NCBI GenBank assembly: GCA_947259075.1
Contig: CAMYKQ010000053.1
Span: 1 to 64,000, forward strand
Length of the DNA: 64,000 bases
DNA from: an uncultured Gammaproteobacteria bacterium
GTDB taxonomy: Bacteria > Pseudomonadota > Gammaproteobacteria > DRLM01
Direction of reading: 5' to 3'
Part shown: positions 1-64,000 of the stretch, one piece after another
Layout of the letters: each line of letters opens with the position of its first letter
Numbering within the stretch: position 1 is the first letter of the stretch
The notes under the pieces: model-generated
What the model was told of the DNA's origin: nothing
Seen by the model: the letters and a program-made list of their open reading frames with translations, nothing else
Databases searched by the model: none
Program-made: the position numbers and the translations under genes

Positions 1-402
<402 letters not shown>

Positions 403-510
403 ATAACACCCAAGTAGTTTGGGTATGGTGAATGCGACACAACCTACATGCCCTAATACAGCTTTTCGAATTGGAGGACGGTGACGATTAGATCATCGCC
501 TCAAACAGTT

Positions 511-628
511 TGCCTGGTGGCTATAGCGAACGGGAACCACCCGATCCCATTCCGAACTCGGAAGTGAAAACGTTCAGCGCCGATGATAGTGTGGGAGATC
601 CCATGTGAAAGTAGGACACCGCCAGGCT
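511..628 (+). rRNA. 5S ribosomal RNA
   Basis: About 118 nt starting TGCCTGGTGGCTATAGCG and ending ACACCGCCAGGCTT, so the two ends pair as helix I of 5S rRNA. The internal stretch CCGAACTCGGAAGTGAAA is diagnostic. It lies about 110 nt after the 23S end and directly before a strong terminator, as the last gene of the rRNA operon. Confidence 0.97.
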
Positions 629-636
629 TCTATTCC

Positions 637-669
637 AAACTCCCGGCAGCAATGCCGGGAGTTTTTTTT
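637..669 (+). terminator. Rho-independent terminator of the rRNA operon
   Basis: A 12-bp stem (AAACTCCCGGCA with TGCCGGGAGTTT), a GCAA tetraloop and a T-run follow the 5S gene immediately. Confidence 0.95.
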
Positions 670-1177
670 CGTATCGGCTTATCTTTCTGAGTAGGCCGGT
701 TTTCTCAGTGAGCCCCTTATGCGAATCCCCCTGTCCGCTGCGCAGTCTGGTTTTGAGCGTTTTCTCAGTGCTTGAACAGGAAAACTACGTAGGCATGTAC
801 TATCTTTAGTATGTTGCCAATGTTTGTGGCAGCGAACCGTCTTCGTGGCTTTGGCCTCGTAGGCAGGATGGAGCTTTAGCCGAGTCCTGTGTTTTAGCTG
901 TTGAAGTTCTTCTAAAGTAACATCACTTTTCAGCCCTGTCCGGGCATCCCCGCCCGGACAGGTTTTTGTCTTACGTGTTTATGCGGGAGGAAGAATTAAT
1001 CACCGCATAAATCCATTCCGGCAGCCGGCTATCCTTGAGTCACCCCCTTTATTTTATTTGTGATACTGTCACCGGATACGGTTTGTAACCCTTTGTTTTC
1101 ATGATGCACCACAACCAAGGATAGAGAAAAACTTCGTTGTGGCGGGCGCGGGATGAAGTTTGACGGAGAGGAAAGAA
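670..1177 (+). other. Intergenic region with a possible small RNA and an orphan terminator
   Basis: No convincing protein gene lies between the rRNA terminator and the stress-protein gene. Two things stand out. A 12-nt direct repeat GTTTTCTCAGTG occurs at 699-710 and 759-770. A strong terminator at 935-967 has no coding region in front of it. The ~160 nt before that terminator contain several short complementary segments and could be a small RNA, but it matches no family I recognise. The rest should hold the promoter of the downstream gene. Confidence 0.4.
935..967 (+). terminator. Rho-independent terminator with no upstream ORF
   Basis: Perfect 11-bp stem CCTGTCCGGGC / GCCCGGACAGG with a 6-nt loop, followed by TTTTT. 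It lies about 265 nt after the rRNA terminator, so it must end a separate short transcript or act as backup termination. Confidence 0.85.
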
Positions 1178-1618
1178 ATGAACGTCTACCGACATATTCT
1201 TATCGCCGTCGATTTCTCCCCCGCGGCGGAACGGCTGTTGCGGCGGGGGCTCGATATTGCCACCCGTTACGAGGCGCGTTTGAGTTTGCTGCATGTGGTG
1301 GAATACCTGCCCTTTGCCCTGGACAATGAACTCATCATGCCCGCCCCATTGGAAATCGAGACGCAGCTGTTTAACAGCGCACGGGCGCGGCTCGCTAAAT
1401 TGGCGGAATTAACAGGCGCGCCGGCCACGGCGGAGCAACTGGTGGAGTTGGGTTCCACCAAAGTGGAGATTCTGCGTATTGCGGAAGCGCGCGGCGTGGA
1501 TCTCATCGTCATTGGCAGTCATGGCCGTCACGGTTGGGCGCGCGTGCTGGGTTCGACGGCCAATGCGGTGATGCACGGTGCCTCCTGCGATGTGCTGGCG
1601 GTGAGAACTTCCGCCTGA
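1178..1618 (+). CDS. Universal stress protein, UspA family
   Basis: 146 residues with the UspA alpha/beta fold. The N-terminal strand reads HILIAVDFSPAAE. The C-terminal ATP-binding signature G-x2-G-x9-G-S is visible in GSHGRHGWARVLGSTANAV, which places it with nucleotide-binding UspA/UspFG-type proteins. UspA proteins are cytoplasmic and help cells survive starvation and oxidative stress; the exact ligand and partner are unknown. The ATG at 1178 is chosen over an upstream TTG at 1160 because a good ribosome site (GGAGAGGAAAG) lies just before it. The gene stands alone after the rRNA operon and 64 nt before ampD. Confidence 0.9.
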   Translation: MNVYRHILIAVDFSPAAERLLRRGLDIATRYEARLSLLHVVEYLPFALDNELIMPAPLEIETQLFNSARARLAKLAELTGAPATAEQLVELGSTKVEILRIAEARGVDLIVIGSHGRHGWARVLGSTANAVMHGASCDVLAVRTSA

Positions 1619-1682
1619 GGTTTGATTGCATTGGCCGCCGCCGCGCCGCATCATTCAACATTTATAGCTACGCGAAACCAAT

Positions 1683-2240
1683 ATGGACTACGACATTGAG
1701 GCCGGCTGGCTCATTCCCGCAAGGCGTGCGCCTTCGCCCAATCACGATCCGCGGCCCGGCGGCTGCGGCGTTGACCTGCTAGTGATTCACGGCATCAGCC
1801 TGCCGCCCGGCGAATTCGGCGGGCCGTGGATAGATGCCTTGTTTTGTAATGCGCTCGATCCCGCCGCTCATCCCTATTTTCCTGAAATAGAGGGCCTGCG
1901 CGTCTCGGCCCATGTCCTGATCCGCCGTGACGGCGAGGTGGTGCAGTACGTGCCCTTCGAGCGGCGGGCCTGGCATGCGGGACAATCCTGTTTCGCCGGG
2001 CGCGAACGCTGTAATGATTTCTCCATCGGCATCGAGCTGGAAGGGTGTGATGAGCACCCCTACACGGACGCGCAATATGCCAGCCTCGCCGCCGTCACCC
2101 GCAGTTTGATGGCGGCTTACCCCGCCCTCAGCGCGGACCGTATCGTCGGCCACAGCGACATCGCGCCGGGCCGTAAAACCGATCCCGGTCCGCATTTTGA
2201 TTGGCCGCGCTTTCGCGCCTCATTAGCGATTACTACTTGA
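1683..2240 (+). CDS. ampD: 1,6-anhydro-N-acetylmuramyl-L-alanine amidase AmpD
   Basis: 185 residues, the length expected of AmpD (about 183-187). AmpD is a cytoplasmic zinc amidase that cuts the stem peptide from anhydromuropeptides during peptidoglycan recycling, and in many gammaproteobacteria it sets the inducer level for AmpR-controlled beta-lactamase. The zinc ligands appear to be His36 (VIHGIS), His157 (VGHSDIAPG) and Asp167 (KTDPGP), with catalytic Glu118 (SIGIELEG) and Lys165, all in AmpD spacing. There is no signal peptide, which separates it from periplasmic AmiD. ampE follows 31 nt downstream, the classic ampDE order. No ampR or ampC is in the window. Confidence 0.96.
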   Translation: MDYDIEAGWLIPARRAPSPNHDPRPGGCGVDLLVIHGISLPPGEFGGPWIDALFCNALDPAAHPYFPEIEGLRVSAHVLIRRDGEVVQYVPFERRAWHAGQSCFAGRERCNDFSIGIELEGCDEHPYTDAQYASLAAVTRSLMAAYPALSADRIVGHSDIAPGRKTDPGPHFDWPRFRASLAITT

Positions 2241-2271
2241 AACTTGCCGGCGTAGCTTGGAGACTTAGCCC

Positions 2272-3162
2272 ATGGTATTAATCGCCGTCATCATATCGCT
2301 GGCCATTGAACGTATTTGGGATGCGCTGGTGGACCTGCGCGCCTTCGCCTGGTTCGAGCGCTACACCCAGCGTTTCCGCGCCGGCCTGGGCACGGGGCGG
2401 GTGTGGGACGGACCGCTGGGCGTGTTTCTCGTCTTGCTCATCCCCCTGCTCGTCGTGGCGCTGCTGCAACAGGCCTTGGCGGGTCTCTGGGGTTTGCTGG
2501 CCTTCGTCTTCGCCGTCATCGTTTTGCTATTCAGTCTTGGCCCGCGAGATTTGGACGCAGACGTACAGCGTTTTCTTAATGCCTGGGAACAGGGTAATGA
2601 AGAAAAGGCCCGCGCCGCCGCCCGTCACATTACGGGCTTGCTCAACGAGCCCGCCGATGCCGCCGCCCTCGGGCGCGCGGTGCTCGAAGGTATCGTCGTC
2701 GCGGCCCATGAACGCATCATCGGCGTCATTTTCTGGTTCGCCCTGCTCGGTCCGCTGGGCGCGCTGTTGTTTCGCTTGAGTTGCGAGCTGAAAAATAAAT
2801 ACCAGCACGGCGGTGAGCAGGGCGGCTTCGCCCAAGCGGCCTTGGTGTTGCACGGCGTCTTGAGTTGGCTGCCCTGCCGCCTTACGGTATTGGGTTTCGC
2901 CCTCACCGGCAGCTTCGCTGACGCCATGCGGCGCTGGCGGGAAGAAGCGCCATTGTGGGAACGCGATTGGCTGGCGGGTAATCGTCAGGTGCTGGTGGCC
3001 GGTGGTTTGGGCGCGCTGCAAGCCGATCAGGAATTATCGGATGAAGAAGCAGGCGGCGTCTCCACGCTGCAAGTGCGCGCCGCCTTGGCCATGGTGTGGC
3101 GTGCGCTCCTGTTGCTGGTGGCCGTCATCGCGGTGATGACGCTGGTGGCTTGGGCCGCCTGA
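2272..3162 (+). CDS. ampE: AmpE-like inner-membrane regulatory protein
   Basis: 296 residues, slightly longer than E. coli AmpE (284). The start MVLIAVIISLAIERIWD is typical of the AmpE/CobD-like membrane family. Hydrophobic segments lie near residues 45-90 (two), 150-165, 195-215 and at the extreme C-terminus (about 275-296), leaving a soluble loop near 95-140. AmpE is encoded with AmpD and is thought to sense beta-lactam or cell-wall state; its biochemical activity is not settled. It starts 31 nt after ampD and is almost certainly cotranscribed with it. Confidence 0.9.
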   Translation: MVLIAVIISLAIERIWDALVDLRAFAWFERYTQRFRAGLGTGRVWDGPLGVFLVLLIPLLVVALLQQALAGLWGLLAFVFAVIVLLFSLGPRDLDADVQRFLNAWEQGNEEKARAAARHITGLLNEPADAAALGRAVLEGIVVAAHERIIGVIFWFALLGPLGALLFRLSCELKNKYQHGGEQGGFAQAALVLHGVLSWLPCRLTVLGFALTGSFADAMRRWREEAPLWERDWLAGNRQVLVAGGLGALQADQELSDEEAGGVSTLQVRAALAMVWRALLLLVAVIAVMTLVAWAA

Positions 3163-3198
3163 TTTAATACCGCGATTTTTTAATTTCCCGGAGCAAAT

Positions 3199-3798
3199 GT
3201 GGAACCAAGCACCTTTGTGGATTTCATCCGCCACGGAGAGCCAGTGGGCGGCAAGCGCATCCGCGGCCAGTCCGACGACCCTTTGAGCGAGCGCGGCTGG
3301 CGGCAGATGTGGCAGGCCGTGGGTGAGGCGGCGCCGTGGCAAGATGTCGTGAGTTCGCCCTTGAGCCGCTGCGCGGATTTTGCCCGCGCCTTGGCCGCTC
3401 AACATGGTTTGCCGCTGCAGGTGGAGCCGCGTTTTAAAGAGATCGGCTTCGGTGCATGGGAAGGCGTCAGCCACGCCGACTTGGCGCTCCGCGAGCCCGA
3501 GCGTTACCCGCGTTTTCGCGACGACCCCTTGCGTTATATGCCGCCCGGCGCCGAGCCAGTGCCGGACTTCATCTCGCGGGTGGCGGCGGCGTGGCGTGAT
3601 GTGCTCGAGGCATATGCCGGCCGCCGCGTGCTGGTGGTGTGTCACGCGGGCGTCATCCGCGCCATGCTTGCCACGGTACTGGGCCTCGCGCCGGAGAATT
3701 TATTTCGCGCGCAAGTGGAGTACGCCAGCATCACCCGCTTCGAGGCGGCGGCGCGCCGTGCGCCCAGTTTGATTTCTCACGCCGCGGCGCTGATATGA
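3199..3798 (+). CDS. cobC: Histidine phosphatase, probable alpha-ribazole-5'-phosphate phosphatase CobC
   Basis: 199 residues of the histidine-phosphatase (phosphoglycerate mutase-like) superfamily. The catalytic Arg-His-Gly is at residues 11-13 (FIRHGEP), and the second His is in VCHAGVIR near 153. The motifs GQSDDPLSERG and SSPLSRC are typical. CobC removes the phosphate from alpha-ribazole phosphate in the late nucleotide-loop step of cobalamin synthesis or salvage. The assignment rests on context: its stop overlaps the start of btuF by 4 nt (ATGA). On sequence alone it could be a broad-specificity phosphatase. The GTG at 3199 has GGAG about 6 nt upstream. Confidence 0.8.
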   Translation: MEPSTFVDFIRHGEPVGGKRIRGQSDDPLSERGWRQMWQAVGEAAPWQDVVSSPLSRCADFARALAAQHGLPLQVEPRFKEIGFGAWEGVSHADLALREPERYPRFRDDPLRYMPPGAEPVPDFISRVAAAWRDVLEAYAGRRVLVVCHAGVIRAMLATVLGLAPENLFRAQVEYASITRFEAAARRAPSLISHAAALI

Positions 3799-4682
3799 GA
3801 TCTTGGTTTTCACTTTGCCTCCTGCTGTGTTGCGCCGCTACGGCGCGGGCCGCGGTGACGCTGGTTGACGATCAAGGCCAAGCCCTGACGCTGGGCGCGC
3901 CCGCGGTACGCATCATCGCCTTGTCACCGCATGTGGCGGAGTTGTTGTTTGACGTGGGCGCGGGCGGCAAGCTGGTGGGCACGGTCAGCCGCAGCGATTA
4001 TCCCGCCGCCGCGCGTAACGTGGCCTTGGTGGGTGACCACGCCCGTTTGGACGTGGAACGTATCATCGCCCTCAACCCCGATGCGGTGGTGGCTTGGGGC
4101 GGCGGTAATCCCCCGCTCGATATCGAGCGGCTGCGGCAATTGGGCGTGCCGGTGCTGGTGCTAGAGCCGCGTCATTTAGATGATGTGGCGCGGCATTTGG
4201 AATTGCTGGGGCAGCTCGCGGGCACGGAGACGCAGGCGCGGGCGGCGGCGGCGGACTACCGTCACGGCCTTGCCGCGCTGCGCGAACGCTACGCGGGCCG
4301 CAGCATGGTGACGGTGTTCTACCAAGTCTGGCACGCGCCTTTGATGACGGTGGGCGGCGAGCAGATCATCAGCGAAGTGATTAGCCTGTGCGGCGGACAA
4401 AATATTTTTGCGGCGTTGCGCAGTTTGGCGCCCACGGTGTCGGTGGAGTCGGTGGTGATGGCGGATCCGGCGCTGATCGTCACCGCGTCGGACCAGCCCG
4501 TCGCCCAGGCCTTGGCCAATTGGCGCGCGTGGCCGATGATGCGCGCGGTGCGCATTGGCCAGTTGATGACGATCAGCCCCAATAATATCGCCCGCGCCAC
4601 GCCGCGGTTATTACAAGGCGCGCAAGAGATGTGCGAAGCCATCGAGGGGGCGCGCGCCGTGCCCTGGCGCGTGTCGCGCTGA
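3795..4682 (+). CDS. btuF: Periplasmic cobalamin-binding protein BtuF
   Basis: 295 residues starting at an ATG that overlaps the cobC stop. The signal peptide (MRSWFSLCLLLCCAATARA, cleavage near residue 19) directs export. The mature part has the two-lobed TroA/BtuF-type fold: AVRIIALSPHVAELLFDVGA opens lobe one, and SVESVVMADPALIV lies in lobe two. BtuF captures vitamin B12 in the periplasm and passes it to the BtuCD ABC transporter. BtuC and BtuD are not in this window, so they must lie elsewhere or be shared. Siderophore-binding relatives have the same fold, but the cobC neighbour and the riboswitch-controlled btuB 10 kb away favour B12. Confidence 0.87.
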   Translation: MRSWFSLCLLLCCAATARAAVTLVDDQGQALTLGAPAVRIIALSPHVAELLFDVGAGGKLVGTVSRSDYPAAARNVALVGDHARLDVERIIALNPDAVVAWGGGNPPLDIERLRQLGVPVLVLEPRHLDDVARHLELLGQLAGTETQARAAAADYRHGLAALRERYAGRSMVTVFYQVWHAPLMTVGGEQIISEVISLCGGQNIFAALRSLAPTVSVESVVMADPALIVTASDQPVAQALANWRAWPMMRAVRIGQLMTISPNNIARATPRLLQGAQEMCEAIEGARAVPWRVSR

Positions 4683-5593
4683 TGCGCATCGGCATTGATT
4701 TGGGCGGCACCAAGATTGAAGGCGTGGCCTTGGACGCGGCGGGCGCGGTGCTGGCGCGCCAGCGGGTGGCGACGCCCGCAGGTGATTATCAGGCCACGCT
4801 GCGCGCGATTGCGGCGGTGGTCGCCGACTTGGAGCAGCGCAGCGGCGCGCGCGGCAGCGTGGGCGTGGGCACGCCGGGCGCGCTGTCGCGGCTCAGCGGC
4901 ATGCTGAAGAATTCCAATTCAGTGTGTTTGAATGGCCGGCCCTTGGCGCAAGACTTGGCCGCCTTACTGGCGCGGCCGGTGCGCATCGCCAATGACGCCA
5001 ATTGTCTTGTGCTGTCGGAGGCGGTGGACGGCGCCGCCAGCGGCGCGGCCGTGGTGTTCGGCGTCATCCTCGGCACCGGCACGGGCGGCGGTATCGTGGT
5101 GAACGGCCGGGTGCTGGACGGCGCCAATGCCATCGCCGGTGAATGGGGCCACAATCCCTTGCCTTGGCCGCGTGATGATGAGCGTCCCGGCCCGGCCTGT
5201 TATTGCGGCAAGCACGGCTGCATCGAAACCTTTTTGTCCGGTCCCGGTTTGAGCCGCGATCATGCCGCCGTAAACGCCGAGACCTTGAGCGCGGAAGCGA
5301 TCGCGCGCCGCGCCGATGAGGGCGATGCCGCGTGCCTCGCGACACTGGCGCGTTACGAAGAGCGTCTGGCGCGGGCCTTGGCGGCGGTGATCAATCTGCT
5401 CGATCCAGAGGTGATCGTGCTGGGGGGCGGGCTGTCGAAATTGACCCGGCTTTATGACAATGTGCCCGCGCTGTGGGGCCGCTATGTGTTTTCCGACCGG
5501 GTGGATACGCGCTTGCTGCCGGCGCGGCACGGGGATGCCAGCGGCGTGCGCGGCGCGGCCTGTTTGTGGGGGATGAATAATGCGTCTGCGTGA
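4682..5593 (+). CDS. ROK-family sugar kinase, probable fructokinase (Mak-like)
   Basis: 303 residues. The N-terminal phosphate loop is IGIDLGGTKIEGV, the catalytic Asp is in NDAN near 105, the ROK signature GEWGHN is at 153-158, and the zinc motif C-x-C-G-x2-G-C is at 173-180. GHNPLPW plus the zinc site most resembles E. coli Mak, a manno(fructo)kinase that phosphorylates fructose with ATP; glucose or N-acyl-sugar kinases of the ROK family are alternatives. The start (TGATG) shares one base with the btuF stop, so it is translated from the same message although it has no obvious B12 role. The last 14 nt overlap the next gene. Confidence 0.85.
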   Translation: MRIGIDLGGTKIEGVALDAAGAVLARQRVATPAGDYQATLRAIAAVVADLEQRSGARGSVGVGTPGALSRLSGMLKNSNSVCLNGRPLAQDLAALLARPVRIANDANCLVLSEAVDGAASGAAVVFGVILGTGTGGGIVVNGRVLDGANAIAGEWGHNPLPWPRDDERPGPACYCGKHGCIETFLSGPGLSRDHAAVNAETLSAEAIARRADEGDAACLATLARYEERLARALAAVINLLDPEVIVLGGGLSKLTRLYDNVPALWGRYVFSDRVDTRLLPARHGDASGVRGAACLWGMNNASA

Positions 5594-5981
5594 AGCGCGG
5601 TGGCCTTTGCGCGGTTTTGCCTTGTGGCACGGCGTGGCGTGGGGCTTGGTGGGCGTGGTGCTGTATCTTTCTTTGATGCCGCAGCCGCCGCAACTCGACA
5701 TCAGCAGCGGCGATAAACTGGGCCACCTCGCGGGTTATGCCCTGTTGATGGTTTGGTTCACCCAGCTGTATGCGCGGCCGGCGCACTGGCGTTTGGGCGT
5801 GGCCCTGTTCGCGCTTGGGGTGTTTATCGAATGCGTGCAGGGACTCACGGCCCACCGCAGTTTTGAATGGCTGGACATGGCGGCTGACGGCGGCGGCGTG
5901 CTGCTGGGCTGGTGGCTGGGCGGCACGGTGTTCGCCAGCGTGTTGCAGCGCGTCGCGGGTTTGCAGACGACGCGGCGCTAG
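5580..5981 (+). CDS. VanZ-like small membrane protein
   Basis: 133 residues with four hydrophobic helices (near 15-33, 48-63, 72-90, 102-125). The conserved VanZ-family signature DKLGHLAGYALL at about 43-54 and the closing FEWLDMAADGGGVLLGWW are visible. VanZ-like proteins are inner-membrane proteins of largely unknown function; the founding member gives low-level teicoplanin resistance. The gene overlaps the ROK kinase by 14 nt and ends the cobC-btuF-kinase-vanZ run. Whether it has anything to do with B12 is unclear; it may simply be carried by translational coupling. Confidence 0.8.
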   Translation: MRLREARWPLRGFALWHGVAWGLVGVVLYLSLMPQPPQLDISSGDKLGHLAGYALLMVWFTQLYARPAHWRLGVALFALGVFIECVQGLTAHRSFEWLDMAADGGGVLLGWWLGGTVFASVLQRVAGLQTTRR

Positions 5982-6049
5982 CGCTTGGCGCGCGTTCACC
6001 CTCGCGCCGCCGTCGATAAAATCAAGTGATGCTGAGTCCGCCGCGCGGC

Positions 6050-7132
6050 TTAGACCGCGGCGGCGGAGCGGCGTCTCGCGCCCCACAGCCCGATCAAGCC
6101 GCCCAACAGCAACAACGCGCTGCCCGGTTCTGGCACCGCGGCGAAGAATTCTTGCGCGATCAATTGATGAAATTTGGCGGTGGGGTGTTCCCCGTCCCAA
6201 AACAGGTATTCATCGGGATTGTTGCACACCGTGTCGCCGGGCCCCGCGGGCTCGACGAAGCCGCTATAACACGCCGCGCTGACATTGCTAAGGCCATAGG
6301 CGCCGAGATTGGCGACGACTTCGCGCAGATAGCTGAAGCTGTCGTAGTGAATTAGTTTGACGCCGGGGAGCAGCGCGCGCATATCGTTGAGCATGGAGCC
6401 GACGGCGCTGTTGTATTGCACCGTCAGCGCGGTCGCGGCCGGGGCCACCAGCGGCGGCGCGCCGGGGAAGAGGGGGTCGAGTTCGAAGACGTCGGGGACG
6501 AGACCTAGGTCGGGGATGCTGGGTATCAAGATGGTTTGCGCGCCCGCGGCGGCATAGGCGCCGATGACGTCTTTGATGCCGTTCACCGCGGCGTTCATGA
6601 ATTGCGCGGCCAGCGCGGTCAAGGCCAGATCGCCGCTCAGCGTTAACGGCAGGATGTCCGCCAAGTCATTGGCCCCCGACCACACCACGTATAAGGCGCC
6701 CGGATCATTGATGCCGCGGGCGGTGAAGGCCTCGCGTTGCAGGTTCAAACTCCAGGGCCGCGCGCCGGTGGGCAGGATGCCGCCGAGATTGAAGGGCGCG
6801 CTGGCCTCGAGGCGGTTGTAATCAGTGCGCGCGCCGCCGTAGGCGAAATTATTGCCGCCCGCCGAGGAGCGGGTCGAGGTCAGTCCCAGTTTGTCGGCGA
6901 GCAGGCCCGCGTAGTTTTCGCCATTGGCGAAACGCCCTTGGAAATAATGATCGTCCGCGGGGATGGGCGCCAAACCCGGGGGGAACAAGTCTTGTGTGGC
7001 GGCGTAGAGATTGCCTTGGTCCGAAAGGCTGTCGCCCATGATGTAGAGATTGGTGTAGGGCAGCGCTTGGGCGCCCTGCTGCATGATAAGGGCGGTAAAA
7101 AAAACAATGAGGCCGATCAGCGGTTTTTTCAT
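6050..7132 (-). CDS. Exported GDSL/SGNH lipase-esterase with PEP-CTERM anchor
   Basis: 360 residues. An N-terminal signal peptide ends near AQA (about 23), followed at once by the catalytic serine block IMGDSLSDQGN (residues ~31-41), so this is an SGNH hydrolase. WSGANDLADI carries the block-III Asn, and DGEHPT near 313-318 supplies the Asp and His. The C-terminus reads VPEPGSALLLLGG, a short hydrophobic stretch, then GARRRS: a canonical PEP-CTERM sorting signal, expected to be cut by an exosortase and attached to the cell surface or exopolysaccharide. Substrates are probably short esters or lipids. No exosortase lies in the window. It is monocistronic, convergent with the VanZ gene. Confidence 0.9.
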   Translation of the reverse strand: MKKPLIGLIVFFTALIMQQGAQALPYTNLYIMGDSLSDQGNLYAATQDLFPPGLAPIPADDHYFQGRFANGENYAGLLADKLGLTSTRSSAGGNNFAYGGARTDYNRLEASAPFNLGGILPTGARPWSLNLQREAFTARGINDPGALYVVWSGANDLADILPLTLSGDLALTALAAQFMNAAVNGIKDVIGAYAAAGAQTILIPSIPDLGLVPDVFELDPLFPGAPPLVAPAATALTVQYNSAVGSMLNDMRALLPGVKLIHYDSFSYLREVVANLGAYGLSNVSAACYSGFVEPAGPGDTVCNNPDEYLFWDGEHPTAKFHQLIAQEFFAAVPEPGSALLLLGGLIGLWGARRRSAAAV

Positions 7133-7348
7133 GGGCCGTCTCCTTGGCGTGTTATACGGTTTTTGCGGTGCCGCCGGGCGGGTCCGTCGCTATGTTTGCC
7201 TCTGCCCGTGCGGGCGTCGCCGCAAATTGCTTGCATCCCTCTCCGGCTTGGCTTGTCTCAGCATGGACGCCATTAACGGCAACGCATGGCCGCGAACTTA
7301 ACCCAGCCGTTCATGATAGGCAAGCGGCCGGGTGCTTGTTGGCTTCGC

Positions 7349-8209
7349 TCACGCCTCCGCGACGATATAGGCGATCCAGGCTTCTTGATTATCGGCTTGC
7401 AAGGTGTCTTCGTACTCGCCCGTGCCTTCTAAGTAATCATCGTCCTCATCGTCTTCTTCAAATTTCTCCCAATACACATGCACGCGCGAGAAACCCGCCT
7501 CCTCCAAGATTTCGCGCAATTCCGGCAAGGTCCACAAACGCCAGTCGTAGGTGAAGGCCTTGCGCAGCATGGAGCCGTCGCTAAAGCGGAAATGGATGTG
7601 ACAGAGAAAATCGTGGGTGATGGGGTTGAACTTGGCTTGATCCCAGATATAAATGAAATCCTGGCCGTCCACCTCGCGGTCTTCTTCCAGCTCGCTCATG
7701 GTTTCCGTGCCGCCCAGCAAATCGAGCACGAAGAGGCCGTCGTCTTTTAAACCCGCGCGCGCCGTTTCGAAATAGCGGCGCAAGGCGCTGCGCTGTTTGA
7801 ACACGCAATAACTGAAATTCATGGCGCAGGTGATATCCGCCTTGGGCTCGCTGATGTCCAGCACATTGGCGTGTTGCAGCGTGATGCGTTCGCTGACCTC
7901 GCGGCCCGCGGGCTTGAGATTGTGTTGCCTGCCCCAGTCCAAAGTGTCTTTGCACAAGTCCACGCCCAGCGCGCGGCGTTTGGAATTGGATTTACACCAT
8001 TCCACGCACAGCAGCGCCGTGCCGCAAAAATCCTCGCGCAGCACCAGCGGCTTTTTACCGCGTAATTCCTTGTAGCGGTCGACGAAAAATTCCACCTCGA
8101 AATCCGGCGCCTGCACCGCGTGCTGATAGAGCACGTGACGGTCGGCCTGACTGGCGAGCGTGACGCCTGGCTTGCTGGATTTTTTGGCTTTGGCTTTGGC
8201 TGTCGGCAT
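7349..8209 (-). CDS. Class I SAM-dependent methyltransferase, unknown substrate
   Basis: 286 residues. A lysine-rich start (MPTAKAKAKKSSKPG) precedes the core. The SAM-binding region runs from about residue 57 (VLREDFCGTALLCVEW, motif I-like) through the acidic LGVDL near 81-85 to DITCAMNFSYCVF near 125-137. The motif I Gly-rich loop is altered to DFCGTA, as in a widespread uncharacterised methyltransferase family. The C-terminus is strikingly acidic (KFEEDDEDDDYLEGTGEYE). It stands alone, 140 nt from the next gene on the same strand. Neither substrate nor pathway can be read from the sequence. Confidence 0.75.
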   Translation of the reverse strand: MPTAKAKAKKSSKPGVTLASQADRHVLYQHAVQAPDFEVEFFVDRYKELRGKKPLVLREDFCGTALLCVEWCKSNSKRRALGVDLCKDTLDWGRQHNLKPAGREVSERITLQHANVLDISEPKADITCAMNFSYCVFKQRSALRRYFETARAGLKDDGLFVLDLLGGTETMSELEEDREVDGQDFIYIWDQAKFNPITHDFLCHIHFRFSDGSMLRKAFTYDWRLWTLPELREILEEAGFSRVHVYWEKFEEDDEDDDYLEGTGEYEDTLQADNQEAWIAYIVAEA

Positions 8210-8291
8210 GGGCTGTGCTTCGCTGTGTTAAAAGAGGGGGATTGTAGGAAGCCTTGGCCGCGATGTCCATGTGTGTTGCGAAGCTAGTGCC

Positions 8292-8326
8292 TCCCGCGCA
8301 AATAAAAACGCCCCGGTCCGTGCGGG
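8292..8326 (-). terminator. Rho-independent terminator of the small lipoprotein gene
   Basis: On the minus strand a 9-bp stem ACGCCCCGG / CCGGGGCGT is followed by TTTTATTT. It lies 26 nt after the stop of the lipoprotein gene at 8352. Confidence 0.85.
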
Positions 8327-8351
8327 CCGGGGCGTCGTCGCGGCTTGGAAT

Positions 8352-8684
8352 TTAAGGCGCGACGGTTTGACGCATGCTTTCACCTTCGCGGCGCAGGCGT
8401 TCCGCCTTTTCAAGCGTCTTGGCCGCTTCAATGGCCTTTTCGCCGCGCTTGATCATTTCTTCACCCTCATCCTCCAAACGCTTGCCTTCCTTTATCATGT
8501 CCTTACCTTGGTCTTGCAGCGCCTCGCCCTTGGCGATGAGTTCATCCCCGTTTTTAATCATCAGCTCGCCTTGGGCGAGGCGCTCGGGCGTCTCCGGCAA
8601 CAGATTGGGCTCGGAGAAGATGGCGCAGGCGCTGAGGCTGAGCGCGGCGGCGGGGAGCAGTAAAAAGCGGGCATGCAATTTCAT
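8352..8684 (-). CDS. Small repetitive lipoprotein
   Basis: 110 residues with a lipoprotein signal peptide whose lipobox LSAC puts the lipidated cysteine near residue 20. The mature part is a chain of imperfect repeats of about 7-14 residues with a G-x2-(L/M)-(I/x)-x2-G spacing (GDELIAKGEALQDQG, GKDMIKEGKRLEDEG, GEEMIKRGEKAIEA), very rich in Glu and Lys. It should form a long amphipathic helix or coiled coil in the periplasm. I recognise no named family. It is transcribed alone and ends in its own terminator. Its start lies 150 nt from the divergent tpm gene. Confidence 0.8.
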   Translation of the reverse strand: MKLHARFLLLPAAALSLSACAIFSEPNLLPETPERLAQGELMIKNGDELIAKGEALQDQGKDMIKEGKRLEDEGEEMIKRGEKAIEAAKTLEKAERLRREGESMRQTVAP

Positions 8685-8834
8685 CGGTGTTTCCTCATGA
8701 CTACGGTTTGAGTTGAATGTGCATTATACCTGTGCGCTGACCCCGTCGAATGTAAAAAATTGTCTCCGTAGCGGGCCTCGCGGTTTTGCTAATATAAGCT
8801 GGCGCCATGATGGCGGCCGCAACGAGGACAGAGT

Positions 8835-9491
8835 ATGGAGAGCGAATTTTGGCACGCGCGTTGGAAAGAAGGCCGCATCGGTTTTCACCAAGATGACATC
8901 AACCCCTATCTGCGGCGGCACTGGCCCAGCATGGGTCTGGCGCCGGGCGGCGCCATCTTCGTGCCCCTGTGCGGCAAGAGCCGCGACATGCTGTGGCTGC
9001 GTGAGCAAGGACATGCCGTGCTGGGGGTGGAAATCGTGCCGCAAGCCGTGGAGGCCTTCTTCGCGGAGAACAAGCTTGGCGCCGAGGTCTCGCAACACGG
9101 AGCCTTCAGTCTGTGGCAGAGCGAAGGCATCAAAGTATTTTGCGGTGACATCTTCAAACTCACGGCCGACGATGTCAGTGAAGTCACCGGCGTCTACGAC
9201 CGCGCCTCGCTGATCGCCCTGCCGCCCGCCCTGCGCGAACACTACGCGGCGCACCTGCGTGCGATCTTGCCGGGAAAATTGAGCACGCTCTTAGTCACCA
9301 TGGATTACCCGCAAGCCGAAATGCAGGGCCCGCCCTTCGCGGTGACGCCGCAAGAGGTCGAGGCCTTGTACAAAAAATATTTTGTAATAGACGAAGTGAG
9401 TGCCGCGGACATCTTGTCCGCCGAGCCGCGCTTCAAGGAGCAAGGCCTGAGGCGTTTATTGGAAAGGGTGTATGTGCTGCGGGCGCGGTAG
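8835..9491 (+). CDS. tpm: Thiopurine S-methyltransferase (TPMT family)
   Basis: 218 residues, the bacterial TPMT length. The N-terminal MESEFWHARWKEGRIGFHQ is the family hallmark. The SAM site is in IFVPLCGKSRDMLWL (about 42-56), and the acidic VLGVEIVPQAV follows. YDRASLIALPP and the closing LRRLLERVYVLRAR also match. These soluble enzymes transfer a methyl group from SAM to sulfur, and in bacteria to selenium or tellurium compounds, giving volatile or less toxic products. GAGG lies about 8 nt before the ATG. Given the arsenic and metal genes nearby, a metalloid detoxification role is a reasonable inference. Confidence 0.93.
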   Translation: MESEFWHARWKEGRIGFHQDDINPYLRRHWPSMGLAPGGAIFVPLCGKSRDMLWLREQGHAVLGVEIVPQAVEAFFAENKLGAEVSQHGAFSLWQSEGIKVFCGDIFKLTADDVSEVTGVYDRASLIALPPALREHYAAHLRAILPGKLSTLLVTMDYPQAEMQGPPFAVTPQEVEALYKKYFVIDEVSAADILSAEPRFKEQGLRRLLERVYVLRAR

Positions 9492-9741
9492 CCTTTGTGA
9501 AATTGAAAAAGCGGTTAAGGAATGGCCGACAGCGCGCTTTGCGACCCGTTACGGCTGTTTCGGCTTCTAATGGGGGTAGGCGGGTTGTTATCGAATCCGG
9601 ATATTTATCTTTTCGTGAAATGCCATGGTTATGTCCAATACGTGGATTTAAGATTTGGGTAAAAAATCCATACCGACCGCAGATAGATTATCTTTGGTCG
9701 GTGCTAGATTGTTCTGCGTTTCAGGGTGCCAGCTTGGCTCA

Positions 9742-10092
9742 TTAATTACCAGTGTAGTTCGCGGCTAAATACTGGCCTTCCGCGGACAGAAAAACGTAAA
9801 GAGTTTGTTTTTCAGGGTCGCTGATTTTTTCATTCTTGAAAACAATAACCCATTCCAGTTGGCCGCCCAATTCCTTCTGTTCTGCCTTATGGATGGCAAC
9901 GGAAGTCCAAGAGTCGTCAATCTTTTTTCTTTGAACCAATTTGGCCACACTGCTAATCGCAATTTCTTCGGCTTTAGCTTGGGTAACGGGCTCGTGTGAA
10001 TGACCGTGACCATGGTCGTGTCCTGAGCCAGCGTGCACAGGGCTTGCCATCAGTAGAAATAGTGAAATTAATGTTGTAGTCAAGTAGCGCAT
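9742..10092 (-). CDS. Exported His-rich small protein, DUF6488-like
   Basis: 116 residues. A signal peptide (MRYLTTTLISLFLLMASPVHA) is followed at once by the metal-binding run GSGHDHGHGHSHEP. The remaining ~80 residues form an alpha/beta domain (IDDSWTSVAIHKAEQKELGG, LEWVIVFKNE, TLYVFLSAEGQYL) that resembles the DUF6488 family found beside metal transporters. The ATG at 10092 has a strong GGAGG site 5 nt upstream and is preferred to an in-frame start 7 codons earlier. It is the last gene of the leftward metal cluster, 17 nt after the tiny lipoprotein gene. A periplasmic metal chaperone or sensor role is inferred. AT-richer than the flanking genes. Confidence 0.8.
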   Translation of the reverse strand: MRYLTTTLISLFLLMASPVHAGSGHDHGHGHSHEPVTQAKAEEIAISSVAKLVQRKKIDDSWTSVAIHKAEQKELGGQLEWVIVFKNEKISDPEKQTLYVFLSAEGQYLAANYTGN

Positions 10093-10109
10093 ATATCCTC
10101 CGGATAAGT

Positions 10110-10241
10110 TCAATTGATTGAGTCATGCTGAGTGGGTTGGTGAGAATGATCTTCATCATGGCCATGTCCATGCTCGGATGAGCATGCCGATAATAGCGTT
10201 AAGCTTAAGAATGTAAATAGCATCAAAAATGACCTGCGCAT
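10110..10241 (-). CDS. Tiny histidine-rich lipoprotein (43 aa)
   Basis: A short gene that is easily missed: ATG at 10241 with AGGAG 9 nt before it, and TGA at 10110. The product begins MRRSFLMLFTFLSLTLLSAC, a complete lipoprotein signal with lipobox LSAC (Cys20). The mature part is only 24 residues, with seven His plus Asp and Glu (SSEHGHGHDEDHSHQ). Its start lies 13 nt after the HupE stop, and its stop is 17 nt before the next ATG, so translation is surely coupled within the operon. It looks like a lipid-anchored metal-binding peptide. I know of no named family. Confidence 0.75.
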   Translation of the reverse strand: MRRSFLMLFTFLSLTLLSACSSEHGHGHDEDHSHQPTQHDSIN

Positions 10242-10253
10242 TATTTATTTCTC

Positions 10254-11405
10254 CTAAAGTGAATCAATGTTTTCATGAATTGTTCTAGGCTGTGGTTCCG
10301 GCGCGGTAATTACCTTATTCTCATCCACAAGCTGATACTCGCCGTTGACTTTTAAAGTGATGGTGACGGGCGAGCGGGTGCTATTTTTCCAATACCAACC
10401 GTGTGTGCCTTCGAAAGAAGATGTTAGAGAGCCACTTGACTGGCTTTCAGTGCTCTTGCTAAAGCTCTCGAAATGGCCGGTTGTATCATCTGCAGGTTCG
10501 CCGTGGAAATCAAAGAATAGTTCCTCGCCGCCTGTTTGCCATGAATATTTAAACGTCGCGCCTTTGGCTAAAAAGAGTTTGTACTCCTTGTCGCCTCTCG
10601 CGGGTATCGTGATCTCGATGGAGTCTTTCCATTCTGTAGATTCCACATTTTCAAGTTTGGCTGCCATGGCCACAGGCTGCACAGGGGCTGCTGTGCTTGC
10701 GGCCAATTCTGCATTGGTGGTGTGCTCATAACCATGCATTTGCATGAAAAAGAGATAAATCCCCATGGCAATCAGCGCGTAGTTTGTTACCAGGCTGAAC
10801 GTCTTGAAGCCTTGGGATTTTCGCCATGCGGCAATCAGCAATAACATCAGAAATAGCGCGCTGATTTGCCCCAGCTCGATGCCAACGTTGAACGAAATAA
10901 TATTCAGTAATAGTCCATCTTCGCTTAATGGTAAGTCCTGCAGACGTGTAGATAGGCCGAACCCATGAATAAGGCCGAGTCCAACTATCATGAGCATCAT
11001 GTTAGGTGGATTGATACCCAGATGCTTGCGAAAACCATCAATATTGGCGAAGGCGATATAACACACGCTGAGCGCTATCACTGCATCGATAAGGAAGTAG
11101 TTAAGCTGGATTGCATTAAATGTGGCATAAATTAGTGTGACACTGTGCCCCAGCGTAAACGCGGTGACATATTTGGCAATGTCCCGGAACGTGGTCAAGA
11201 AAAAGATGATCCCGAACACAAACGCCAGATGGTCGTAGCCGGAAAGCATATGCGTGGCACCTAGCCACATATACTGCATGTTGCCCCCATTGATGATCGC
11301 CTGTTTTTCCTCTTCAGACATCCCATGAGCAAAGGCAAGATTTGAAAAAAGCACGAACAGAGCTAGCCCGGTTATGAGGAAAAATAGATTTCGATTTTCT
11401 GGCAT
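10254..11405 (-). CDS. HupE/UreJ-family metal permease fused to a periplasmic beta domain
   Basis: 383 residues. After a signal sequence ending FAHG (about 24-27), residues ~45-225 form the HupE/UreJ membrane region with its histidine motifs: THMLSGYDHLAF, FTLGHSVTL and GLIHGFGLSTRL. HupE proteins are thought to import nickel, cobalt or other divalent metals. After a linker rich in Ala and Pro (about 245-260), residues ~265-365 form an extra soluble domain with YSWQTGGEELFFDFHGEP and GTHGWYWKN, resembling the separate transmembrane-anchor proteins often encoded near HupE. The ATG at 11405 is chosen because the signal peptide starts there. Middle gene of the His-rich cluster. Confidence 0.85.
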   Translation of the reverse strand: MPENRNLFFLITGLALFVLFSNLAFAHGMSEEEKQAIINGGNMQYMWLGATHMLSGYDHLAFVFGIIFFLTTFRDIAKYVTAFTLGHSVTLIYATFNAIQLNYFLIDAVIALSVCYIAFANIDGFRKHLGINPPNMMLMIVGLGLIHGFGLSTRLQDLPLSEDGLLLNIISFNVGIELGQISALFLMLLLIAAWRKSQGFKTFSLVTNYALIAMGIYLFFMQMHGYEHTTNAELAASTAAPVQPVAMAAKLENVESTEWKDSIEITIPARGDKEYKLFLAKGATFKYSWQTGGEELFFDFHGEPADDTTGHFESFSKSTESQSSGSLTSSFEGTHGWYWKNSTRSPVTITLKVNGEYQLVDENKVITAPEPQPRTIHENIDSL

Positions 11406-11446
11406 GATTGGATCATTATAAAGCAGTGCGCTTGTTTTGCTGCTGA

Positions 11447-11755
11447 TCACAGGCGGCCCCCTTTTTTCACATCTGTTACCCAATAAATACCGTGACCTGT
11501 GAGATTGGCTTTGCTCTCACAAAGCCTCGCCAACACCGCATCCACATCTGCGTCATCAAGTAAAATATCTGTCCGTATGCGTGGAATGTAACCCACCACA
11601 TCATCGTGTGCTGATAAAAAAGGATCGTTTTCCACTTCAGTTCCGTGGCCTTCGACATGGATGAAGGTAAAGCCTGGAACCTGATCGATCGTGCGTAATA
11701 GATTAGCCAATTGTTGCTGAATATTTGTATGAGCAATGAGCGTTAATACTTTCAT
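11447..11755 (-). CDS. PII-like small protein, DUF3240 family
   Basis: 102 residues with the short alpha/beta pattern of PII-like proteins (MKVLTLIAHTNIQQQLANLL, a middle HVEGHGTEVENDPFLSAHD, then IRTDILLDDADVDAVLARL and GHGIYWVTDV). DUF3240 proteins of this type are usually encoded beside CzcCBA or other heavy-metal exporters and are presumed cytoplasmic sensors or modulators. The histidines in the T-loop-like central region could bind metal. GGAGG lies 8 nt before the ATG. It precedes hupE by 42 nt in the same direction. Confidence 0.78.
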   Translation of the reverse strand: MKVLTLIAHTNIQQQLANLLRTIDQVPGFTFIHVEGHGTEVENDPFLSAHDDVVGYIPRIRTDILLDDADVDAVLARLCESKANLTGHGIYWVTDVKKGGRL

Positions 11756-11904
11756 GCGTAGTCCTCCGCAATGAATTGAAGATTTATGGGCGTCAGTACG
11801 ATGCCAGGAATTGGCTGCGTTACTGCTTTTGAATTTATGGTGAATTACCCTGAACCAGCTCGAATCTAATTCGAGTAAGCACCGGTGAATTGACGGTGAA
11901 TCGC

Positions 11905-12324
11905 TTAAAGCGGAGGGGCGCGGAGAGATGGAAATAGGTGGAATCGCCTAGTAAGACTGGCATTGCCACGATAAGAAAGGAATCTTTCTCTGCATAACCC
12001 TGATGTGAGTAGGAACAGCACGAAGGTCAGCAACGCCAACGTTAATACATTGACCGATGCCTGTTTTAATATGCAGTCCGGGCATGCATCAATCACAGAT
12101 GTCACCTGATCATGGTGGTCCTGATGGGAGCTGTCAAAGGAAAGGTGAGTCTCATTCAGGTGTGAGTGATGATTTGGATCATCGATAGAATAATGGTTTT
12201 GATGTGAGTTGTGATCAAAGTCGTGGACATGCAGAGTCACGCCTTGGGCAGACAATATCAGCAATGAAAGCAATATCGTCCAGGCAAGCAATAGCCTCTT
12301 GTTAGTTTTACGGAAAAAATTCAT
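11905..12324 (-). CDS. Histidine-rich membrane protein with CPDC motif
   Basis: 139 residues from the ATG at 12324 (an in-frame TTG at 12354 is less likely). A transmembrane segment near 11-28 is followed by a periplasmic loop packed with His, Asp and Asn (LHVHDFDHNSHQNHY, DDPNHHSHLNETHL). The pair C-P-D-C is near residue 79, a second hydrophobic segment spans about 88-108, and the tail is basic. This architecture resembles small CzcI-like proteins near zinc or cobalt efflux genes. No function is established. It would head the leftward metal operon, but a 149-nt gap separates it from the DUF3240 gene, so it may have its own promoter. Confidence 0.7.
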   Translation of the reverse strand: MNFFRKTNKRLLLAWTILLSLLILSAQGVTLHVHDFDHNSHQNHYSIDDPNHHSHLNETHLSFDSSHQDHHDQVTSVIDACPDCILKQASVNVLTLALLTFVLFLLTSGLCRERFLSYRGNASLTRRFHLFPSLRAPPL

Positions 12325-12577
12325 GGCGGCTAGTCTAGCAACGTTGAGGCCCAAGAGTAAATATCGGATATTCCATGGATACCTTTACATCAATGAGACA
12401 TAGGCGTGTCATTTAATGTGCGTAAAACTCTCAGGAAGAATTATCAATTGATGTAGGAAAATGGCTGCAATGGGATAGCCGGAGTCGTTGATTGCAGGTC
12501 GCCCGAACTACTGCGGCTGGCTCTGAACTGTCTTTCATCCATCCCATTCAGGGATGAGATCGGCGTACGCCGCCATC

Positions 12578-13351
12578 CTATTTTCCCCCGTGACTCGCAT
12601 AAATCTCCCGCAGCTTCGGCACCGCTAAACCGGTCTCATCCGCGTGCCCCAAGGCGCGTTGCAGACGCGGCAATGCGGTGCGGCCGAGGCAGAGGTGGGC
12701 GGGGTCGCCGGCGAAGGCTTCGAGCATGCCTTCGATGAGGCGGTCGCGGGGAAGGTCGCGATCGGTGAGCCATTCTTGAATGCTGATGATTTCCTCGGCG
12801 ATTTCGCGGGCGAGGCCTTGATGGTCACGCCATAGTTCGCTGACATTGCCGCCGGTGACGAGGCCGGCGATGTTGATCGTGAGGATGTAGACGTTTTTGC
12901 GCACCAGTTCGAAGAGCAGTTCATCTTCGCTGGCGAGGACGCGGGCGGGGATGGCGACGGTGTTCAATGAGGCGCTGAGCGCGGCGGCGTGGGGGCCGTA
13001 GGCCGGTGAGGGCAGCAGCACTTTGGGTTCGGCGCCTTTTTTCTTTTCGAACCACACCGAGATCACGCTGGGTCCGGTGATGCCGTGCGCGCGCCAGTCG
13101 CGTGGCAGCAGTTCGTTTTGCAGCAGGCACAGGCGCTCTCGCCACGGCGTGGGGATGATGTCCAAACAGGGGTGCAGATCTTTTTCGGCCACGGCCAGGA
13201 GCACGAGTTCTGGTTGTGGTATGCGCGCGGCTTCTTGCTGTATGTCCATGGCGCGGGTGATGGGGTAGACGGGGTGGCCGCCGCGGAGAAAACCGCGGGC
13301 GAAGACGGTGCCTAATTCACCCATGCCAATGATGACGACGGGATTGTGCAT
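12578..13351 (-). CDS. NAD(P)-binding ketopantoate reductase-like protein
   Basis: 257 residues. The N-terminal Rossmann fold has the dinucleotide motif IGMGELGTVFARGF (residues ~8-21), and the PELVLLAVAEKDL strand is followed by a helical C-terminal half. The layout recalls ketopantoate reductase (PanE/ApbA) and related 6-phosphogluconate-dehydrogenase-like proteins. The usual catalytic Lys/Asn/Glu set is not clear to me, so the reaction is unassigned. It lies downstream of the B12 operon in the same direction, but with a 320-nt gap that contains a repeat, so it is probably transcribed separately. Confidence 0.65.
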   Translation of the reverse strand: MHNPVVIIGMGELGTVFARGFLRGGHPVYPITRAMDIQQEAARIPQPELVLLAVAEKDLHPCLDIIPTPWRERLCLLQNELLPRDWRAHGITGPSVISVWFEKKKGAEPKVLLPSPAYGPHAAALSASLNTVAIPARVLASEDELLFELVRKNVYILTINIAGLVTGGNVSELWRDHQGLAREIAEEIISIQEWLTDRDLPRDRLIEGMLEAFAGDPAHLCLGRTALPRLQRALGHADETGLAVPKLREIYASHGGK

Positions 13352-13671
13352 GTCGGGTGTTCCTTTAGTGAAAAGTGTTCGTTAGTCGTGCTTGCCTTCC
13401 ATTTCGCCAGCGAGCGGATATGTGATTCATGTTGGTTAGCGTGCGGGGTGATGAAATGAGACGGTGCTTGTTTGATTCCCTCACCCCGGCCCTCTCCCGG
13501 AGGGAGAGGGGGTTTTCGTGCGGGTTGAGTTGTTCCGTGTTCGCCTTGAGTCTTTCGCTGTTTCGTCGCTTGTTTTGGCCGATGGCCGTAATGAAAAATA
13601 TAGTAGCTGGAGCAAATATGCCTGCGATTGCGAATTGATAACGGCGATGTATCAAGAGCGAAAACCCGCGC
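13352..13671. other. Intergenic region with a palindromic repeat
   Basis: 320 nt between the adenosyltransferase gene and the ketopantoate reductase-like gene. Apart from a GC-rich palindrome at 13490-13511 I see no gene. Short open frames here are produced by the repeat and have no ribosome site. Confidence 0.6.
13484..13511. repeat. Intergenic palindromic repeat (CCCTCTCC / GGAGAGGG type)
   Basis: CACCCCGGCCCTCTCCCGG is followed by AGGGAGAGGG, an 8-9 bp hairpin. The same core recurs at 54542-54569. This is a common type of dispersed intergenic palindrome in proteobacterial genomes. Confidence 0.7.
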
Positions 13672-14220
13672 TCAATTCCAGTTGCGCTGCCACAGGACTT
13701 CGTGTCCGCCGACTTCGCGGTTGAGCACGCGGGCGAGGACGAAGAGCAAATCCGAGAGGCGGTTTAAATAAATGAGGGCGTGGCCGTTGACGTCGGCGTG
13801 GCGCCGCAAAGTGACTACGCGGCGTTCGGCGCGGCGGCACACGGCGCGGGCGAGATGGCAGGCCGCCGCCGCGGGGCCGCCGCCGGGCAGGATGAATTCT
13901 TTGAGGTGCGGCAAGTCGGCGTTGTGCTGATCGATGGCGCGTTCCAGGCGTTCAGCATCAGCGGGGGTAATCATGATATGCCCGGGAATGCAGAGCTCGC
14001 CGCCGACGTTGAAGAGGTCGTGTTGAATACGGGTGAGGTGGGCGTGCACGGTGCCGGGGAGTTTGTGCGCCAGCAGCACGCCGATGGCGCTGTTGAGTTC
14101 ATCCACGGCGCCGAAGGCTTCAACGCGGGCGTCGTCTTTGCTGACGCGGCTGCCGTCGCCGAGGCCGGTGCCGCCTTCGTCGCCGGTGCGGGTATAAATT
14201 TTTGAAAGCCGGTTTCCCAT
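13672..14220 (-). CDS. Cob(I)alamin adenosyltransferase, PduO type
   Basis: 182 residues. The N-terminal signature RLSKIYTRTGDEGGTGLGDG (residues 4-23) is the ATP-binding strand and loop of PduO-type corrinoid adenosyltransferases. VEAFGAVDELNSAIG and the C-terminal NRLSDLLFVLARVLN are also diagnostic. The enzyme transfers the adenosyl group of ATP to cob(I)alamin, making coenzyme B12 in the cytoplasm. A start at 14220 fits family alignments (MGNRLSKIYTRTGD); an ATG at 14235 would overlap the tonB stop. As the third gene after the cobalamin riboswitch, it is likely expressed when B12 is scarce, together with the uptake genes. Confidence 0.92.
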   Translation of the reverse strand: MGNRLSKIYTRTGDEGGTGLGDGSRVSKDDARVEAFGAVDELNSAIGVLLAHKLPGTVHAHLTRIQHDLFNVGGELCIPGHIMITPADAERLERAIDQHNADLPHLKEFILPGGGPAAAACHLARAVCRRAERRVVTLRRHADVNGHALIYLNRLSDLLFVLARVLNREVGGHEVLWQRNWN

Positions 14221-14227
14221 GCGTGCC

Positions 14228-14959
14228 TCAGCCATCGGTTAAGTAGTATTCGATAGGCAGCACCATATCAAAATGACCGTTTTCCAGCCAGCCCGCCAGG
14301 CCGTCGAGTCGGGGGAGCTGGCGCAATACGCGCAGGGCGTCACGGTCGATGATGCCGTAACCGGAAGAACTGATGAGGTGGATGCCGCTGAGGCGGCCGT
14401 CGTGTTCCACCCGCAGACCGACGGCGACGTTGCCTTCCCAGCCGCGCCGTTTTGCTAGCAGCGGATAGCTGAAATAGGGTGCTACGGCGTCGCGCAGCCG
14501 CGTCAATAGATAGCGTTGCACGCTGGCGGGGTCGTGAGCGGCGGCGGTGTGTTCTGCTTCGCTTGGCGCGGCGGCGTCCATGCCCGCCGCCGTGGCTGCG
14601 ATTGGATTGATGGCGTGCGGCGGCGCGGCGGTGATGGCCGTTGCGGCGGCGGGTGTTTGCGCCGTGTTGTTTACCGCGATGGGCAGCGGTGCAATCGAGG
14701 CGGCGTCCGGCGCGTCCGGCGCGGGCGTGGCTGGGTGCGATGCGGATGCGGCGGTGTTTATCGCAGTGCCCGGGTTTGAGACGGGCGCAGTGGCGGGTGC
14801 GACGGCGGCGCCGGCCGCCGCTGCACCGCCGGAATTCAAGGTCAGCAGCAGCGGCCTCAACCCGGCAGGGTGAGGCGCCGTGCCGTAGTTCCAATACGCG
14901 AGCAGTCCCGCATGCAGCGCGAGGGAGAGCGCGAGAAAGCGGGCCGCGTTCGCGGTCAC
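14228..14959 (-). CDS. TonB protein dedicated to cobalamin uptake
   Basis: 243 residues. A GTG start at 14959 overlaps the btuB stop (GTGA). One N-terminal transmembrane helix (ARFLALSLALHAGLLAYW, about 7-24) is followed by a long Ala/Pro/Thr-rich periplasmic spacer (30-150) and a TonB C-terminal domain (SYPLLAKRRGWEGNVAVGL through DRDALRVLRQLP, near 170-225). TonB couples the inner-membrane proton gradient to outer-membrane receptors. Its place between btuB and the adenosyltransferase makes it a receptor-specific TonB. No ExbB or ExbD is nearby, so it must borrow those. A second, unrelated tonB lies at 32215-33090. Confidence 0.88.
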   Translation of the reverse strand: MTANAARFLALSLALHAGLLAYWNYGTAPHPAGLRPLLLTLNSGGAAAAGAAVAPATAPVSNPGTAINTAASASHPATPAPDAPDAASIAPLPIAVNNTAQTPAAATAITAAPPHAINPIAATAAGMDAAAPSEAEHTAAAHDPASVQRYLLTRLRDAVAPYFSYPLLAKRRGWEGNVAVGLRVEHDGRLSGIHLISSSGYGIIDRDALRVLRQLPRLDGLAGWLENGHFDMVLPIEYYLTDG

Positions 14960-16773
14960 GAGGCCGGGCTGTAGCGCGCCTCGATGAACAAGGCGCGTCC
15001 CATGGTGTTGAAGCCGTCGGCCAGTTCGTAATGCTTGTTGAAGACGTTTTCGATCTTGCCGATCAAGCGCCAGTCTGGTTGCAGACGCCATTGCGCCGTG
15101 AGGTTCACCAGACCGTAACCGGCATTGTCGACGCTGGAGAAGGCGGAATCCTTGCGCTGGCTTTGGGTGATGAGGTCGGCGCCCAGTTGATACGCGCCGT
15201 GCTGGTACAGCAGCGAGGTGGTGAGGCTGCGTTTGGCGCGGCGCGGCAGGGCTTCGCCGCTGGTTTCATTTTCCGGGTCTTGCACGATGCCTTCCACGCG
15301 CATGCTGAAGGGGTGGAGGTTGATATTGTACGTGACTTCCACGCCGCGGATGCGCGCCTTGTCGACGTTTTGATTGGCGCCGGGGAGGGGGCCGAGAAAG
15401 CCGTCAGGATCGGTGAACTCGATGAGGTCTTCGATGCGGTTGTCGAAGAGGCTGAACGCGATGTCTTGACGCTCACTGATGCGATGACGCGCGCCCAGTT
15501 CGAGATTGCGCGAGGTTTCGGGGTCGAGCGCGGGATTGCCGCCGAAGCCGTAGCGGTCGGTCGCGTCCGGCGCGCGGAAGGCGGTGCCCGCCGCGGCGGT
15601 GAAGCGGGTGCGTTCGCTCAATTGATAGCCGTATTCCACGTCCCAAGTGGTGTGGCCGCCGAAGCTGTCGTGATCGGTGTAACGCCCGGCCAATAACAGA
15701 TGATGATCGCCGAAGTGAATATCATCTTGCGCGTAAACCGCCTGCACGTCCGTGGTTTCGTCAAAGCCGCTGCCGAAGATGCTGGAGCTGACATCTTCGC
15801 GCGAGAGCATCACGCCGGCGGTGAGCAATTGCCGCTCGTCGAGCTGCATATCGTTTTGCCAGTCGAGTTGATTACGGCGGGTGTGGGCGAAATCGTTGCT
15901 TTGGTTTTGGTCGATCTCATCGACGCTTTGGCTGAGTTGCAAGCTGGTGGCCCAGGTGTCGCGCGGCGTGGCCTTGAGTTTGAGCGAGGTGGCGCTGTTA
16001 TTGAAATCCTGATCCAGCGGGGTGAGAAAGAAATCGAAATATTCGGTGTTGCCGCGGGTCTGCCAGCGGCGCAGTTCCACATCCAGCGGCCCGAAGTCGC
16101 GGCCGGCGTAAAGATTGAAACTAAGATTGTCGTAACCGCGTTCTTCGCTGGCGTCTTGGCGGGTGGGGAAACCATCGGTGCTGAGCGCGGCGGCGTCGAT
16201 ACCGGCGCGCGTCACGCCGTCGCCGAGGTGCACGCCGAGGCTTTGGCTGTGGCTGCCGTAGCGGCCGGCGCCGAAGGCGAAGTATCCGCGCGTGCCCTTG
16301 CCGCCTTGACGGGTGATGATGTTGATGACGCCGCCGATGGCCTCGGAACCGTAGAGGCTGGAGCGCGGGCCCTTCACCACTTCGATGCGCTCGATCATAT
16401 CGGGACTGATGTTTTGCAGCGCCGCGCCGCCGATGCTGCCGGGATTGATCTTGACGCCGTCGATCATCACCAGGGTGTGATTGCTCTCGGTGCCACGCAT
16501 GAAGATCGAGGTGGCTTGGCCGGGGCCGCCGTTGCGGCCGATGTCCAAACCCGCGTGCAGGCGCAACAAGTCCGCCGCGTCGCTGGCGCTGCTGCGCTCG
16601 ATGGTTTCGCGGTCGATGAGAATGACCGGCGCCAGACTTTGATCGGCGATTTGCGCGGTGCGGGTGGCGGTGACGACGATGGCCGCGGCGCTATCGGCTT
16701 GCGCGGCGCAAGCCGCGCCCTGAACGGTGACGCACAACACGGAAATGACGGTGATGTTTTTAGATAATGACAT
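14956..16773 (-). CDS. btuB: TonB-dependent outer-membrane cobalamin receptor BtuB
   Basis: 605 residues, close to E. coli BtuB (614). A signal peptide ends around AQA (residue 24), followed by a TonB box-like AAIVVTATRT. The plug domain (about 35-150) holds GGPGQATSIFMRGTESNHT, IDGVKINPG and VVKGPRSSLYGSEAIGGVIN, all typical of BtuB; the 22-strand barrel fills the rest. It moves vitamin B12 across the outer membrane. The ATG at 16773 is used. The reading frame stays open upstream through the riboswitch, but that part is leader RNA. The protein does not end in the usual aromatic residue (RYSPAS). First gene of the B12 operon. Confidence 0.93.
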   Translation of the reverse strand: MSLSKNITVISVLCVTVQGAACAAQADSAAAIVVTATRTAQIADQSLAPVILIDRETIERSSASDAADLLRLHAGLDIGRNGGPGQATSIFMRGTESNHTLVMIDGVKINPGSIGGAALQNISPDMIERIEVVKGPRSSLYGSEAIGGVINIITRQGGKGTRGYFAFGAGRYGSHSQSLGVHLGDGVTRAGIDAAALSTDGFPTRQDASEERGYDNLSFNLYAGRDFGPLDVELRRWQTRGNTEYFDFFLTPLDQDFNNSATSLKLKATPRDTWATSLQLSQSVDEIDQNQSNDFAHTRRNQLDWQNDMQLDERQLLTAGVMLSREDVSSSIFGSGFDETTDVQAVYAQDDIHFGDHHLLLAGRYTDHDSFGGHTTWDVEYGYQLSERTRFTAAAGTAFRAPDATDRYGFGGNPALDPETSRNLELGARHRISERQDIAFSLFDNRIEDLIEFTDPDGFLGPLPGANQNVDKARIRGVEVTYNINLHPFSMRVEGIVQDPENETSGEALPRRAKRSLTTSLLYQHGAYQLGADLITQSQRKDSAFSSVDNAGYGLVNLTAQWRLQPDWRLIGKIENVFNKHYELADGFNTMGRALFIEARYSPAS

Positions 16774-16892
16774 GCGAGCTGCTTCCTGTTTTTCCCGCGC
16801 GCACCCGGCGGGTAATTTTATGGTGGCAGTGAAGGAGGCAGGCCGCGACGGATTGAAAGGCATCCGCCAGCATCGCCCGCCGCGACACCGTG

Positions 16893-17096
16893 CTTCGTTA
16901 ACCGCAGGCCGGTCTCCGGGCTTGTGAGTGGATGGCTCCTGACGAATCGCCTTCCCGCGCCGTGCGCAGTGGCGTATTGACCCGTCGTGACTCACTTACC
17001 GTTGCGGGGGCAGCGCCGGACTTGCTCGTTTGAGGCGAGCGCACCGGCTTCCCGTTTCATCCCGCGCCATGACTGGCGCAAGACACCTGCTGGTTT
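16893..17096 (-). promoter_or_regulatory. Cobalamin (adenosylcobalamin) riboswitch
   Basis: Read on the minus strand, the order of conserved blocks is complete: CAGGTGTC near 17089, GATGAAACGGGAAGCCGGTG near 17055, CCGGCGCTGCCCCCGCAACG near 17008, GCCACTGCGC near 16970, GCGGGAAGGCG near 16957, and the B12 box AGCCCGGAGACCGGCCTGCG near 16920-16902. It lies about 120 nt before btuB. High adenosylcobalamin is expected to shut down the btuB-tonB-adenosyltransferase operon, probably by hiding the ribosome site, since no clear terminator with a T-run follows. Confidence 0.96.
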
Positions 17097-17593
17097 GATC
17101 GAGGCCGCACTTTACGGCGGCGGGGCGCGTCGTGTCAAGCCGGTTCAATCCCGGCTTTGCCGGCGTGATTTAACTGTCATGTGAGTTCGATGGATCAATG
17201 TCTTGCGAGCGGAGGCGTGGGTGGTGGTTGTGCTCAAGCGATTGATGCCGCCGCCGTTAACCAGGGTTAAGCGGCGTCGTTTTGAGAATCAGGTAAAGCG
17301 GATAGTCATGCGTGATTCTCATAATGGTTAAAGGAACGCCGCACGCTGCCGTTACAACTAACGTCAGCAAAAAACAGCGGCAAGTGTGTCTGGGTCAGAG
17401 AGCCGGACAGGCTTTGGATAAGGAGGACAGTCCGCTTACGGTCATGCTCAGGACGAGTGTGAAGGCAGGGACGTGCCGCTAACCGCGCGGTGTCTACGCT
17501 AGCACGGGCTCAGCGCGGCGGCTACGCAAGGGTCTGCGGATTTTTCACCATTGCTTCTGTTTTTGATCAAGAACAGCGAAGAGGAAACTACAT
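17097..17593. other. Intergenic region between the B12 riboswitch and the secreted-protein gene
   Basis: About 500 nt without a convincing ORF. It must hold the leftward promoter of the B12 operon and a rightward promoter for the secreted protein. GCCGG-TTCAATC-CCGGC at about 17140-17156 mimics a tRNA T-arm, but no full tRNA folds around it. I recognise no riboswitch on the plus strand. Confidence 0.5.
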
Positions 17594-18559
17594 ATGAATA
17601 AATTTGCAAAAATCATTACATCTGCGGGCTCGGCGGTGTTATTGCTCAGCGGTACCGCGATGGCGGATCCGCCGGCTGGCACCGCGTTCGATGCCTGGAC
17701 CGCCGATGGCGCAACCAATACAATCACCTTCGGCGTCGCCTGTCCTGCAACTTACACCTGCGGCACGCCGGTGACGGGAAGCGGTTTCCTGCAGCGCCAG
17801 ATCACCGATGGCAGCGGTAACCAATTCTTCCAAACCATCGTCGCACCCGAGTCGGGCGCGGTGGGTTCGAAAGCGCCTAGCACCTTGGCCTTCACTGATG
17901 AAACCTTTGTCAGGGTTGGTGTCACCGGCATGGCGGGTAAACAGCGGGCGGTGGATTCCACCGTGTCGGGTCCCGATACCACCGCCGTCAATACCTCGAC
18001 CATCGTCAATTCAGGCTGGGCGGCGGGCGGCGCGACCTACAAGGATTTGGAAATCAGCCAAGCCATCACCGTCACCACCACGGCGACGAGTGAGGTGAGC
18101 TTGTATAATGGCTTTACCTTCAATCAAAACGGCACCAGTGCCGCGCCTACCGGTAAATTCATGGACGTGACTCAAGGCGTGTTGATCTTGGGTGATGGCA
18201 CTACCACCGATAACTTGGGTGACGATGTGCAGAAATTCGTCATGCGCGAGGCCTCGGGTAACTTGAATGGCGCTGCCCGTGTCTTGGGCGCCACCCCTGC
18301 ATTCCCGGGTAGCGGCACGGTCTTGTTGCAGGGCAAGGCCAGTAACAACGACCTGGCCTGGTCCGCCACCGATGACGTGAAAGTCATCTGGGTAGGCCAA
18401 CAGATGGTTGCCTCGGGCGTGGAGTCCTTCCGCTATCAGTTCTATGACAACGTCACTTCAGTCGCCGCCGATTCCATTTCGGACTTTGCGGTCGGCTCAG
18501 CGAGTCCTTGGACTTGGGTGAACCCGTTCAGCACATTGCCGACCATGACCGTTCCGTGA
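17594..18559 (+). CDS. Secreted protein of unknown function
   Basis: 321 residues. A signal peptide (MNKFAKIITSAGSAVLLLSGTAMA, cut near 24) is followed by a Gly/Thr/Ser/Val-rich, probably all-beta mature chain with few charged residues. The only two cysteines after the signal lie close together (CPATYTCGTP, residues ~50-59) and may form a disulfide. There is no PEP-CTERM tail, transmembrane anchor or recognisable enzyme motif. The composition suggests an extracellular or surface structural protein. GAGG lies about 11 nt before the ATG. It is monocistronic, with a clear terminator at 18628. I do not recognise the family. Confidence 0.8.
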   Translation: MNKFAKIITSAGSAVLLLSGTAMADPPAGTAFDAWTADGATNTITFGVACPATYTCGTPVTGSGFLQRQITDGSGNQFFQTIVAPESGAVGSKAPSTLAFTDETFVRVGVTGMAGKQRAVDSTVSGPDTTAVNTSTIVNSGWAAGGATYKDLEISQAITVTTTATSEVSLYNGFTFNQNGTSAAPTGKFMDVTQGVLILGDGTTTDNLGDDVQKFVMREASGNLNGAARVLGATPAFPGSGTVLLQGKASNNDLAWSATDDVKVIWVGQQMVASGVESFRYQFYDNVTSVAADSISDFAVGSASPWTWVNPFSTLPTMTVP

Positions 18560-18627
18560 TGAGCTGAGGTAAACGCTTTACTTGCCGGATTTTTTACCCT
18601 ACGCAATTGCATGCTTCTTACCGGCTT

Positions 18628-18658
18628 GGGGAGGGGAAACCCTCCCCCTTCTTTTTTT
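18628..18658 (+). terminator. Rho-independent terminator of the secreted-protein gene
   Basis: Perfect 8-bp stem GGGGAGGG / CCCTCCCC with a GAAA loop, followed by CTTCTTTTTTT; about 70 nt after the stop at 18559. Confidence 0.93.
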
Positions 18659-18778
18659 AGGGACTTGAAAATTTTCCGCGTTTTCATTTCGCCGTATTCA
18701 TTGTATTCGTTCGCTCCCGTCTTCTTTTTAATCTTGTTACCATGCCGGACCTGACTCATTGCGTTATGAAAGGTCTTC

Positions 18779-19741
18779 GTGCCCATGACCGCGACGTTTT
18801 ATCGAGACTTGCCTCATGACATCACCGTCATCGACACCGGCTATCATCGCCCGGGGTTTGATGCCAGTTATTTAATGCGCGCGGGCGCGGCGGCGGCCTT
18901 CGTCGACGTGGGCACTGCGTTCTCCGTGCCGCGGCTATTGCAAGTGCTCGCGGAGAAAAATATCGCGCGCGAACAAGTGCACTATGTGATGGTGACCCAT
19001 GTGCATCTCGATCACGCGGGTGGCGCCGGGGTGTTGCTGCGGCAGCTGCCGCATGCGCGCTTGGTGGTACACCCGCGCGGCGCGGCGCATATGATCGATC
19101 CCGCCAAGCTGATCGCCGGGGCGGCGGCGGTGTACGGCGAGACGGAATTCATGCGCCTCTACGGTGAGATCGCGCCCATCTCCGCGCAGCGGGTCATCGA
19201 GGCCGCGGACGATTGGCGCCTGGATTTCAATGGCCGCGAATTAGTGTTTCTCGACACGCCGGGGCACGCGCGCCATCACTATTGTATTTACGACGCAAGC
19301 AGCCGCGGCATATTCACTGGCGACACCTTCGGTTTGTCGTATCGTGAATTCGATAGCGCGAATGGCCCGTTTATTTTTCCCACCACCACGCCGGTGCAGT
19401 TCGATCCCGAGGCGCTGCATGCCTCCATCGACCGCTTGCTGAGTCTGCAAGCCCAGCGCCTTTACCTCACCCACTACGGTTGCGTGCAAGACCCGCCGCG
19501 CCTCGCCGCGCGTTTGCACGAATTGATCGGCCAGTTCGTTGATTGCGCGCGCGCGGTGCAGGAGACCGGCGCCGCGCGGCAAGCGGCATTGGAGCAGGGC
19601 GTATTGCAAATCTTGCTGCGGGCGTTGACCGCGCATGGCTGTGAATTGCCGCGAGCACGCGCCGCGGAATTACTGGCGGTGGATGTGCGCCTCAATGCCC
19701 AAGGTTTGGCGGTGTGGCTGGAGCGGCAAGCCAAAAGCTGA
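18779..19741 (+). CDS. Metallo-beta-lactamase-fold hydrolase
   Basis: 320 residues. The zinc motif HVHLDHAGG (near 78-86) is the hallmark of the metallo-beta-lactamase fold. Further ligands are likely in DTPGHARHH (near 160-168), GDTFG (near 181-185) and LTHYG (near 225-229). The C-terminal ~90 residues form an additional helical region. Members act as glyoxalase-II-like thioesterases, lactonases or phosphodiesterases; the substrate cannot be told here. GTG at 18779 has AAAGG 5 nt upstream and is preferred to an ATG two codons later. It is convergent with the arsenic cluster, 15 nt from its last gene. Confidence 0.85.
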   Translation: MPMTATFYRDLPHDITVIDTGYHRPGFDASYLMRAGAAAAFVDVGTAFSVPRLLQVLAEKNIAREQVHYVMVTHVHLDHAGGAGVLLRQLPHARLVVHPRGAAHMIDPAKLIAGAAAVYGETEFMRLYGEIAPISAQRVIEAADDWRLDFNGRELVFLDTPGHARHHYCIYDASSRGIFTGDTFGLSYREFDSANGPFIFPTTTPVQFDPEALHASIDRLLSLQAQRLYLTHYGCVQDPPRLAARLHELIGQFVDCARAVQETGAARQAALEQGVLQILLRALTAHGCELPRARAAELLAVDVRLNAQGLAVWLERQAKS

Positions 19742-19756
19742 TGCCGCCGCCGCGCA

Positions 19757-20380
19757 TCACGGCGCGGTGCTGAAGCGCGGCGGCAGTGCCGCCAAATCCT
19801 CGGGCCGGTCGATGTCGCCGCGTTCGCTGATTAAATTCCAGCGCCAGTTTAAGGTCTGCAAACGCGCGAGTGTTTCTTCCAAGACGGTGGCGCCGCCCCA
19901 GGCGATGTCTTGGAACAAGGCCGGATGGACGCGGCGCAAACCGATCAGCCAATACCCCCCGTCCCGCGCCGGACCCAGTACCGCATCCGCGCCGCGGCGC
20001 AGCATCGCGGCCGCCTCATGCAAATCAGCCGGGCGCATCGAGGGGCAATCGCTGCCGCAGAGAATAATATACGGCGCGCGCCTCAGCGCGTTTGCAAATG
20101 CCTGTGCCATGCGCGCGCCCAAATCGGCGCCTTGTTGCGTATGCAGGCTCAGCGGCCAGCGTGCGCTCAGTTCGGTAAATACGGGATGCTGAGTGTCGGG
20201 GCTGCACCACAACTCCACGGGATAAAGGCTGGCGCAGGCCGTGGCGAGGGTGTGGCGCAGCAAGTCTTGATGCAATTCCGCCGCCTTTTCCACGCCGAGG
20301 ACGGGAATCAAACGGGTCTTTACCTGTCCGGCGATGGGCGCCTTGGCGAAGACGAGCACGCGCGCATCAGTTGCGTTCAT
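19757..20380 (-). CDS. Arsenosugar-cluster glycosyltransferase, TIGR04282 type
   Basis: 207 residues, DUF2064/TIGR04282 family. The nucleotide-sugar-binding start is VLVFAKAPIAGQVKTRLIP (residues ~8-26). The acidic motif CGSDCPSMRPADL and GPARDGGYWLIGL are both diagnostic. Members are found beside arsM and arsS and are proposed to act in assembling arsenic-containing sugars. It starts at an ATG overlapping the stop of the TIGR04283 glycosyltransferase by 4 nt, so the two are translated together and probably act in consecutive steps. Last gene of the leftward arsenic operon. Confidence 0.88.
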   Translation of the reverse strand: MNATDARVLVFAKAPIAGQVKTRLIPVLGVEKAAELHQDLLRHTLATACASLYPVELWCSPDTQHPVFTELSARWPLSLHTQQGADLGARMAQAFANALRRAPYIILCGSDCPSMRPADLHEAAAMLRRGADAVLGPARDGGYWLIGLRRVHPALFQDIAWGGATVLEETLARLQTLNWRWNLISERGDIDRPEDLAALPPRFSTAP

Positions 20381-21066
20381 GGCGTCCTGCCATTCTTGTC
20401 GTAGTCCCGCGCCAAACTTTGCGGGTCGGCGCCGAAAAAGTAGGCAAGGCGCAGCCGCCACATCAGCAGGATCGTGCGCAGGATGCCCCGTGTTTCCCAG
20501 CGGCGGCTGGAGCTGACGACGCGCGCGCGCAGACAGAGCGGGCGGCCGTGTTGTTTGAGTGTGCGTGACAGGGCGATGTCTTCCATCAGCGCGATGTCGG
20601 GGAAGCCGCCCACGCGCTCGAATAGGTCGCGCGCGGCGAAGAGGCATTGATCGCCGGTGGCGATGCCGCTGAGACGTGAGCGCAGATTCATCATCGTTTC
20701 GATGAGCCGCAGCGCGGGATGCGTGCCGGAGAGGCGCAGATCGAATCGGCCCCAGCGCCGTTTGGAATCGGCGAGCGCCGCATTTATCAATTCATCCGCG
20801 CCGGGCGGCAAGCAGGTGTCGGCGTGCAAAAACAGCAAGACCGCGCCGGAGGCCGCGGCGGCGCCCGCGTTCATCTGCCGCGCCCGCCCGCGCGGCGCGT
20901 GAATGAGTTGATCGCACAGCGGCGCCGCCAGCGCCGCCGTGCCGTCTTGGCTGCCGCCGTCGGCGACGATGATCTCGTGACCTGCTTGCCGCAGTGGTTG
21001 TAGGCCTTGCAGCGCGGCGCTGATGCCGGCTGCTTCGTTCAGCACGGGGATGATGATGGAGATCAT
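20377..21066 (-). CDS. Arsenosugar-cluster glycosyltransferase, family 2, TIGR04283 type
   Basis: 229 residues. A GT-A family 2 glycosyltransferase: MISIIIPVLNEAAGISAAL opens the fold, ADGGSQDGT (near 37-45) carries nucleotide contacts, and FLHADTCLPPGAD (near 84-96) contains the metal-binding Asp-x-Asp-like site. MEDIALSRTLKQHG is the acceptor-side motif. TIGR04283 proteins co-occur with TIGR04282, ArsM and ArsS. The ATG at 21066 matches the conserved family start; longer open frames upstream are not supported. It overlaps the next gene by 4 nt and follows a TfoX-like gene by 67 nt. Confidence 0.88.
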   Translation of the reverse strand: MISIIIPVLNEAAGISAALQGLQPLRQAGHEIIVADGGSQDGTAALAAPLCDQLIHAPRGRARQMNAGAAAASGAVLLFLHADTCLPPGADELINAALADSKRRWGRFDLRLSGTHPALRLIETMMNLRSRLSGIATGDQCLFAARDLFERVGGFPDIALMEDIALSRTLKQHGRPLCLRARVVSSSRRWETRGILRTILLMWRLRLAYFFGADPQSLARDYDKNGRTP

Positions 21067-21133
21067 GCCTTGCCGCGGGCGAGCGTGATCGGGTGATGAG
21101 GTCGCGCGGAGTGCGTGCGTGGGCATGGCCAAT

Positions 21134-21463
21134 TTATTTCGGCGGCAGACTGGCGACAAAATCTTCGCAGAGGGTGAGCCATTCATTCAATGCCGCGTCC
21201 GCCGCGAAGCCGGGCGGCGCGACATGGACGAAGCCCTTCATGGCCCGGCCGGTGAAGTCCATTTCGCGCGCGTGCGGACGCTGGAGCGCCACCGCATACT
21301 GCGTGGGGCCGACGCGGGCCATGAGGCTGTCATTGAGAATGCCGCAGCACATATGGCCGCGGAGCATGAAGGCGATGCCGCCAAACATTTTCTTTTCCAC
21401 GATATCGCCGCGCCCGGCGAAGTGTTCACGCACCCGTTGCGCCGCGCCTTCATCGTAGGCCAT
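21134..21463 (-). CDS. TfoX/Sxy N-terminal domain protein
   Basis: 109 residues, equal to the N-terminal half of TfoX/Sxy. The signatures are KKMFGGIAFMLRGHMCCGI (residues ~24-42), then MARVGPTQY and MDFTGRAMKGFVHV. TfoX controls competence genes in Haemophilus and Vibrio, but single-domain versions like this one are common and uncharacterised, and may simply bind small ligands or proteins. It sits between arsM and the two glycosyltransferases, 26 nt after arsM, so it is probably in the same transcript. A link to arsenic has not been shown to my knowledge. Confidence 0.85.
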   Translation of the reverse strand: MAYDEGAAQRVREHFAGRGDIVEKKMFGGIAFMLRGHMCCGILNDSLMARVGPTQYAVALQRPHAREMDFTGRAMKGFVHVAPPGFAADAALNEWLTLCEDFVASLPPK

Positions 21464-21489
21464 GCGTGGGTGTCCTTAAACTTGGCGCA

Positions 21490-22614
21490 TCAACAGCAGG
21501 CCGCGCCATCGTCACAACACGCGGCGTAATGCGCGGCACCCTTGGTTTCAGCCGCATCGCGGCGGGTGCCGCTGGGCGCGCACCAAGGCACGGGTTCTTG
21601 CAATGTCGCGGGGGTGATGCCGATGAAGTCGTTCTTCAGCGGGCCCTCGGTGAGGAATTTAAATGTGCGTTCGCACACCGCCATGCGTTCGCCGCGGGGG
21701 AAGTCATGGCCTTCGTCGTCGCGAATAAAGGCATAAGGCCCGCGATAGATCACCGCGTGGCCGACATCGAAGCAGGCGGCATCCGAACGCTTGGTGGCAG
21801 TGAGTGTCGCGGAGCGGAATTCGATGTCCTCGATAACTTGCCAAGGCGCGGCGTCCCATTTGTCGTAACTCACCGCGAGAAAACCCGCCGCGGCGAAAGT
21901 ACTGAGAAACTCCCGTTCCTGAAACGCGCCGGAGAGACAGCCGCTCCACAAGTCGGGGTCGTCCTTTAAATGTTGCGGCACGGCTTCGTCGCTGATGATG
22001 TCGGAGATCGCCACGCGGCCGCCGGGTTTCAAAACGCGGAAGATTTCCCGCACCAGTTGTTGTTTCTCCGCATCGCCCACCAGATTGAGCACGCAATTGG
22101 AGATCACCAGGTCTACCGAGTTGTCGGCGATGAGCGGGCTGTGTTGGCGTTGCTCGTTCTTCCACGCCTCAAGCCGGGCGAGGTCTTGAGTGTTGCGCAC
22201 GGGGTGCTGGGCGAGAAAATTTTCCAGCGCGTCCACATCCAAGGCCAGGTCTTGAATATGGCCCTTGCGGAATTCCACGCGCGCGCCGCCGAGTTTTTGC
22301 GTCATCTCGTCTTGATATTTGCGCGCCAGGGCGAGCATGTCCTCGTTCATGTCCACGCCGATCACGCGCCCGTGTTCGCCCACCAGTTGCGCGGCCATGT
22401 AGCACACCTTGCCGCCGCCGCTGCCGAGATCGAGCACGACATCGCCCGTGCGCACGTAGCGCGACGGGTCGCCGCAGCCGTAATCCTTGTCGATGATTTC
22501 CTGCGGCAGCAGCGCCAGCAAGCTGCTGTCGTAATTCACCGGGCAGCACAGGCTGGGCTGCACGTCCTTGGCGCCTTCGGAGTAGCGCTCGAGTACCGCG
22601 GATTGCACGTTCAT
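21490..22614 (-). CDS. arsM: Arsenite S-adenosylmethionine methyltransferase ArsM (arsenosugar type)
   Basis: 374 residues. The SAM site is VVLDLGSGGGKVCYMA (about 59-74). The three cysteines that bind As(III) in ArsM appear as Cys47 (YGCGDP), Cys174 (ISNCVLNL) and Cys226 (SGCLSGAF). ArsM methylates arsenite stepwise; in arsenosugar organisms dimethylarsenite feeds ArsS. The C-terminus is unusual, with a Cys-rich tail (AACCDDGAACC). The ATG at 22614 has a strong GGAGGTGAGG site. It lies 88 nt after arsS in the same direction and heads the run of TfoX-like and glycosyltransferase genes. Confidence 0.94.
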   Translation of the reverse strand: MNVQSAVLERYSEGAKDVQPSLCCPVNYDSSLLALLPQEIIDKDYGCGDPSRYVRTGDVVLDLGSGGGKVCYMAAQLVGEHGRVIGVDMNEDMLALARKYQDEMTQKLGGARVEFRKGHIQDLALDVDALENFLAQHPVRNTQDLARLEAWKNEQRQHSPLIADNSVDLVISNCVLNLVGDAEKQQLVREIFRVLKPGGRVAISDIISDEAVPQHLKDDPDLWSGCLSGAFQEREFLSTFAAAGFLAVSYDKWDAAPWQVIEDIEFRSATLTATKRSDAACFDVGHAVIYRGPYAFIRDDEGHDFPRGERMAVCERTFKFLTEGPLKNDFIGITPATLQEPVPWCAPSGTRRDAAETKGAAHYAACCDDGAACC

Positions 22615-22702
22615 ATACCTCACCTCCAAGAAAAACTAAATTAATCTTTTACCGCTACTGCGTCGCGGCGCGCGATTTTTACCGCGGCCTCTCCAATTAA
22701 TT

Positions 22703-23665
22703 CTAAGCCAAGGCGCCGCCGCAGCTGCTGCCTTGTCCCGCGGTGCAGCCGTAACAATGATCTTTCACCACGATGGGTTTACCGCTCAAGTCTGCTCCGA
22801 GAAGATCTTTAATGTGGCTGCGCGGGCGGCCGTCGGCGCGCAAGGGCAAGTCTAGCATTTGATTGAAGTCGCAATCGTAGACGTAGCCCCGCCAGTCCAC
22901 GCTGATGAGCGAGCGGCACATCACGGCATCCAGGTTGCCGTCCTGATGCGCGCCGCGCAGCAGGTTCATGTAGTCCTCGAACTGACCCTTGGAGAGCAAG
23001 GTGCTGCCGAAGCGCTGGATGGGCATATTGGCCAGGGTGAAGAGTTGATTGAAGACGATGCCGAAGTTTTCTTTCAAGTGTTCTTTATACGCGGCCTGTA
23101 AAGGCCCTTGCGCGGGAGGCAGTGAGGGACCCTGCGGGTTGTACACTAAATTTAATATCAGTCCGCCGTTTTCTTTGCCGTAACCGAGGGCATTGAGTTT
23201 TTGCAGGGCGCGGATGCTGTTGCCGAACACGCCCTTGCCGCGCTGGCGGTCGACGTTGTCTTCGAGATAACAGGGCAGCGATGCGGTGATCTCGACGCGC
23301 TGCGCCGCGAGAAATTCGCCGAGGTCTTCATGGCCCGGCTCTTCGAGGATGGTGAGATTGCAGCGGTCGATGACGCGCAAGCCCCGCGCCCGCGCGGCGC
23401 GCACGATGTCGCGAAAGTGCGGATTCATCTCCGGCGCGCCGCCGGTGAGATCGAGCGTGTGGATGTCCGCGGCGTGGATGAACTCAATGAGCTGATCCGC
23501 GGTCTCGCGGTTCATGATTTCCTTACGCCGCGGCCCGGCGTTGACGTGACAGTGCAGGCACTGCTGATTGCAGAGATAGCCGAGGTTCACTTGCAGTGTT
23601 TCGAGCATCTTGCGCCGCAGCGCGGGAAAGCGCGTCTGTTCCAAGTGGGGCAGGGTGGCTAGCAT
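22703..23665 (-). CDS. arsS: Arsenosugar biosynthesis radical SAM protein ArsS
   Basis: 320 residues. The radical-SAM cluster motif C-x3-C-x2-C is at Cys32, Cys36 and Cys39 (CNQQCLHC), followed by TGGAPEMN. The C-terminal DUF3641-type region ends with HCYGCTAGQGSSCGG, a family hallmark whose terminal cysteine is selenocysteine in some relatives; here it is an ordinary Cys codon. ArsS is proposed to join the 5'-deoxyadenosyl group to dimethylarsenite, forming the arsenosugar skeleton. AAGGA lies about 8 nt before the ATG. It follows a TVP38-type membrane protein by 25 nt and precedes arsM. Confidence 0.93.
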   Translation of the reverse strand: MLATLPHLEQTRFPALRRKMLETLQVNLGYLCNQQCLHCHVNAGPRRKEIMNRETADQLIEFIHAADIHTLDLTGGAPEMNPHFRDIVRAARARGLRVIDRCNLTILEEPGHEDLGEFLAAQRVEITASLPCYLEDNVDRQRGKGVFGNSIRALQKLNALGYGKENGGLILNLVYNPQGPSLPPAQGPLQAAYKEHLKENFGIVFNQLFTLANMPIQRFGSTLLSKGQFEDYMNLLRGAHQDGNLDAVMCRSLISVDWRGYVYDCDFNQMLDLPLRADGRPRSHIKDLLGADLSGKPIVVKDHCYGCTAGQGSSCGGALA

Positions 23666-23690
23666 CGTTGCATCCTTATTGGCATGAGCA

Positions 23691-24428
23691 TTACTCTTCC
23701 GCGCGCGCGCCGCCGGCGGACGTTTTATTTTTGGCGCGGATCTTTTTTATCACAATTGGCAGCAGCGCGAATACGCCCAGCAGCGCGAAGGCCGCCAAGG
23801 TTTCGCCGGAGACAAGCTCGCGGGTGGAGTTGATCCGGCCCAGCGATTGCCCCAGATTGGCGAAGACGAAACTGCCAGGGATGATCCCGAGCGCGGTGGC
23901 CGCGACATAGACGCGGGTGGACACCGGCGTGAAGGCCGGCACCAGATTCACCAGCCAAAACGGAAACAGCGGCACCAGGCGCAGGAACAGTAAATAGTTA
24001 AAGGCGTTCTCGTTGAAACCGGTCATGAGTTTATTGGCGCGCGCGCCCAAGCGCCGCCGCGCGGCCTCGGCGAAGAGATAACGCGCGGCGAGAAACACCA
24101 GCGTCGCGCCCAGGGTGGCGGCGAGCACGATGATGGCCGTGCCCGTCCAGCGGCCGAAGAGCATGCCCACCGCCAGCGACATGATGACCGCGCCCGGCAC
24201 GCTCAACGCCACCGCCGCGGCGTAGATCAACACGGCGCCGCCGAGCAGCGTCCAATAATGGCGTTCGGCGAGCGCGAACAGGGCCTCACGATTTTCCTTG
24301 AGCGCGGCAAGTGTCAGCCATTCATTGCCGCCCAGGGCGAAGAAGGCGGTGATGCCGCCGGCGAACAGCGCCAGCACGGCGAGTTTGAGCCAGGTTGAGT
24401 TCGCCGATTTTTTGGGGGTTGGAACCAT
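23691..24428 (-). CDS. TVP38/TMEM64 (DedA-related) membrane protein
   Basis: 245 residues with about six hydrophobic segments (near 12-32, 50-70, 75-110, 140-160, 168-190 and 205-228). The SNARE-associated/DedA-like core includes GAVIMSLAVGMLFGRWTG and FLRLVPLFPFWLVNLVPAF, with the Pro- and Gly-rich re-entrant loops of this superfamily. These proteins are linked to lipid scrambling or proton-coupled transport. TVP38 genes often neighbour MerA-like oxidoreductases, as here 2 kb upstream, and arsenic or mercury genes. It lies 25 nt before arsS in the same direction and is likely the first gene of the arsenic operon. Confidence 0.88.
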   Translation of the reverse strand: MVPTPKKSANSTWLKLAVLALFAGGITAFFALGGNEWLTLAALKENREALFALAERHYWTLLGGAVLIYAAAVALSVPGAVIMSLAVGMLFGRWTGTAIIVLAATLGATLVFLAARYLFAEAARRRLGARANKLMTGFNENAFNYLLFLRLVPLFPFWLVNLVPAFTPVSTRVYVAATALGIIPGSFVFANLGQSLGRINSTRELVSGETLAAFALLGVFALLPIVIKKIRAKNKTSAGGARAEE

Positions 24429-24553
24429 GTTCAGCCTTGTTTCGCCACGGTGTCGAATCTGTCAGCCATGGCACGAAAATAGACGATAGAGATGTTGTGG
24501 TGAATGACCGCAGCGTCGCGATCGCGAGTTTAGTCGCGCGGCGCGGCCCGACC

Positions 24554-24811
24554 TTACGAATGATCCGCTCCGGCGTCGAGCGTGTGGCGGATGCGTTGTT
24601 TCGCCGCGGCGGACAGGCGCGGCGCGTCACTCTCGTCGAGGTGTTCGGGTAAATGCCGCGCAACGCGCTGGAGGAAACGCAGCTGATGCGCGTATTGATG
24701 ACACATCTTGCAGATCAGCAAATGCAGGCGCAGCCCCAGGCGCTGGCCGAAGGACAGCGGGCGGTCAAGCGACTGTGACACGAGCTGGCTGGCTTCTTTG
24801 CACGATAACAT
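24554..24811 (-). CDS. Zinc-finger anti-sigma factor (HC2 type)
   Basis: 85 residues. The zinc-binding anti-sigma motif His-x3-Cys-x2-Cys is in HLLICKMCHQY (about residues 30-40). The upstream CKEASQLVSQSLDRPLSF is the usual opening helix of these proteins. There is no transmembrane segment, so it is cytoplasmic and may respond to redox or metal through the Cys/His site. Its ATG overlaps the sigma-factor stop by one base (TGATG), the usual sigma/anti-sigma coupling. Confidence 0.85.
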   Translation of the reverse strand: MLSCKEASQLVSQSLDRPLSFGQRLGLRLHLLICKMCHQYAHQLRFLQRVARHLPEHLDESDAPRLSAAAKQRIRHTLDAGADHS

Positions 24812-25392
24812 CAGGTGCGGTCCTCGGGCTGGCGCTGAAACCAGTGCGCATCCAAACACTGTCGCATCCGCATGCGCGCGCGTGAGAGGATGACCCACAG
24901 ATTATTGGTCGTGTCCACGGCCAGTTCCTGACAAATCTCTTCGGTGCTCAAACCGTCCAGTTCGCGCATCATCAGCGCGTCTCCCATGCGCGGGGGCAGG
25001 TGTTCGATGCACTCGCTGAAAATGCGCCAGAATTCTTTTTGCTCCAGCGCCTTGTCCGGGTCGCTCCACTGACTGATGTCGATGTTCCAATGGCCGCGCC
25101 GGGTAAACAGCTCGTCAGTGCGGTCGGCGGCGGTGTCGATATCATCGCCCAAGGGTAATTCGCGCCGCGCCTTGCGCAGATGATCGACGATCTTGTGTTT
25201 GAGAATGCCGGTGAGCCAGGTCTTCTCCGACGACTGTCCGGCGTACCGCCCGTGCGCCTGCACCGCGGCGAGCAGGGTTTCCTGCACCATGTCTTCGGCC
25301 AGCATGCTGTCGCGCAAACGCACCATGGCGTAGCGGTAAAGGGCATCGCCGTATTTATCCAGCCACTCGCTGGGTTCGCTGGTGATAGACAT
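24811..25392 (-). CDS. ECF RNA polymerase sigma factor
   Basis: 193 residues. Region 2 spans about 12-80 (LYRYAMVRLRD, MLAEDMVQETLLAAV, KTWLTGILKHKIVDHLRK). Region 4 spans about 130-180 (HLPPRMGDALMMRELDGLSTEEICQ, with a helix-turn-helix ending LSRARMRMR). ECF sigma factors direct RNA polymerase to stress regulons and are held by an anti-sigma factor, here the overlapping zinc-finger gene. Its regulon probably includes neighbours such as the flavoenzyme or the arsenic operon, but no promoter consensus could be derived by eye. Confidence 0.9.
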   Translation of the reverse strand: MSITSEPSEWLDKYGDALYRYAMVRLRDSMLAEDMVQETLLAAVQAHGRYAGQSSEKTWLTGILKHKIVDHLRKARRELPLGDDIDTAADRTDELFTRRGHWNIDISQWSDPDKALEQKEFWRIFSECIEHLPPRMGDALMMRELDGLSTEEICQELAVDTTNNLWVILSRARMRMRQCLDAHWFQRQPEDRT

Positions 25393-25444
25393 GCTGCGGG
25401 TCGCGTATCCAAGCCGGTTATGCGTGATTGCGCGCCTATGATAC

Positions 25445-26875
25445 TCATGCGCCGCGTAAACGGAAAATCCGTTTGATCCATTGCTTCGCGCCCGGGGTCA
25501 GCCCCGCCTTGAGGCGCTGGTCGGCCACACGGCGGTTGATCTGCGCCAGGGTTGGATAAATATGGATCACCCCCGAGAGATCCTTGGCCTTCATGCCTTT
25601 GGCGAGGGCGAGGACGTATTCGTGGATCAATTCACCGGCGTGGGGCCCCACCAGCGCCGCGCCCAAGAGTTTGCCTTTGGGGCCGGTGAGAATCTTGGCG
25701 AAGCCTTCGGTGTTGCCGTCGGCTTGCGCGCGGTCCAGTTCGTGAAAGGGAAAGGTGAAGGTTTGATGTTCGATGCCTTGCTGCCGCGCTTCATTTTCCG
25801 ACAGGCCCACCCGCGCGACTTCGGGGTCGCTGTAGGTACACCAGGGGATCACGCGCCGTTCGACCTTGGCCGGCAGGCGGAACAGGGTATTGCGCAAGAT
25901 CACCCCGGCGTGGTGTTCGGCCATATGCGTGAAGAGATAGGGGCCGGTGACGTCGCCGCAGGCGTAGATGTGTTTCGTGCTGGTACGCAGCCGCGCATCG
26001 CTCTGAATATAACCGCGCTGGGTCTCGACGCCGGCGGCCTCCAAACCCAGGGACTCGCTGTTGGCGCGGCGGCCGGTGGCGATCAGCAGGTGCGTGCCGC
26101 GCAGTGTGATTTCCGCGCCGGTGGCGTCTTTGAGCGTGAGGCGGATGTCACCGGCCTCGCCGCCGACGCGCAGGGCATCGCTATTGAGATGTAAATTCAC
26201 GCCTTCGGCGCGTAAACGCGTTTCCACCACGGCGGCGACGTCGCGGTCTTCCACCGGCAGCAATTGCGGTCCGCGCTGCACCAGGCTGACTTCGCTGCCG
26301 AGGCGGGCGAAGGCCTGGGCCAGTTCCACGCCGATGGGGCCGCCGCCCAGTACGAGCAGCCGCGGCACCGCTTCGCGCAGCTCAAAAACGTTTTCGTTAG
26401 TGAGGTAGGGGACGCGGTCCAGTCCTTCGACGGGCGGCGCTGCCGGGCGCGAACCCGTGGCGATGACGAAATTTTTCGCGCGCAGCGCGCGGCCGTCTAC
26501 CTCAAAGGTGTAGGGATTAGTGAAGTGACCCGCGCCGAAGATCACCTCGATGCCCATGCCGCGGAAACGCTCGGGGCTGTCGTTGACCTCGATGGTTTGG
26601 ATCACCGAATTCACCCGCAGCATGACCTGGCCGATATCTATTTTGGGCGCGTGGCCGGGCAGGCCGTAGGCCGCCGCCGTGCGCGCCAGATGCGCGACCT
26701 TGGCGGCATGCAGCAGGGCCTTGCTGGGGACGCAGCCGGTCCAGAGGCAATCACCGCCCAGGCGGTGTTTTTCCACCAGGACCACCTTGGCGCCGAGGGC
26801 CGCGCCGCCCGCCGCGACCACCAGGCCGCCGGCGCCGCCGCCGATGACGCAGAGATCGAATTCGGTTTGACTCAT
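25445..26875 (-). CDS. MerA/Lpd-like FAD-dependent pyridine nucleotide-disulfide oxidoreductase
   Basis: 476 residues, class I disulfide oxidoreductase. FAD binds at CVIGGGAGGLVVAAGGAALG (residues 9-28). The redox-active pair is Cys43 and Cys48 (GGDCLWTGCVPSKAL). NAD(P) binds at VLGGGPIGVELAQAF near 178-192. It lacks the N-terminal metal-binding domain and the C-terminal Cys pair of mercuric reductase. In the C-terminal motif the catalytic His of dihydrolipoamide dehydrogenase (HxHPT) is replaced (HIYPT), so it is neither a classic MerA nor a classic Lpd. It lies 52 nt upstream of the ECF sigma gene and reads the same way. Confidence 0.88.
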   Translation of the reverse strand: MSQTEFDLCVIGGGAGGLVVAAGGAALGAKVVLVEKHRLGGDCLWTGCVPSKALLHAAKVAHLARTAAAYGLPGHAPKIDIGQVMLRVNSVIQTIEVNDSPERFRGMGIEVIFGAGHFTNPYTFEVDGRALRAKNFVIATGSRPAAPPVEGLDRVPYLTNENVFELREAVPRLLVLGGGPIGVELAQAFARLGSEVSLVQRGPQLLPVEDRDVAAVVETRLRAEGVNLHLNSDALRVGGEAGDIRLTLKDATGAEITLRGTHLLIATGRRANSESLGLEAAGVETQRGYIQSDARLRTSTKHIYACGDVTGPYLFTHMAEHHAGVILRNTLFRLPAKVERRVIPWCTYSDPEVARVGLSENEARQQGIEHQTFTFPFHELDRAQADGNTEGFAKILTGPKGKLLGAALVGPHAGELIHEYVLALAKGMKAKDLSGVIHIYPTLAQINRRVADQRLKAGLTPGAKQWIKRIFRLRGA

Positions 26876-27158
26876 GGCGTGGCTCCTTGGCGGTATTGCC
26901 CCGCGGTGATGGCGCGGCGCGTATCACCGTAGCGGGTTTCCGCCGGTGGGGCAATTAGTTGGGACGGATGGCGTGTGCATGAAGGCTGGCGCATGATCGG
27001 ACAATGAGTCGCGGATCACGGCGATTCCTTACAGCTTAGGCGGCGCGGACGCGGGCTTGGGGTATATAATCCCCGGCACGCATAAAAATATGTCCGCCTC
27101 GCGGCAGAGACTAAAGAGGGGCATCACAATTAATAACGCGGGCTGGATGGGAGACAAT

Positions 27159-28322
27159 ATGAAGCTCGATCTCTTCTTGCAAATGATGGTCGACGAGGGC
27201 GCGTCTGACCTTTTCGTCACCGCGGGCGTGGTGCCCAGCATGAAGGTGCATGGTAGTGTCGAGCGTATCAGCAGCGAGGTGCTGGGGCCGGAGCAGGCGC
27301 GCGGCATGATCTACGCCATCATGAGCGAGGCCCAGCAACGCGAGTTCGAGGCCACGCGTGAATGCAATTTCGCCCTGCACAAACCGCGGCTGGGGCGGTT
27401 CCGGGTCAACGTGTTTCAGCACCAGAACAACATCGGCATGGTCTTGCGCCGCATCGAGACTCATATTCCCACCATCGATGAATTGCGGCTGCCGCAGCTG
27501 CTTGAAGAGCTGAGCATGACCAAGCGCGGCTTGGTGCTGGTGGTCGGCGCCACCGGCACCGGCAAATCCACTACGCTCGCGGCCATGGTCGGTCACCGCA
27601 ACCGCAATGACCGCGGCCATATCGTCTGCGTCGAAGACCCCATCGAATTCGTCCACCAGCCGCAAGGCTGCATCATCACTCAACGCGAAGTGGGCATCGA
27701 CACCGACTCCTTCGAGTCGGCCTTGAAAAACGCCTTGCGCCAGGCGCCGGACGTGGTGCTGGTGGGCGAAATCCGTTCGCGCGAGGCGATGGAGCACGCC
27801 CTCGCCTTCAGCGAGACCGGCCACCTGTGCTTGGCCACCCTGCACTCTACTAATGCCGCGCAGACCCTGGACCGCATCGTGCATTTATTTCCGCGTGACC
27901 GCCGCGATCATCTCTTGCTGGACCTGTCGCTCAATCTTCGGGCCGTCGTTGCCCAGCGCTTGGTGCCTCGCGCCGAGGGTAACGGCCGGCGCGTGGCGAT
28001 GGAGGTCTTACTCAACACGCCGCTGGCGGCGGATATGATTCATCGTGGCGACACCCATTTGCTCAAGGATTTGATGAAGCGTTCCGCCGAGCTGGGTATG
28101 CGCACCTTCGATCACGCGGTGTACGAGCTCTATAACCAAGGCGAGATCAGCTACGACGACGCCCTTGCCCACGCCGACTCCACCAATGAGGTGCGTTTGA
28201 TGGTCAAGCTCAACAAGGGTGGCGATCCGCGCGCCTTGGCCACGGAGGTGGAGCGGGCGGGCTTGGTGCGCAACCGGGACGAGGAGCCGCCCATCACCCA
28301 AGTGGGCGCCGTCAAAGTGTAG
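27159..28322 (+). CDS. pilU: Type IV pilus retraction ATPase PilU
   Basis: 387 residues, close to PilU of Pseudomonas (382). Walker A is GATGTGKSTTL (near 132-142), the Asp box is IVCVEDPIEF, and Walker B is PDVVLVGEIR, followed by TGHLCLATLHSTNAAQ. The start MKLDLFLQMMVDEGASDLFVT resembles PilU rather than PilT. PilU is a cytoplasmic hexameric ATPase that assists PilT in retracting pili for twitching motility. The ATG at 27159 has GGGAG 7 nt before it. A TATAAT hexamer at 27065 may be part of its promoter. It is convergent with pyrC', with a 15-nt gap. pilT is not in the window. Confidence 0.92.
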   Translation: MKLDLFLQMMVDEGASDLFVTAGVVPSMKVHGSVERISSEVLGPEQARGMIYAIMSEAQQREFEATRECNFALHKPRLGRFRVNVFQHQNNIGMVLRRIETHIPTIDELRLPQLLEELSMTKRGLVLVVGATGTGKSTTLAAMVGHRNRNDRGHIVCVEDPIEFVHQPQGCIITQREVGIDTDSFESALKNALRQAPDVVLVGEIRSREAMEHALAFSETGHLCLATLHSTNAAQTLDRIVHLFPRDRRDHLLLDLSLNLRAVVAQRLVPRAEGNGRRVAMEVLLNTPLAADMIHRGDTHLLKDLMKRSAELGMRTFDHAVYELYNQGEISYDDALAHADSTNEVRLMVKLNKGGDPRALATEVERAGLVRNRDEEPPITQVGAVKV

Positions 28323-28337
28323 TGACGGCGGTGTGCT

Positions 28338-29624
28338 TCAGCGCGCGCCGCGCTCGAAGACGATTTTCCCCTTGAACAGCGTCCAATTCACCCGGCCCTT
28401 CAACTGCCAGCCCATGAAGGGCGTGTTGTGGCCGCGGCTGATCAGGGTCCGTTTGTCCAATTCCCAGTAGGCCTCGGGGTCGAAAACGCAGACATCGGCG
28501 GCGGCCCCCGCGCCGAGGGTGCCGGCCTTGAGCCCTAGCAGACGCGCCGGTTGCTGGCTTAGGCGCGCGATCACCTCACGCAGCGGCATCACGCCTTCCT
28601 CCACCATGCGCAGACTGAGCGGCAACAGGGTTTCCAGGCCCGACAGCCCCGCCGCGGTTTCGGCGAAGGGCCGCAGTTTGGCATCGCTCTCGTGGGGCTG
28701 GTGATCGGAGCAGATGGCGCTCAAGGTGCCCTTGGCCAAGGCGGCGCGCAGGGCGTCGCGGTCGCGTTCGGTGCGCAGCGGCGGCTGCACATGACACTGG
28801 CTGTCGAAAAATCCCAAATCGATTTCGGTGAGGTGCAAATGGTGGGCGCTGACATCGGCCGTCACCGGCAGGCCGTCATATTGCGCGCGCGCCACCATGC
28901 GCACCGCCTCGGCGGTGGAGAGCTGGCAGAAATGCGCGCGTACCCCGGTCTGGCGGATCAGCGCCAGGTCCCGGGCCACCGCCACGGTCTCCGCCGCCTC
29001 GGGGATGCCAGGCAGGCCCAGCCGGGTGCTGACTTGGCCTTCGTGGACGCAGCCGTTATTGCGCAGCGAGGGGTCCTCGGCGTGGAGGAAGACGGTTAAA
29101 TCATGGGTGGCGGCGTATTCCATGGCGCGGCGCATCACTAAAGTGTTGCTGAGCGGCTGGCGGGCGTTACTCACCCCGACGCAGCCGGCGGCCTTGAGGG
29201 CGCCCATCTCGCTGAGGTGCGTGCCTTTCAGACCTTGGGTGAGGGCGCCGAGGGGGCGCACCCGCGCCAGGCCCGCTTTTTGAGCGCGGCGCTGAATCAG
29301 CGTCGCCACCGCGGGGGTGTCCACCACCGGGTCGGTGTCGGGCGGGCAGCACAGGGTGGTGATGCCGCCTGAGACCGCCGCCGCGGTCTCGCTGGCGATG
29401 GTGGCCTTGTGTTCCGCGCCCGGCTCGCGCAGGTGGGCGCGCAGATCGACCAGGCCGGGGCAGACGATGTGGCCGCTGACGTCGATCTCGCGCTCGGCCT
29501 GAAAACCGTCCGGCGCCGCGCCGACGGCGGCGATGTGGCCGCCGGCGATCCACAGATCCAGCGGCGCGTCGATACCATTGGCCGGATCCACCACCCGGCC
29601 GCCAAAGAGGCGCAGCCGCATCAT
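28338..29624 (-). CDS. pyrC': Dihydroorotase-like protein PyrC', probably inactive subunit of aspartate transcarbamoylase
   Basis: 428 residues of the type I dihydroorotase fold. Key metal ligands are changed. The canonical His-x-His after Pro-Gly-x-x-Asp reads DLRAH, with Arg62 for the first His. The usual SDDG bridging Asp site reads VSNARQ (Asn153). HFCQLST has Gln where many relatives have His. SDHQPH and HAED are kept. In Pseudomonas the analogous PyrC' is catalytically dead but needed to build the PyrB dodecamer. The 4-nt overlap with pyrB (ATGA) fits a stoichiometric PyrB/PyrC' complex. An active dihydroorotase must lie elsewhere. Confidence 0.88.
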
Positions 29625-30601
29625 GCCGCCTTCCCTTCTCCCAGCGGGACCGTGCCCATGGCCATGGCCATCACCGCCATGCGCACCGCGATGCCGTGGG
29701 TGACTTGCTGCAGGATCACCGAGCGCGGGCCGTCGGCGACGTCCGAGGCCATTTCCACGCCGCGGTTGATCGGACCCGGGTGCATGACGATGGCGTCGGG
29801 CTTGGCGGCCGCGAGTTTGTCCTCGGTGAGGCCGTAGAGTTGAAAGTATTCGTGCTCACTGGGCAGCAGGGCGCCCTGCATGCGTTCATTTTGCAGGCGC
29901 AGGGCGATGACGACATCGGCGCCTTGCAATCCGGCGCGCAGATCGTGAAAGACATGCACGCCCAGCGTTTCCACCTCGGCGGGGATCAAAGTTTTCGGGC
30001 CGATCACGCGTACCTCGTTGACCCCCAGGGTGGTGAGCGCGTGGATTTGCGAGCGCGCGACCCGCGAGTGGAGGATATCGCCGACGATGGCTACGGTCAG
30101 CGGCGCGAACTCGCCCTTCACCCGGCGGATGGTGAACATATCGAGCATCGCTTGCGTGGGGTGGGCGTGGCGGCCGTCGCCGGCGTTGATCACATGCACG
30201 TGCGGCGCGACGTGTTCGGCGATGAAATGCGCCGCGCCCGAGTCGGCGTGGCGCACCACGAACATATCGCAGTGCATCGCCTCGAGGTTGCGCAGCGTGT
30301 CCAGCAGGGTCTCGCCCTTGGTGGCGGCGGAGACGGTGATATTGAGATTGAGCACGTCCGCCGACAGGCGCTTGGCCGCGAGTTCGAAGGTGGTGCGGGT
30401 GCGGGTGCTGGACTCGAAGAAAAGATTGACGATGGTCTTGCCGCGCAGCAGCGGCACTTTTTTCACCGTCTGTTCGGTGACGCCGGCGAAGGATTCGGCG
30501 AGGTCGAGGATATCCACCAGCAGCGCCCGTTTCAGCCCTTCGATGCTGAGAAAGTGGCGCAGGCGGCCCTGTTCGTCCAATTGCAGATTACGCGACATCA
30601 T
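29621..30601 (-). CDS. pyrB: Aspartate carbamoyltransferase catalytic subunit
   Basis: 326 residues. The carbamoyl-phosphate site is [19 protein letters not shown] (near 59-77), with [15 protein letters not shown] near 130-144 and [11 protein letters not shown] near 275-285. The enzyme joins aspartate and carbamoyl phosphate, the committed step of pyrimidine synthesis. There is no pyrI regulatory gene; the downstream partner is PyrC', giving the Pseudomonas-type class A holoenzyme. The start is at one of two adjacent ATGs (30601 or 30598); neither has a strong ribosome site. It follows pyrR by 40 nt. Confidence 0.95.
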
Positions 30602-30641
30602 GGTTGGGCGCGGCTTCCCTGTGCCTGTGAGTGAGTGAGCT

Positions 30642-31148
30642 TCATCCGTCGCGGCGCACGCTGAGCTTGAGCGGCGCCGGGCCGGAGAGCTTGATATGTT
30701 CCGTGGGCGCCAGCGCGATGTAAAGCCCGGCGACGTCGGCTTGAATGGGCAGCTCGCGGCCGCCGCGATCGACCAGGGCCACCAGCATGATGCTCGCCGG
30801 GCGGCCGTAGTCGAAGATCTCATTCAAGGCCGCGCGGATGGTGCGGCCGGTATAGAGCACGTCATCGACCAGTACGATGTGGCGGTCATCGACCGTGGCG
30901 GGCAACTGTGAGGGCCGCACCGCGGGATTGAGGCCGATGCGGGTGAAGTCGTCGCGATAAAAGGAAATATCGAGTTTGCCCAGCGGCTCGCTGAGTTTGA
31001 GCAGGGTGTGCAGGCGTTCCGCCACCCACACCCCGCCGGTGTGGATGCCGATCAGCAGGGGATCGCGGATGCCGCGCGCGGTCCATTGCGTTTGCAATTC
31101 CGCCGCCATTCGTTCGAGTAGTTTTTCGACGTCGTGGTCTTGGCTCAT
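30642..31148 (-). CDS. pyrR: PyrR, uracil phosphoribosyltransferase-type regulator
   Basis: 168 residues. The PRPP-binding motif [19 protein letters not shown] (near 94-112) and the start of the fold [14 protein letters not shown] are those of PyrR. In Bacillus it binds pyr mRNA when UMP is high; in gammaproteobacteria with this gene order its regulatory mode is less clear, and some copies mainly act as phosphoribosyltransferases. I see no anti-terminator/terminator pair in the 40-nt gap before pyrB. Its ATG overlaps the ruvX stop by 4 nt. Confidence 0.94.
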
Positions 31149-31600
31149 CGTGTCGCGCCCAGGGTGTGTGAATGATCCGCCAGCCAGCTTTCCAAAATGA
31201 TTTGCGCGGCGATGCGGTCCAGCTCTTCTTTGGCGGCGCGGCTGCGCGGCGCCTTGCGGCCGCGGTGGCTGACGCGTTGCGCCGCCTCGTGGGAGGAGAG
31301 CCGCTCGTCGATCAAGTGGACCGGCAGACCGTAACGCTGTTGCAGCGCCGCCGCGAAGGCGCGCACCGGCGCGGCCATGTCATGTTCTTTCTCATCCAGA
31401 TGCGTGGGCAGGCCCACCACCAGCGCCTCGGGCCGCCAGGCGGCGATCAATTCGTCGATGAGCGGCCAGTCGGCGTCTTCACCACGTGCCGCCACCGTGG
31501 CCAGCGGCCGGGCGCTGGCGGTGATGCCTTGCCCCACCGCGACGCCGATGCGCCTTTTGCCGTAATCGAAGCCGAGCACGGTGCCGGATGTCCCGTTCAT
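31145..31600 (-). CDS. ruvX: RuvX/YqgF, RNase H-like nuclease
   Basis: 151 residues. The RNase H-like core begins [17 protein letters not shown] (metal Asp near residue 11) and continues with [23 protein letters not shown] and [14 protein letters not shown], the YqgF signature including Glu and the final Asp in [11 protein letters not shown]. The family resolves Holliday junctions in vitro and processes the 5' end of 16S pre-rRNA in E. coli. The ATG at 31600 lies inside the last codons of yqgE (4-nt overlap). The frame is open further upstream, but that part is antisense-free overlap with yqgE and not coding. Confidence 0.93.
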
Positions 31601-32157
31601 GCGTGACCGATTTGGCTGGAGAGGTGATTGAGGTCGACCCCCATCGAGGCCGCCGCCGCTTCCCAGCGCTGTTGCCACGGCGTATGAAAAATAATCTGCT
31701 GGTCGGCGGGGCCGGAGAGCCAAACGTTGTCGGCCATTTCCTGCTCCAGCTGGCCCGCGCCCCAGCCGGCGTAACCCAGGGCGACGAAGATGTCGCGCGG
31801 GCCCTTGCCGTGGGCGATGACTTCGAGGATGTCCTTGGAGGTGGCGAGGCCGATCCCGTCCGAGATGCGCAGCATGCTGTCCCAGTCCCCCGCCGGGGTG
31901 TGCAGCACGAAGCCGCGCTCGGTCTGCACCGGGCCGCCCATGAACACCGTGTGCCGCCCGGCCTGCGCGTCGTCGCTGTCGATGTGCATGTGTTGCAGCA
32001 CCTCGCCCAGGCTGAGATTGAGCGGGCGGTTGATGACGATGCCCATGGCCCCTTGCCCGGTGTGCTCGCAGATATAGGTGACGGTGCGCTGGAAGTTGGG
32101 ATCCTCCAGCGTGGGCATGGCGATGAGAAATTGGTTGGAGAGGGAAAGCGTGCTCAT
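31597..32157 (-). CDS. YqgE/AlgH family protein
   Basis: 186 residues, UPF0301. The conserved start is SLSNQFLIAMPTLEDPNF, with CEHTGQGAMGIVINRPL (near 31-47) and VFMGGPVQTERGFVLH. AlgH was first linked to alginate regulation in Pseudomonas; its molecular activity is unknown, although its pairing with ruvX is nearly universal in gammaproteobacteria, as here with a 4-nt overlap. Cytoplasmic, with no signal or membrane segment. Confidence 0.93.
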   Translation of the reverse strand: MSTLSLSNQFLIAMPTLEDPNFQRTVTYICEHTGQGAMGIVINRPLNLSLGEVLQHMHIDSDDAQAGRHTVFMGGPVQTERGFVLHTPAGDWDSMLRISDGIGLATSKDILEVIAHGKGPRDIFVALGYAGWGAGQLEQEMADNVWLSGPADQQIIFHTPWQQRWEAAAASMGVDLNHLSSQIGHA

Positions 32158-32214
32158 GATGGCGGATAGTATCCGCTGAATCGCGCCGTGCTGACAAGCG
32201 AGCGCGCCGCGGCT

Positions 32215-33090
32215 TTAGTCGGAGGCGAAGCGGTTGCCGCCCAGGAATTGCCAGGCGCGGGTGATGTTGATGACGTCGTAGTTCTTGCGGTGTTCCGGCA
32301 GGAAGGGGGCGTAAGGGGCGGCGAGATGGACGATGCGCACGGCGGCGTCGTCCAGCGCCTTTTCACCGGAGGAGTGGGTGATCTCAACGTGACGCACGCT
32401 GCCGTCGGGGTTGATGGCGACGTTCATCACCAGGCTGCCGGAGAGGTTGCGGCGCCTGGCCTCTTCGGGGTAGTTGAGGTTGCCGATGCGTTCCACCTTG
32501 GTGCGCCAAGCCTCCATGTAGGCGGCATCGCGGTAGGCCTTGCTGCGCGAGGTGATGGTCAATTGCCGCGGGAGTTTGCTGTAGGCCCGGGAGGCGTCTT
32601 CGATCTCGGCGCTGAGCTGGGCGATCTCGCGGCTGCGCATGATGAGCTGGGCGGCGCTGGGGGTGGCGGCCGCCTCCTCGTCCGGGGTGGCGGCCGCCAC
32701 GTCGGGCACCTCCGCCTCATCGGCTGCGCGGGTGATGAGTTTCGTGGTCTGCGGCAGCGGCGGCGCCGCCACCTGGCGCGGCGGGCTGATGATGTCGCTT
32801 TGTCCGCTCACGGGCAGCGGCGCGGGGGTGGGTGGCGGACGGGTGGGGCGGGTGGCTTGCTCGGTGTTGCCGCCGCCGTCTTGATTGGTTTGCGCCAGAT
32901 AATCCGCCTCGTCCGGGGCCTTTTTGCTTTCCTCTTGAGCGAGGATGACATCGAGGGTGGGATAGGGATTTTTTTTGGCCGGGTCCGGCGCGGCGAAGAC
33001 GATGCCCAGCACGATGATGGCGTGCACGGCGATGGAGATGAACAGGGTCAGGCCCAAGCGGTCGGCGGGGGTGATGACGGCGGCGTTCAT
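32215..33090 (-). CDS. TonB-family energy transducer (TonB3 position)
   Basis: 291 residues. A single N-terminal transmembrane helix (LTLFISIAVHAIIVLGIVF, about 14-32) is followed by a Pro/Ala-rich spacer (60-170) and a TonB C-terminal domain (NLNYPEEARRRNLSGSLVMN, INPDGSV, SSGEKALDDAAVRIV, near 205-265). Its place between yqgE and gshB is that of Pseudomonas tonB3, which is tied to twitching motility and pilus assembly, not iron uptake; with pilU close by the same is plausible here. The ATG at 33090 overlaps the preceding stop by 4 nt. Confidence 0.88.
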   Translation of the reverse strand: MNAAVITPADRLGLTLFISIAVHAIIVLGIVFAAPDPAKKNPYPTLDVILAQEESKKAPDEADYLAQTNQDGGGNTEQATRPTRPPPTPAPLPVSGQSDIISPPRQVAAPPLPQTTKLITRAADEAEVPDVAAATPDEEAAATPSAAQLIMRSREIAQLSAEIEDASRAYSKLPRQLTITSRSKAYRDAAYMEAWRTKVERIGNLNYPEEARRRNLSGSLVMNVAINPDGSVRHVEITHSSGEKALDDAAVRIVHLAAPYAPFLPEHRKNYDVINITRAWQFLGGNRFASD

Positions 33091-33608
33091 GGTGACGCCC
33101 CGGCCCGCAGGCCTTTGAGGGTGAGCAGGGCGATGACCCCGCTCACCGTGCCGAAGATCACCGCCGCGCTCATCAGCAGCGGAAACAGGTGCAGCAAGGC
33201 CTCGTGCGGAATGAACAGCCAATAGGCGGTCCAGAATTGCGCCGCCATATGCGCCAAGGCCGCCAGCAGGCTATAGCCCACCGGGCCGAACAGCCCGACC
33301 GGCGCCCAGCTGGCGAGGCGCAGCACCGCGACGCTGGCCACCGCCCCCGCCAGGCTGAGGGCGAAGGTGGGGGAGAGAAAGGTGCCGATGACGATGCTGC
33401 CCACCAGCACCCGCAGCAGCGCCACCCAGGCGGCGGTGGACCAGCCGTAGTGGATGAGGGCGATGACGGTGACCACATTGGCGAGGCCGGGTTTGACCCC
33501 GGGCAGGGGGCTGGGCAGGGCGCTTTCGGCGATATGAATGCTGATCGCCAGGGCGGTGAGCCAGGCGATGCGGTGGTCGTCGCGGGTGCTGTGTACGGTT
33601 TCGCTCAT
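33087..33608 (-). CDS. Gx transporter-family membrane protein (heptaprenyl diphosphate synthase component I-like)
   Basis: 173 residues and five or six hydrophobic segments (near 14-30, 42-62, 66-85, 90-110, 118-138, 145-165). The motif ESALPSPLPGVKPGLANVVTVIA (residues ~28-50) is that of the Gx/Hpre_diP_synt_I family (PF07456), an ECF-transporter S-component-like fold. Such genes sit with a NusG-II protein and ApbE in flavinylation loci of many bacteria, as here. The transported substrate is unknown; quinone precursors or flavin have been suggested. It starts 90 nt after the NusG-II gene and overlaps tonB by 4 nt. Confidence 0.85.
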   Translation of the reverse strand: MSETVHSTRDDHRIAWLTALAISIHIAESALPSPLPGVKPGLANVVTVIALIHYGWSTAAWVALLRVLVGSIVIGTFLSPTFALSLAGAVASVAVLRLASWAPVGLFGPVGYSLLAALAHMAAQFWTAYWLFIPHEALLHLFPLLMSAAVIFGTVSGVIALLTLKGLRAGASP

Positions 33609-33698
33609 GCCGTGATCGTCATTGGCCTGTCCCGGGCGCGCTGTTTCCCCTTCCTAACGGCGCGCGGGGGTGTTGTATTAATGCCGACAGTATTCCGC

Positions 33699-34058
33699 CT
33701 AAAAGTTGATGCTGTCAAAGCGCGGCCGCGCGCCCTGCAGGCTGAGGGTGATGCCATTGGGCAGGCAGGCGGCTAAGTCACCGGCCCGGGCCAGCCAGCC
33801 GCTGTGGACGCATTGCTGGCCGGGACAGGGCGAAGAGAGAAAACGCGCGCGGCCGTCTTTCACCTCCAGCACGCTGTCGCCCAGCGGGCCGTGGATATGC
33901 AGTTGCTGGTTGCGGCTCAAGGGTATTTCCAGCGGGGCTTGGCCGTTGGCGGCGATGCGCGCCCGGTCGGCGGGGCCGCCTGCGCCCCAATACTTCGTGT
34001 ACAGCACGGGGAGCAGGGCGATGGCCAACAGGAGCACGAGCCAGTCGGCGCGGGTCAT
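33699..34058 (-). CDS. NusG domain II-containing exported protein
   Basis: 119 residues. One N-terminal membrane anchor or signal (WLVLLLAIALLPVLYTKYW, about 5-23) precedes a small beta domain with LSRNQQLHIHGPLGDSVLEV and SSPCPGQQCVHSGW (Cys pair near 79-85). The C-P-x2-x-C-V-x-x-G-W pattern is that of stand-alone NusG domain II proteins, which are extracytoplasmic and occur beside ApbE and Gx transporters. The ATG at 34058 shares one base with the apbE stop (TGATG). A role as flavinylation or redox accessory is inferred from context only. Confidence 0.85.
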   Translation of the reverse strand: MTRADWLVLLLAIALLPVLYTKYWGAGGPADRARIAANGQAPLEIPLSRNQQLHIHGPLGDSVLEVKDGRARFLSSPCPGQQCVHSGWLARAGDLAACLPNGITLSLQGARPRFDSINF

Positions 34059-35125
34059 CACGGTTCACCGATGACGGTCTTGGGTTCGGGCTTGATCTCG
34101 AAGTGAATGCGCTTGGCCATGGCCGGGGTCAGGTACACCGTGCGGTCGGCACCCACCAGCATCACTTCTTTAAGGCCCATGCCGCGCACCACCTCCAGCC
34201 AGTTGTCCGGCCCGGCCACCATCAGCGCGGTGGAGGCGCCGCCGCCGACGCCGCCACCGGGATAGACCACCGTCGCCGACATCGCGCCGCTGGCGGGATA
34301 ACCCGTGCGCGGGTCGAGGATGTGCTGGTAACGCTGGCCCTGGAATTCGAAATACCGCTCGTAATCGCCGGAGGTGAACACGCTCTCGTCGCCGTGTATT
34401 TCCAGCGAGGCGAGCACGCCGGGGCCGCGCGGGTCGCGGATGCCGATGCGCCAGGGCTGTCCGCCGCGCTGGCCGATGGCGCGCAGGTCGCCGCCGGCGT
34501 TGACGATGGCATTGCTGATGCCGTGCGCGCGCAGGGCGGCGATGGCCTGATCGACGCCGTAGCTTTTCACATAGGCGCCGAAGTCCAGCTGCACGGCGGG
34601 GTTACGGCTGCGCAGCTGATTGCCGTCCAGTTGCAAATCGTCCATAGCTGGCTGCAGCGCCACGCGTTCTTTAACGGCGTCGGGGTGGGGCGGGGGCACA
34701 TCGGCCGGGCGCTCGTCCATTTGAAAACCCCATTCGGCGAGCAATTGGCCGATGGCGGGGTTGAACAGGCCGCCGCTCTGGCGCGAGAGGGCTTGCGCGC
34801 CGCGGATCACCTCGATTTGGTCCGGCGCCAGGTCCACGGTGCCGCCGCGGGCGAGCTGGGTATTGATCTCGGTGAGCGGACCCGGTTCCCACGCGTGCCA
34901 GCGGTGATGCAAGGCATTCAGGGTGCTGATGACCGCCGCGCTGGCCTGCTGGGCGCTGGCGGCGTCCGTGCCCCAGATGCTGATGTCCACCAAGGTGCCG
35001 AAGGCGAGCACCTGTTCTTGATGCAGGGGCTCGGGCGCGCGGCCGCAGGCGCTGAGCGCGAGGACGCCGAGTAGGGCGAAGAACCCAATGTAACGGGACG
35101 CGCGCGCCGCGAGCAAACCCTTCAC
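34058..35125 (-). CDS. apbE: FAD:protein FMN transferase ApbE
   Basis: 355 residues. A lipoprotein signal (GVLALSACG, lipid Cys near residue 27) exports it to the periplasm. FAD- and Mg-binding signatures are QLDFGAYVKSYGVDQAI (near 185-201), IVNAGGDLRAIG (near 212-223) and HILDPRTGYP (near 275-284). ApbE attaches FMN covalently to Thr or Ser of periplasmic redox proteins such as RnfG/NqrC-type subunits, whose genes are not in this window. Its stop shares one base with the next start; gshB lies 2 nt upstream. The NusG-II and Gx genes follow. Confidence 0.93.
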   Translation of the reverse strand: MKGLLAARASRYIGFFALLGVLALSACGRAPEPLHQEQVLAFGTLVDISIWGTDAASAQQASAAVISTLNALHHRWHAWEPGPLTEINTQLARGGTVDLAPDQIEVIRGAQALSRQSGGLFNPAIGQLLAEWGFQMDERPADVPPPHPDAVKERVALQPAMDDLQLDGNQLRSRNPAVQLDFGAYVKSYGVDQAIAALRAHGISNAIVNAGGDLRAIGQRGGQPWRIGIRDPRGPGVLASLEIHGDESVFTSGDYERYFEFQGQRYQHILDPRTGYPASGAMSATVVYPGGGVGGGASTALMVAGPDNWLEVVRGMGLKEVMLVGADRTVYLTPAMAKRIHFEIKPEPKTVIGEP

Positions 35126-35127
35126 GC

Positions 35128-36096
35128 CTACGCCGTCCCGGCGCGCCGCGCCGCGAGTTTCTGTTCGATGCAGTCCATGAATTGCCCGCCGATGTCCAGG
35201 CCGTAGAGCGCGTCCAGTTCGCGGATGCAGGTGGGGCTGGTGACGTTGATCTCGGTGAGATAGTCGCCGATTACGTCGATGCCGACGAAGCTCAAGCCTT
35301 TTTCGCGCAGAGTGGGCCCGACTTGGGCGCAGATCCAGCGGTCGCGTTCACTCAAGGCCACGCCCACGCCGCTGCCGCCGGCGGCGAGATTGCCGCGGGT
35401 CTCGCCGGCGGCGGGGACGCGTGCCAGGGCATAGGGCACGGGTTCGCCGTCTAGCATCAGAATGCGTTTGTCGCCGTCGCGGATCTCCGGCAGATAACGC
35501 TGGGCCATGATGTAGCGTGAGCCGAGCTGGGTGAGGGTTTCGATCACCACGCTGATATTGTGATCGCCGCTGTGCAGACGGAAGATCGCCTCGCCGCCCA
35601 TGCCGTGCAGGGGTTTCAGAATGACATCGCCGTGCTCCTGCAAAAAGGCGCGGAGGTCAGCGGCGCTGCGCGTCACCAAGGTCGGCGGCGTGCATTGCGG
35701 AAACCAGGCGGTGAAGAGTTTTTCGTTGGCGTCGCGCAGGCTTTGCGGTTTATTGAGCACCAGCACGCCCTCGGCTTCGGCGCGTTCGAGCATATACGTA
35801 GCGTAGAGATATTCGCTGTCCACTGGCGGGTCTTTGCGCATGAGGATGACATCCAGCGCCGCCAGCGGCAGGGTCTCGTGCGCGCCGAAGTGATGCCAGC
35901 GGTCCACGTCGCTTTGCACCGTGATCCGCCGTGTCCAGCCATAGGGAACGCCGTCGCGCAGGCTGAGATCACCCAGTTCGAGATAATACAGCTCCCAGCC
36001 GCGCGCCTGCGCCGCCAGCAGCATGGCGAGGGTGCTGTCTTTTTTGGGTTTGATGGCATCGATGGGGTCCATTACCACCCCGAGTTTGATGGTCAT
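35128..36096 (-). CDS. gshB: Glutathione synthetase
   Basis: 322 residues, the E. coli-type GshB length. The ATP-grasp fold shows VILMRKDPPVDSEYLYATYM (about 84-103), LKPLHGMGGEAIFRL (near 160-174), and the C-terminal IDVIGDYLTEINVTSPTC with metal-binding Glu and Asn. It joins glycine to gamma-glutamylcysteine with ATP. gshA lies 180 nt upstream on the same strand, so both steps of glutathione synthesis are here. The spacer between gshA and gshB shows no terminator; apbE follows in 2 nt. Confidence 0.96.
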   Translation of the reverse strand: MTIKLGVVMDPIDAIKPKKDSTLAMLLAAQARGWELYYLELGDLSLRDGVPYGWTRRITVQSDVDRWHHFGAHETLPLAALDVILMRKDPPVDSEYLYATYMLERAEAEGVLVLNKPQSLRDANEKLFTAWFPQCTPPTLVTRSAADLRAFLQEHGDVILKPLHGMGGEAIFRLHSGDHNISVVIETLTQLGSRYIMAQRYLPEIRDGDKRILMLDGEPVPYALARVPAAGETRGNLAAGGSGVGVALSERDRWICAQVGPTLREKGLSFVGIDVIGDYLTEINVTSPTCIRELDALYGLDIGGQFMDCIEQKLAARRAGTA

Positions 36097-36276
36097 GATT
36101 TTTTTCCAACGCGCAGGCGTAGCGTGGCGGCACGCAGGCCGTAGCTGTGGCGGCGGCTGGGCGAATAACGATGGCGTCTCATGATGGCGTGCATCCGCAG
36201 CTGGCTTGGAATAAAACGCAATTGTAGTCAGTTTGCGTCTTCACGTCTTCACGTCTGCGCCTCGGCGTTTACGCTT

Positions 36277-37572
36277 TTATACGGAAGCCGCGATTTCCCG
36301 CGCCGCCGCCAGCAGGGCCAGGCGCGCGATGACGCCGTAAGCGTAAAAACGATTGGGATGAGCGTCGGGCGCGCGGTTCACATCCGGGGTGTTGCAACAC
36401 TCGGCGAAGGCCAGGGGTTCGAAGGCCATGCCGGGGGCGTTGAGATTTTCATCGACGCCGCGGCCGGTGTGAATGCGGTAAAAACCGCCGACGACGAAGT
36501 GATCCATCATATACACCACCGGCTCGGCCACGGCTTGATGGTCACCCCAAGTCTCGAAGGTGTAGACGCCTTCTTGCAAGATCACTTTGCTGATCTGCTG
36601 CCCGCCCTTGCTGGCGGCCATGCGGCTGCGCTGCTTGCGGTTGAGTTCGCGTATTTCTTGCGCCGAATGCACCATCATCACCCCCATGCCGTAGGTGCCG
36701 GCGTCGGCCTTCACCACCACGAAGGGGCGTTTGTCGATGCCGTATTCGTCGTATTTGCGCTGGATGTTGGTGATGAGGGTCTCGACATTCTTCGCCAGGC
36801 AGTCTTCGCCCTCGCGCTTGGTGAAGTTGATCTCGCCGCATTGCAGAAACAGCGGATCGACCAGCCAGGGGTCGAGGTCGGTGAGTTCGGCGAATTCGCG
36901 CGCCACCGCGCGGTAATGATTGAAGTGATCGGACTTGAGACGGTTGGACCAGCCTAGATTGAGCGGCGGGATCACCGGTTGATCGAGTCCTTCCAGGATC
37001 GCGGGGCGGCCGCTGGATAAATCATTATTGAGCAGCACCATGCATGGGTTAAAACCGGCGACGCCGAGTTTGTTGCCCTCGCGCGTCAAGGGTTCCAGGC
37101 GCACGCGGCGGCCGGAGGGCAGGCGGATCTCGCTGGGCTCGGTCACTTCGTCGAGCAGCGAGCCGACGCGGACCTCGAAGCCCGCCTTACCGAGGATGTC
37201 GGTGAGGGTGGCGACGCTTTCCATGTAAAACAGATTGCGGGTGTGGTTCTCGGGGATCAGCAACACCTTGGCCGCCGCCGGACACACACGCTCGATGGCC
37301 GACTGCACCGCTTGAATGCACAAAGGCATGAAGGCGGGGGTGAGATTATTGAAACCGGCGGGAAAGAGATTGGTGTCCACCGGCGCGAGCTTGAAGCCGG
37401 CGTTACGCAGATCCACCGAACAATAAAAGGGCGCGGGGGTCTCCAGCCACTGGCCGCGCAACCAGCCCTCGATGGCGGTCTGCCGTTCGAGTAAATGTTG
37501 TTCAATCATCAACAAGGGGCCGGTGAGGGCCGTGGTCAGGTGCGGGACTGCGTGCAGGTGTTCGATGCTCAT
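36277..37572 (-). CDS. gshA: Glutamate-cysteine ligase, TIGR02049-type
   Basis: 431 residues. This is not the E. coli-type GshA but the distinct ATP-grasp-like family found in Acidithiobacillus, betaproteobacteria and some gammaproteobacteria. Recognisable stretches are VDTNLFPAGFNNLTPAFMPL (about 64-83), IPENHTRNLFYMESVATL, VVKADAGTYGMGVMMVH (near 288-304) and MMDHFVVGGFYRIHT. It makes gamma-glutamylcysteine from Glu and Cys with ATP, the first step of glutathione synthesis. First gene of the long leftward run ending at pyrC'. Confidence 0.9.
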   Translation of the reverse strand: MSIEHLHAVPHLTTALTGPLLMIEQHLLERQTAIEGWLRGQWLETPAPFYCSVDLRNAGFKLAPVDTNLFPAGFNNLTPAFMPLCIQAVQSAIERVCPAAAKVLLIPENHTRNLFYMESVATLTDILGKAGFEVRVGSLLDEVTEPSEIRLPSGRRVRLEPLTREGNKLGVAGFNPCMVLLNNDLSSGRPAILEGLDQPVIPPLNLGWSNRLKSDHFNHYRAVAREFAELTDLDPWLVDPLFLQCGEINFTKREGEDCLAKNVETLITNIQRKYDEYGIDKRPFVVVKADAGTYGMGVMMVHSAQEIRELNRKQRSRMAASKGGQQISKVILQEGVYTFETWGDHQAVAEPVVYMMDHFVVGGFYRIHTGRGVDENLNAPGMAFEPLAFAECCNTPDVNRAPDAHPNRFYAYGVIARLALLAAAREIAASV

Positions 37573-37661
37573 GATTCACCACTGATTAGCCGCCGGAGGA
37601 GACGGCATCATAACACAGGGCGGTGAGGGTGCTGGCGAAGCGGGGGCGTGATGCGGGCGGG

Positions 37662-38222
37662 TCAGCGCGGGCCGCGCATGCGCGTCAAGCGCCAAGCGAT
37701 GAGCGCGGCGGCGAACAGGCTGAGGCCGTGGGGCGTGGGCAGTTTATTGCCGAAGGCGTCGTCGACGCGTGTTTTGAGCAGGGCGAATGCGCCGCCGCCG
37801 TTGCTGAGCGCGTCGAAACTGAGGGTGGCCAAGAGCACGTCCGCGGATTGCAGCAGGTCGAGTTCGATCTCGCTGAGCAGGGACACGGCGGCGATATTGA
37901 CGGCGCCGGGGGATGATAAAAATTCGCTGAAGGTTTCGAAGGCGGCGGGGTCGGGGTCGCCGAGCTCGCCGCTGAAGCTGACGCCGTTGAGTGAAAACAG
38001 CGCGCCGTCATAGCCGATGTCGATGTCGTAAGCGCCGACCGAGGGCGCAAAGCCCGCGCCCAATCCAGTGACGCGCACTTGAACGTTGAGCACGTCGCCC
38101 GCGGCGACTGTTGCCGCGTCAGGTGTCAAATAAGCGAACACGGGCGCCGCCGCGGTGATCTGAGGAAAATGAATCAGAACGAGGAAGCCGAGCAGCGGCA
38201 GCAGCGGGTGTGAACGAGGCAT
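37662..38222 (-). CDS. Exported cohesin-like protein with PEP-CTERM-like tail
   Basis: 186 residues. A signal peptide (ends near TAAA, about 25) is followed by a single beta-sandwich domain at 30-150: TVAAGDVLNVQVRVTGLG, VGAYDIDIGYDGALFSLNGV and LLATLSFDALSNG. This pattern (strand, Asp-rich turn, V-x-A-F/Y-D-x-x-x-x-Y-D) is that of cohesin-like domains seen in PEP-CTERM proteins. The C-terminus LPTPHGLSLFAAALIAW then RLTRMRG is a PEP-CTERM layout with Pro-Thr-Pro in place of Pro-Glu-Pro. It is encoded two genes downstream of a dockerin-bearing protein, so binding between the two is an obvious hypothesis. Confidence 0.72.
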   Translation of the reverse strand: MPRSHPLLPLLGFLVLIHFPQITAAAPVFAYLTPDAATVAAGDVLNVQVRVTGLGAGFAPSVGAYDIDIGYDGALFSLNGVSFSGELGDPDPAAFETFSEFLSSPGAVNIAAVSLLSEIELDLLQSADVLLATLSFDALSNGGGAFALLKTRVDDAFGNKLPTPHGLSLFAAALIAWRLTRMRGPR

Positions 38223-38254
38223 GGCGTGATGACCCTTGGTTTAGGTGATGAAGT

Positions 38255-38944
38255 TTAAGTGATGAGGTGAGGCAGATTCAGTTCCGTCCGTGGACCTTGG
38301 CGCGCGGTGATTTTTAAAATAATTAAGGCCAGGCCGCCGCCGATGAGCAGCAAGAGCGTGGCGGGTTGCGGCAGCACGGCCACGGAGATGTCATCGCTGA
38401 GAAAACGGACATTGCCGGTGAAGGGATTGCCGATGTTGAAGGCGTCGAAGTCGACACTGGTGCCGAAGAACCAGCCGGGCAAGAGCGGGCTGAGTCCGTC
38501 GATGATCTGCGTGACGGAATCAGACGCCAGCGGATCGGCGGCTGGAAAATTAAAATCCATGGCGGCGAAGACCGCGGGACCAAGATCGGCGTTTTCGACC
38601 ATGCCCACTTTTATGAAGCCGGGAAAGGTGACGTCGAATACATTGGTTTCATGTTCACCGGTGCTGCCGGTGCGCGAGATAAAATACGAGACGATGTCGA
38701 AGCCGACGTCGAAGGTCACGCTCTTGCGTGGCGCCAAGGTCGTGTCGTCGCTGGCGTCACCTAATTTGAGGACGGTGGATTTCTCGCCATTTTTACCCTT
38801 GACGATGAGGTCGGAGAGCACGAAGGTGTCCGTGTCGGAGTTGTTTCTCACTTCGATGATCTCACCGGCATGGGCGGGCGGAGGCACGGCCATAATAACC
38901 ATGATGGCGGCGAAGAAGATGCTGATTGCGGCTGATGCTTTCAT
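38255..38944 (-). CDS. Exported PEP-CTERM-like surface protein, unknown function
   Basis: 229 residues. The signal peptide is cut near AHA (about 26). The mature chain is beta-rich: IIEVRNNSDTDTFVLSDLIV and an APRKSVTFDVGFDIVSYFIS strand pair, with no enzyme motif. Near the end VLPQPATLLLLIGGGLALII is followed by basic residues (KITARQGPR), a PEP-CTERM layout with Pro-Gln-Pro, plus an unusually long 15-20 residue tail. It lies between the cohesin-like and the dockerin-bearing genes, with gaps of 32 and 71 nt, all on one strand. Likely part of the same surface assembly; its own role is unknown. Confidence 0.7.
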   Translation of the reverse strand: MKASAAISIFFAAIMVIMAVPPPAHAGEIIEVRNNSDTDTFVLSDLIVKGKNGEKSTVLKLGDASDDTTLAPRKSVTFDVGFDIVSYFISRTGSTGEHETNVFDVTFPGFIKVGMVENADLGPAVFAAMDFNFPAADPLASDSVTQIIDGLSPLLPGWFFGTSVDFDAFNIGNPFTGNVRFLSDDISVAVLPQPATLLLLIGGGLALIILKITARQGPRTELNLPHLIT

Positions 38945-39015
38945 GTTGTCACTCCTGTATTGCGGGGGCGAGGTTTTGCCCCCGGGTCAAGTGCGTGGGC
39001 GGCGGCGATCTATTG

Positions 39016-40884
39016 CTAGGGTGCGCACCGCGGTTTGTCACATTTGAGGGTGCAATAACGCGCATCGTTGACGGTGATTAAACCGTCGCCGTCGGCATCG
39101 AGCGGGTCCGCCGGGCCGAAGGCGCGCGCATTGCGTTGCGCGAAGATGGAGCGGATGTCGCCGCGGTCCACCCTGTCGTCGTTATTGATGTCGCATATTT
39201 GCGCCACGAAGGTCGAGCCGTCTTCGGGGTCGAAGGCGCTGGGCAGGCCGTTGCCGTCCACCGCGACGATGCCTATCACCTCGCCGTCCTGGAGTTGCAA
39301 TTGCACGCTGGTCTGCGTCGTGCCGCCGAGAAATTCAACGCTGGGGGCGGCGGGGTCATCAAATAATTCAGCGCTGCGGTAGATGTGGTACTCCGCGGCC
39401 GCCGCTACGCCGGACCAAACCAGTGTCATTAAATCACGGTTCTTGGCCGCGATGCGCAGATCGTCCACCACCGCTGGCGGCAGCGTGAGCGGCGGGCCGA
39501 TGATGACTTGCACGGGGACAATCCGGCTTTCTCCCGGGGCGAGCACGCCGCTGATTTGCGGCGGGCTGATTTGAATTTCCGTGGTCGCGGCGGAAGGGGC
39601 GAGCGTGACTTCAAAGGACTGGGCGCTGGTGCCGGGGTTGGTGATGATTAAGTTGTAATTATGCGTCGCGGCGGGTTCGTCATCGGCGAAGAGCAGGCTG
39701 ACGAGTTCAATGCCGTACGTGCCGGGTCCGGTCGCGCTGGCGTGATCGGCTTGCACCAATTTGTCGTGCGGCACATAAATGGAATTGGGTATCTCGCTCA
39801 GCGGCGTGCCCGCCACATCGCCGGTGACGCGGCCCAGGCCGTCACTCACGCCGAGGCGCAGGGCGAAGGTTTGGCTCTCGATCTTCGCGCCGTTTTTTTT
39901 ATGGGACTCCAATTTCTTCCAGCCGCTGAAGCCGGGTGTGCCGGTGGCGGTGAAGGCGAAGTCGGTTGGCGTGCTGGTGACGCGCAGATGCGTGGTGCGC
40001 ACCCAAATGTCGGCGTCGTGAAAACTGGTGGGTAAAACATAGCCGGCGTGACCCGTGCCGCTGAGATAGCTCTTGCTGTCAGTGAAGGATTCCCACGGGT
40101 CGAAGAAATGCCATTTACCGCCGTACCACACATTGGCCGCGGCGGTTTGCACGTCATAGCTGCCGTCGGCGAAGGAGGGTAATACGTTTTTCTCGCGCAC
40201 GGGGAAGCCCAGTTCCCGTACCAGCGAGGTGAAGAACAGCGCGGTTTCGATGCACATGAATTGATTGCCCGCGCGCGGTTTGCCGATGTCGATGGTGCCG
40301 TCGTCGGCGAGCTTGCAGATGTCGGCATCGTCTTCAAAATCCGAGGGCTGGCCTTTGGGGTAGGTGAGGTCTTCGACGAATTTGTAAATATTGTTGATGA
40401 TGGCCTCCGCGTCGGCGGGCATTTTGTCGGCGTAGTTGCCGCCGCCGGCTTTAGGCCTTGGACCATCTTTGTGACCGGGCGCGCCGGGCAGCGGCGAGGG
40501 GCTTTGCGCCGCCTCGTAGCCGTTCTTCGGACCTTGGTAACGCGCGGCCTTGTAGGCGATGCGCGCGCGGCAGGCGCTGTCGTGGTTGGAGGAGGCGCCG
40601 CCGCGTTCGTAATAATCGCGCTGCGCCGCATCGGCGTTTTCTTTTTTGTATTCTTTGCTGTCGCGTTCTTTTTTGCCGGCCTCGTAGGCGCTGGCGGGCA
40701 CGCTGGCCTCGCCATTATTGTTGAAGCCGTTGCTCGCCAATCCGGCTGGATCATCGCCCGCGGAATAGAGTGGCAGCAACAGGAGCGTGGCGGCGAAGGT
40801 GATGAGGACGGCGGAGCGGCCCCGCGTGCGATGAGATGAGGCCGCGCGGCTGCTTTGGGCGGCATTCACTCCTTGCCTGTGCAT
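39016..40884 (-). CDS. Exported transglutaminase-like, FN3 and dockerin protein
   Basis: 622 residues. After a long basic lead and a signal helix (about 25-40), a low-complexity region runs to ~150. A transglutaminase-like domain spans about 160-290: Cys in QFMCIETALFFTSLVRELGF and Asp in GKWHFFDPW. The catalytic His expected before Val-Trp/Tyr is missing (TAAANVWYGGKW), so activity is doubtful. Two beta domains follow (320-480), then an FN3-like domain (about 485-555: LTLVWSGVAAAAEYHIYRS). The C-terminus is a type I dockerin with two Ca loops, DINNDDRVDRGDI (565-577) and DADGDGLITVNDA (596-608). First gene of the surface trio. Confidence 0.8.
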   Translation of the reverse strand: MHRQGVNAAQSSRAASSHRTRGRSAVLITFAATLLLLPLYSAGDDPAGLASNGFNNNGEASVPASAYEAGKKERDSKEYKKENADAAQRDYYERGGASSNHDSACRARIAYKAARYQGPKNGYEAAQSPSPLPGAPGHKDGPRPKAGGGNYADKMPADAEAIINNIYKFVEDLTYPKGQPSDFEDDADICKLADDGTIDIGKPRAGNQFMCIETALFFTSLVRELGFPVREKNVLPSFADGSYDVQTAAANVWYGGKWHFFDPWESFTDSKSYLSGTGHAGYVLPTSFHDADIWVRTTHLRVTSTPTDFAFTATGTPGFSGWKKLESHKKNGAKIESQTFALRLGVSDGLGRVTGDVAGTPLSEIPNSIYVPHDKLVQADHASATGPGTYGIELVSLLFADDEPAATHNYNLIITNPGTSAQSFEVTLAPSAATTEIQISPPQISGVLAPGESRIVPVQVIIGPPLTLPPAVVDDLRIAAKNRDLMTLVWSGVAAAAEYHIYRSAELFDDPAAPSVEFLGGTTQTSVQLQLQDGEVIGIVAVDGNGLPSAFDPEDGSTFVAQICDINNDDRVDRGDIRSIFAQRNARAFGPADPLDADGDGLITVNDARYCTLKCDKPRCAP

Positions 40885-41704
40885 GATGGCATCCCTGGTG
40901 TTGCTGTCGCGGGCGTTCTTGTTTTTTATTTATAGCTAGAGAATAGGTGGTTTATTTACATTTTCCAGTGGGGTGAGTGCCAGGCGATACCGCGGGACAC
41001 TACTAGTGCCTATGCGCAAAGTTATGCGCGGCTCCAATTGAAATCAGCGTTGTGGGAGGGGGCAGGGCGGCGCGCCGCCAGTGCCGCGGCGGCCGTGCGC
41101 GGAATGCATGGCTTGAGGCGCAGGCCAGGGTCGCACTCGCCGTGTTTGTAATTCATTTAAGCGGGATGGCCGCGCAGCGGCGTGTCCGTGCCGGATCGGT
41201 GTGAGAGTGCCGAACCCGTGAGCAATGCTCAGCGTGGTGACGCGTGAAGCGTATCTTGCCGCCGCGCGGCGCAACAGCGGTGAAATGACCGCGGTGGCGG
41301 ACATGCCCGCGATGAGCCGCCCGCCGTTCCGCGCCGCGAGTGCTTGAGTATGGTCTTTACCGGGCGGCGGTTCGCGGCGATGGGCGGGTGATTTTCCGGG
41401 TTCTTCTCGCGGCTATTTTATAAGCGCCGGCCAGTGGCCGTATCGTTTCCGCCGCCCGTTGCGCGCGCTGGGCGCTGAGACTTAACTGATAGTGAACCGC
41501 CTTCTCGTGGGCCGTTGTTTACGCGCCGGGGGCGTTGGCCTGCCGCCGGGGCGGGCAGGTCACGCGCTAGCGATAAAAGCACATTATCCGCCGCAATATA
41601 CATTCGTGAATGTTTGTATATAATCGTCGCTTCATGTTCTCAACTGGACTCAGGCCATGACGCGTGCTCCCCTAATAAAATTTTCTGGCGAAGACGGACG
41701 GGCA
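40885..41704. other. Intergenic region between the surface trio and the efflux operon
   Basis: About 820 nt between divergent genes. It should hold the leftward promoter of the surface trio (AT-rich stretch near 40920-40970) and the rightward efflux promoter with its operator at 41597-41620. The middle part is GC-rich with short open frames that lack ribosome sites and have no recognisable domain. I see no RNA gene. Confidence 0.6.
41597..41620. promoter_or_regulatory. AcrR/TtgR-type operator overlapping the efflux promoter
   Basis: TACATTCGTGAATGTTTGTA (41599-41618) differs at two positions from the core of the E. coli acrA operator (TACATTTGTGAATGTATGTA). It overlaps a TATAAT at 41619-41624, 81 nt before the acrA-like start. 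The TetR protein encoded at the end of the operon (47518) is the obvious ligand, giving self-controlled repression of the pump. Confidence 0.85.
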
Positions 41705-42868
41705 ATGAACCGGCGAGTGTGGTTTGCCGCCGGGGCCATGGCGGTCGCGGCCCTGCTCGGCGCCTGTGGCAATAGCGGCCAGGCCGCCGGGCCGGGGGAG
41801 GGGGGCGGCATGCCGCCCATGCCGGTGACGGTGATCGAGGCCCAGCCGCAACAGCTGCCGCGGATCATCGAGGCGGTAGGTCAGACCGAGGGCTCGAAAG
41901 AGGTCGAGGTGCAGGCGCGGGTCTCCGGTGTTTTAACCAAGCAGCTCTTTGAAGAAGGCGACAAGGTTAAACGAGGCGCCGCCTTGTTCAGCATCGACCG
42001 CGCGCCCTTCGAGATCGCGCTGGCGCAAGCCCGCGCCGCCTTGGAGCAGGATAAGGCCAATCTGGAAAAGGCGCAGCGCGAAGCGGCGCGTTTGCAACCT
42101 TTGGTCGGCGAAAAGGCCGTGAGCCAAAAGGAGGCGGATGATGCCAATAGCGCGTTGCTCGCGGCGCAGGCCTCGCTCGCGGCCAACGAGGCCCGCGTGC
42201 GCGACGCCGAGTTGAACCTGTCTTATACCCATATCACCGCGCCGATCTCCGGCGTCACCGGCCGCGCCCAGTTTTCCGAGGGCACGCTGGTTGTTCCCGG
42301 CACTGCGTCGAGCGTGTTGACCACGCTGCAGATCATTGATCCGATCTGGGTGCGTTTCGCCTTCTCCGAAAGCGAAACCTTGCAGCTGCGCCGCGCGGGC
42401 GGCAAGGCCGAAGTCAATTTGCTGTTGCCCGATGGCAGCCTGTACGGCAAAACGGGCGTGCTCAATTTTATCGCCTCGACCGTCAACACCGATACCGGCA
42501 TGGTGGAGATGCGCGCGGAATTCCCCAACCCCAAAACCCTGCTGTTGCCGGGCCAGCTGGTCCGCGTCCAAGTCGCCATCGGTGAGCGCGAGGCCTATCT
42601 GGTGCCGCAGGCCGCCCTCGCCCAGACCGATCAAGGCAAGCTGGTGTTCACCGTCACCCCGGACAACACCGTGGCGCCGCGGCCAGTCGAGACCGACGGC
42701 TGGTCGGGCAATAATTGGGTGGTGAGCAAAGGCCTCGCGCCCGGTGACAAGATCATCACCGACAATCTCATGAAGCTGCGCCCCGGCGCGGCGGTGATGC
42801 CGCATGCGCCCGGCGAAGGTCCGGGCGCGGGCGATGCGGCGGCGGCGGATAAACCGGCTCAGAAATAA
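41705..42868 (+). CDS. RND efflux periplasmic adaptor (AcrA/MexA family)
   Basis: 387 residues. The lipoprotein signal ends LLGACGN (lipid Cys near 20). The barrel-sandwich halves are VEVQARVSGVLTKQLFEEGD and LSYTHITAPISGVTGRA, flanking an alpha-hairpin rich in Glu, Ala and Gln (about 90-165). The C-terminal beta-barrel includes DPIWVRFAFSESE and VEMRAEFPNPKTLLLPGQLV. It links the inner-membrane pump to the outer-membrane channel. The ATG at 41705 matches the lipoprotein start; an upstream ATG at 41657 would add a non-signal stretch. First gene of the operon, 44 nt before the pump gene. Confidence 0.95.
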   Translation: MNRRVWFAAGAMAVAALLGACGNSGQAAGPGEGGGMPPMPVTVIEAQPQQLPRIIEAVGQTEGSKEVEVQARVSGVLTKQLFEEGDKVKRGAALFSIDRAPFEIALAQARAALEQDKANLEKAQREAARLQPLVGEKAVSQKEADDANSALLAAQASLAANEARVRDAELNLSYTHITAPISGVTGRAQFSEGTLVVPGTASSVLTTLQIIDPIWVRFAFSESETLQLRRAGGKAEVNLLLPDGSLYGKTGVLNFIASTVNTDTGMVEMRAEFPNPKTLLLPGQLVRVQVAIGEREAYLVPQAALAQTDQGKLVFTVTPDNTVAPRPVETDGWSGNNWVVSKGLAPGDKIITDNLMKLRPGAAVMPHAPGEGPGAGDAAAADKPAQK

Positions 42869-42912
42869 TAACGAGTATGCCCACGGCCCGGTATCTCAGC
42901 GAAGGCTAAACC

Positions 42913-45900
42913 ATGTCAAAATTTTTCATTGATCGTCCCATCTTCGCCAGCGTCCTGGCCATCATCATCGTGCTGGCCGGTTTGGTCGCCGCGAATATTC
43001 TGCCCATCGCGCAGTACCCCGAAATCTCGCCGCCGACCGTGACCATCACCGCGTCGTATCCCGGCGCCTCGGCGGAAACCCTGGCCAAGACCGTGGCCGC
43101 GCCCATTGAAGAACAACTGTCCGGCGTCGAGAACCTGCTCTACTTCAACTCGACGGCGGCATCCAATGGTTCGATCAATATCACCGCCACCTTCGAGGTC
43201 GGCACCGACGTCGACAAGGCGACCTTCAACGTCAATAACCGGGTGCAACTCGCCGCGCCGCGCCTGCCGGACGAGGTGCGGCGCAACGGCGTCACGGTCG
43301 CCAAACGCTCGCAGAATATCTTGCTGGTGGTGGCGCTCAATTCGCCGAACAGCACCTATGACATGCTGTATCTGTCGAACTACGCGACTCAGAACGTCCT
43401 CGATGATTTGAAACGTATCCCCGGCGCGGCGGATGTCTTCATTTTTGGCGCGCGCGATTATTCGATGCGGGTGTGGCTGAAACCGGACCGCATGGCCCAG
43501 CTCGGTCTCACCGTCAGCGACATCACCAGCGCCATCAACTCACAGAATGCGCAGTACGCCGCAGGCAAGATCGGCGCCGATCCCGCGCCCGCGGGCCAGC
43601 AACTGGTCTACACCGTCACCGCGCGCGGACGCATGCTCCAGCCCGAGGAATTCGGCAATATCATCCTGCGTTCCAACGGCCCCGGCGGCGTGCTGAAACT
43701 CAAGGACGTGGCGCGCATCGAACTCGGCGCGCAGAGTTATGACCAGGCCAACAGCGTCAACGGCCAGCCCGCCATCGCCATCGCGGTGTTTCTGCAATCC
43801 GGCGCCAACGCCATTGAGGTGGCGCAATCCATTCGCGACACCATGGCGGAATTGAAAAAGGAAAACTTCCCCGAGGACGTCGATTATCTGATCCCCTACG
43901 ACACCACGCGCTTCGTCTCGGCCTCGATCGAGGCGGTGATACAAACCCTGCTCGAAGCCGCGCTCCTGGTGTTGCTGGTGGTGTTCCTCTTCCTGCAAAC
44001 CTGGCGCGCCACCTTGATCCCCATGATCGCGGTGCCGGTGTCGCTGATCGGCACCTTCGCCGGTTTGTGGCTGTTCGGTTTTTCGATCAACACGCTCACC
44101 TTGTTCGCCATGGTGCTGGCGGTGGGCATCGTCGTCGACGACGCCATCGTGGTGCTGGAAAACGTCGAGCGCCTGATGCGCGAACGCCTGCTGAAACCCT
44201 TCGATGCCGCGGTCGAGGCCATGCGCGAGGTGCAGAACGCCGTCATCGGTATCGTCCTGGCCTTGGTCGCGGTGTTCATCCCCGTCGCCTTTCTCGGCGG
44301 TATCGCCGGTCAGCTCTATCGTCAATTCGCGGTGACCGTGGCCATCGCCGTGGCGCTCTCCGGGGTCGTGGCGCTGACCTTGACGCCGACGCTGTGCGCG
44401 ATGCTGCTCAAACCGCACAATGACGCGGACGGTAAAATGGCGAAACTGTTTCGCCCCTTCAACCGCGGCTTCAATTGGGTGACGCAGCATTTTCTCGCGG
44501 CGGTCAGATTGGCCTTGGGCTGGCGCATCACCGCGCTGACGGTGTTCGCGGTGTTCATCGGCATCGTCGCGCTGTTGTTCTGGCGCATACCCGGCAGCTT
44601 CGTGCCGCCGGAAGATCAAGGTTACATCATCAGCGCCGTGGTGCTGCCCGACGGCGCCACCTTGGCGCGCACCGAAAAGACCACGGCGCAGTTACGCACG
44701 ATGATGAACGGCAATCAGGCGATAGAGAATATTTTCATCGTCAACGGCTTCGACCTCATCAGCGGTAGCAACAAGAGCAATTCCGCCACCATCTTCATGC
44801 CGCTGAAGCCTTGGGAAGACCGCGAGCAAACCGCGCAGCAACTGGCGCAGGAAGTCAGCGGTAAAGGCTTCATGCTCTCCGACGGTCTCGCCTTCGCGTT
44901 CAATCCGCCGGCCATACGCGGCCTCGGCGCCACCGGCGGCTTTGAGGTCTATGTGCGCGGCCGCACCGACCCCGATCCGCAACGCCTCGCGCAAGTGACC
45001 AACGACTTCATCGCCGCGCTCGGTCAACACCCGGCCTTGGAAGGTTTGCGCACTCTTTATCATCCCACCGTGCCGCAGCTGCGCGTCGAGGTGGATCGCG
45101 AGAAGGCCTTGCTGCTCGGGGTGCCGGTCAGCGAGGTCTTCGGCGCCTTGCAGGCGCAGATGGGCTCGCTCTACGTCAATGACTTCAACAAGGCGGGGCG
45201 CACCTATCGCGTCACCATCCAGGCCGATGCCCAGTACCGCGCCAAGCCCGAAGACTTGGGCAATGTCTATGTGCGTTCAACGACGACGCAAACCATGATC
45301 CCGCTCAAGACGCTGATCACGGTGGAGAACATCATCGGGCCGGAACAGGTCGAGCGTTACGATGGCTATATCGCCGCCAAGGTGCTGGGCAGCGCCAAGG
45401 CCGGCTACAGCTCGGGTGAGGCGATACAGGCGGTGGAGCAGCTCGCGAAACAGTCTTTACCCAAGGGGTACGACATCGAATGGACCGGCCAGGCCTTCCA
45501 GGAAAAACGCACGGGCAGCGCCTCGGTGTTCGCCTTCGGCTTCGCGCTGGTCATGGTCTATCTGATTCTGGCGGCCTTGTACGAACGCTGGGGGGTGCCG
45601 GTGGCCGTGGTGCTCGCCGTGCCCTTCGCCTTATTGGGCGCGCTCGGTTTCGTGTTTCTGCGCGGCATGGATAACGACATCTACTTTCAGATCGGCTTGA
45701 TCGTGCTGATCGGCCTGGCGGCGAAGAACGCGATCCTCATCGCGGAGTTCGCCATGCAGGGCATGGAGCAGGGCATGGACGCCGCCGCGGCGGCGGTGGA
45801 GGCGGCGCGCTTGCGCTTCCGTCCCATCGTCATGACCTCGCTGGCCTTCGTCTTCGGCGTGTTGCCGCTGGTGTTCGCCACCGGCGCCGGCGCTGCGGCG

Positions 45901-46062
45901 CGGCAATCCATGGGCACCGGCGTGGTCGGCGGCATGATTATCGCCACCTTCATCGCCCCCATCTTCGTGCCGCTGTTCTTCACCTTGTTCGCGCGCAAGC
46001 CGCGGCCTTCTCATCACCATGACGCGCCGCCTAGCATCGTAGTGGAGGGGGATAAATCATGA
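42913..46062 (+). CDS. RND efflux inner-membrane transporter (AcrB/MexB family)
   Basis: 1049 residues, the exact size class of AcrB. The start MSKFFIDRPIFASVLAIIIV is typical of HAE1 pumps. The proton-relay pair is in GIVVDDAIVVLENVERL (near 404), and the partner Lys is in GLAAKNAILIAEFAM (near 935). SQNAQYAAGKIG and PPAIRGLGATGGFEV lie in the porter and substrate regions. It exports hydrophobic drugs, dyes or solvents using the proton gradient. Its stop overlaps the outer-membrane channel start by 4 nt (ATGA). Confidence 0.97.
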   Translation: MSKFFIDRPIFASVLAIIIVLAGLVAANILPIAQYPEISPPTVTITASYPGASAETLAKTVAAPIEEQLSGVENLLYFNSTAASNGSINITATFEVGTDVDKATFNVNNRVQLAAPRLPDEVRRNGVTVAKRSQNILLVVALNSPNSTYDMLYLSNYATQNVLDDLKRIPGAADVFIFGARDYSMRVWLKPDRMAQLGLTVSDITSAINSQNAQYAAGKIGADPAPAGQQLVYTVTARGRMLQPEEFGNIILRSNGPGGVLKLKDVARIELGAQSYDQANSVNGQPAIAIAVFLQSGANAIEVAQSIRDTMAELKKENFPEDVDYLIPYDTTRFVSASIEAVIQTLLEAALLVLLVVFLFLQTWRATLIPMIAVPVSLIGTFAGLWLFGFSINTLTLFAMVLAVGIVVDDAIVVLENVERLMRERLLKPFDAAVEAMREVQNAVIGIVLALVAVFIPVAFLGGIAGQLYRQFAVTVAIAVALSGVVALTLTPTLCAMLLKPHNDADGKMAKLFRPFNRGFNWVTQHFLAAVRLALGWRITALTVFAVFIGIVALLFWRIPGSFVPPEDQGYIISAVVLPDGATLARTEKTTAQLRTMMNGNQAIENIFIVNGFDLISGSNKSNSATIFMPLKPWEDREQTAQQLAQEVSGKGFMLSDGLAFAFNPPAIRGLGATGGFEVYVRGRTDPDPQRLAQVTNDFIAALGQHPALEGLRTLYHPTVPQLRVEVDREKALLLGVPVSEVFGALQAQMGSLYVNDFNKAGRTYRVTIQADAQYRAKPEDLGNVYVRSTTTQTMIPLKTLITVENIIGPEQVERYDGYIAAKVLGSAKAGYSSGEAIQAVEQLAKQSLPKGYDIEWTGQAFQEKRTGSASVFAFGFALVMVYLILAALYERWGVPVAVVLAVPFALLGALGFVFLRGMDNDIYFQIGLIVLIGLAAKNAILIAEFAMQGMEQGMDAAAAAVEAARLRFRPIVMTSLAFVFGVLPLVFATGAGAAARQSMGTGVVGGMIIATFIAPIFVPLFFTLFARKPRPSHHHDAPPSIVVEGDKS

Positions 46063-47513
46063 GTACACCATCCCGCTTTACCGCGTTACCGGGTATTACC
46101 GGCCTGGCCGCGATCGCCTTGCTCAGCGCTTGCACGCTGGGCCCGGACTACGCCCGCCCCGATCTGGTCTTGCCCGCCGCTTATTCTGATGCTGCGCAGA
46201 GCGGCGATGCGGTCCGGGAACAAGCAGCGATCACGTCCGATTGGTGGACGCTGTACGGTGATGCGACGCTCAACGGCTTGGTGGCGGCCACGCTGCGCAA
46301 TAACACGGACTTGCGCCGGGCGGTGGCGCAGATCGACGCGGCCCAGGCGGTGTTGGAGCAAACCGGTTCCGCCTACTTCCCCCAAGTCGATCTGGAGGCC
46401 TCCAGCAGCCGTTCGCGTACCAGCACCTTGAACGCGCAGCCGCTGCTTTCGGGCACGCCGGCGATTTCCAACGCAAATCGCTTGGCGCTGTCCACATCCT
46501 TTGAAATCGACTTGTGGGGCAAGCTGCGCCGCGCCTCCGAGACGGCGCGCGCCCAGCTCTTGAGCACCCGCTATGCCCGTGACGTTACCGCATTGAGTTT
46601 GGCCAGCACCACCGCGCAGGCTTATTTCGCGTTGCGTTCCCTGGATGCGCAGATCGCCTCGACCCAAGCCACCCTGCGTTCACGCGATGAAGCGCTTGCG
46701 GTGGTAAAGAGCCGTGCCGCCGGCGGTCTCGTCTCGGAATTAGACGTCAACCAAGCCCAGGGCGCGCGCGCCGACGCCGCGCTGCAATTGCGCGAGTTGC
46801 GGCGGCAACGGGCCCTGCTGGATCACCAGCTCGGCGCGCTCACCGGCAAACTGGACTTGCGGATCGCGGCGGGGGATCTCATGCAGCTGCCCATGCCGGC
46901 ATTGCCGCCGGCCGGTCTGCCCTCGACTTTGGTGGAACGCCGGCCCGATGTGCAACAGGCGGAGCAAGTGCTGATCGCGGCCAACGCCCAAATTGGCGCG
47001 GCCAAGGCGGCGCAATTGCCGACCTTTTCCCTCACCGGCAACTTCGGCGGTTCAAGCAAGGAATTGAGCGACATCCTCGAACCCGGCGCGCGCATTTGGT
47101 CCTTGGGTCTGTCGGGCGTGTTGCCGATCTTCGACGCCGGTAAATACGCGGCGCGCACCCGCGAGGCCGAAGCGGTGCAACGCCAGGCATTGGCCAGTTA
47201 TCAAAAGAGCGTCGAGACCGCCTTCAAGGAAGTGGCCGACGCCTTGAGCAACGCGGCGCACGGCGCGGCCGCGGCCAGCGATCTGCAAATCAAGCTCGAT
47301 GCGGCGCGTAATGCCTTGCGGTTGTCGGAGCTGCGCTACAACGCGGGTTATTCAGGCTATCTTGACGTGCTCGATGCGCAACGCGGCGCCAATGCCGCCG
47401 AACTGGCCTTGGTGCAAAACCGCCAGGCGCAACTGGAATACAGCGTCGATCTGATGAAGGCCTTGGGCGGCGGCTGGTCGCCCCAGGGCGATGCGCCCAT
47501 GGCGCAACGCTGA
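46059..47513 (+). CDS. Outer-membrane efflux channel (OprM/TtgC family)
   Basis: 484 residues. The lipoprotein signal ends ALLSACTLGPDY (lipid Cys near 25), with the family signature LGPDYARPD after it. Two OEP repeats (about 60-250 and 280-470) carry STSFEIDLWGKLRRASE and VERRPDVQQAEQVLIAANAQIGAAKA. It forms the trimeric beta-barrel and alpha-tunnel exit of the tripartite pump. It starts within the last codons of the pump gene; the TetR gene begins 4 nt after its stop. Confidence 0.96.
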   Translation: MSTPSRFTALPGITGLAAIALLSACTLGPDYARPDLVLPAAYSDAAQSGDAVREQAAITSDWWTLYGDATLNGLVAATLRNNTDLRRAVAQIDAAQAVLEQTGSAYFPQVDLEASSSRSRTSTLNAQPLLSGTPAISNANRLALSTSFEIDLWGKLRRASETARAQLLSTRYARDVTALSLASTTAQAYFALRSLDAQIASTQATLRSRDEALAVVKSRAAGGLVSELDVNQAQGARADAALQLRELRRQRALLDHQLGALTGKLDLRIAAGDLMQLPMPALPPAGLPSTLVERRPDVQQAEQVLIAANAQIGAAKAAQLPTFSLTGNFGGSSKELSDILEPGARIWSLGLSGVLPIFDAGKYAARTREAEAVQRQALASYQKSVETAFKEVADALSNAAHGAAAASDLQIKLDAARNALRLSELRYNAGYSGYLDVLDAQRGANAAELALVQNRQAQLEYSVDLMKALGGGWSPQGDAPMAQR

Positions 47514-47517
47514 GCCT

Positions 47518-48135
47518 ATGGTGCGCAAAACCAAATTCGAGACCGCGCAGACGCGGTTGCAAATCATCGCCGCGGCGCGCGAGGTCTTTGCCGAGCGCGG
47601 CGTCAGCCGTACCACCTTGGCGCAGATCGCCAAGGCGGCGGGCGTCACCCGCGGTGCCATCTACTGGCACTTCAAAAACAAGCCGGACTTGTTCTTCGCC
47701 ATGCTGGAGCAGGTGTCCCTGCCCTTCATCGACCGCATCGACGAAACCCTGCCCGAGGAAAATCCGGGTGACCCGCTGCGCGGGGTGCAAGCCAGCATGA
47801 GTGAAGTCCTGCGGCTGCTCAAAGAAGACATGGTCGCACGCACCACCTTCGAGATCGTCGTCCTGAAATGCGAATATGTCGATGAATTCGCCTCGCTGGA
47901 TATCCGCGTCAACAAAACCGGCTGCGCCTTCGTGCAAAAAATGATAGGCGCCTACAGCGATGCGAAAAAACGAGGATTGCTGCGCGAGGGCATCGATCCG
48001 GCCCAGTGCGCCCTCGACAGTTATATATTTATAAAAGGGATAATTCAGCTCTGGCTTTCCGACACGGACGGCAGCCTCATCCGCGGCAAGGCGCAATCCC
48101 TGATCGACGCCCACATCGCCATGCGCTACAAATAA
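47518..48135 (+). CDS. TetR-family repressor of the RND pump (AcrR/TtgR type)
   Basis: 205 residues. The N-terminal helix-turn-helix reads TRLQIIAAAREVFAERGVSR, TLAQIAKAAGVTRGAIYWHF and KNKPDLFFAM (residues ~10-55), the AcrR/TtgR/MtrR signature. The C-terminal ligand domain is helical. As the fourth gene of the operon, 4 nt after the channel gene, it presumably represses its own transcription at the operator at 41597-41620 until an inducer binds. E. coli acrR is divergent from acrA, so the placement at the operon end differs. Confidence 0.94.
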   Translation: MVRKTKFETAQTRLQIIAAAREVFAERGVSRTTLAQIAKAAGVTRGAIYWHFKNKPDLFFAMLEQVSLPFIDRIDETLPEENPGDPLRGVQASMSEVLRLLKEDMVARTTFEIVVLKCEYVDEFASLDIRVNKTGCAFVQKMIGAYSDAKKRGLLREGIDPAQCALDSYIFIKGIIQLWLSDTDGSLIRGKAQSLIDAHIAMRYK

Positions 48136-48307
48136 TTTCGCGCGCGAAGACCCGGGCGCGCAAAAAAAGCGGTCCCAGCTTGGGCGCGCGGAGCAGGGCG
48201 AAGCGACGGATTCCGCCGGATGCCTGTTGGGATTCGAGGCACAAAATGGGCCACGCTTAACTGAACACGGCGCGCACCCACCCCCCGTTTAATTTTGAAG
48301 CCAGGCG

Positions 48308-49039
48308 CTAGCTGAAATCACCCCAGCGCGTCAGCAGGGCGGCGAGCGCCGCCAGCGCCGCGGTTTCGGTGCGCAGAATGCGCGGACCTAAACGCAGGCC
48401 GGTATAGCCCGCGCCTTTGGCGAGATTGATTTCTTGCTCGCTCAAGCCGCCCTCGGGGCCGACGAGCAGGGTGACGGGTCCGGTGGGAGTGGCGAGCGCG
48501 TTGAGTTGGGTGTCCGCTTGCGGGTCGAGCACCAGCGCCAGGCCCGTGGCGGTCTCGGCCAGCCAATCGCGCAGCGGGCGCGGCGCGGCGATCTCTGGCA
48601 CGCGATTGCGGCCGCATTGTTCACAGGCGCCGCTGACGACGGCCTGCCAGTGCTGCACGCGTTTGTCCAAACGCTCACCGCTCAATTGCACGCCGCAGCG
48701 CTCGGTGAATAAAGGGATGATGCGGCTCACGCCCAACTCCACCGCCTTTTGCACGGTGTAATCCATTTTTTCGCCGCGCGAGACGCCTTGCGCCAGCCAC
48801 AGTTCGAGCGGCGGCTCGCGTCCGGTGGCGTGAAAGGCGCCGACGCGGACGCTGACATGGCGCTTATCCACGCTATCGATGACCGCTTCGAATTCACCGC
48901 CCTCGCCGTTGAACAAAATCAGCGGCGCACCGACCGGCAGACGCAACACGCGCGCGACGTGGTTGGCGGCCTTATCATCGAGCAGCACGCTGGCGCCGTG
49001 GCCGAGGGGAGCGGGATGATAGATGCGCGGGATTCTCAT
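48308..49039 (-). CDS. rsmE: 16S rRNA (uracil1498-N3)-methyltransferase RsmE
   Basis: 243 residues. The SPOUT-fold trefoil knot is near the C-terminus: VTLLVGPEGGLSEQEINLA (about 191-209) and LRLGPRILRTETAALAALA. The N-terminal PUA-like part includes HVARVLRLPVGAPLILFNGEGGEF. It methylates U1498 of 16S rRNA in the assembled 30S subunit. It is convergent with the efflux operon; the 170 nt between them show no clear terminator. It is often next to gshB in enterobacteria but stands alone here. Confidence 0.95.
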   Translation of the reverse strand: MRIPRIYHPAPLGHGASVLLDDKAANHVARVLRLPVGAPLILFNGEGGEFEAVIDSVDKRHVSVRVGAFHATGREPPLELWLAQGVSRGEKMDYTVQKAVELGVSRIIPLFTERCGVQLSGERLDKRVQHWQAVVSGACEQCGRNRVPEIAAPRPLRDWLAETATGLALVLDPQADTQLNALATPTGPVTLLVGPEGGLSEQEINLAKGAGYTGLRLGPRILRTETAALAALAALLTRWGDFS

Positions 49040-49300
49040 GGGGTGGGGATTATAACGGTGAAAGCGTCTACGGCCTATCGCGGTGCGATTAGACAGCGCA
49101 TTTTTCAGCCGTCATCGTCGCTGCGCTTTATTGCCGCGTCCTGCGCGCACGTACTCAATTTATGGCTCGATGAACGCCAAGAATTAAAAGATCGTCATCC
49201 GTATAGTGGGCTATTGCCGGTCGTTGAGAATGCAATTTCTGCTTGCGTTTTCACATCATCGTAGCGATAGCGCGGCGTGGGTGCAGCGCATCATGGTGGC

Positions 49301-49340
49301 CTCATGCGGCGGATCGTCCTGCCGGCATCCGCCGCATGAG
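49301..49340. repeat. Inverted repeat, 13-bp arms
   Basis: CTCATGCGGCGGA and TCCGCCGCATGAG are separated by 14 nt. No T-run follows, so it is not an obvious terminator. A stem of this GC content could mark a REP-like element. Confidence 0.75.
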
Positions 49341-49504
49341 GGCGTGATATTACGTTGCGAATGTACCTGCTTGTCGGCGTCATAATGTCCCGGGGTCACT
49401 TGATTCTTCACGGGGAAACAGCCGGCGGAACGCCCGTTGGGCTTCCGCCCTGCATGGGCTACCCTTTATTTTTCACTATTATTTCTCACACCCTGCGCGG
49501 CTTA

Positions 49505-49608
49505 ACCACCCCGTCGGCTGCGCCGCCACCCCTCCTTGGCAAGGAGGGGATCGCTATTTTTTTCTCCCCTCCTCCTCGAGGAGGGGTGCCCCGCAGGGGC
49601 GGGGTGGT
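49505..49608. repeat. Composite palindromic repeat with terminal inverted repeats
   Basis: ACCACCCCG opens and CGGGGTGGT closes a ~104-nt unit that holds two inner hairpins, CCCCTCCTT/AAGGAGGGG and CCCCTCCTC/GAGGAGGGG, around an AT-rich centre. This is a known style of dispersed repeat; it codes for nothing. Confidence 0.75.
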
Positions 49609-49745
49609 GAGGTCGCGGCGATGAGCGTGAGTTGGATAATGAAAGTCCCGAAGCCGCGTAGAAGAAAGTACCTCGCCCGCGGGGGCGAGACCCCGTATTC
49701 AATACAATGGGTCGGAGATGGCGCGACATTAAGCCATGGCTTCCA

Positions 49746-49783
49746 CGATCGATGCGGTTCATTGCATTCGCCGCATCCTACGG
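49746..49783 (-). repeat. GTAGGATGCGG repeat, left copy
   Basis: On the minus strand it reads GTAGGATGCGGCGAATGCAA then TGAACCGCATCGATCG. It is an inverted partner of the copy at 50740-50773; the two flank the AT-rich gene at 49823-50710. Confidence 0.85.
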
Positions 49784-49822
49784 GCTCTCGGAACGAGCAG
49801 CGCTTTTTGCTGTCCCCTGGAG

Positions 49823-50710
49823 CTATTTGTTAAGCGATTTTTCATATTGCTCTAAATGCTCATAGAAATATCCATGCAAAATGGCATACCTGAAGGCGAG
49901 CTTTGAATTCTGCGCCTCTTGATGTATTTCCAGTTGTTCATCTATGAAAGACTTTGCGCGATCGTAAATTACATCATCAGCACCACCCATCAGATGATTT
50001 CGGAAGAATTTTCCCAAATAGCTAACAATCACTCTTCCATCAAAATCCCGCGCAAGCATATTCAAACTCGCCTCAGCCATTTTCTTTGTTATTTGACACT
50101 CGAAGTCATTTTCATTGCATTCTGTTTTCGCATGTCCAAGTAGGTAATTTAGAACCTCATCTGAGACCACAACACGCGGATATTGAGCCACATATGATTC
50201 GAGCTCATAAGCATCTGCTATAGCTTTCCCATAGAGTTCATTTTTATGTAACTCGGCTGCCACCCCTATTGACACGCCGATGCGAACTGGCCTCTTTTTA
50301 GCCAGTCCTAGCAAGCACAATCCTCCACACGCCGCCAATGCGCCATAGACCCCTTTTGAGGGGGAATACTGCTCATCTATTCGTAGTGGCACATAAATAA
50401 CCAATCCATCAGAAAAATGCTGAAATTTAATTTCTGCTTTATTTAGCTTATTAAAACCCGACAGTGCATTTAGTGGGTTGTTCTTTTCATTCTTTGTGAA
50501 TGAATTAAAATAGTCAGAGGCAGTTTTTTGTAAATCATAGACAGCGCCAACAGTATCCTTAACCACCTGAACGAACTCGGAATATTCAGGCCCATTCTCG
50601 TCACTTGGCAAGGCATCAAGCTTCCTTAGCCTTTCTCTTTGACCAAGCAAATCAACAAATGCCACTAAGTAATGACCAAATGTGAGCGTGTCGTCCTTTG
50701 ATTTTCTCAT
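49823..50710 (-). CDS. AT-rich orphan protein with nucleotidyl-cyclase-like motifs
   Basis: 295 residues. I do not recognise a named family, but three stretches follow the class III cyclase layout: YLVAFVDLLGQRERL (residues ~14-28, possible metal Asp), FQHFSDGLVIYVPL (about 95-108, second Asp), and IGVSIGVAAELHKNELYGKAIADAYELES (near 141-170), where a G-x-A-x-x-x-A pattern is common. No membrane segment or signal. The gene is visibly lower in GC than its neighbours and is flanked by inverted copies of a 34-38 nt repeat, which suggests transfer. A catalytically altered cyclase or a sensor is possible. The start is set by ATG at 50710. Confidence 0.6.
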   Translation of the reverse strand: MRKSKDDTLTFGHYLVAFVDLLGQRERLRKLDALPSDENGPEYSEFVQVVKDTVGAVYDLQKTASDYFNSFTKNEKNNPLNALSGFNKLNKAEIKFQHFSDGLVIYVPLRIDEQYSPSKGVYGALAACGGLCLLGLAKKRPVRIGVSIGVAAELHKNELYGKAIADAYELESYVAQYPRVVVSDEVLNYLLGHAKTECNENDFECQITKKMAEASLNMLARDFDGRVIVSYLGKFFRNHLMGGADDVIYDRAKSFIDEQLEIHQEAQNSKLAFRYAILHGYFYEHLEQYEKSLNK

Positions 50711-50739
50711 CGTCTTTTTCGCTTAACGTTGAAGAGCTC

Positions 50740-50773
50740 GTAGGATGCGGTGAGGCACGAACCGCATCGATCG
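50740..50773 (+). repeat. GTAGGATGCGG repeat, right copy
   Basis: GTAGGATGCGGTGAGGCACG followed by AACCGCATCGATCG on the plus strand. It matches the copy at 49746-49783 except for a few central bases, in inverted orientation. Confidence 0.85.
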
Positions 50774-50834
50774 AGTTCAATAGATTCATTCCACGCCGGC
50801 GAGTGTTATCCTTTCGCCGCCACCCCACATTCTT

Positions 50835-52199
50835 TCATTCTTCAGTGGCAAACCGTATCCCTGCCCACGCCGCTTCCGCCATCAGTTGTATTTCTTCCGG
50901 CGTGATGATGTAAGGCGGCATGAAATAGACTACGTTACCCAGCGGCCGCAGCAGCACGCCTTTTTCCAAGGCATGTTGATACACGCGCAGGCCGCGGCGT
51001 TCTTGCCAGGGGTAAGGCTCGCGCGCTTTTTTATCTTTCACCATCTCGATGGCGACGATCATGCCGCGCTGGCGCACTTCGGCGACGTGCGGGTGCTCGG
51101 CGAAATGCGCCGTGGCCGCGTGCATATGCGCGGCGAGGGCGCGATTGCGGACGATGATGTCGTCTTGCGCGAAGATGTCGAGGGTGGCCAGTGCGGCGCG
51201 GCAGCCGAGCGGGTTGCCGGTGTAGCTGTGCGAGTGCAGAAAGGCGTTGAGTTTTTCGTAGTCGTCGTAAAACGCCTGATAGATTTCCTCGCGGGTGAGC
51301 ACGGCGGCCAAGGGCAGATAACCGCCGGTGAGGCCTTTGGAGAGGCACATGAAGTCCGGCGTGATGCCGGCCTGCTCGCAGGCGAACAGCGTGCCGCTGC
51401 GGCCGAAGCCCACGGCGATTTCGTCGGCGATAAGGTGGACGCCGTATTCATCGCAGGCGGCGCGCAGTAATGTCAAATACACGGGGTCGTACATGCGCAT
51501 ATTGCCGGCGCATTGCACCAGCGGTTCGACGATGACGGCGCAGACCTCGTCGGCGTGCTGCGCCAGCGCGCGGCGCATGTGTTCGAACATGCGGGTGGAA
51601 TGTTCCGCCCAATCGCTGCCCGGCTCTCGCGCAAAGCAGTCGGGCGAGGGCACGGTGATGGCCTGCATCAATAAGGGTTGGTAGATTTCTTTGTAGAGCG
51701 CGACGTCGCCCACCGCCAGCGCGCCGAGGGTCTCGCCGTGGTAGCTGTTGCTCAGGCTGATGAATTTGGTCTTGCACGGCGCGCCGCGATTGCGCCAGGT
51801 GTGAAAGCTCATCTTCAGCGCCACCTCCACCGCGGAGGAACCGTTGTCGGCGTAGAAACAGCGCTTGAGGCCGGGCGGCGCCAGCGCGGTGAGGCGTTCT
51901 GCGAGTTCGATCGCGGGTGTGTGGGTGAAGCCCGCCAGCAGCACGTGTTCCAGATTTTCCAATTGATCGCGCAGCGCGGCGTTGATGCGCGGATTGGCGT
52001 GGCCGAAGAGATTCACCCACCACGAGCTGATGGCGTCGAGATAGCGCTTGCCGTCGAAGTCTTCCAGCCACACGCCCGCGCCGCGGCGGATGGGGATGAG
52101 CGGCAGGGTTTCGTGATCCTTCATTTGCGTGCAGGGGTGCCAGAGCACGGCCAGGTCGCGGGCCATCAGGGCGGCATTCGTGTGTTTGGCGGCGGGCAT
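50835..52199 (-). CDS. bioA: Adenosylmethionine-8-amino-7-oxononanoate aminotransferase
   Basis: 454 residues, class III PLP aminotransferase. The start LWHPCTQMKDHETLPLIPI is diagnostic of BioA. PLP and substrate residues are near GSSAVEVALKMSFHTW (about 114-129), LIADEIAVGFGRSGTLF and the Schiff-base Lys in CLSKGLTGGYLPLA (near 279). It transfers the amino group of SAM to KAPA in biotin synthesis. It stands alone; the other bio genes are not in this window. Its start faces the divergent PEP-CTERM gene across 337 nt. Confidence 0.96.
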   Translation of the reverse strand: MPAAKHTNAALMARDLAVLWHPCTQMKDHETLPLIPIRRGAGVWLEDFDGKRYLDAISSWWVNLFGHANPRINAALRDQLENLEHVLLAGFTHTPAIELAERLTALAPPGLKRCFYADNGSSAVEVALKMSFHTWRNRGAPCKTKFISLSNSYHGETLGALAVGDVALYKEIYQPLLMQAITVPSPDCFAREPGSDWAEHSTRMFEHMRRALAQHADEVCAVIVEPLVQCAGNMRMYDPVYLTLLRAACDEYGVHLIADEIAVGFGRSGTLFACEQAGITPDFMCLSKGLTGGYLPLAAVLTREEIYQAFYDDYEKLNAFLHSHSYTGNPLGCRAALATLDIFAQDDIIVRNRALAAHMHAATAHFAEHPHVAEVRQRGMIVAIEMVKDKKAREPYPWQERRGLRVYQHALEKGVLLRPLGNVVYFMPPYIITPEEIQLMAEAAWAGIRFATEE

Positions 52200-52536
52200 C
52201 CGTGTCGGCTGTATGGGTTGTGGGCAGGCGCGCTAGGTTAGCACAGCGCCCGCGCCGTGGCGGCAGTGACAACAAGGATAAAGCGTGTCGGGATTATTTA
52301 CAGGCTGGCGTGACGGCCGCTTGCGGGATCATTAAAGCCGTTTAAAAAAAGCAGCTTAACGAGTTGGCAAGCATGTTGCTATTACCCTGTCGCGGATGTA
52401 TCGCGCCGGTTGCCCGGTCTAGGGTAACCACTAAAGCCTTCCACGGATGTACCTCAAGGATGTATCTCTCTATGTAATGGGCGACGGACCCCCTGCTTTG
52501 CGCGTTGTTTGGTTTCACAAAGCATTGGGATAATTC
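52200..52536. other. Divergent promoter region between bioA and the PEP-CTERM gene
   Basis: 337 nt without an ORF. It should carry promoters for both flanking genes. Three copies of GGATGTAYC, at 52394, 52445 and 52458, lie upstream of the PEP-CTERM gene and could be binding sites. I see no BirA-type operator or RNA element. Confidence 0.5.
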
Positions 52537-53535
52537 ATGATCAAGTCGCTGTTATTTTCCACCGCCATTTTGCTGGGCGTGAGCGGCACCGCCGCCGCGG
52601 CGCCGCTGTTATTGGAAGGCAATTTCATCCGCGTCACCATCGGTGATGACGGCACCTTGGGTAATGGCTACGGGCCGGAACCGGGTTTGCTGTACGACGC
52701 CACGGGTTCACGCAATTTCACCGGCGATGATTTTCTCAAGCCGGGTTTTCCCTGGGAATTCTTCACGGTGAAGGCCAACGAGGTCGGCGTCACTGGCAAC
52801 AATAATGACACTGATTTTTGGATGCGCGATTTCCGCTTCAACTTGATTGAGGATTTGAGCGGCCAGCAGGGTTTCGACCGGCATGTGCGTTGGCTCGGCA
52901 CCAGTGAATCGATGCAGTTGAGTAACGATTTCTTTTTCAATGACGACGATCAGTCGATTCAAGTCCGCACGACCATCACCTCATTATTGGATCTCAGCGG
53001 TCTGCGTTTCGCGCGCAGCATCGACCCCGATCAAGACGTCGAAACGTACGGCGATTATGAAACCCGCAACGGCCGTGGTTACGACGCCAATGGTGATGGC
53101 GATTTCGGCGGCGCGGGTGACGTGGCGCCGCAAAACTGGGTGCATGCGCAAGGCGCGCGCAGCGGTTTGAGTGTGGGGCTGTACTCGGATTCACCCTATG
53201 CGCACGACACCGGCGTTTCCTACGATTGGCTGCTCGATCCGGATTTCTTTCTCGCCGGCATCGATGAGGGCGATGGCGATAATGCCTTGGGCATAGGCTT
53301 TAATCTCGGGGATCTGGCGCGAGGGCAGTCGGTTTCATTTATGTATGCCTACGTCTTGAGCGCCAGCCTGGGCGGCGCGCAATTCCCCGTGCTTGGCGCG
53401 CAGCGCGAGGATGAACCGGCGGAGAGTTCTTTGTCCGTCAGCAGCGTCCCCGAGCCGGGCACGCTGATCTTGATGAGTTTGGGGGTCGCGGCTTTGGGGG
53501 TTTTCACCGGGCGCAGGGCGCGCAATAAAACATAA
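52537..53535 (+). CDS. PEP-CTERM sorted exported protein
   Basis: 332 residues. The signal peptide (MIKSLLFSTAILLGVSGTAAA) is followed by a beta-rich domain of unknown type with many Asp and Asn (DDDQSIQVRTTITS, DANGDGDFGGAGD near 188-200, a Ca-binding-like Asp motif). The C-terminus SSVPEPGTLILMSLGVAALG then TGRRARNK is a textbook PEP-CTERM sorting signal, so it should be handed to an exosortase and displayed on the surface or in the extracellular matrix. Monocistronic; a terminator follows at 53567. Confidence 0.88.
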   Translation: MIKSLLFSTAILLGVSGTAAAAPLLLEGNFIRVTIGDDGTLGNGYGPEPGLLYDATGSRNFTGDDFLKPGFPWEFFTVKANEVGVTGNNNDTDFWMRDFRFNLIEDLSGQQGFDRHVRWLGTSESMQLSNDFFFNDDDQSIQVRTTITSLLDLSGLRFARSIDPDQDVETYGDYETRNGRGYDANGDGDFGGAGDVAPQNWVHAQGARSGLSVGLYSDSPYAHDTGVSYDWLLDPDFFLAGIDEGDGDNALGIGFNLGDLARGQSVSFMYAYVLSASLGGAQFPVLGAQREDEPAESSLSVSSVPEPGTLILMSLGVAALGVFTGRRARNKT

Positions 53536-53566
53536 ATTATAACTACAAACATAAAACTAAAAATTG

Positions 53567-53596
53567 AAACGGCTCATTACGAGCCGTTTTTTTTTT
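53567..53596 (+). terminator. Rho-independent terminator of the PEP-CTERM gene
   Basis: Stem AAACGGCTC / GAGCCGTTT with loop ATTAC, followed by a long T-run. It lies between convergent genes and may also act for metF on the other strand. Confidence 0.93.
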
Positions 53597-53616
53597 GCGG
53601 ATGAAGCGGGCTGAAC

Positions 53617-54480
53617 TTAACCCGGCTTGGAGATGATGCCGAGGTTTTGCCAGATCGTCGTGGTCGGGCCGGCCTGGTTCATCGTGTAGAAATGCAGACC
53701 CGGCGCGCCGCCGTCCATGAGCGTGCGGCACAGCTCGGTGGTGACGTCCATGCCGAAGGCGCGCAGGGATTTCAGATCATCGCCGTAGGCTTCGAGACGT
53801 TTGCGGATCCAGCGCGGGATTTCCGCGCCGCAGGCGTCGGAGAAGCGCGCCAGCTGGATGTGATTGGTGATGGGCATGATGCCCGGCACGATGGGCAATT
53901 CCACGCCCAGTTGCTCGCAGTCGTCGACGAAACGGAAATAGGCGTCGGCGTTGTAGAAGTATTGGGTGATGGCGGCATCGGCGCCGGCCTCCACTTTGCG
54001 TTTGAAGTTGAGCAGGTCTTTGCGCGCGTTGCTCGCTTGCGGATGAAACTCCGGATAGGCCGCGACTTCGATGAAGAAATGATCGCCGGTCTCCTTGCGG
54101 ATGAATTCGACCAATTCATTGGCGTAGCGGAACTCGCCCGCCTCGCGCATGCCCGAGGGCATGTCGCCGCGCAGGGCGACCAAATGGCGGATGCCTTGGG
54201 CTTGGTAGTTTTGCAGGATGCCGCGAATGCTGTGCTTGGTTGATCCGATGCAGGACAAGTGCGGCGCGACGTCGATGCCGGTCGCTAGTTTGATCTCGCG
54301 TACGGTGTCGAAGGTGCGTTCCTGTGTCGAGCCGCCGGCGCCGAAGGTCACCGAGGCGAAGCAGGGTTTGAGCGGCGCGAGCTGGGTGTAGGTCTCACGC
54401 AGTTTCGCGGCGCTGTCTTCCGACTTTGGCGGAAAGAATTCGACGCTATAGGCTTTGGGATAATTTTTTTGCGATTTCAT
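53617..54480 (-). CDS. metF: 5,10-methylenetetrahydrofolate reductase
   Basis: 287 residues, close to E. coli MetF (296). SVEFFPPKSE (about 12-21) opens the TIM barrel with its catalytic Glu. FGAGGSTQERT and HLSCIGSTKHSI follow, with LRGDMPSG near 105-112 and ADAAITQYFYNADAY near 166-180. It reduces methylene-THF to methyl-THF with FAD for methionine synthesis. The ATG at 54480 matches family starts. It lies 216 nt downstream of ahcY on the same strand, with several small hairpins in between, so it is perhaps partly uncoupled. Confidence 0.95.
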   Translation of the reverse strand: MKSQKNYPKAYSVEFFPPKSEDSAAKLRETYTQLAPLKPCFASVTFGAGGSTQERTFDTVREIKLATGIDVAPHLSCIGSTKHSIRGILQNYQAQGIRHLVALRGDMPSGMREAGEFRYANELVEFIRKETGDHFFIEVAAYPEFHPQASNARKDLLNFKRKVEAGADAAITQYFYNADAYFRFVDDCEQLGVELPIVPGIMPITNHIQLARFSDACGAEIPRWIRKRLEAYGDDLKSLRAFGMDVTTELCRTLMDGGAPGLHFYTMNQAGPTTTIWQNLGIISKPG

Positions 54481-54541
54481 GGGGCGCCATTTCAGATGCA
54501 GGACGGGTTGGGCGCCATCAATATTACGCCTCTTGACCGGC

Positions 54542-54569
54542 ATCCCTCTCCCGCTTGCGGGAGAGGGAT
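54542..54569. repeat. Palindromic repeat in the ahcY-metF spacer
   Basis: ATCCCTCTCCCGC / GCGGGAGAGGGAT with a 2-nt loop; same core as the repeat at 13484-13511. Confidence 0.8.
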
Positions 54570-54658
54570 GGGGCGAGGCTCTATATCGCGCCGTAACCCG
54601 CCAACTTGTCGCGTAGCGACTCCTTCAATTGTGCAAGGTGCGCCTTGCGGCGCGGTTT

Positions 54659-54690
54659 GGTGGGTTACGCGGCTGCGCCGCTAACCCACC
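54659..54690. repeat. Palindromic repeat GGTGGGTTA...TAACCCACC
   Basis: GGTGGGTTACGCGGC pairs with GCCGCTAACCCACC (one bulged base), 6 nt from the end of ahcY. It may stabilise or end the ahcY transcript, but no T-run follows on the minus strand. Such GGGTTA/TAACCC palindromes are widespread intergenic repeats. Confidence 0.75.
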
Positions 54691-54696
54691 CTACAT

Positions 54697-56109
<1,413 letters not shown>

Positions 56110-56150
56110 AGTGGATCTCCTAAATATCTTAAGAGCGCCGTTTTTACAGA

Positions 56151-56207
56151 ACCGCTTTCCTCGAGCCTGGCGGGGACTCCGCTGCAGCGCCCCTCGAGGA
56201 AAGCGGT
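56151..56207 (-). promoter_or_regulatory. S-adenosylhomocysteine (SAH) riboswitch
   Basis: On the minus strand the core reads CTCGAGGGGCGCTGCAGCGG, then AGTCCCCGCCAGGCTCGAGG. GAGG-x-GCGCTGC and CGCCAGGCTCG are the conserved SAH-aptamer blocks. The outer arms form a 15-bp perfect stem (ACCGCTTTCCTCGAG with its complement), a long P1. It sits in the metK-ahcY spacer, directly before ahcY. In this class, bound SAH turns expression on. Confidence 0.9.
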
Positions 56208-56214
56208 GTGAAGA

Positions 56215-57375
56215 TTACAGGCCCGCGGCGGCGCGCAAGGCTTCGGCCTTGTCGGTGGCTTCCCACGGCACATTGATGTCCTCGCGGCCGAAGTGGCCGT
56301 AGGCGGCGGTCTGCTTGTAGATCGGCTGCAACAGATTGAGCATGGTGACGATACCGCGCGGACGCAAATCGAACTGCTCGCGGATCAACTCGATGATGCG
56401 CGCCTCGCTGATCTTGCCGGTGCCGAAGGTGTCGACGCTGATGGAAGTAGGCTCGGCCACGCCGATGGCGTAGGAGACCTGAATCTCGCAGCGGTCGGCG
56501 ATGCCGGCGGCGACGATGTTCTTGGCGACGTAACGGCCGGCGTAAGCGGCGGAGCGGTCGACCTTGGTCGGATCCTTGCCGGAGAAGGCGCCGCCGCCGT
56601 GACGGGCCATGCCGCCGTAGGTGTCGACGATGATCTTGCGGCCGGTGAGGCCGCAGTCGCCCACGGGGCCGCCGATGACGAAGCGCCCGGTGGGGTTGAC
56701 GAAATACTTGGTGGTCTTCGTGAGCCATTCTTCGGGCAGCACCGGCTTGATGATCTCTTCGATCACCGCCTCGGTGAGGGCCTTGTGGCTGACATCGGGG
56801 TTGTGCTGGGTGGAGAGCACCACCGCGTCCACCGCCACCGGCGTGGCGCCGTCGTAGCGGATGGTGACCTGGCTCTTGGCGTCGGGGCGCAGCCAGGGCA
56901 TGACGCCGTTCTTGCGCAGCTCGGCTTGGCGGCGCACCAGGCGGTGGGCGTAGGTGATGGGGGCGGGCATCAGCACGTCGGTCTCGTTGGTGGCGTAACC
57001 GAACATCATGCCTTGGTCGCCGGCGCCTTGTTCGTGATTCTCGGATTCGTCCACGCCCATGGCGATGTCGGCGGACTGTTTGCCGATGGCGGTGAGCACG
57101 GCGCAGGATTCCCAGTCGAAACCCATCTCCGAGCTGTTATAGCCGATGTCCTTGATGGTTTGGCGCACGACGGCCTCGGAATCGACCCAGGCCTCGGTGG
57201 TGACTTCACCCGCGAGCATCACCATGCCGGTCTTGACCAGGGTTTCGCAGGCCACGCGGGCCTTCTTATCTTGGGCCAGGATGGCGTCCAGGATCGCGTC
57301 GGAGATCTGGTCGGCGACTTTGTCGGGGTGGCCTTCCGAGACCGATTCGGAAGTGAATAAATGCCAATTGCTCAT
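56215..57375 (-). CDS. metK: S-adenosylmethionine synthetase
   Basis: 386 residues, like E. coli MetK (384). [20 protein letters not shown] (6-25), [16 protein letters not shown] (near 117-132) and [19 protein letters not shown] (near 260-278) are the ATP, methionine and metal signatures. It makes SAM from methionine and ATP. ahcY follows after 105 nt that contain the SAH riboswitch. Its own 600-nt upstream region is shared with tkt; I found no SAM riboswitch or clear repressor site there. Confidence 0.97.
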
Positions 57376-57980
57376 GTGCGCGTGTCCTCGTGCCGGGGTG
57401 CTGGCCAGGCCAGCCAGGCCCTATAAATCATGAAGGTAATAACAGTGGGTTGTCTTAAAAACCGCATGCCCGCAGCATTGGGCACAGGTTCACCCCATCC
57501 AAACGGCACATATTAACCTGCCCTAGCCTGGGGTGCCAGTTCTCCAATGATAGGGCGCTTAACGGCGGATCGGCCGAATGGATGAGCATATCCTAGGGAA
57601 ATGGTAAGAGAACGGCCCCGCCCTTGCCCAAACGGGACGGGTGAGAGAGAATTACCGGTCCTTAGCGGGTGGCGGGTCTTTGGGTCGTCGCCATATGTTA
57701 GTGAATGTTGATAAAATGGCCGCCATGGGCGCTACGGGTCCGCCCGCCGAGCTGCCGGGTAAGATAGCCCTAAGCTGACGGGATGTGGACCGGCAGGATA
57801 AAAACGCGCCTCGCGGGGGTGGGTGGGTTTGAGCCTCTGAGGGTGGGGGTGCCGCTCTAATTTTTTCCCTTCGTACATCGAATTATTGCCGCTCCGTGAT
57901 GCTGACCGATGCCGGTCACGGGCGATGAAACCAGTTTTTTTGGTACTACTGACGTTTATTTTTTATTTTAGGAGAGACGC
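57376..57980. other. Divergent promoter region between metK and tkt
   Basis: 605 nt without a supported gene. Visible structure: CTGCCGG at 57752 pairs with CCGGCAG ending at 57796, leaving a 31-nt loop, and a GT-rich stretch occurs near 57815-57850. Promoters for metK (leftward) and tkt (rightward) must lie here. A long untranslated leader for tkt is possible. No riboswitch family is recognised. Confidence 0.5.
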
Positions 57981-59978
57981 ATGCCTTCGCGCAGAGAACT
58001 AGCCAATGCCATTCGTGCCCTGAGCATGGACGCCGTTCAAAAGGCCAACTCCGGTCATCCCGGAGCGCCCATGGGAATGGCGGACATCGCCGAGGTGTTG
58101 TGGAATGACTTCATGCACCACAACCCCAGCAATCCCAAGTGGCCCAATCGCGACCGCTTCGTGCTGTCGAATGGTCACGGTTCGATGTTGATCTATTCCC
58201 TGCTGCACCTCACCGGCTATGACCTCGGCATCGAGGATCTCAAACAGTTCCGTCAACTGCATTCCCGCACCCCGGGCCATCCTGAATACGGCTACACCCC
58301 CGGCGTCGAGACCACCACCGGCCCGCTGGGCCAGGGCATCACCAATGCCGTGGGCATGGCCATCGCCGAGAAGATGCTGGCCGGCCAGTTCAATCGTGAC
58401 GGCCACAAGATCGTCGATCACTACACCTATGTCTTCATGGGTGACGGCTGCATGATGGAAGGCATCTCCCACGAGGCCTGCTCGCTGGCGGGCACGCTGG
58501 GTTTGGGCAAGCTCATCGCCTTCTGGGACGACAACGGCATCTCCATCGACGGTCACGTCGAGGGCTGGTTTACCGATGATACCCCCAAGCGTTTCGAGGC
58601 CTATGGCTGGCATGTGGTGCGCGACGTCGACGGTCATGACGCCGAGGCGGTGAAGAAGGCCCTGATGGAAGCCCGGTCCGTAAATGACAAACCCACCATG
58701 ATCTGCACCAAGACCGTGATCGGTTGGGGCGCGCCGAATTTGTGCGGCAGCCACGATTGCCACGGCGCGGCCTTGGGTTTGGATGAAGTCGCCGCCACCC
58801 GCGAAAACCTGGGCTGGAAACACGCGCCTTTCGAAGTGCCCGACGATATCTACGCCGGCTGGAACGCGCGCGACAAAGGCGCCAAGGCCGAGGCGGCTTG
58901 GGCGGAGAAATTCGCGAAATATAAAGCGGCTTTCCCCGATCTCGCCGCCGAGTTCGACCGCCGCGTCGTCAAGGGTGAGTTGCCGGGCAATTGGGCCGCG
59001 AAAGCCAAAGAATTCGTCGCCGCGTGCAACACCAAGGCCGAGAAGATCGCCACCCGCAAGGCCTCGCAGAACGCGATCAGCGCCTTCGCGCCCTTGCTGC
59101 CGGAAATCGTCGGCGGTTCGGCCGACCTCGCCAGCTCCAATCTGACCTTGTGGAAAGAGGCCAAAGGCATCAGCAATACCGTGTCCGATGGCAATTACAT
59201 CTATTACGGCGTGCGCGAATTCGCCATGTCCGCCATCATGAACGGCATCAGCCTGCACGGCGGTTTCATCCCCTACGGCGCCACCTTCCTCACCTTCTCC
59301 GACTACGCCCGCAACGCGGTGCGCATGGCGGCGCTGATGAAGATCCGCAGCATCTTCGTCTACACCCACGACTCCATCGGTCTCGGCGAAGACGGCCCGA
59401 CGCATCAACCCATCGAGCACGTCACCTCCTTGCGTATCATCCCTAATATGCAAGTCTGGCGTCCGTGCGACACCGTGGAATCAGCCGTAGCTTGGCAAGC
59501 GGCCGTCGAGCGCAATGACGGTCCCAGCAGCTTGATCTTCTCGCGTCAGGCCTTGGCCCATATGCCGCGCAATGAGCAGCAGATCGCCGATATCCGCCGC
59601 GGCGGTTACACCTTGCTGGACTGCCAGGGCGCGCCGCAGGCCATCATCATGTCCACCGGCTCCGAAGTGGAGATCGCCGTGGCCGCGGCCAAGACCCTTA
59701 GCGATAACGGCGTGCGCGTGCGCGTGGTGTCCATGCCCTGCACCAATGTCTTCGATAAGCAAGATGCCGCCTACAAAGAGGCCGTGTTGCCCAAGGCCGT
59801 CAAGGCGCGGGTGGCCATCGAGGCGGGCGTCAGCGAATTCTGGGCGCGTTTCGTGGGCGATCAAGGCAAGGTCATTGGCATCGACCGCTTCGGCGAGTCC
59901 GCGCCTATCGCCGCCTTGTACAAGGAGTTCGGCTTCACCGCGGAGAACGTGGTCAAGGCGGTCCAGGAGCAGCTTTAA
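57981..59978 (+). CDS. tkt: Transketolase
   Basis: 665 residues, like E. coli TktA (663). The TPP motif is [18 protein letters not shown] (about 155-172) ending at [15 protein letters not shown]. The conserved start is [22 protein letters not shown], and the pyrimidine-domain GPTHQPIEH (near 474-482) is clear. It moves two-carbon units between sugar phosphates in the pentose-phosphate and Calvin cycles. AGGAGAG lies just before the ATG. First gene of a rightward run with gap, pgk and pyk, a grouping common in chemolithoautotrophs; the link to CO2 fixation is inferred. Confidence 0.96.
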
Positions 59979-59988
59979 GAATTTTAAT

Positions 59989-60059
59989 AACCACGAAGAA
60001 CACGGAGGCGCGGAGACAAAAATGGGTTCTTCTCCGCGCCCTCGGTGAACTCCGTGGTT
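59989..60059. repeat. Large imperfect hairpin in the tkt-gap spacer
   Basis: Outer arms AACCACG / CGTGGTT and an inner perfect 10-bp stem GGCGCGGAGA / TCTCCGCGCC around a 14-nt loop. CCACGAAGAACACGGAGG-type elements like this are dispersed repeats in many proteobacteria. It could lower read-through between tkt and gap; it has no T-run. Confidence 0.75.
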
Positions 60060-60061
60060 GA

Positions 60062-61096
<1,035 letters not shown>

Positions 61097-61109
61097 AGAG
61101 GACAAGGGT

Positions 61110-61143
61110 GCGGGTTAGGCCGTGTTTTCGCGGCCTAACCCGC
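61110..61143. repeat. Strong hairpin downstream of gap
   Basis: Perfect 13-bp stem GCGGGTTAGGCCG / CGGCCTAACCCGC with an 8-nt loop, 13 nt after the gap stop. No T-run follows, so it more likely stabilises the gap mRNA or pauses transcription than ends it. GGGTTA/TAACCC resembles the repeat at 54659. Confidence 0.85.
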
Positions 61144-61320
61144 CCAAGCCCGGCGCAGGCAAACGCACGCCGAATATGAAAGTCGATAAGATGCACTGTA
61201 GCGCGATGGAGTGCGCGATGCTGAGCCATCGTTCAATCCACCCCGCATTTTGCCGAGAGTTATGCGGCAAGGCCCCGAGCCAGCCTTGCCAGATAATTCT
61301 TAACTTGTGAGGAGTAAGCC

Positions 61321-62499
61321 ATGCCCGTAATCAAGATGACCAGTCTCGATCTGGCCGGTAAGCGTGTATTGATGCGCGAAGATCTCAATGTGCCGTTGAA
61401 GAATGGTCAAGTGGCCGATGACACCCGTATCCGCGCTTCGCTGCCCACCATACAGCGCGCCGTGAAGGCGGGCGCCAAGGTGATGGTGATGTCGCACCTG
61501 GGCCGTCCCGAGGAGGGCGTGTTCAGCGAGGAAAATTCCGTGAGGCCCGTGGCCGAACACATGGCCGGTCTGCTGGGGCAGCCGGTGCGGGTGGTGAAGG
61601 ATTATTTGAACGGCGTGGACGTCGCCGCCGGTGAGGTGGTGATGTTCGAGAACGTGCGCTTCAACAAGGGCGAGAAGAAAAACGCCGACGCGCTGGCCAA
61701 GCAATACGCCGCGCTCTGCGACGTATTCGTGATGGACGCCTTCGGCACCGCGCATCGCGCCGAGGCTTCCACGCATGGCGTCGCCAAATTCGCGCCGGTG
61801 GCTTGCGCCGGTCCGCTGCTGGCGGGGGAATTGGATGCGCTGGCGAATGCGCTGGAGAATCCCAAGCGGCCGATGGTCGCCATCGTCGGCGGTTCGAAGG
61901 TCTCGACCAAGCTCACCGTGCTGGAATCGCTGTCCAAGGTCGTCGATCAATTGATCGTCGGCGGCGGTATCGCCAACACCTTCATCGCCGCGGCCGGCAA
62001 CAAGGTCGGCAAATCGCTGTGCGAGAATGATCTTATTCCGCAGGCGCGGAAACTCACCGAGCAGGCGCGTGCCCGCGGCGGCGATATCCCCGTGCCGGTG
62101 GACGTGGTCTGCGGCAAGGAGTTTTCCGAGAGCGCGCGCGCTGAGTTGAAGCATGTGAGCGAAGTGGCCGACGATGACATGATCTTCGACGTCGGTCCCG
62201 AGACCTCCAAGCAATTCGCGCAAATTTTGAAGAACGCCGGTACCATCGTCTGGAACGGTCCGGTCGGCGTTTTCGAGTTCGATCAATTCGGTGAAGGCAC
62301 CAAGGCCCTGGCCCAGGCCATCGCCGAGAGTCCGGCGTTCTCCATCGCCGGCGGCGGCGATACCTTGGCCGCGGTGGCTAAATACGGTATCGCCGACAAG
62401 GTGTCTTATATTTCAACGGGTGGCGGCGCCTTCCTGGAGTTTTTGGAAGGCAAGGAGCTGCCCGCGGTGGCGATCTTGAAAGAGCGCGCCAAGGGCTAA
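61321..62499 (+). CDS. pgk: Phosphoglycerate kinase
   Basis: 392 residues (E. coli 387). [20 protein letters not shown] (about 14-33), [30 protein letters not shown] and [13 protein letters not shown] (near 342-354) are the family signatures. It transfers phosphate between 1,3-bisphosphoglycerate and ADP. GAGGAG lies 6 nt before the ATG. The 224-nt spacer from gap contains a strong hairpin; the 99-nt spacer to pyk contains a perfect palindrome. Confidence 0.97.
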
Positions 62500-62505
62500 A
62501 TCAAA

Positions 62506-62521
62506 AATATACGCGTATATT
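62506..62521. promoter_or_regulatory. Perfect 16-bp palindrome between pgk and pyk
   Basis: AATATACGCGTATATT, 7 nt after the pgk stop and 78 nt before pyk. A perfect AT-rich palindrome like this is a plausible dimeric repressor site. A further small inverted repeat, GGCAG-ATCA-CTGCC, lies near 62530, and GGCAGTG recurs at 62584, just before the pyk start. Confidence 0.5.
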
Positions 62522-62598
62522 AATCAGGAGGCAGATCACTGCCGGTCAATGCGGCGTTCCCATCGAGGGCGTTGCCCATAACAGGCAGTGACACATTT

Positions 62599-64000
62599 AT
62601 GTTAAGAAGAACCAAAATTCTGGCCACTCTCGGCCCCGCCACCGATGACCTCAAGGTCTTGGACGGTATCATTCAAGCCGGGGTTGATGTGGTGCGCATC
62701 AATTTCTCCCATGGCGATCCGGCCGACCATCAGCGGCGGGTGGAAGCGGTGCGTAATCGCGCCCGCGCCCACGGCCGCCAAGTGGGCGTGCTCGCGGATT
62801 TGCAGGGACCGAAAATCCGCATCGATCGTTTTAAAGATAAATCGATCACCTTAGTGGAAGGCGAGCGCTTCACCCTGGATGCCAATTGGCCCGCCACCGA
62901 GGGTAATCAAGAACGCGTCGGACTGACCTACAAGGAGCTGCCCAACGACGTCAACCGCGGCGATACGCTCTTGCTCGACGACGGCCGTATCGTCTTGTGG
63001 GTGGAAAAGGTCGACGGCGCTGAGATCATTTGCAAAGTGGTGGTGGCCGGTAAGCTCTCCAACAACAAAGGCATCAATCGCCAGGGCGGCGGCTTGTCCG
63101 CGGCCGCTTTGACTGAAAAAGATATCGCCGACATTAAAACCGCGGCGGAGCTGCAGGCCGATTATCTCGCCGTGTCCTTCCCGCGTTGCGCCGACGATAT
63201 TCACTTGGCCCGGCGCTTGTTGCGCGAGGCTGGCGGTCAGGGTGACATCGTCGCCAAGATCGAGCGCGCCGAGGCCGTGACGGCCATCGAGGAAATCATC
63301 GCCGCCACCGACGCAGTGATGATCGCCCGCGGCGACCTGGGCGTGGAGATCGGCGACGCCGAGCTGCCGGCGGTGCAAAAAGACATCATCCGTTTGGCGC
63401 GCTCCATGAACCGGGTCTCGATCACCGCGACGCAGATGATGGAGTCGATGATTGAAAACCCCATCCCCACCCGGGCCGAGGTCTTCGATGTGGCCAATGC
63501 CGTGCTCGACGGCACCGACGCGGTGATGCTCTCGGCGGAGACCGCGGCGGGAAAATACCCGGTGAAGGCGGTGAGCGCCATGGACCGCATCTGCCGCGAG
63601 GCGGAGAAGCAGCCCTTGGCGAAGACCTCCGATCACCGTTTGAATACCCGCTTCGGCCGCACCGACGAGGCCATCGCCATGGCGGCGATGTATACCGCGA
63701 ATCACTTGGGCGTGCGCGCCATCGCCGCCTTGACCGAATCCGGCTCCACGCCTTTGTGGATGTCGCGCATCAGTTCCGGTATTCCCATCTACGCCTTGAC
63801 GCCCCATGTGGCGACGCGTAGAAAAGTGACACTCTATCGCGGCGTTTATCCCGTGAGTTTCAAAGTGGAAAGCACCAATCACGCCGTGGTCAACAAAGAG
63901 GCGGTGGATGAGCTGGTGCGGCGTGGCGCGGTGCGTGACGGGGATTTGGTCATCATCGCCAAGGGCGATCTGATGGGGGTGCATGGTGGCACCAATGCCA
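62599..64000 (+). CDS. pyk: Pyruvate kinase, PykA type (partial, runs off the window)
   Basis: 467 codons are present and the end lies beyond the window. [20 protein letters not shown] is the PykA start. [26 protein letters not shown] and the ADP/metal site [20 protein letters not shown] (near 246-265) follow. [20 protein letters not shown] is the PK signature. PykA-type enzymes convert phosphoenolpyruvate and ADP to pyruvate and ATP, and are usually activated by sugar phosphates. The ribosome site before the ATG is weak, unlike gap and pgk, which may point to a leader or to translational control. Confidence 0.95.

Follow-up and report, generated by a model that had tools for sequence, protein, structure and literature searches.

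A neighbouring dockerin–cohesin gene pair with a PEP-CTERM-like sorting tail: a putative cargo-display module in a gammaproteobacterium and other bacteria

ScaE of Ruminococcus flavefaciens is a sortase-anchored scaffoldin with a single cohesin (PMC5301203). The 2006 description of the PEP-CTERM/exosortase system makes no mention of cohesin (PMC1569441). No paper joining PEP-CTERM with either dockerin or cohesin was found among the open-access papers searched. Non-cellulosomal cohesins and dockerins reportedly occur in all three domains of life, to go by the title of Peer et al. 2009 (FEMS Microbiol Lett). PEP-CTERM proteins are, to our knowledge, numerous in environmental bacteria, most of them without an assigned role.

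The locus described here lies in a gammaproteobacterial stretch of 64,000 nucleotides, analysed as a whole (the window), and places a single-cohesin protein with a PEP-CTERM-like tail close to a protein ending in a dockerin. It quite probably encodes an exosortase-sorted one-cohesin receptor and a cognate dockerin-tagged, swappable cargo, held together by Ca-dependent binding.

Layout of the locus

Three ORFs on the minus strand (Table 1) are separated by gaps of 71 bp (P0001–P0002) and 32 bp (P0002–P0003). A preliminary description of this DNA had proposed three exported genes in one direction, encoding a dockerin protein, a protein with a PEP-CTERM-like tail and a cohesin with a tail of the same kind, and the ORFs and predicted structures confirm this arrangement. 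P0002 and P0003 have clear N-terminal signal peptides, and P0001 begins, as judged by eye, with an n-region that is long and basic, ahead of a hydrophobic stretch; P0001 has no anchor of its own. The middle protein, P0002, ends in LPQPATLLLLIGGGLALIILK, falls short of the PF07589 cut-off of 20.7 bits, shows a weak lamin-tail-domain match and is private to the locus, having no relative among the ORFs of other loci. Scans for promoters and terminators yielded nothing usable. A TGGCAC box is located at about 40981, before the operon, but a sigma-54 promoter was rejected there, as a proper −12 element is absent and the patterns occur across the window about as often as chance predicts.

Table 1 Features of the dockerin–cohesin locus, with positions in the window
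Feature	Position	Strand	Basis
P0001, exported 622-aa cargo protein: weak transglutaminase-like region, Ig/FN3-like region, C-terminal dockerin	39016..40884	-	ORF; sub-threshold Pfam matches for the cargo part
Dockerin module of P0001, residues 562–622	39019..39201	-	Profile of 48 relatives; AlphaFold2 pLDDT 91.2; Foldseek and VIA-align
First Ca-binding loop DINNDDRVDRGD, residues 565–576	39157..39192	-	Sequence; loop positions 1 and 12 are D, with conservation of at least 90% in A7
Second Ca-binding loop DADGDGLITVND, residues 596–607	39064..39099	-	Sequence; strongly conserved in A7
P0002, exported 229-aa protein, PEP-CTERM-like tail (LPQP)	38255..38944	-	PF07589 12.8 bits, LTD 13.1 bits, both sub-threshold
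P0003, exported 186-aa single-cohesin protein, proposed receptor	37662..38222	-	PF00963 above cut-off; profile of 38 relatives; AlphaFold2 pLDDT 90.3
Cohesin domain of P0003, residues 26–161	37740..38147	-	VIA-align Z 14.6 to 6kgc_A
PEP-CTERM-like sorting tail of P0003 (LPTP, hydrophobic helix, basic end), residues 161–186	37665..37742	-	Model; alignment with relatives

The cohesin protein and its sorting tail

P0003 scores above the curated cut-off of Pfam PF00963 (25.5 against 24.1 bits), and its AlphaFold2 model superimposes on 6kgc_A with an rmsd of 2.1 Å over 126 residues. The best 43 structural matches to the model are all cohesins, with streptococcal antigen I/II domains among the lower ones, and the cohesin fold suggested earlier for this product is thus predicted with high confidence. 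Pfam Cohesin was found in 22 of the 38 P0003-family neighbours (single-protein scans, E <= 0.01); a phmmer search of the PDB with P0003 alone returned nothing significant. The cohesin residue Asp66 is conserved, occurring in 32 of 38 sequences. By sequence and predicted fold P0003 is a cohesin, for which dockerin binding is inferred.

The protein ends in LPTPHGLSLFAAALIAWRLTRMR, and the modelled tail helix spans residues 166–182. No PF07589 match was obtained, and the protein is termed PEP-CTERM-like because the curated cut-off is not met. The tail aligns with those of relatives that carry IPEP and VPEP; relatives also tolerate the variants VPIP, VPLP and VPVP. Two further variants, IPTP (in one other protein) and VPAP, occur in PEP-CTERM proteins of the same genome that exceed the Pfam cut-off. 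Single-protein scans (E <= 0.01) detected Pfam PEP-CTERM in 26 of 38 family members.

Statements on the host's own genome are based on targeted searches, not on the whole genome. The host encodes exosortase A (XrtA; 366 bits, cut-off 208) with an EpsI domain, situated among XrtA glycosyltransferases, of which there are two, and 27 other PEP-CTERM proteins above cut-off. The cohesin profile had no matches at about 29 other own-genome PEP-CTERM loci. Three cohesin loci are present, with one cohesin match each, and the other cohesins all lie beside RHS-type dockerin proteins. Exosortase occurs in 12 of the 13 gammaproteobacterial dockerin genomes, against 127 of 369 (34%) in the class (Fisher p 1.8e-5); it was not detectable in 5 of 29 genomes tested, several of which are MAGs.

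The dockerin and its cargo

The tail of P0001 contains two canonical 12-residue Ca loops and four cysteines (564, 611, 615 and 620). Foldseek ranks 1–27 for its model are dockerins, as are 29 of 29 VIA-align rows (best Z 7.8), and the two loops, with paired helices in the dockerin arrangement, satisfy the fold and Ca-loop criterion for this module. The earlier call of a dockerin with two Ca loops therefore stands, the model resembling only dockerins among credible matches. The tail is below the curated cut-off of Pfam Dockerin_1 (PF00404): a fragment of it scored 8.5 bits (about eight leading residues of the query were inexact), the first relative tested reached 15.5 bits against a cut-off of 22.9, and weak matches appear in 8 of 9 tails. 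P0001 alone, compared with the PDB by phmmer, gave nothing significant. The possibility of many such dockerins in the same genome was ruled out, just one being found; two dockerins of another type lie inside RHS proteins.

The calls made for the remainder of P0001 were less secure. Its transglutaminase match (14.3 bits) and its Ig/FN3-like matches are all sub-threshold in Pfam, the catalytic His of a transglutaminase is not evident by eye, and no glycoside hydrolase match was found on the protein. Among 369 genomes of the class, none holds a relative of the cargo part; the transglutaminase-like part is counted as lineage-specific cargo and not as a defining component of the system.

Conservation of the gene pair and turnover of the cargo

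Of 13 gammaproteobacterial genomes that carry a P0001-type dockerin, 12 have a cohesin ORF adjoining the dockerin ORF on the same strand, as do 26 of 46 further loci from a scan of 84,980 species queried with four dockerins (38 of 59 surveyed loci overall). The cohesin profile was trained on the class set alone, so the 46 scan loci, from Nitrospirota, Cyanobacteria, Acidobacteriota, Verrucomicrobia and other lineages, are independent of the training. The neighbouring cohesin genes mostly encode a sorting-type tail. The 20 scan loci lacking a recognised cohesin neighbour include some cut by contig ends and some from one multi-copy genome. At L120, L122 and L129 the dockerin's neighbour is a non-cohesin PEP-CTERM protein, and in G130 a cohesin–PEP gene stands without a recognised dockerin next to it. 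The co-occurrence of the dockerin and the cohesin profile at genome level (Fisher 1e-19) is inflated because the profile was trained on dockerin neighbours, and pair conservation rests instead on the independent loci and the Pfam matches. Plasmid carriage of the pair was rejected, no match to a representative dockerin or cohesin being found among 72,556 plasmids.

The conserved unit is the dockerin–cohesin pair, not the trio. The three genes had been expected to co-occur in other genomes; the pair is adjacent across phyla, but the middle gene has no relative at other loci. Nor is the system, present as stated in a gammaproteobacterium, peculiar to its host, being widespread. A genus mate carries the same pair with an S8 protease as cargo, beside unrelated genes.

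The passenger changes nearly every time: 60 dockerin proteins fall into 20 cargo clusters, and among the cargos are proteases, giant repeat proteins and RHS-type proteins. In most cases the cohesin gene lies next to whichever end of its partner encodes the dockerin: it is downstream of C-terminal dockerins in 21 cases and upstream of them in 3 (p 3e-4), and upstream of N-terminal dockerins in 15 cases and downstream in none, although for many giant genes the downstream side is beyond the locus (L123 was put into the N-terminal group by hand). Dockerin and cohesin distances are correlated (r 0.47 overall, r 0.39 where the two loci have unrelated cargo; 0 of 5000 permutations), neither value being corrected for host phylogeny.

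Proposed mechanism and alternatives

Computation thus provides both folds, the host exosortase, adjacency on the same strand in many lineages, turnover of the cargo and domain covariation. In the mechanism proposed, P0003 and P0001 would be exported through the Sec pathway by their N-terminal signal peptides, the PEP-CTERM-like tail of P0003 would be processed by XrtA, and the processed cohesin protein would thereby be directed to the cell envelope or into its matrix of exopolysaccharide, where the anchorless cargo may be kept through Ca-dependent dockerin–cohesin binding. Binding, processing of the degenerate LPTP tail, anchoring, final location and cargo function are all inferred. The preliminary reading of an anchored cohesin onto which the dockerin protein docks is to this extent supported, the binding itself being an inference. 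Across bacteria, the receptor-plus-plug pair appears to be coupled to unrelated cargos, so that the dockerin and neighbouring cohesin gene would act as an exchangeable display cassette. On balance, and with only modest confidence, this can be extended to a cross-phylum display system of outer-membrane bacteria, in which exosortase-sorted one-cohesin receptors match dockerin-tagged exported cargos 1:1 and spread as a cassette of cohesin gene and dockerin, attached at either end to new cargo genes.

The same binding pair could instead serve the matrix, exosortase processing freeing the cohesin protein into exopolysaccharide and dockerin cargos being caught in the matrix of the biofilm or floc, with no cell anchor. 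This is tentatively retained as a real possibility: PEP-CTERM genes accompany EPS loci (PMC1569441), the position of the host exosortase among XrtA glycosyltransferases is consistent with it, and an Aquincola PEP-CTERM protein moves exopolysaccharide from soluble to bound (PMC9850573), but one cohesin per receptor offers no obvious cross-linking and there is no direct evidence on the location of either protein. It is unlikely that the receptor has decayed in this genome, PEP having become PTP (PQP in the middle gene), which would leave the proteins merely secreted and the pair a soluble complex; the PF07589 results for P0003 and P0002 would fit such decay, but P0003 retains its hydrophobic helix and basic end, and neither the IPTP and VPAP motifs of above-cut-off proteins in the same genome nor the variants tolerated by relatives favour it.

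Two further readings dispense with the interaction. The cohesin-like protein might have a structural or adhesive role in the matrix, bind no dockerin and be adjacent only through a shared regulon, and the antigen I/II matches indicate that the fold is not limited to dockerin binders; this is distinctly unlikely, given that the neighbour stays a dockerin while the rest of the dockerin protein changes, that the cohesin gene lies against the end encoding the dockerin and that the distances covary even with unrelated cargos. That the dockerin merely caps the end of the cargo, stabilised by Ca, or merely serves its self-association is highly improbable, since this leaves the cohesin neighbour in 38 of 59 loci and the domain covariation unexplained, even if a terminus could gain stability from the two canonical Ca loops and the four conserved Cys.

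On the receptor-and-cargo reading, one conserved PEP-CTERM family gains a definite, testable role as the socket for a partner plug, the binding being inferred; if the cross-phylum reading is true, that role is a concrete molecular one, a docking receptor. Recurrence across many phyla with a changing passenger is what one would expect if a widespread plug-and-socket system held exported proteins on the cell surface or in its matrix. Cohesin–dockerin pairing would extend well beyond cellulosomes, to outer-membrane bacteria with diverse cargos. The cultured members Hahella sp. HN01 and Pseudorhodoferax aquiterrae permit direct testing, and the pairs are new candidate protein-coupling parts.

Comparison with known systems

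Cohesin and dockerin folds are shared with the clostridial type I and II cellulosomes (for example, 6kgc, 1ohz and 2y3n), whereas the present locus is without a tandem-cohesin scaffoldin and without glycoside-hydrolase cargo; the host genome does not meet the cellulosome criterion of a multi-cohesin scaffoldin with dockerin-bearing plant-wall enzymes. The planctosome of freshwater Planctomycetes is likewise a proposed non-cellulosomal cohesin–dockerin complex for exported proteins, and it uses a lamin-tail domain, to which P0002 has a weak match; its anchor is such a domain on a 2,210-aa protein, and the accessible part of its description contains no exosortase signal or conserved gene pair (PMC6461901). 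Likeness to the PEP-CTERM/exosortase system (PMC1569441) lies in the XrtA and 27 PEP-CTERM proteins of the host and in the tails of this kind that most cohesins of the family carry. With ScaE, the locus shares a single cohesin per receptor, a C-terminal sorting signal for a dedicated membrane transpeptidase and, by inference for the present locus, dockerin proteins held at the surface (PMC5301203). In its Gram-positive wall, ScaE depends on sortase and LPXTG, and it receives the X-dockerin scaffoldins of a cellulosome (PMC5301203), whereas the present locus, in which no scaffoldin hierarchy was seen, has a PEP-CTERM-type tail, an exosortase, an outer-membrane host and one neighbouring, non-cellulolytic cargo.

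Layout of the locus

The genes for P0001 (the dockerin-ended cargo protein), P0002 (a middle protein) and P0003 (a single-cohesin protein, the proposed receptor) lie head to tail, spaced by 71 and 32 bp, in a genome of 3.1 Mb and 65 contigs. The trio is flanked on one side by a gshA–gshB–apbE group and on the other by an RND efflux operon on the opposite strand, identified by translated sequence. An ordinary signal peptide is present at the N-terminus of both P0002 and P0003; P0001 starts with a long basic n-region followed by a hydrophobic stretch. Another of the window's PEP-CTERM genes has upstream of it a sigma-54-type site with one mismatch (TGGCAAGCATGTTGCT), a kind of site that does not exceed chance frequency across the window.

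Coordinates of genes and sites in the window and in other surveyed loci
Feature	Position	Strand	Length
P0001 ORF	40884–39016	minus	622 aa
P0002 ORF	38944–38255	minus	229 aa
P0003 ORF	38222–37662	minus	186 aa
Sigma-54-type site, window	52365–52380
PEP-CTERM gene, window	52537–53535
L041, RHS dockerin/cohesin locus (contig C11)	3469–4986 and 5866–10248
L042, RHS dockerin/cohesin locus (contig C11)	6838–7647 and 9114–15992
L089, dockerin/cohesin genes	6828–8669, 8760–9404, 9617–16993
L120, non-cohesin PEP-CTERM gene	6242–6979
L122, non-cohesin PEP-CTERM gene	3539–4276
L129, non-cohesin PEP-CTERM gene	8078–8908

Identification of the cohesin and the dockerin

The cohesin-like fold that the preliminary description had read by eye in P0003 is borne out by profile and model alike. 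Pfam Cohesin passes narrowly (25.5 bits against a cut-off of 24.1), and the AlphaFold2 model (pLDDT 90.3, from an alignment of 38 relatives) retrieves cohesins in 50 of 50 Foldseek matches among those listed and in all of VIA-align rows 1–43, superposing on 6kgc_A with Z 14.6 and a root-mean-square deviation of 2.1 Å over 126 residues.

The C-terminal dockerin of P0001, which Pfam Dockerin_1 does not recognise, is supported by two canonical Ca loops and by a model of the tail (pLDDT 91.2) for which Foldseek ranks 1–27 are dockerins, with E-values that are weak for a chain this short, and VIA-align returns dockerins in 29 of 29 rows. A profile of 48 dockerin tails matches solved dockerins by sequence (2y3n_B, 6.4e-6; 1ohz_B, 1.8e-4), and also other EF-hand proteins. 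For the transglutaminase and Ig/FN3 domains ascribed to the same protein, matches stay below threshold; in the transglutaminase-like part a Cys and an Asp are visible, and no convincing catalytic His was seen.

Conservation of the pair

Searched with a three-sequence profile, 13 of 369 gammaproteobacterial genomes contain this dockerin. Twelve of the 13 have, adjacent to the dockerin gene and on the same strand, a gene for an exported cohesin-like protein (173–235 aa) that nearly always ends in a sorting-type tail. Three of the 13 genomes were profile seeds; among the remaining ten, nine have the cohesin neighbour. No other ORF separates the cohesin gene from the dockerin gene, the one exception being the window, where P0002 stands between them. 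Pfam Cohesin by itself independently marked four of these neighbours in genome scans, and matches 22 of 38 collected neighbours when applied to single proteins. The suggested co-occurrence thus holds for the dockerin–cohesin pair but not for the trio, P0002 having no relative in any surveyed dockerin locus.

A dockerin scan of 84,980 species yielded 48 loci (46 non-duplicate), of which 26 have a neighbouring cohesin according to a profile trained on the gammaproteobacterial set only, and 20 have none that it recognised. The pairs span Gammaproteobacteria including Burkholderiales, Alphaproteobacteria, Nitrospirota, Deferrisomatales, Acidobacteriota, Verrucomicrobia and Cyanobacteria. The cohesin profile has zero matches in about 29 other PEP-CTERM loci of the window's own genome, and one genome (G130) has a cohesin-PEP gene with no dockerin recognised. 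At L120, L122 and L129, from Rhodocyclaceae, Thauera and one further genome, the gene that follows the dockerin gene encodes a different PEP-CTERM protein, not a cohesin; these proteins have a FEQRF motif in common and are perhaps another partner fold.

Other arrangements were also observed. The window's own genome has three cohesins, all beside its three dockerins, the window locus included; on contig C11, two RHS/YD-repeat proteins have an interior dockerin, and 1–3 kb downstream of each lies a gene for an exported cohesin that lacks a PEP-CTERM tail; L064 in genome G027 resembles this arrangement. At L089 a single cohesin gene sits between C-terminal-dockerin and N-terminal-dockerin genes, as if serving both. 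Dockerins of a second subfamily, which end in GPSGL (L181, L182, L184, L187 and L099), adjoin PEP-CTERM-tailed proteins to which the cohesin profile gives weak matches, their fold unconfirmed; at L184, two small PEP-CTERM-tailed genes follow one such dockerin gene.

Exchange of cargo

The cargo part of P0001, outside its dockerin, has no relative among the 369 gammaproteobacterial genomes, and 60 dockerin proteins fall into 20 cargo clusters by single linkage. In the genus mate, a gammaproteobacterial MAG (L114), a dockerin 62% identical to that of P0001 ends an S8-protease protein, with the cohesin gene 23 bp after it and unrelated genes around. Without correction for host descent, the cohesin gene lies downstream for 21 of the 24 C-terminal dockerins (p = 3e-4), dockerin and cohesin distances are correlated (r = 0.47, 0 of 5,000 permutations; r = 0.39 for unrelated cargos only), and the cohesin nearest to a given one is usually partnered by a dockerin of the same subtype (0.74 against 0.52; 153 of 10,000 shuffles). 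For N-terminal dockerins, likewise uncorrected, the cohesin gene is upstream in 15 of 15, the downstream side often lying outside view; L123 was reassigned by hand in these positional counts. The placement of cohesin genes next to the end that encodes the dockerin suggests, by inference, that cohesin gene and dockerin move as one cassette when they join new cargo genes.

Sorting tails and exosortase

The single exosortase of the window's own genome is an XrtA that includes an EpsI domain; two XrtA-system glycosyltransferases flank it. In that genome 27 PEP-CTERM matches exceed the cut-off. The PEP-CTERM-like tails first proposed for P0002 and P0003 carry degenerate motifs (LPQP and LPTP, respectively), and Pfam accepts neither; the P0003 tail nevertheless retains its hydrophobic helix in the model and can be aligned with the tails of relatives, which carry IPEP and VPEP. 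Given these features and an IPTP tail above the cut-off in another protein of the genome, processing of P0003 is likely, though not shown. Exosortases occur in 12 of the 13 genomes with this dockerin versus 127 of all 369 (Fisher p = 1.8e-5); across phyla, one was detected in 24 of 29 genomes tested and none in the other five.

Proposed mechanism and relation to known systems

On the reading that we favour, the cohesin protein would be exported, then trimmed and sorted by the exosortase; the anchorless cargo would be exported separately, and its dockerin would plug into the cohesin in Ca2+. Both the outer membrane and the exopolysaccharide matrix are possible final locations of the pair, and we do not choose between them.

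Established precedents are cohesin–dockerin pairing and the anchoring of single cohesins by sortase (ScaE; PMC5301203); dockerins and exosortases have both been noted in archaeal methanotroph genomes, with no pairing model (PMC5244752). Among the open-access papers searched, none combines PEP-CTERM with either dockerin or cohesin. A non-cellulosomal assembly, the planctosome, has previously been proposed (PMC6461901); its proposed anchoring is by a lamin-tail domain, and P0002 here likewise has a lamin-tail-domain match, at a sub-threshold 13.1 bits.
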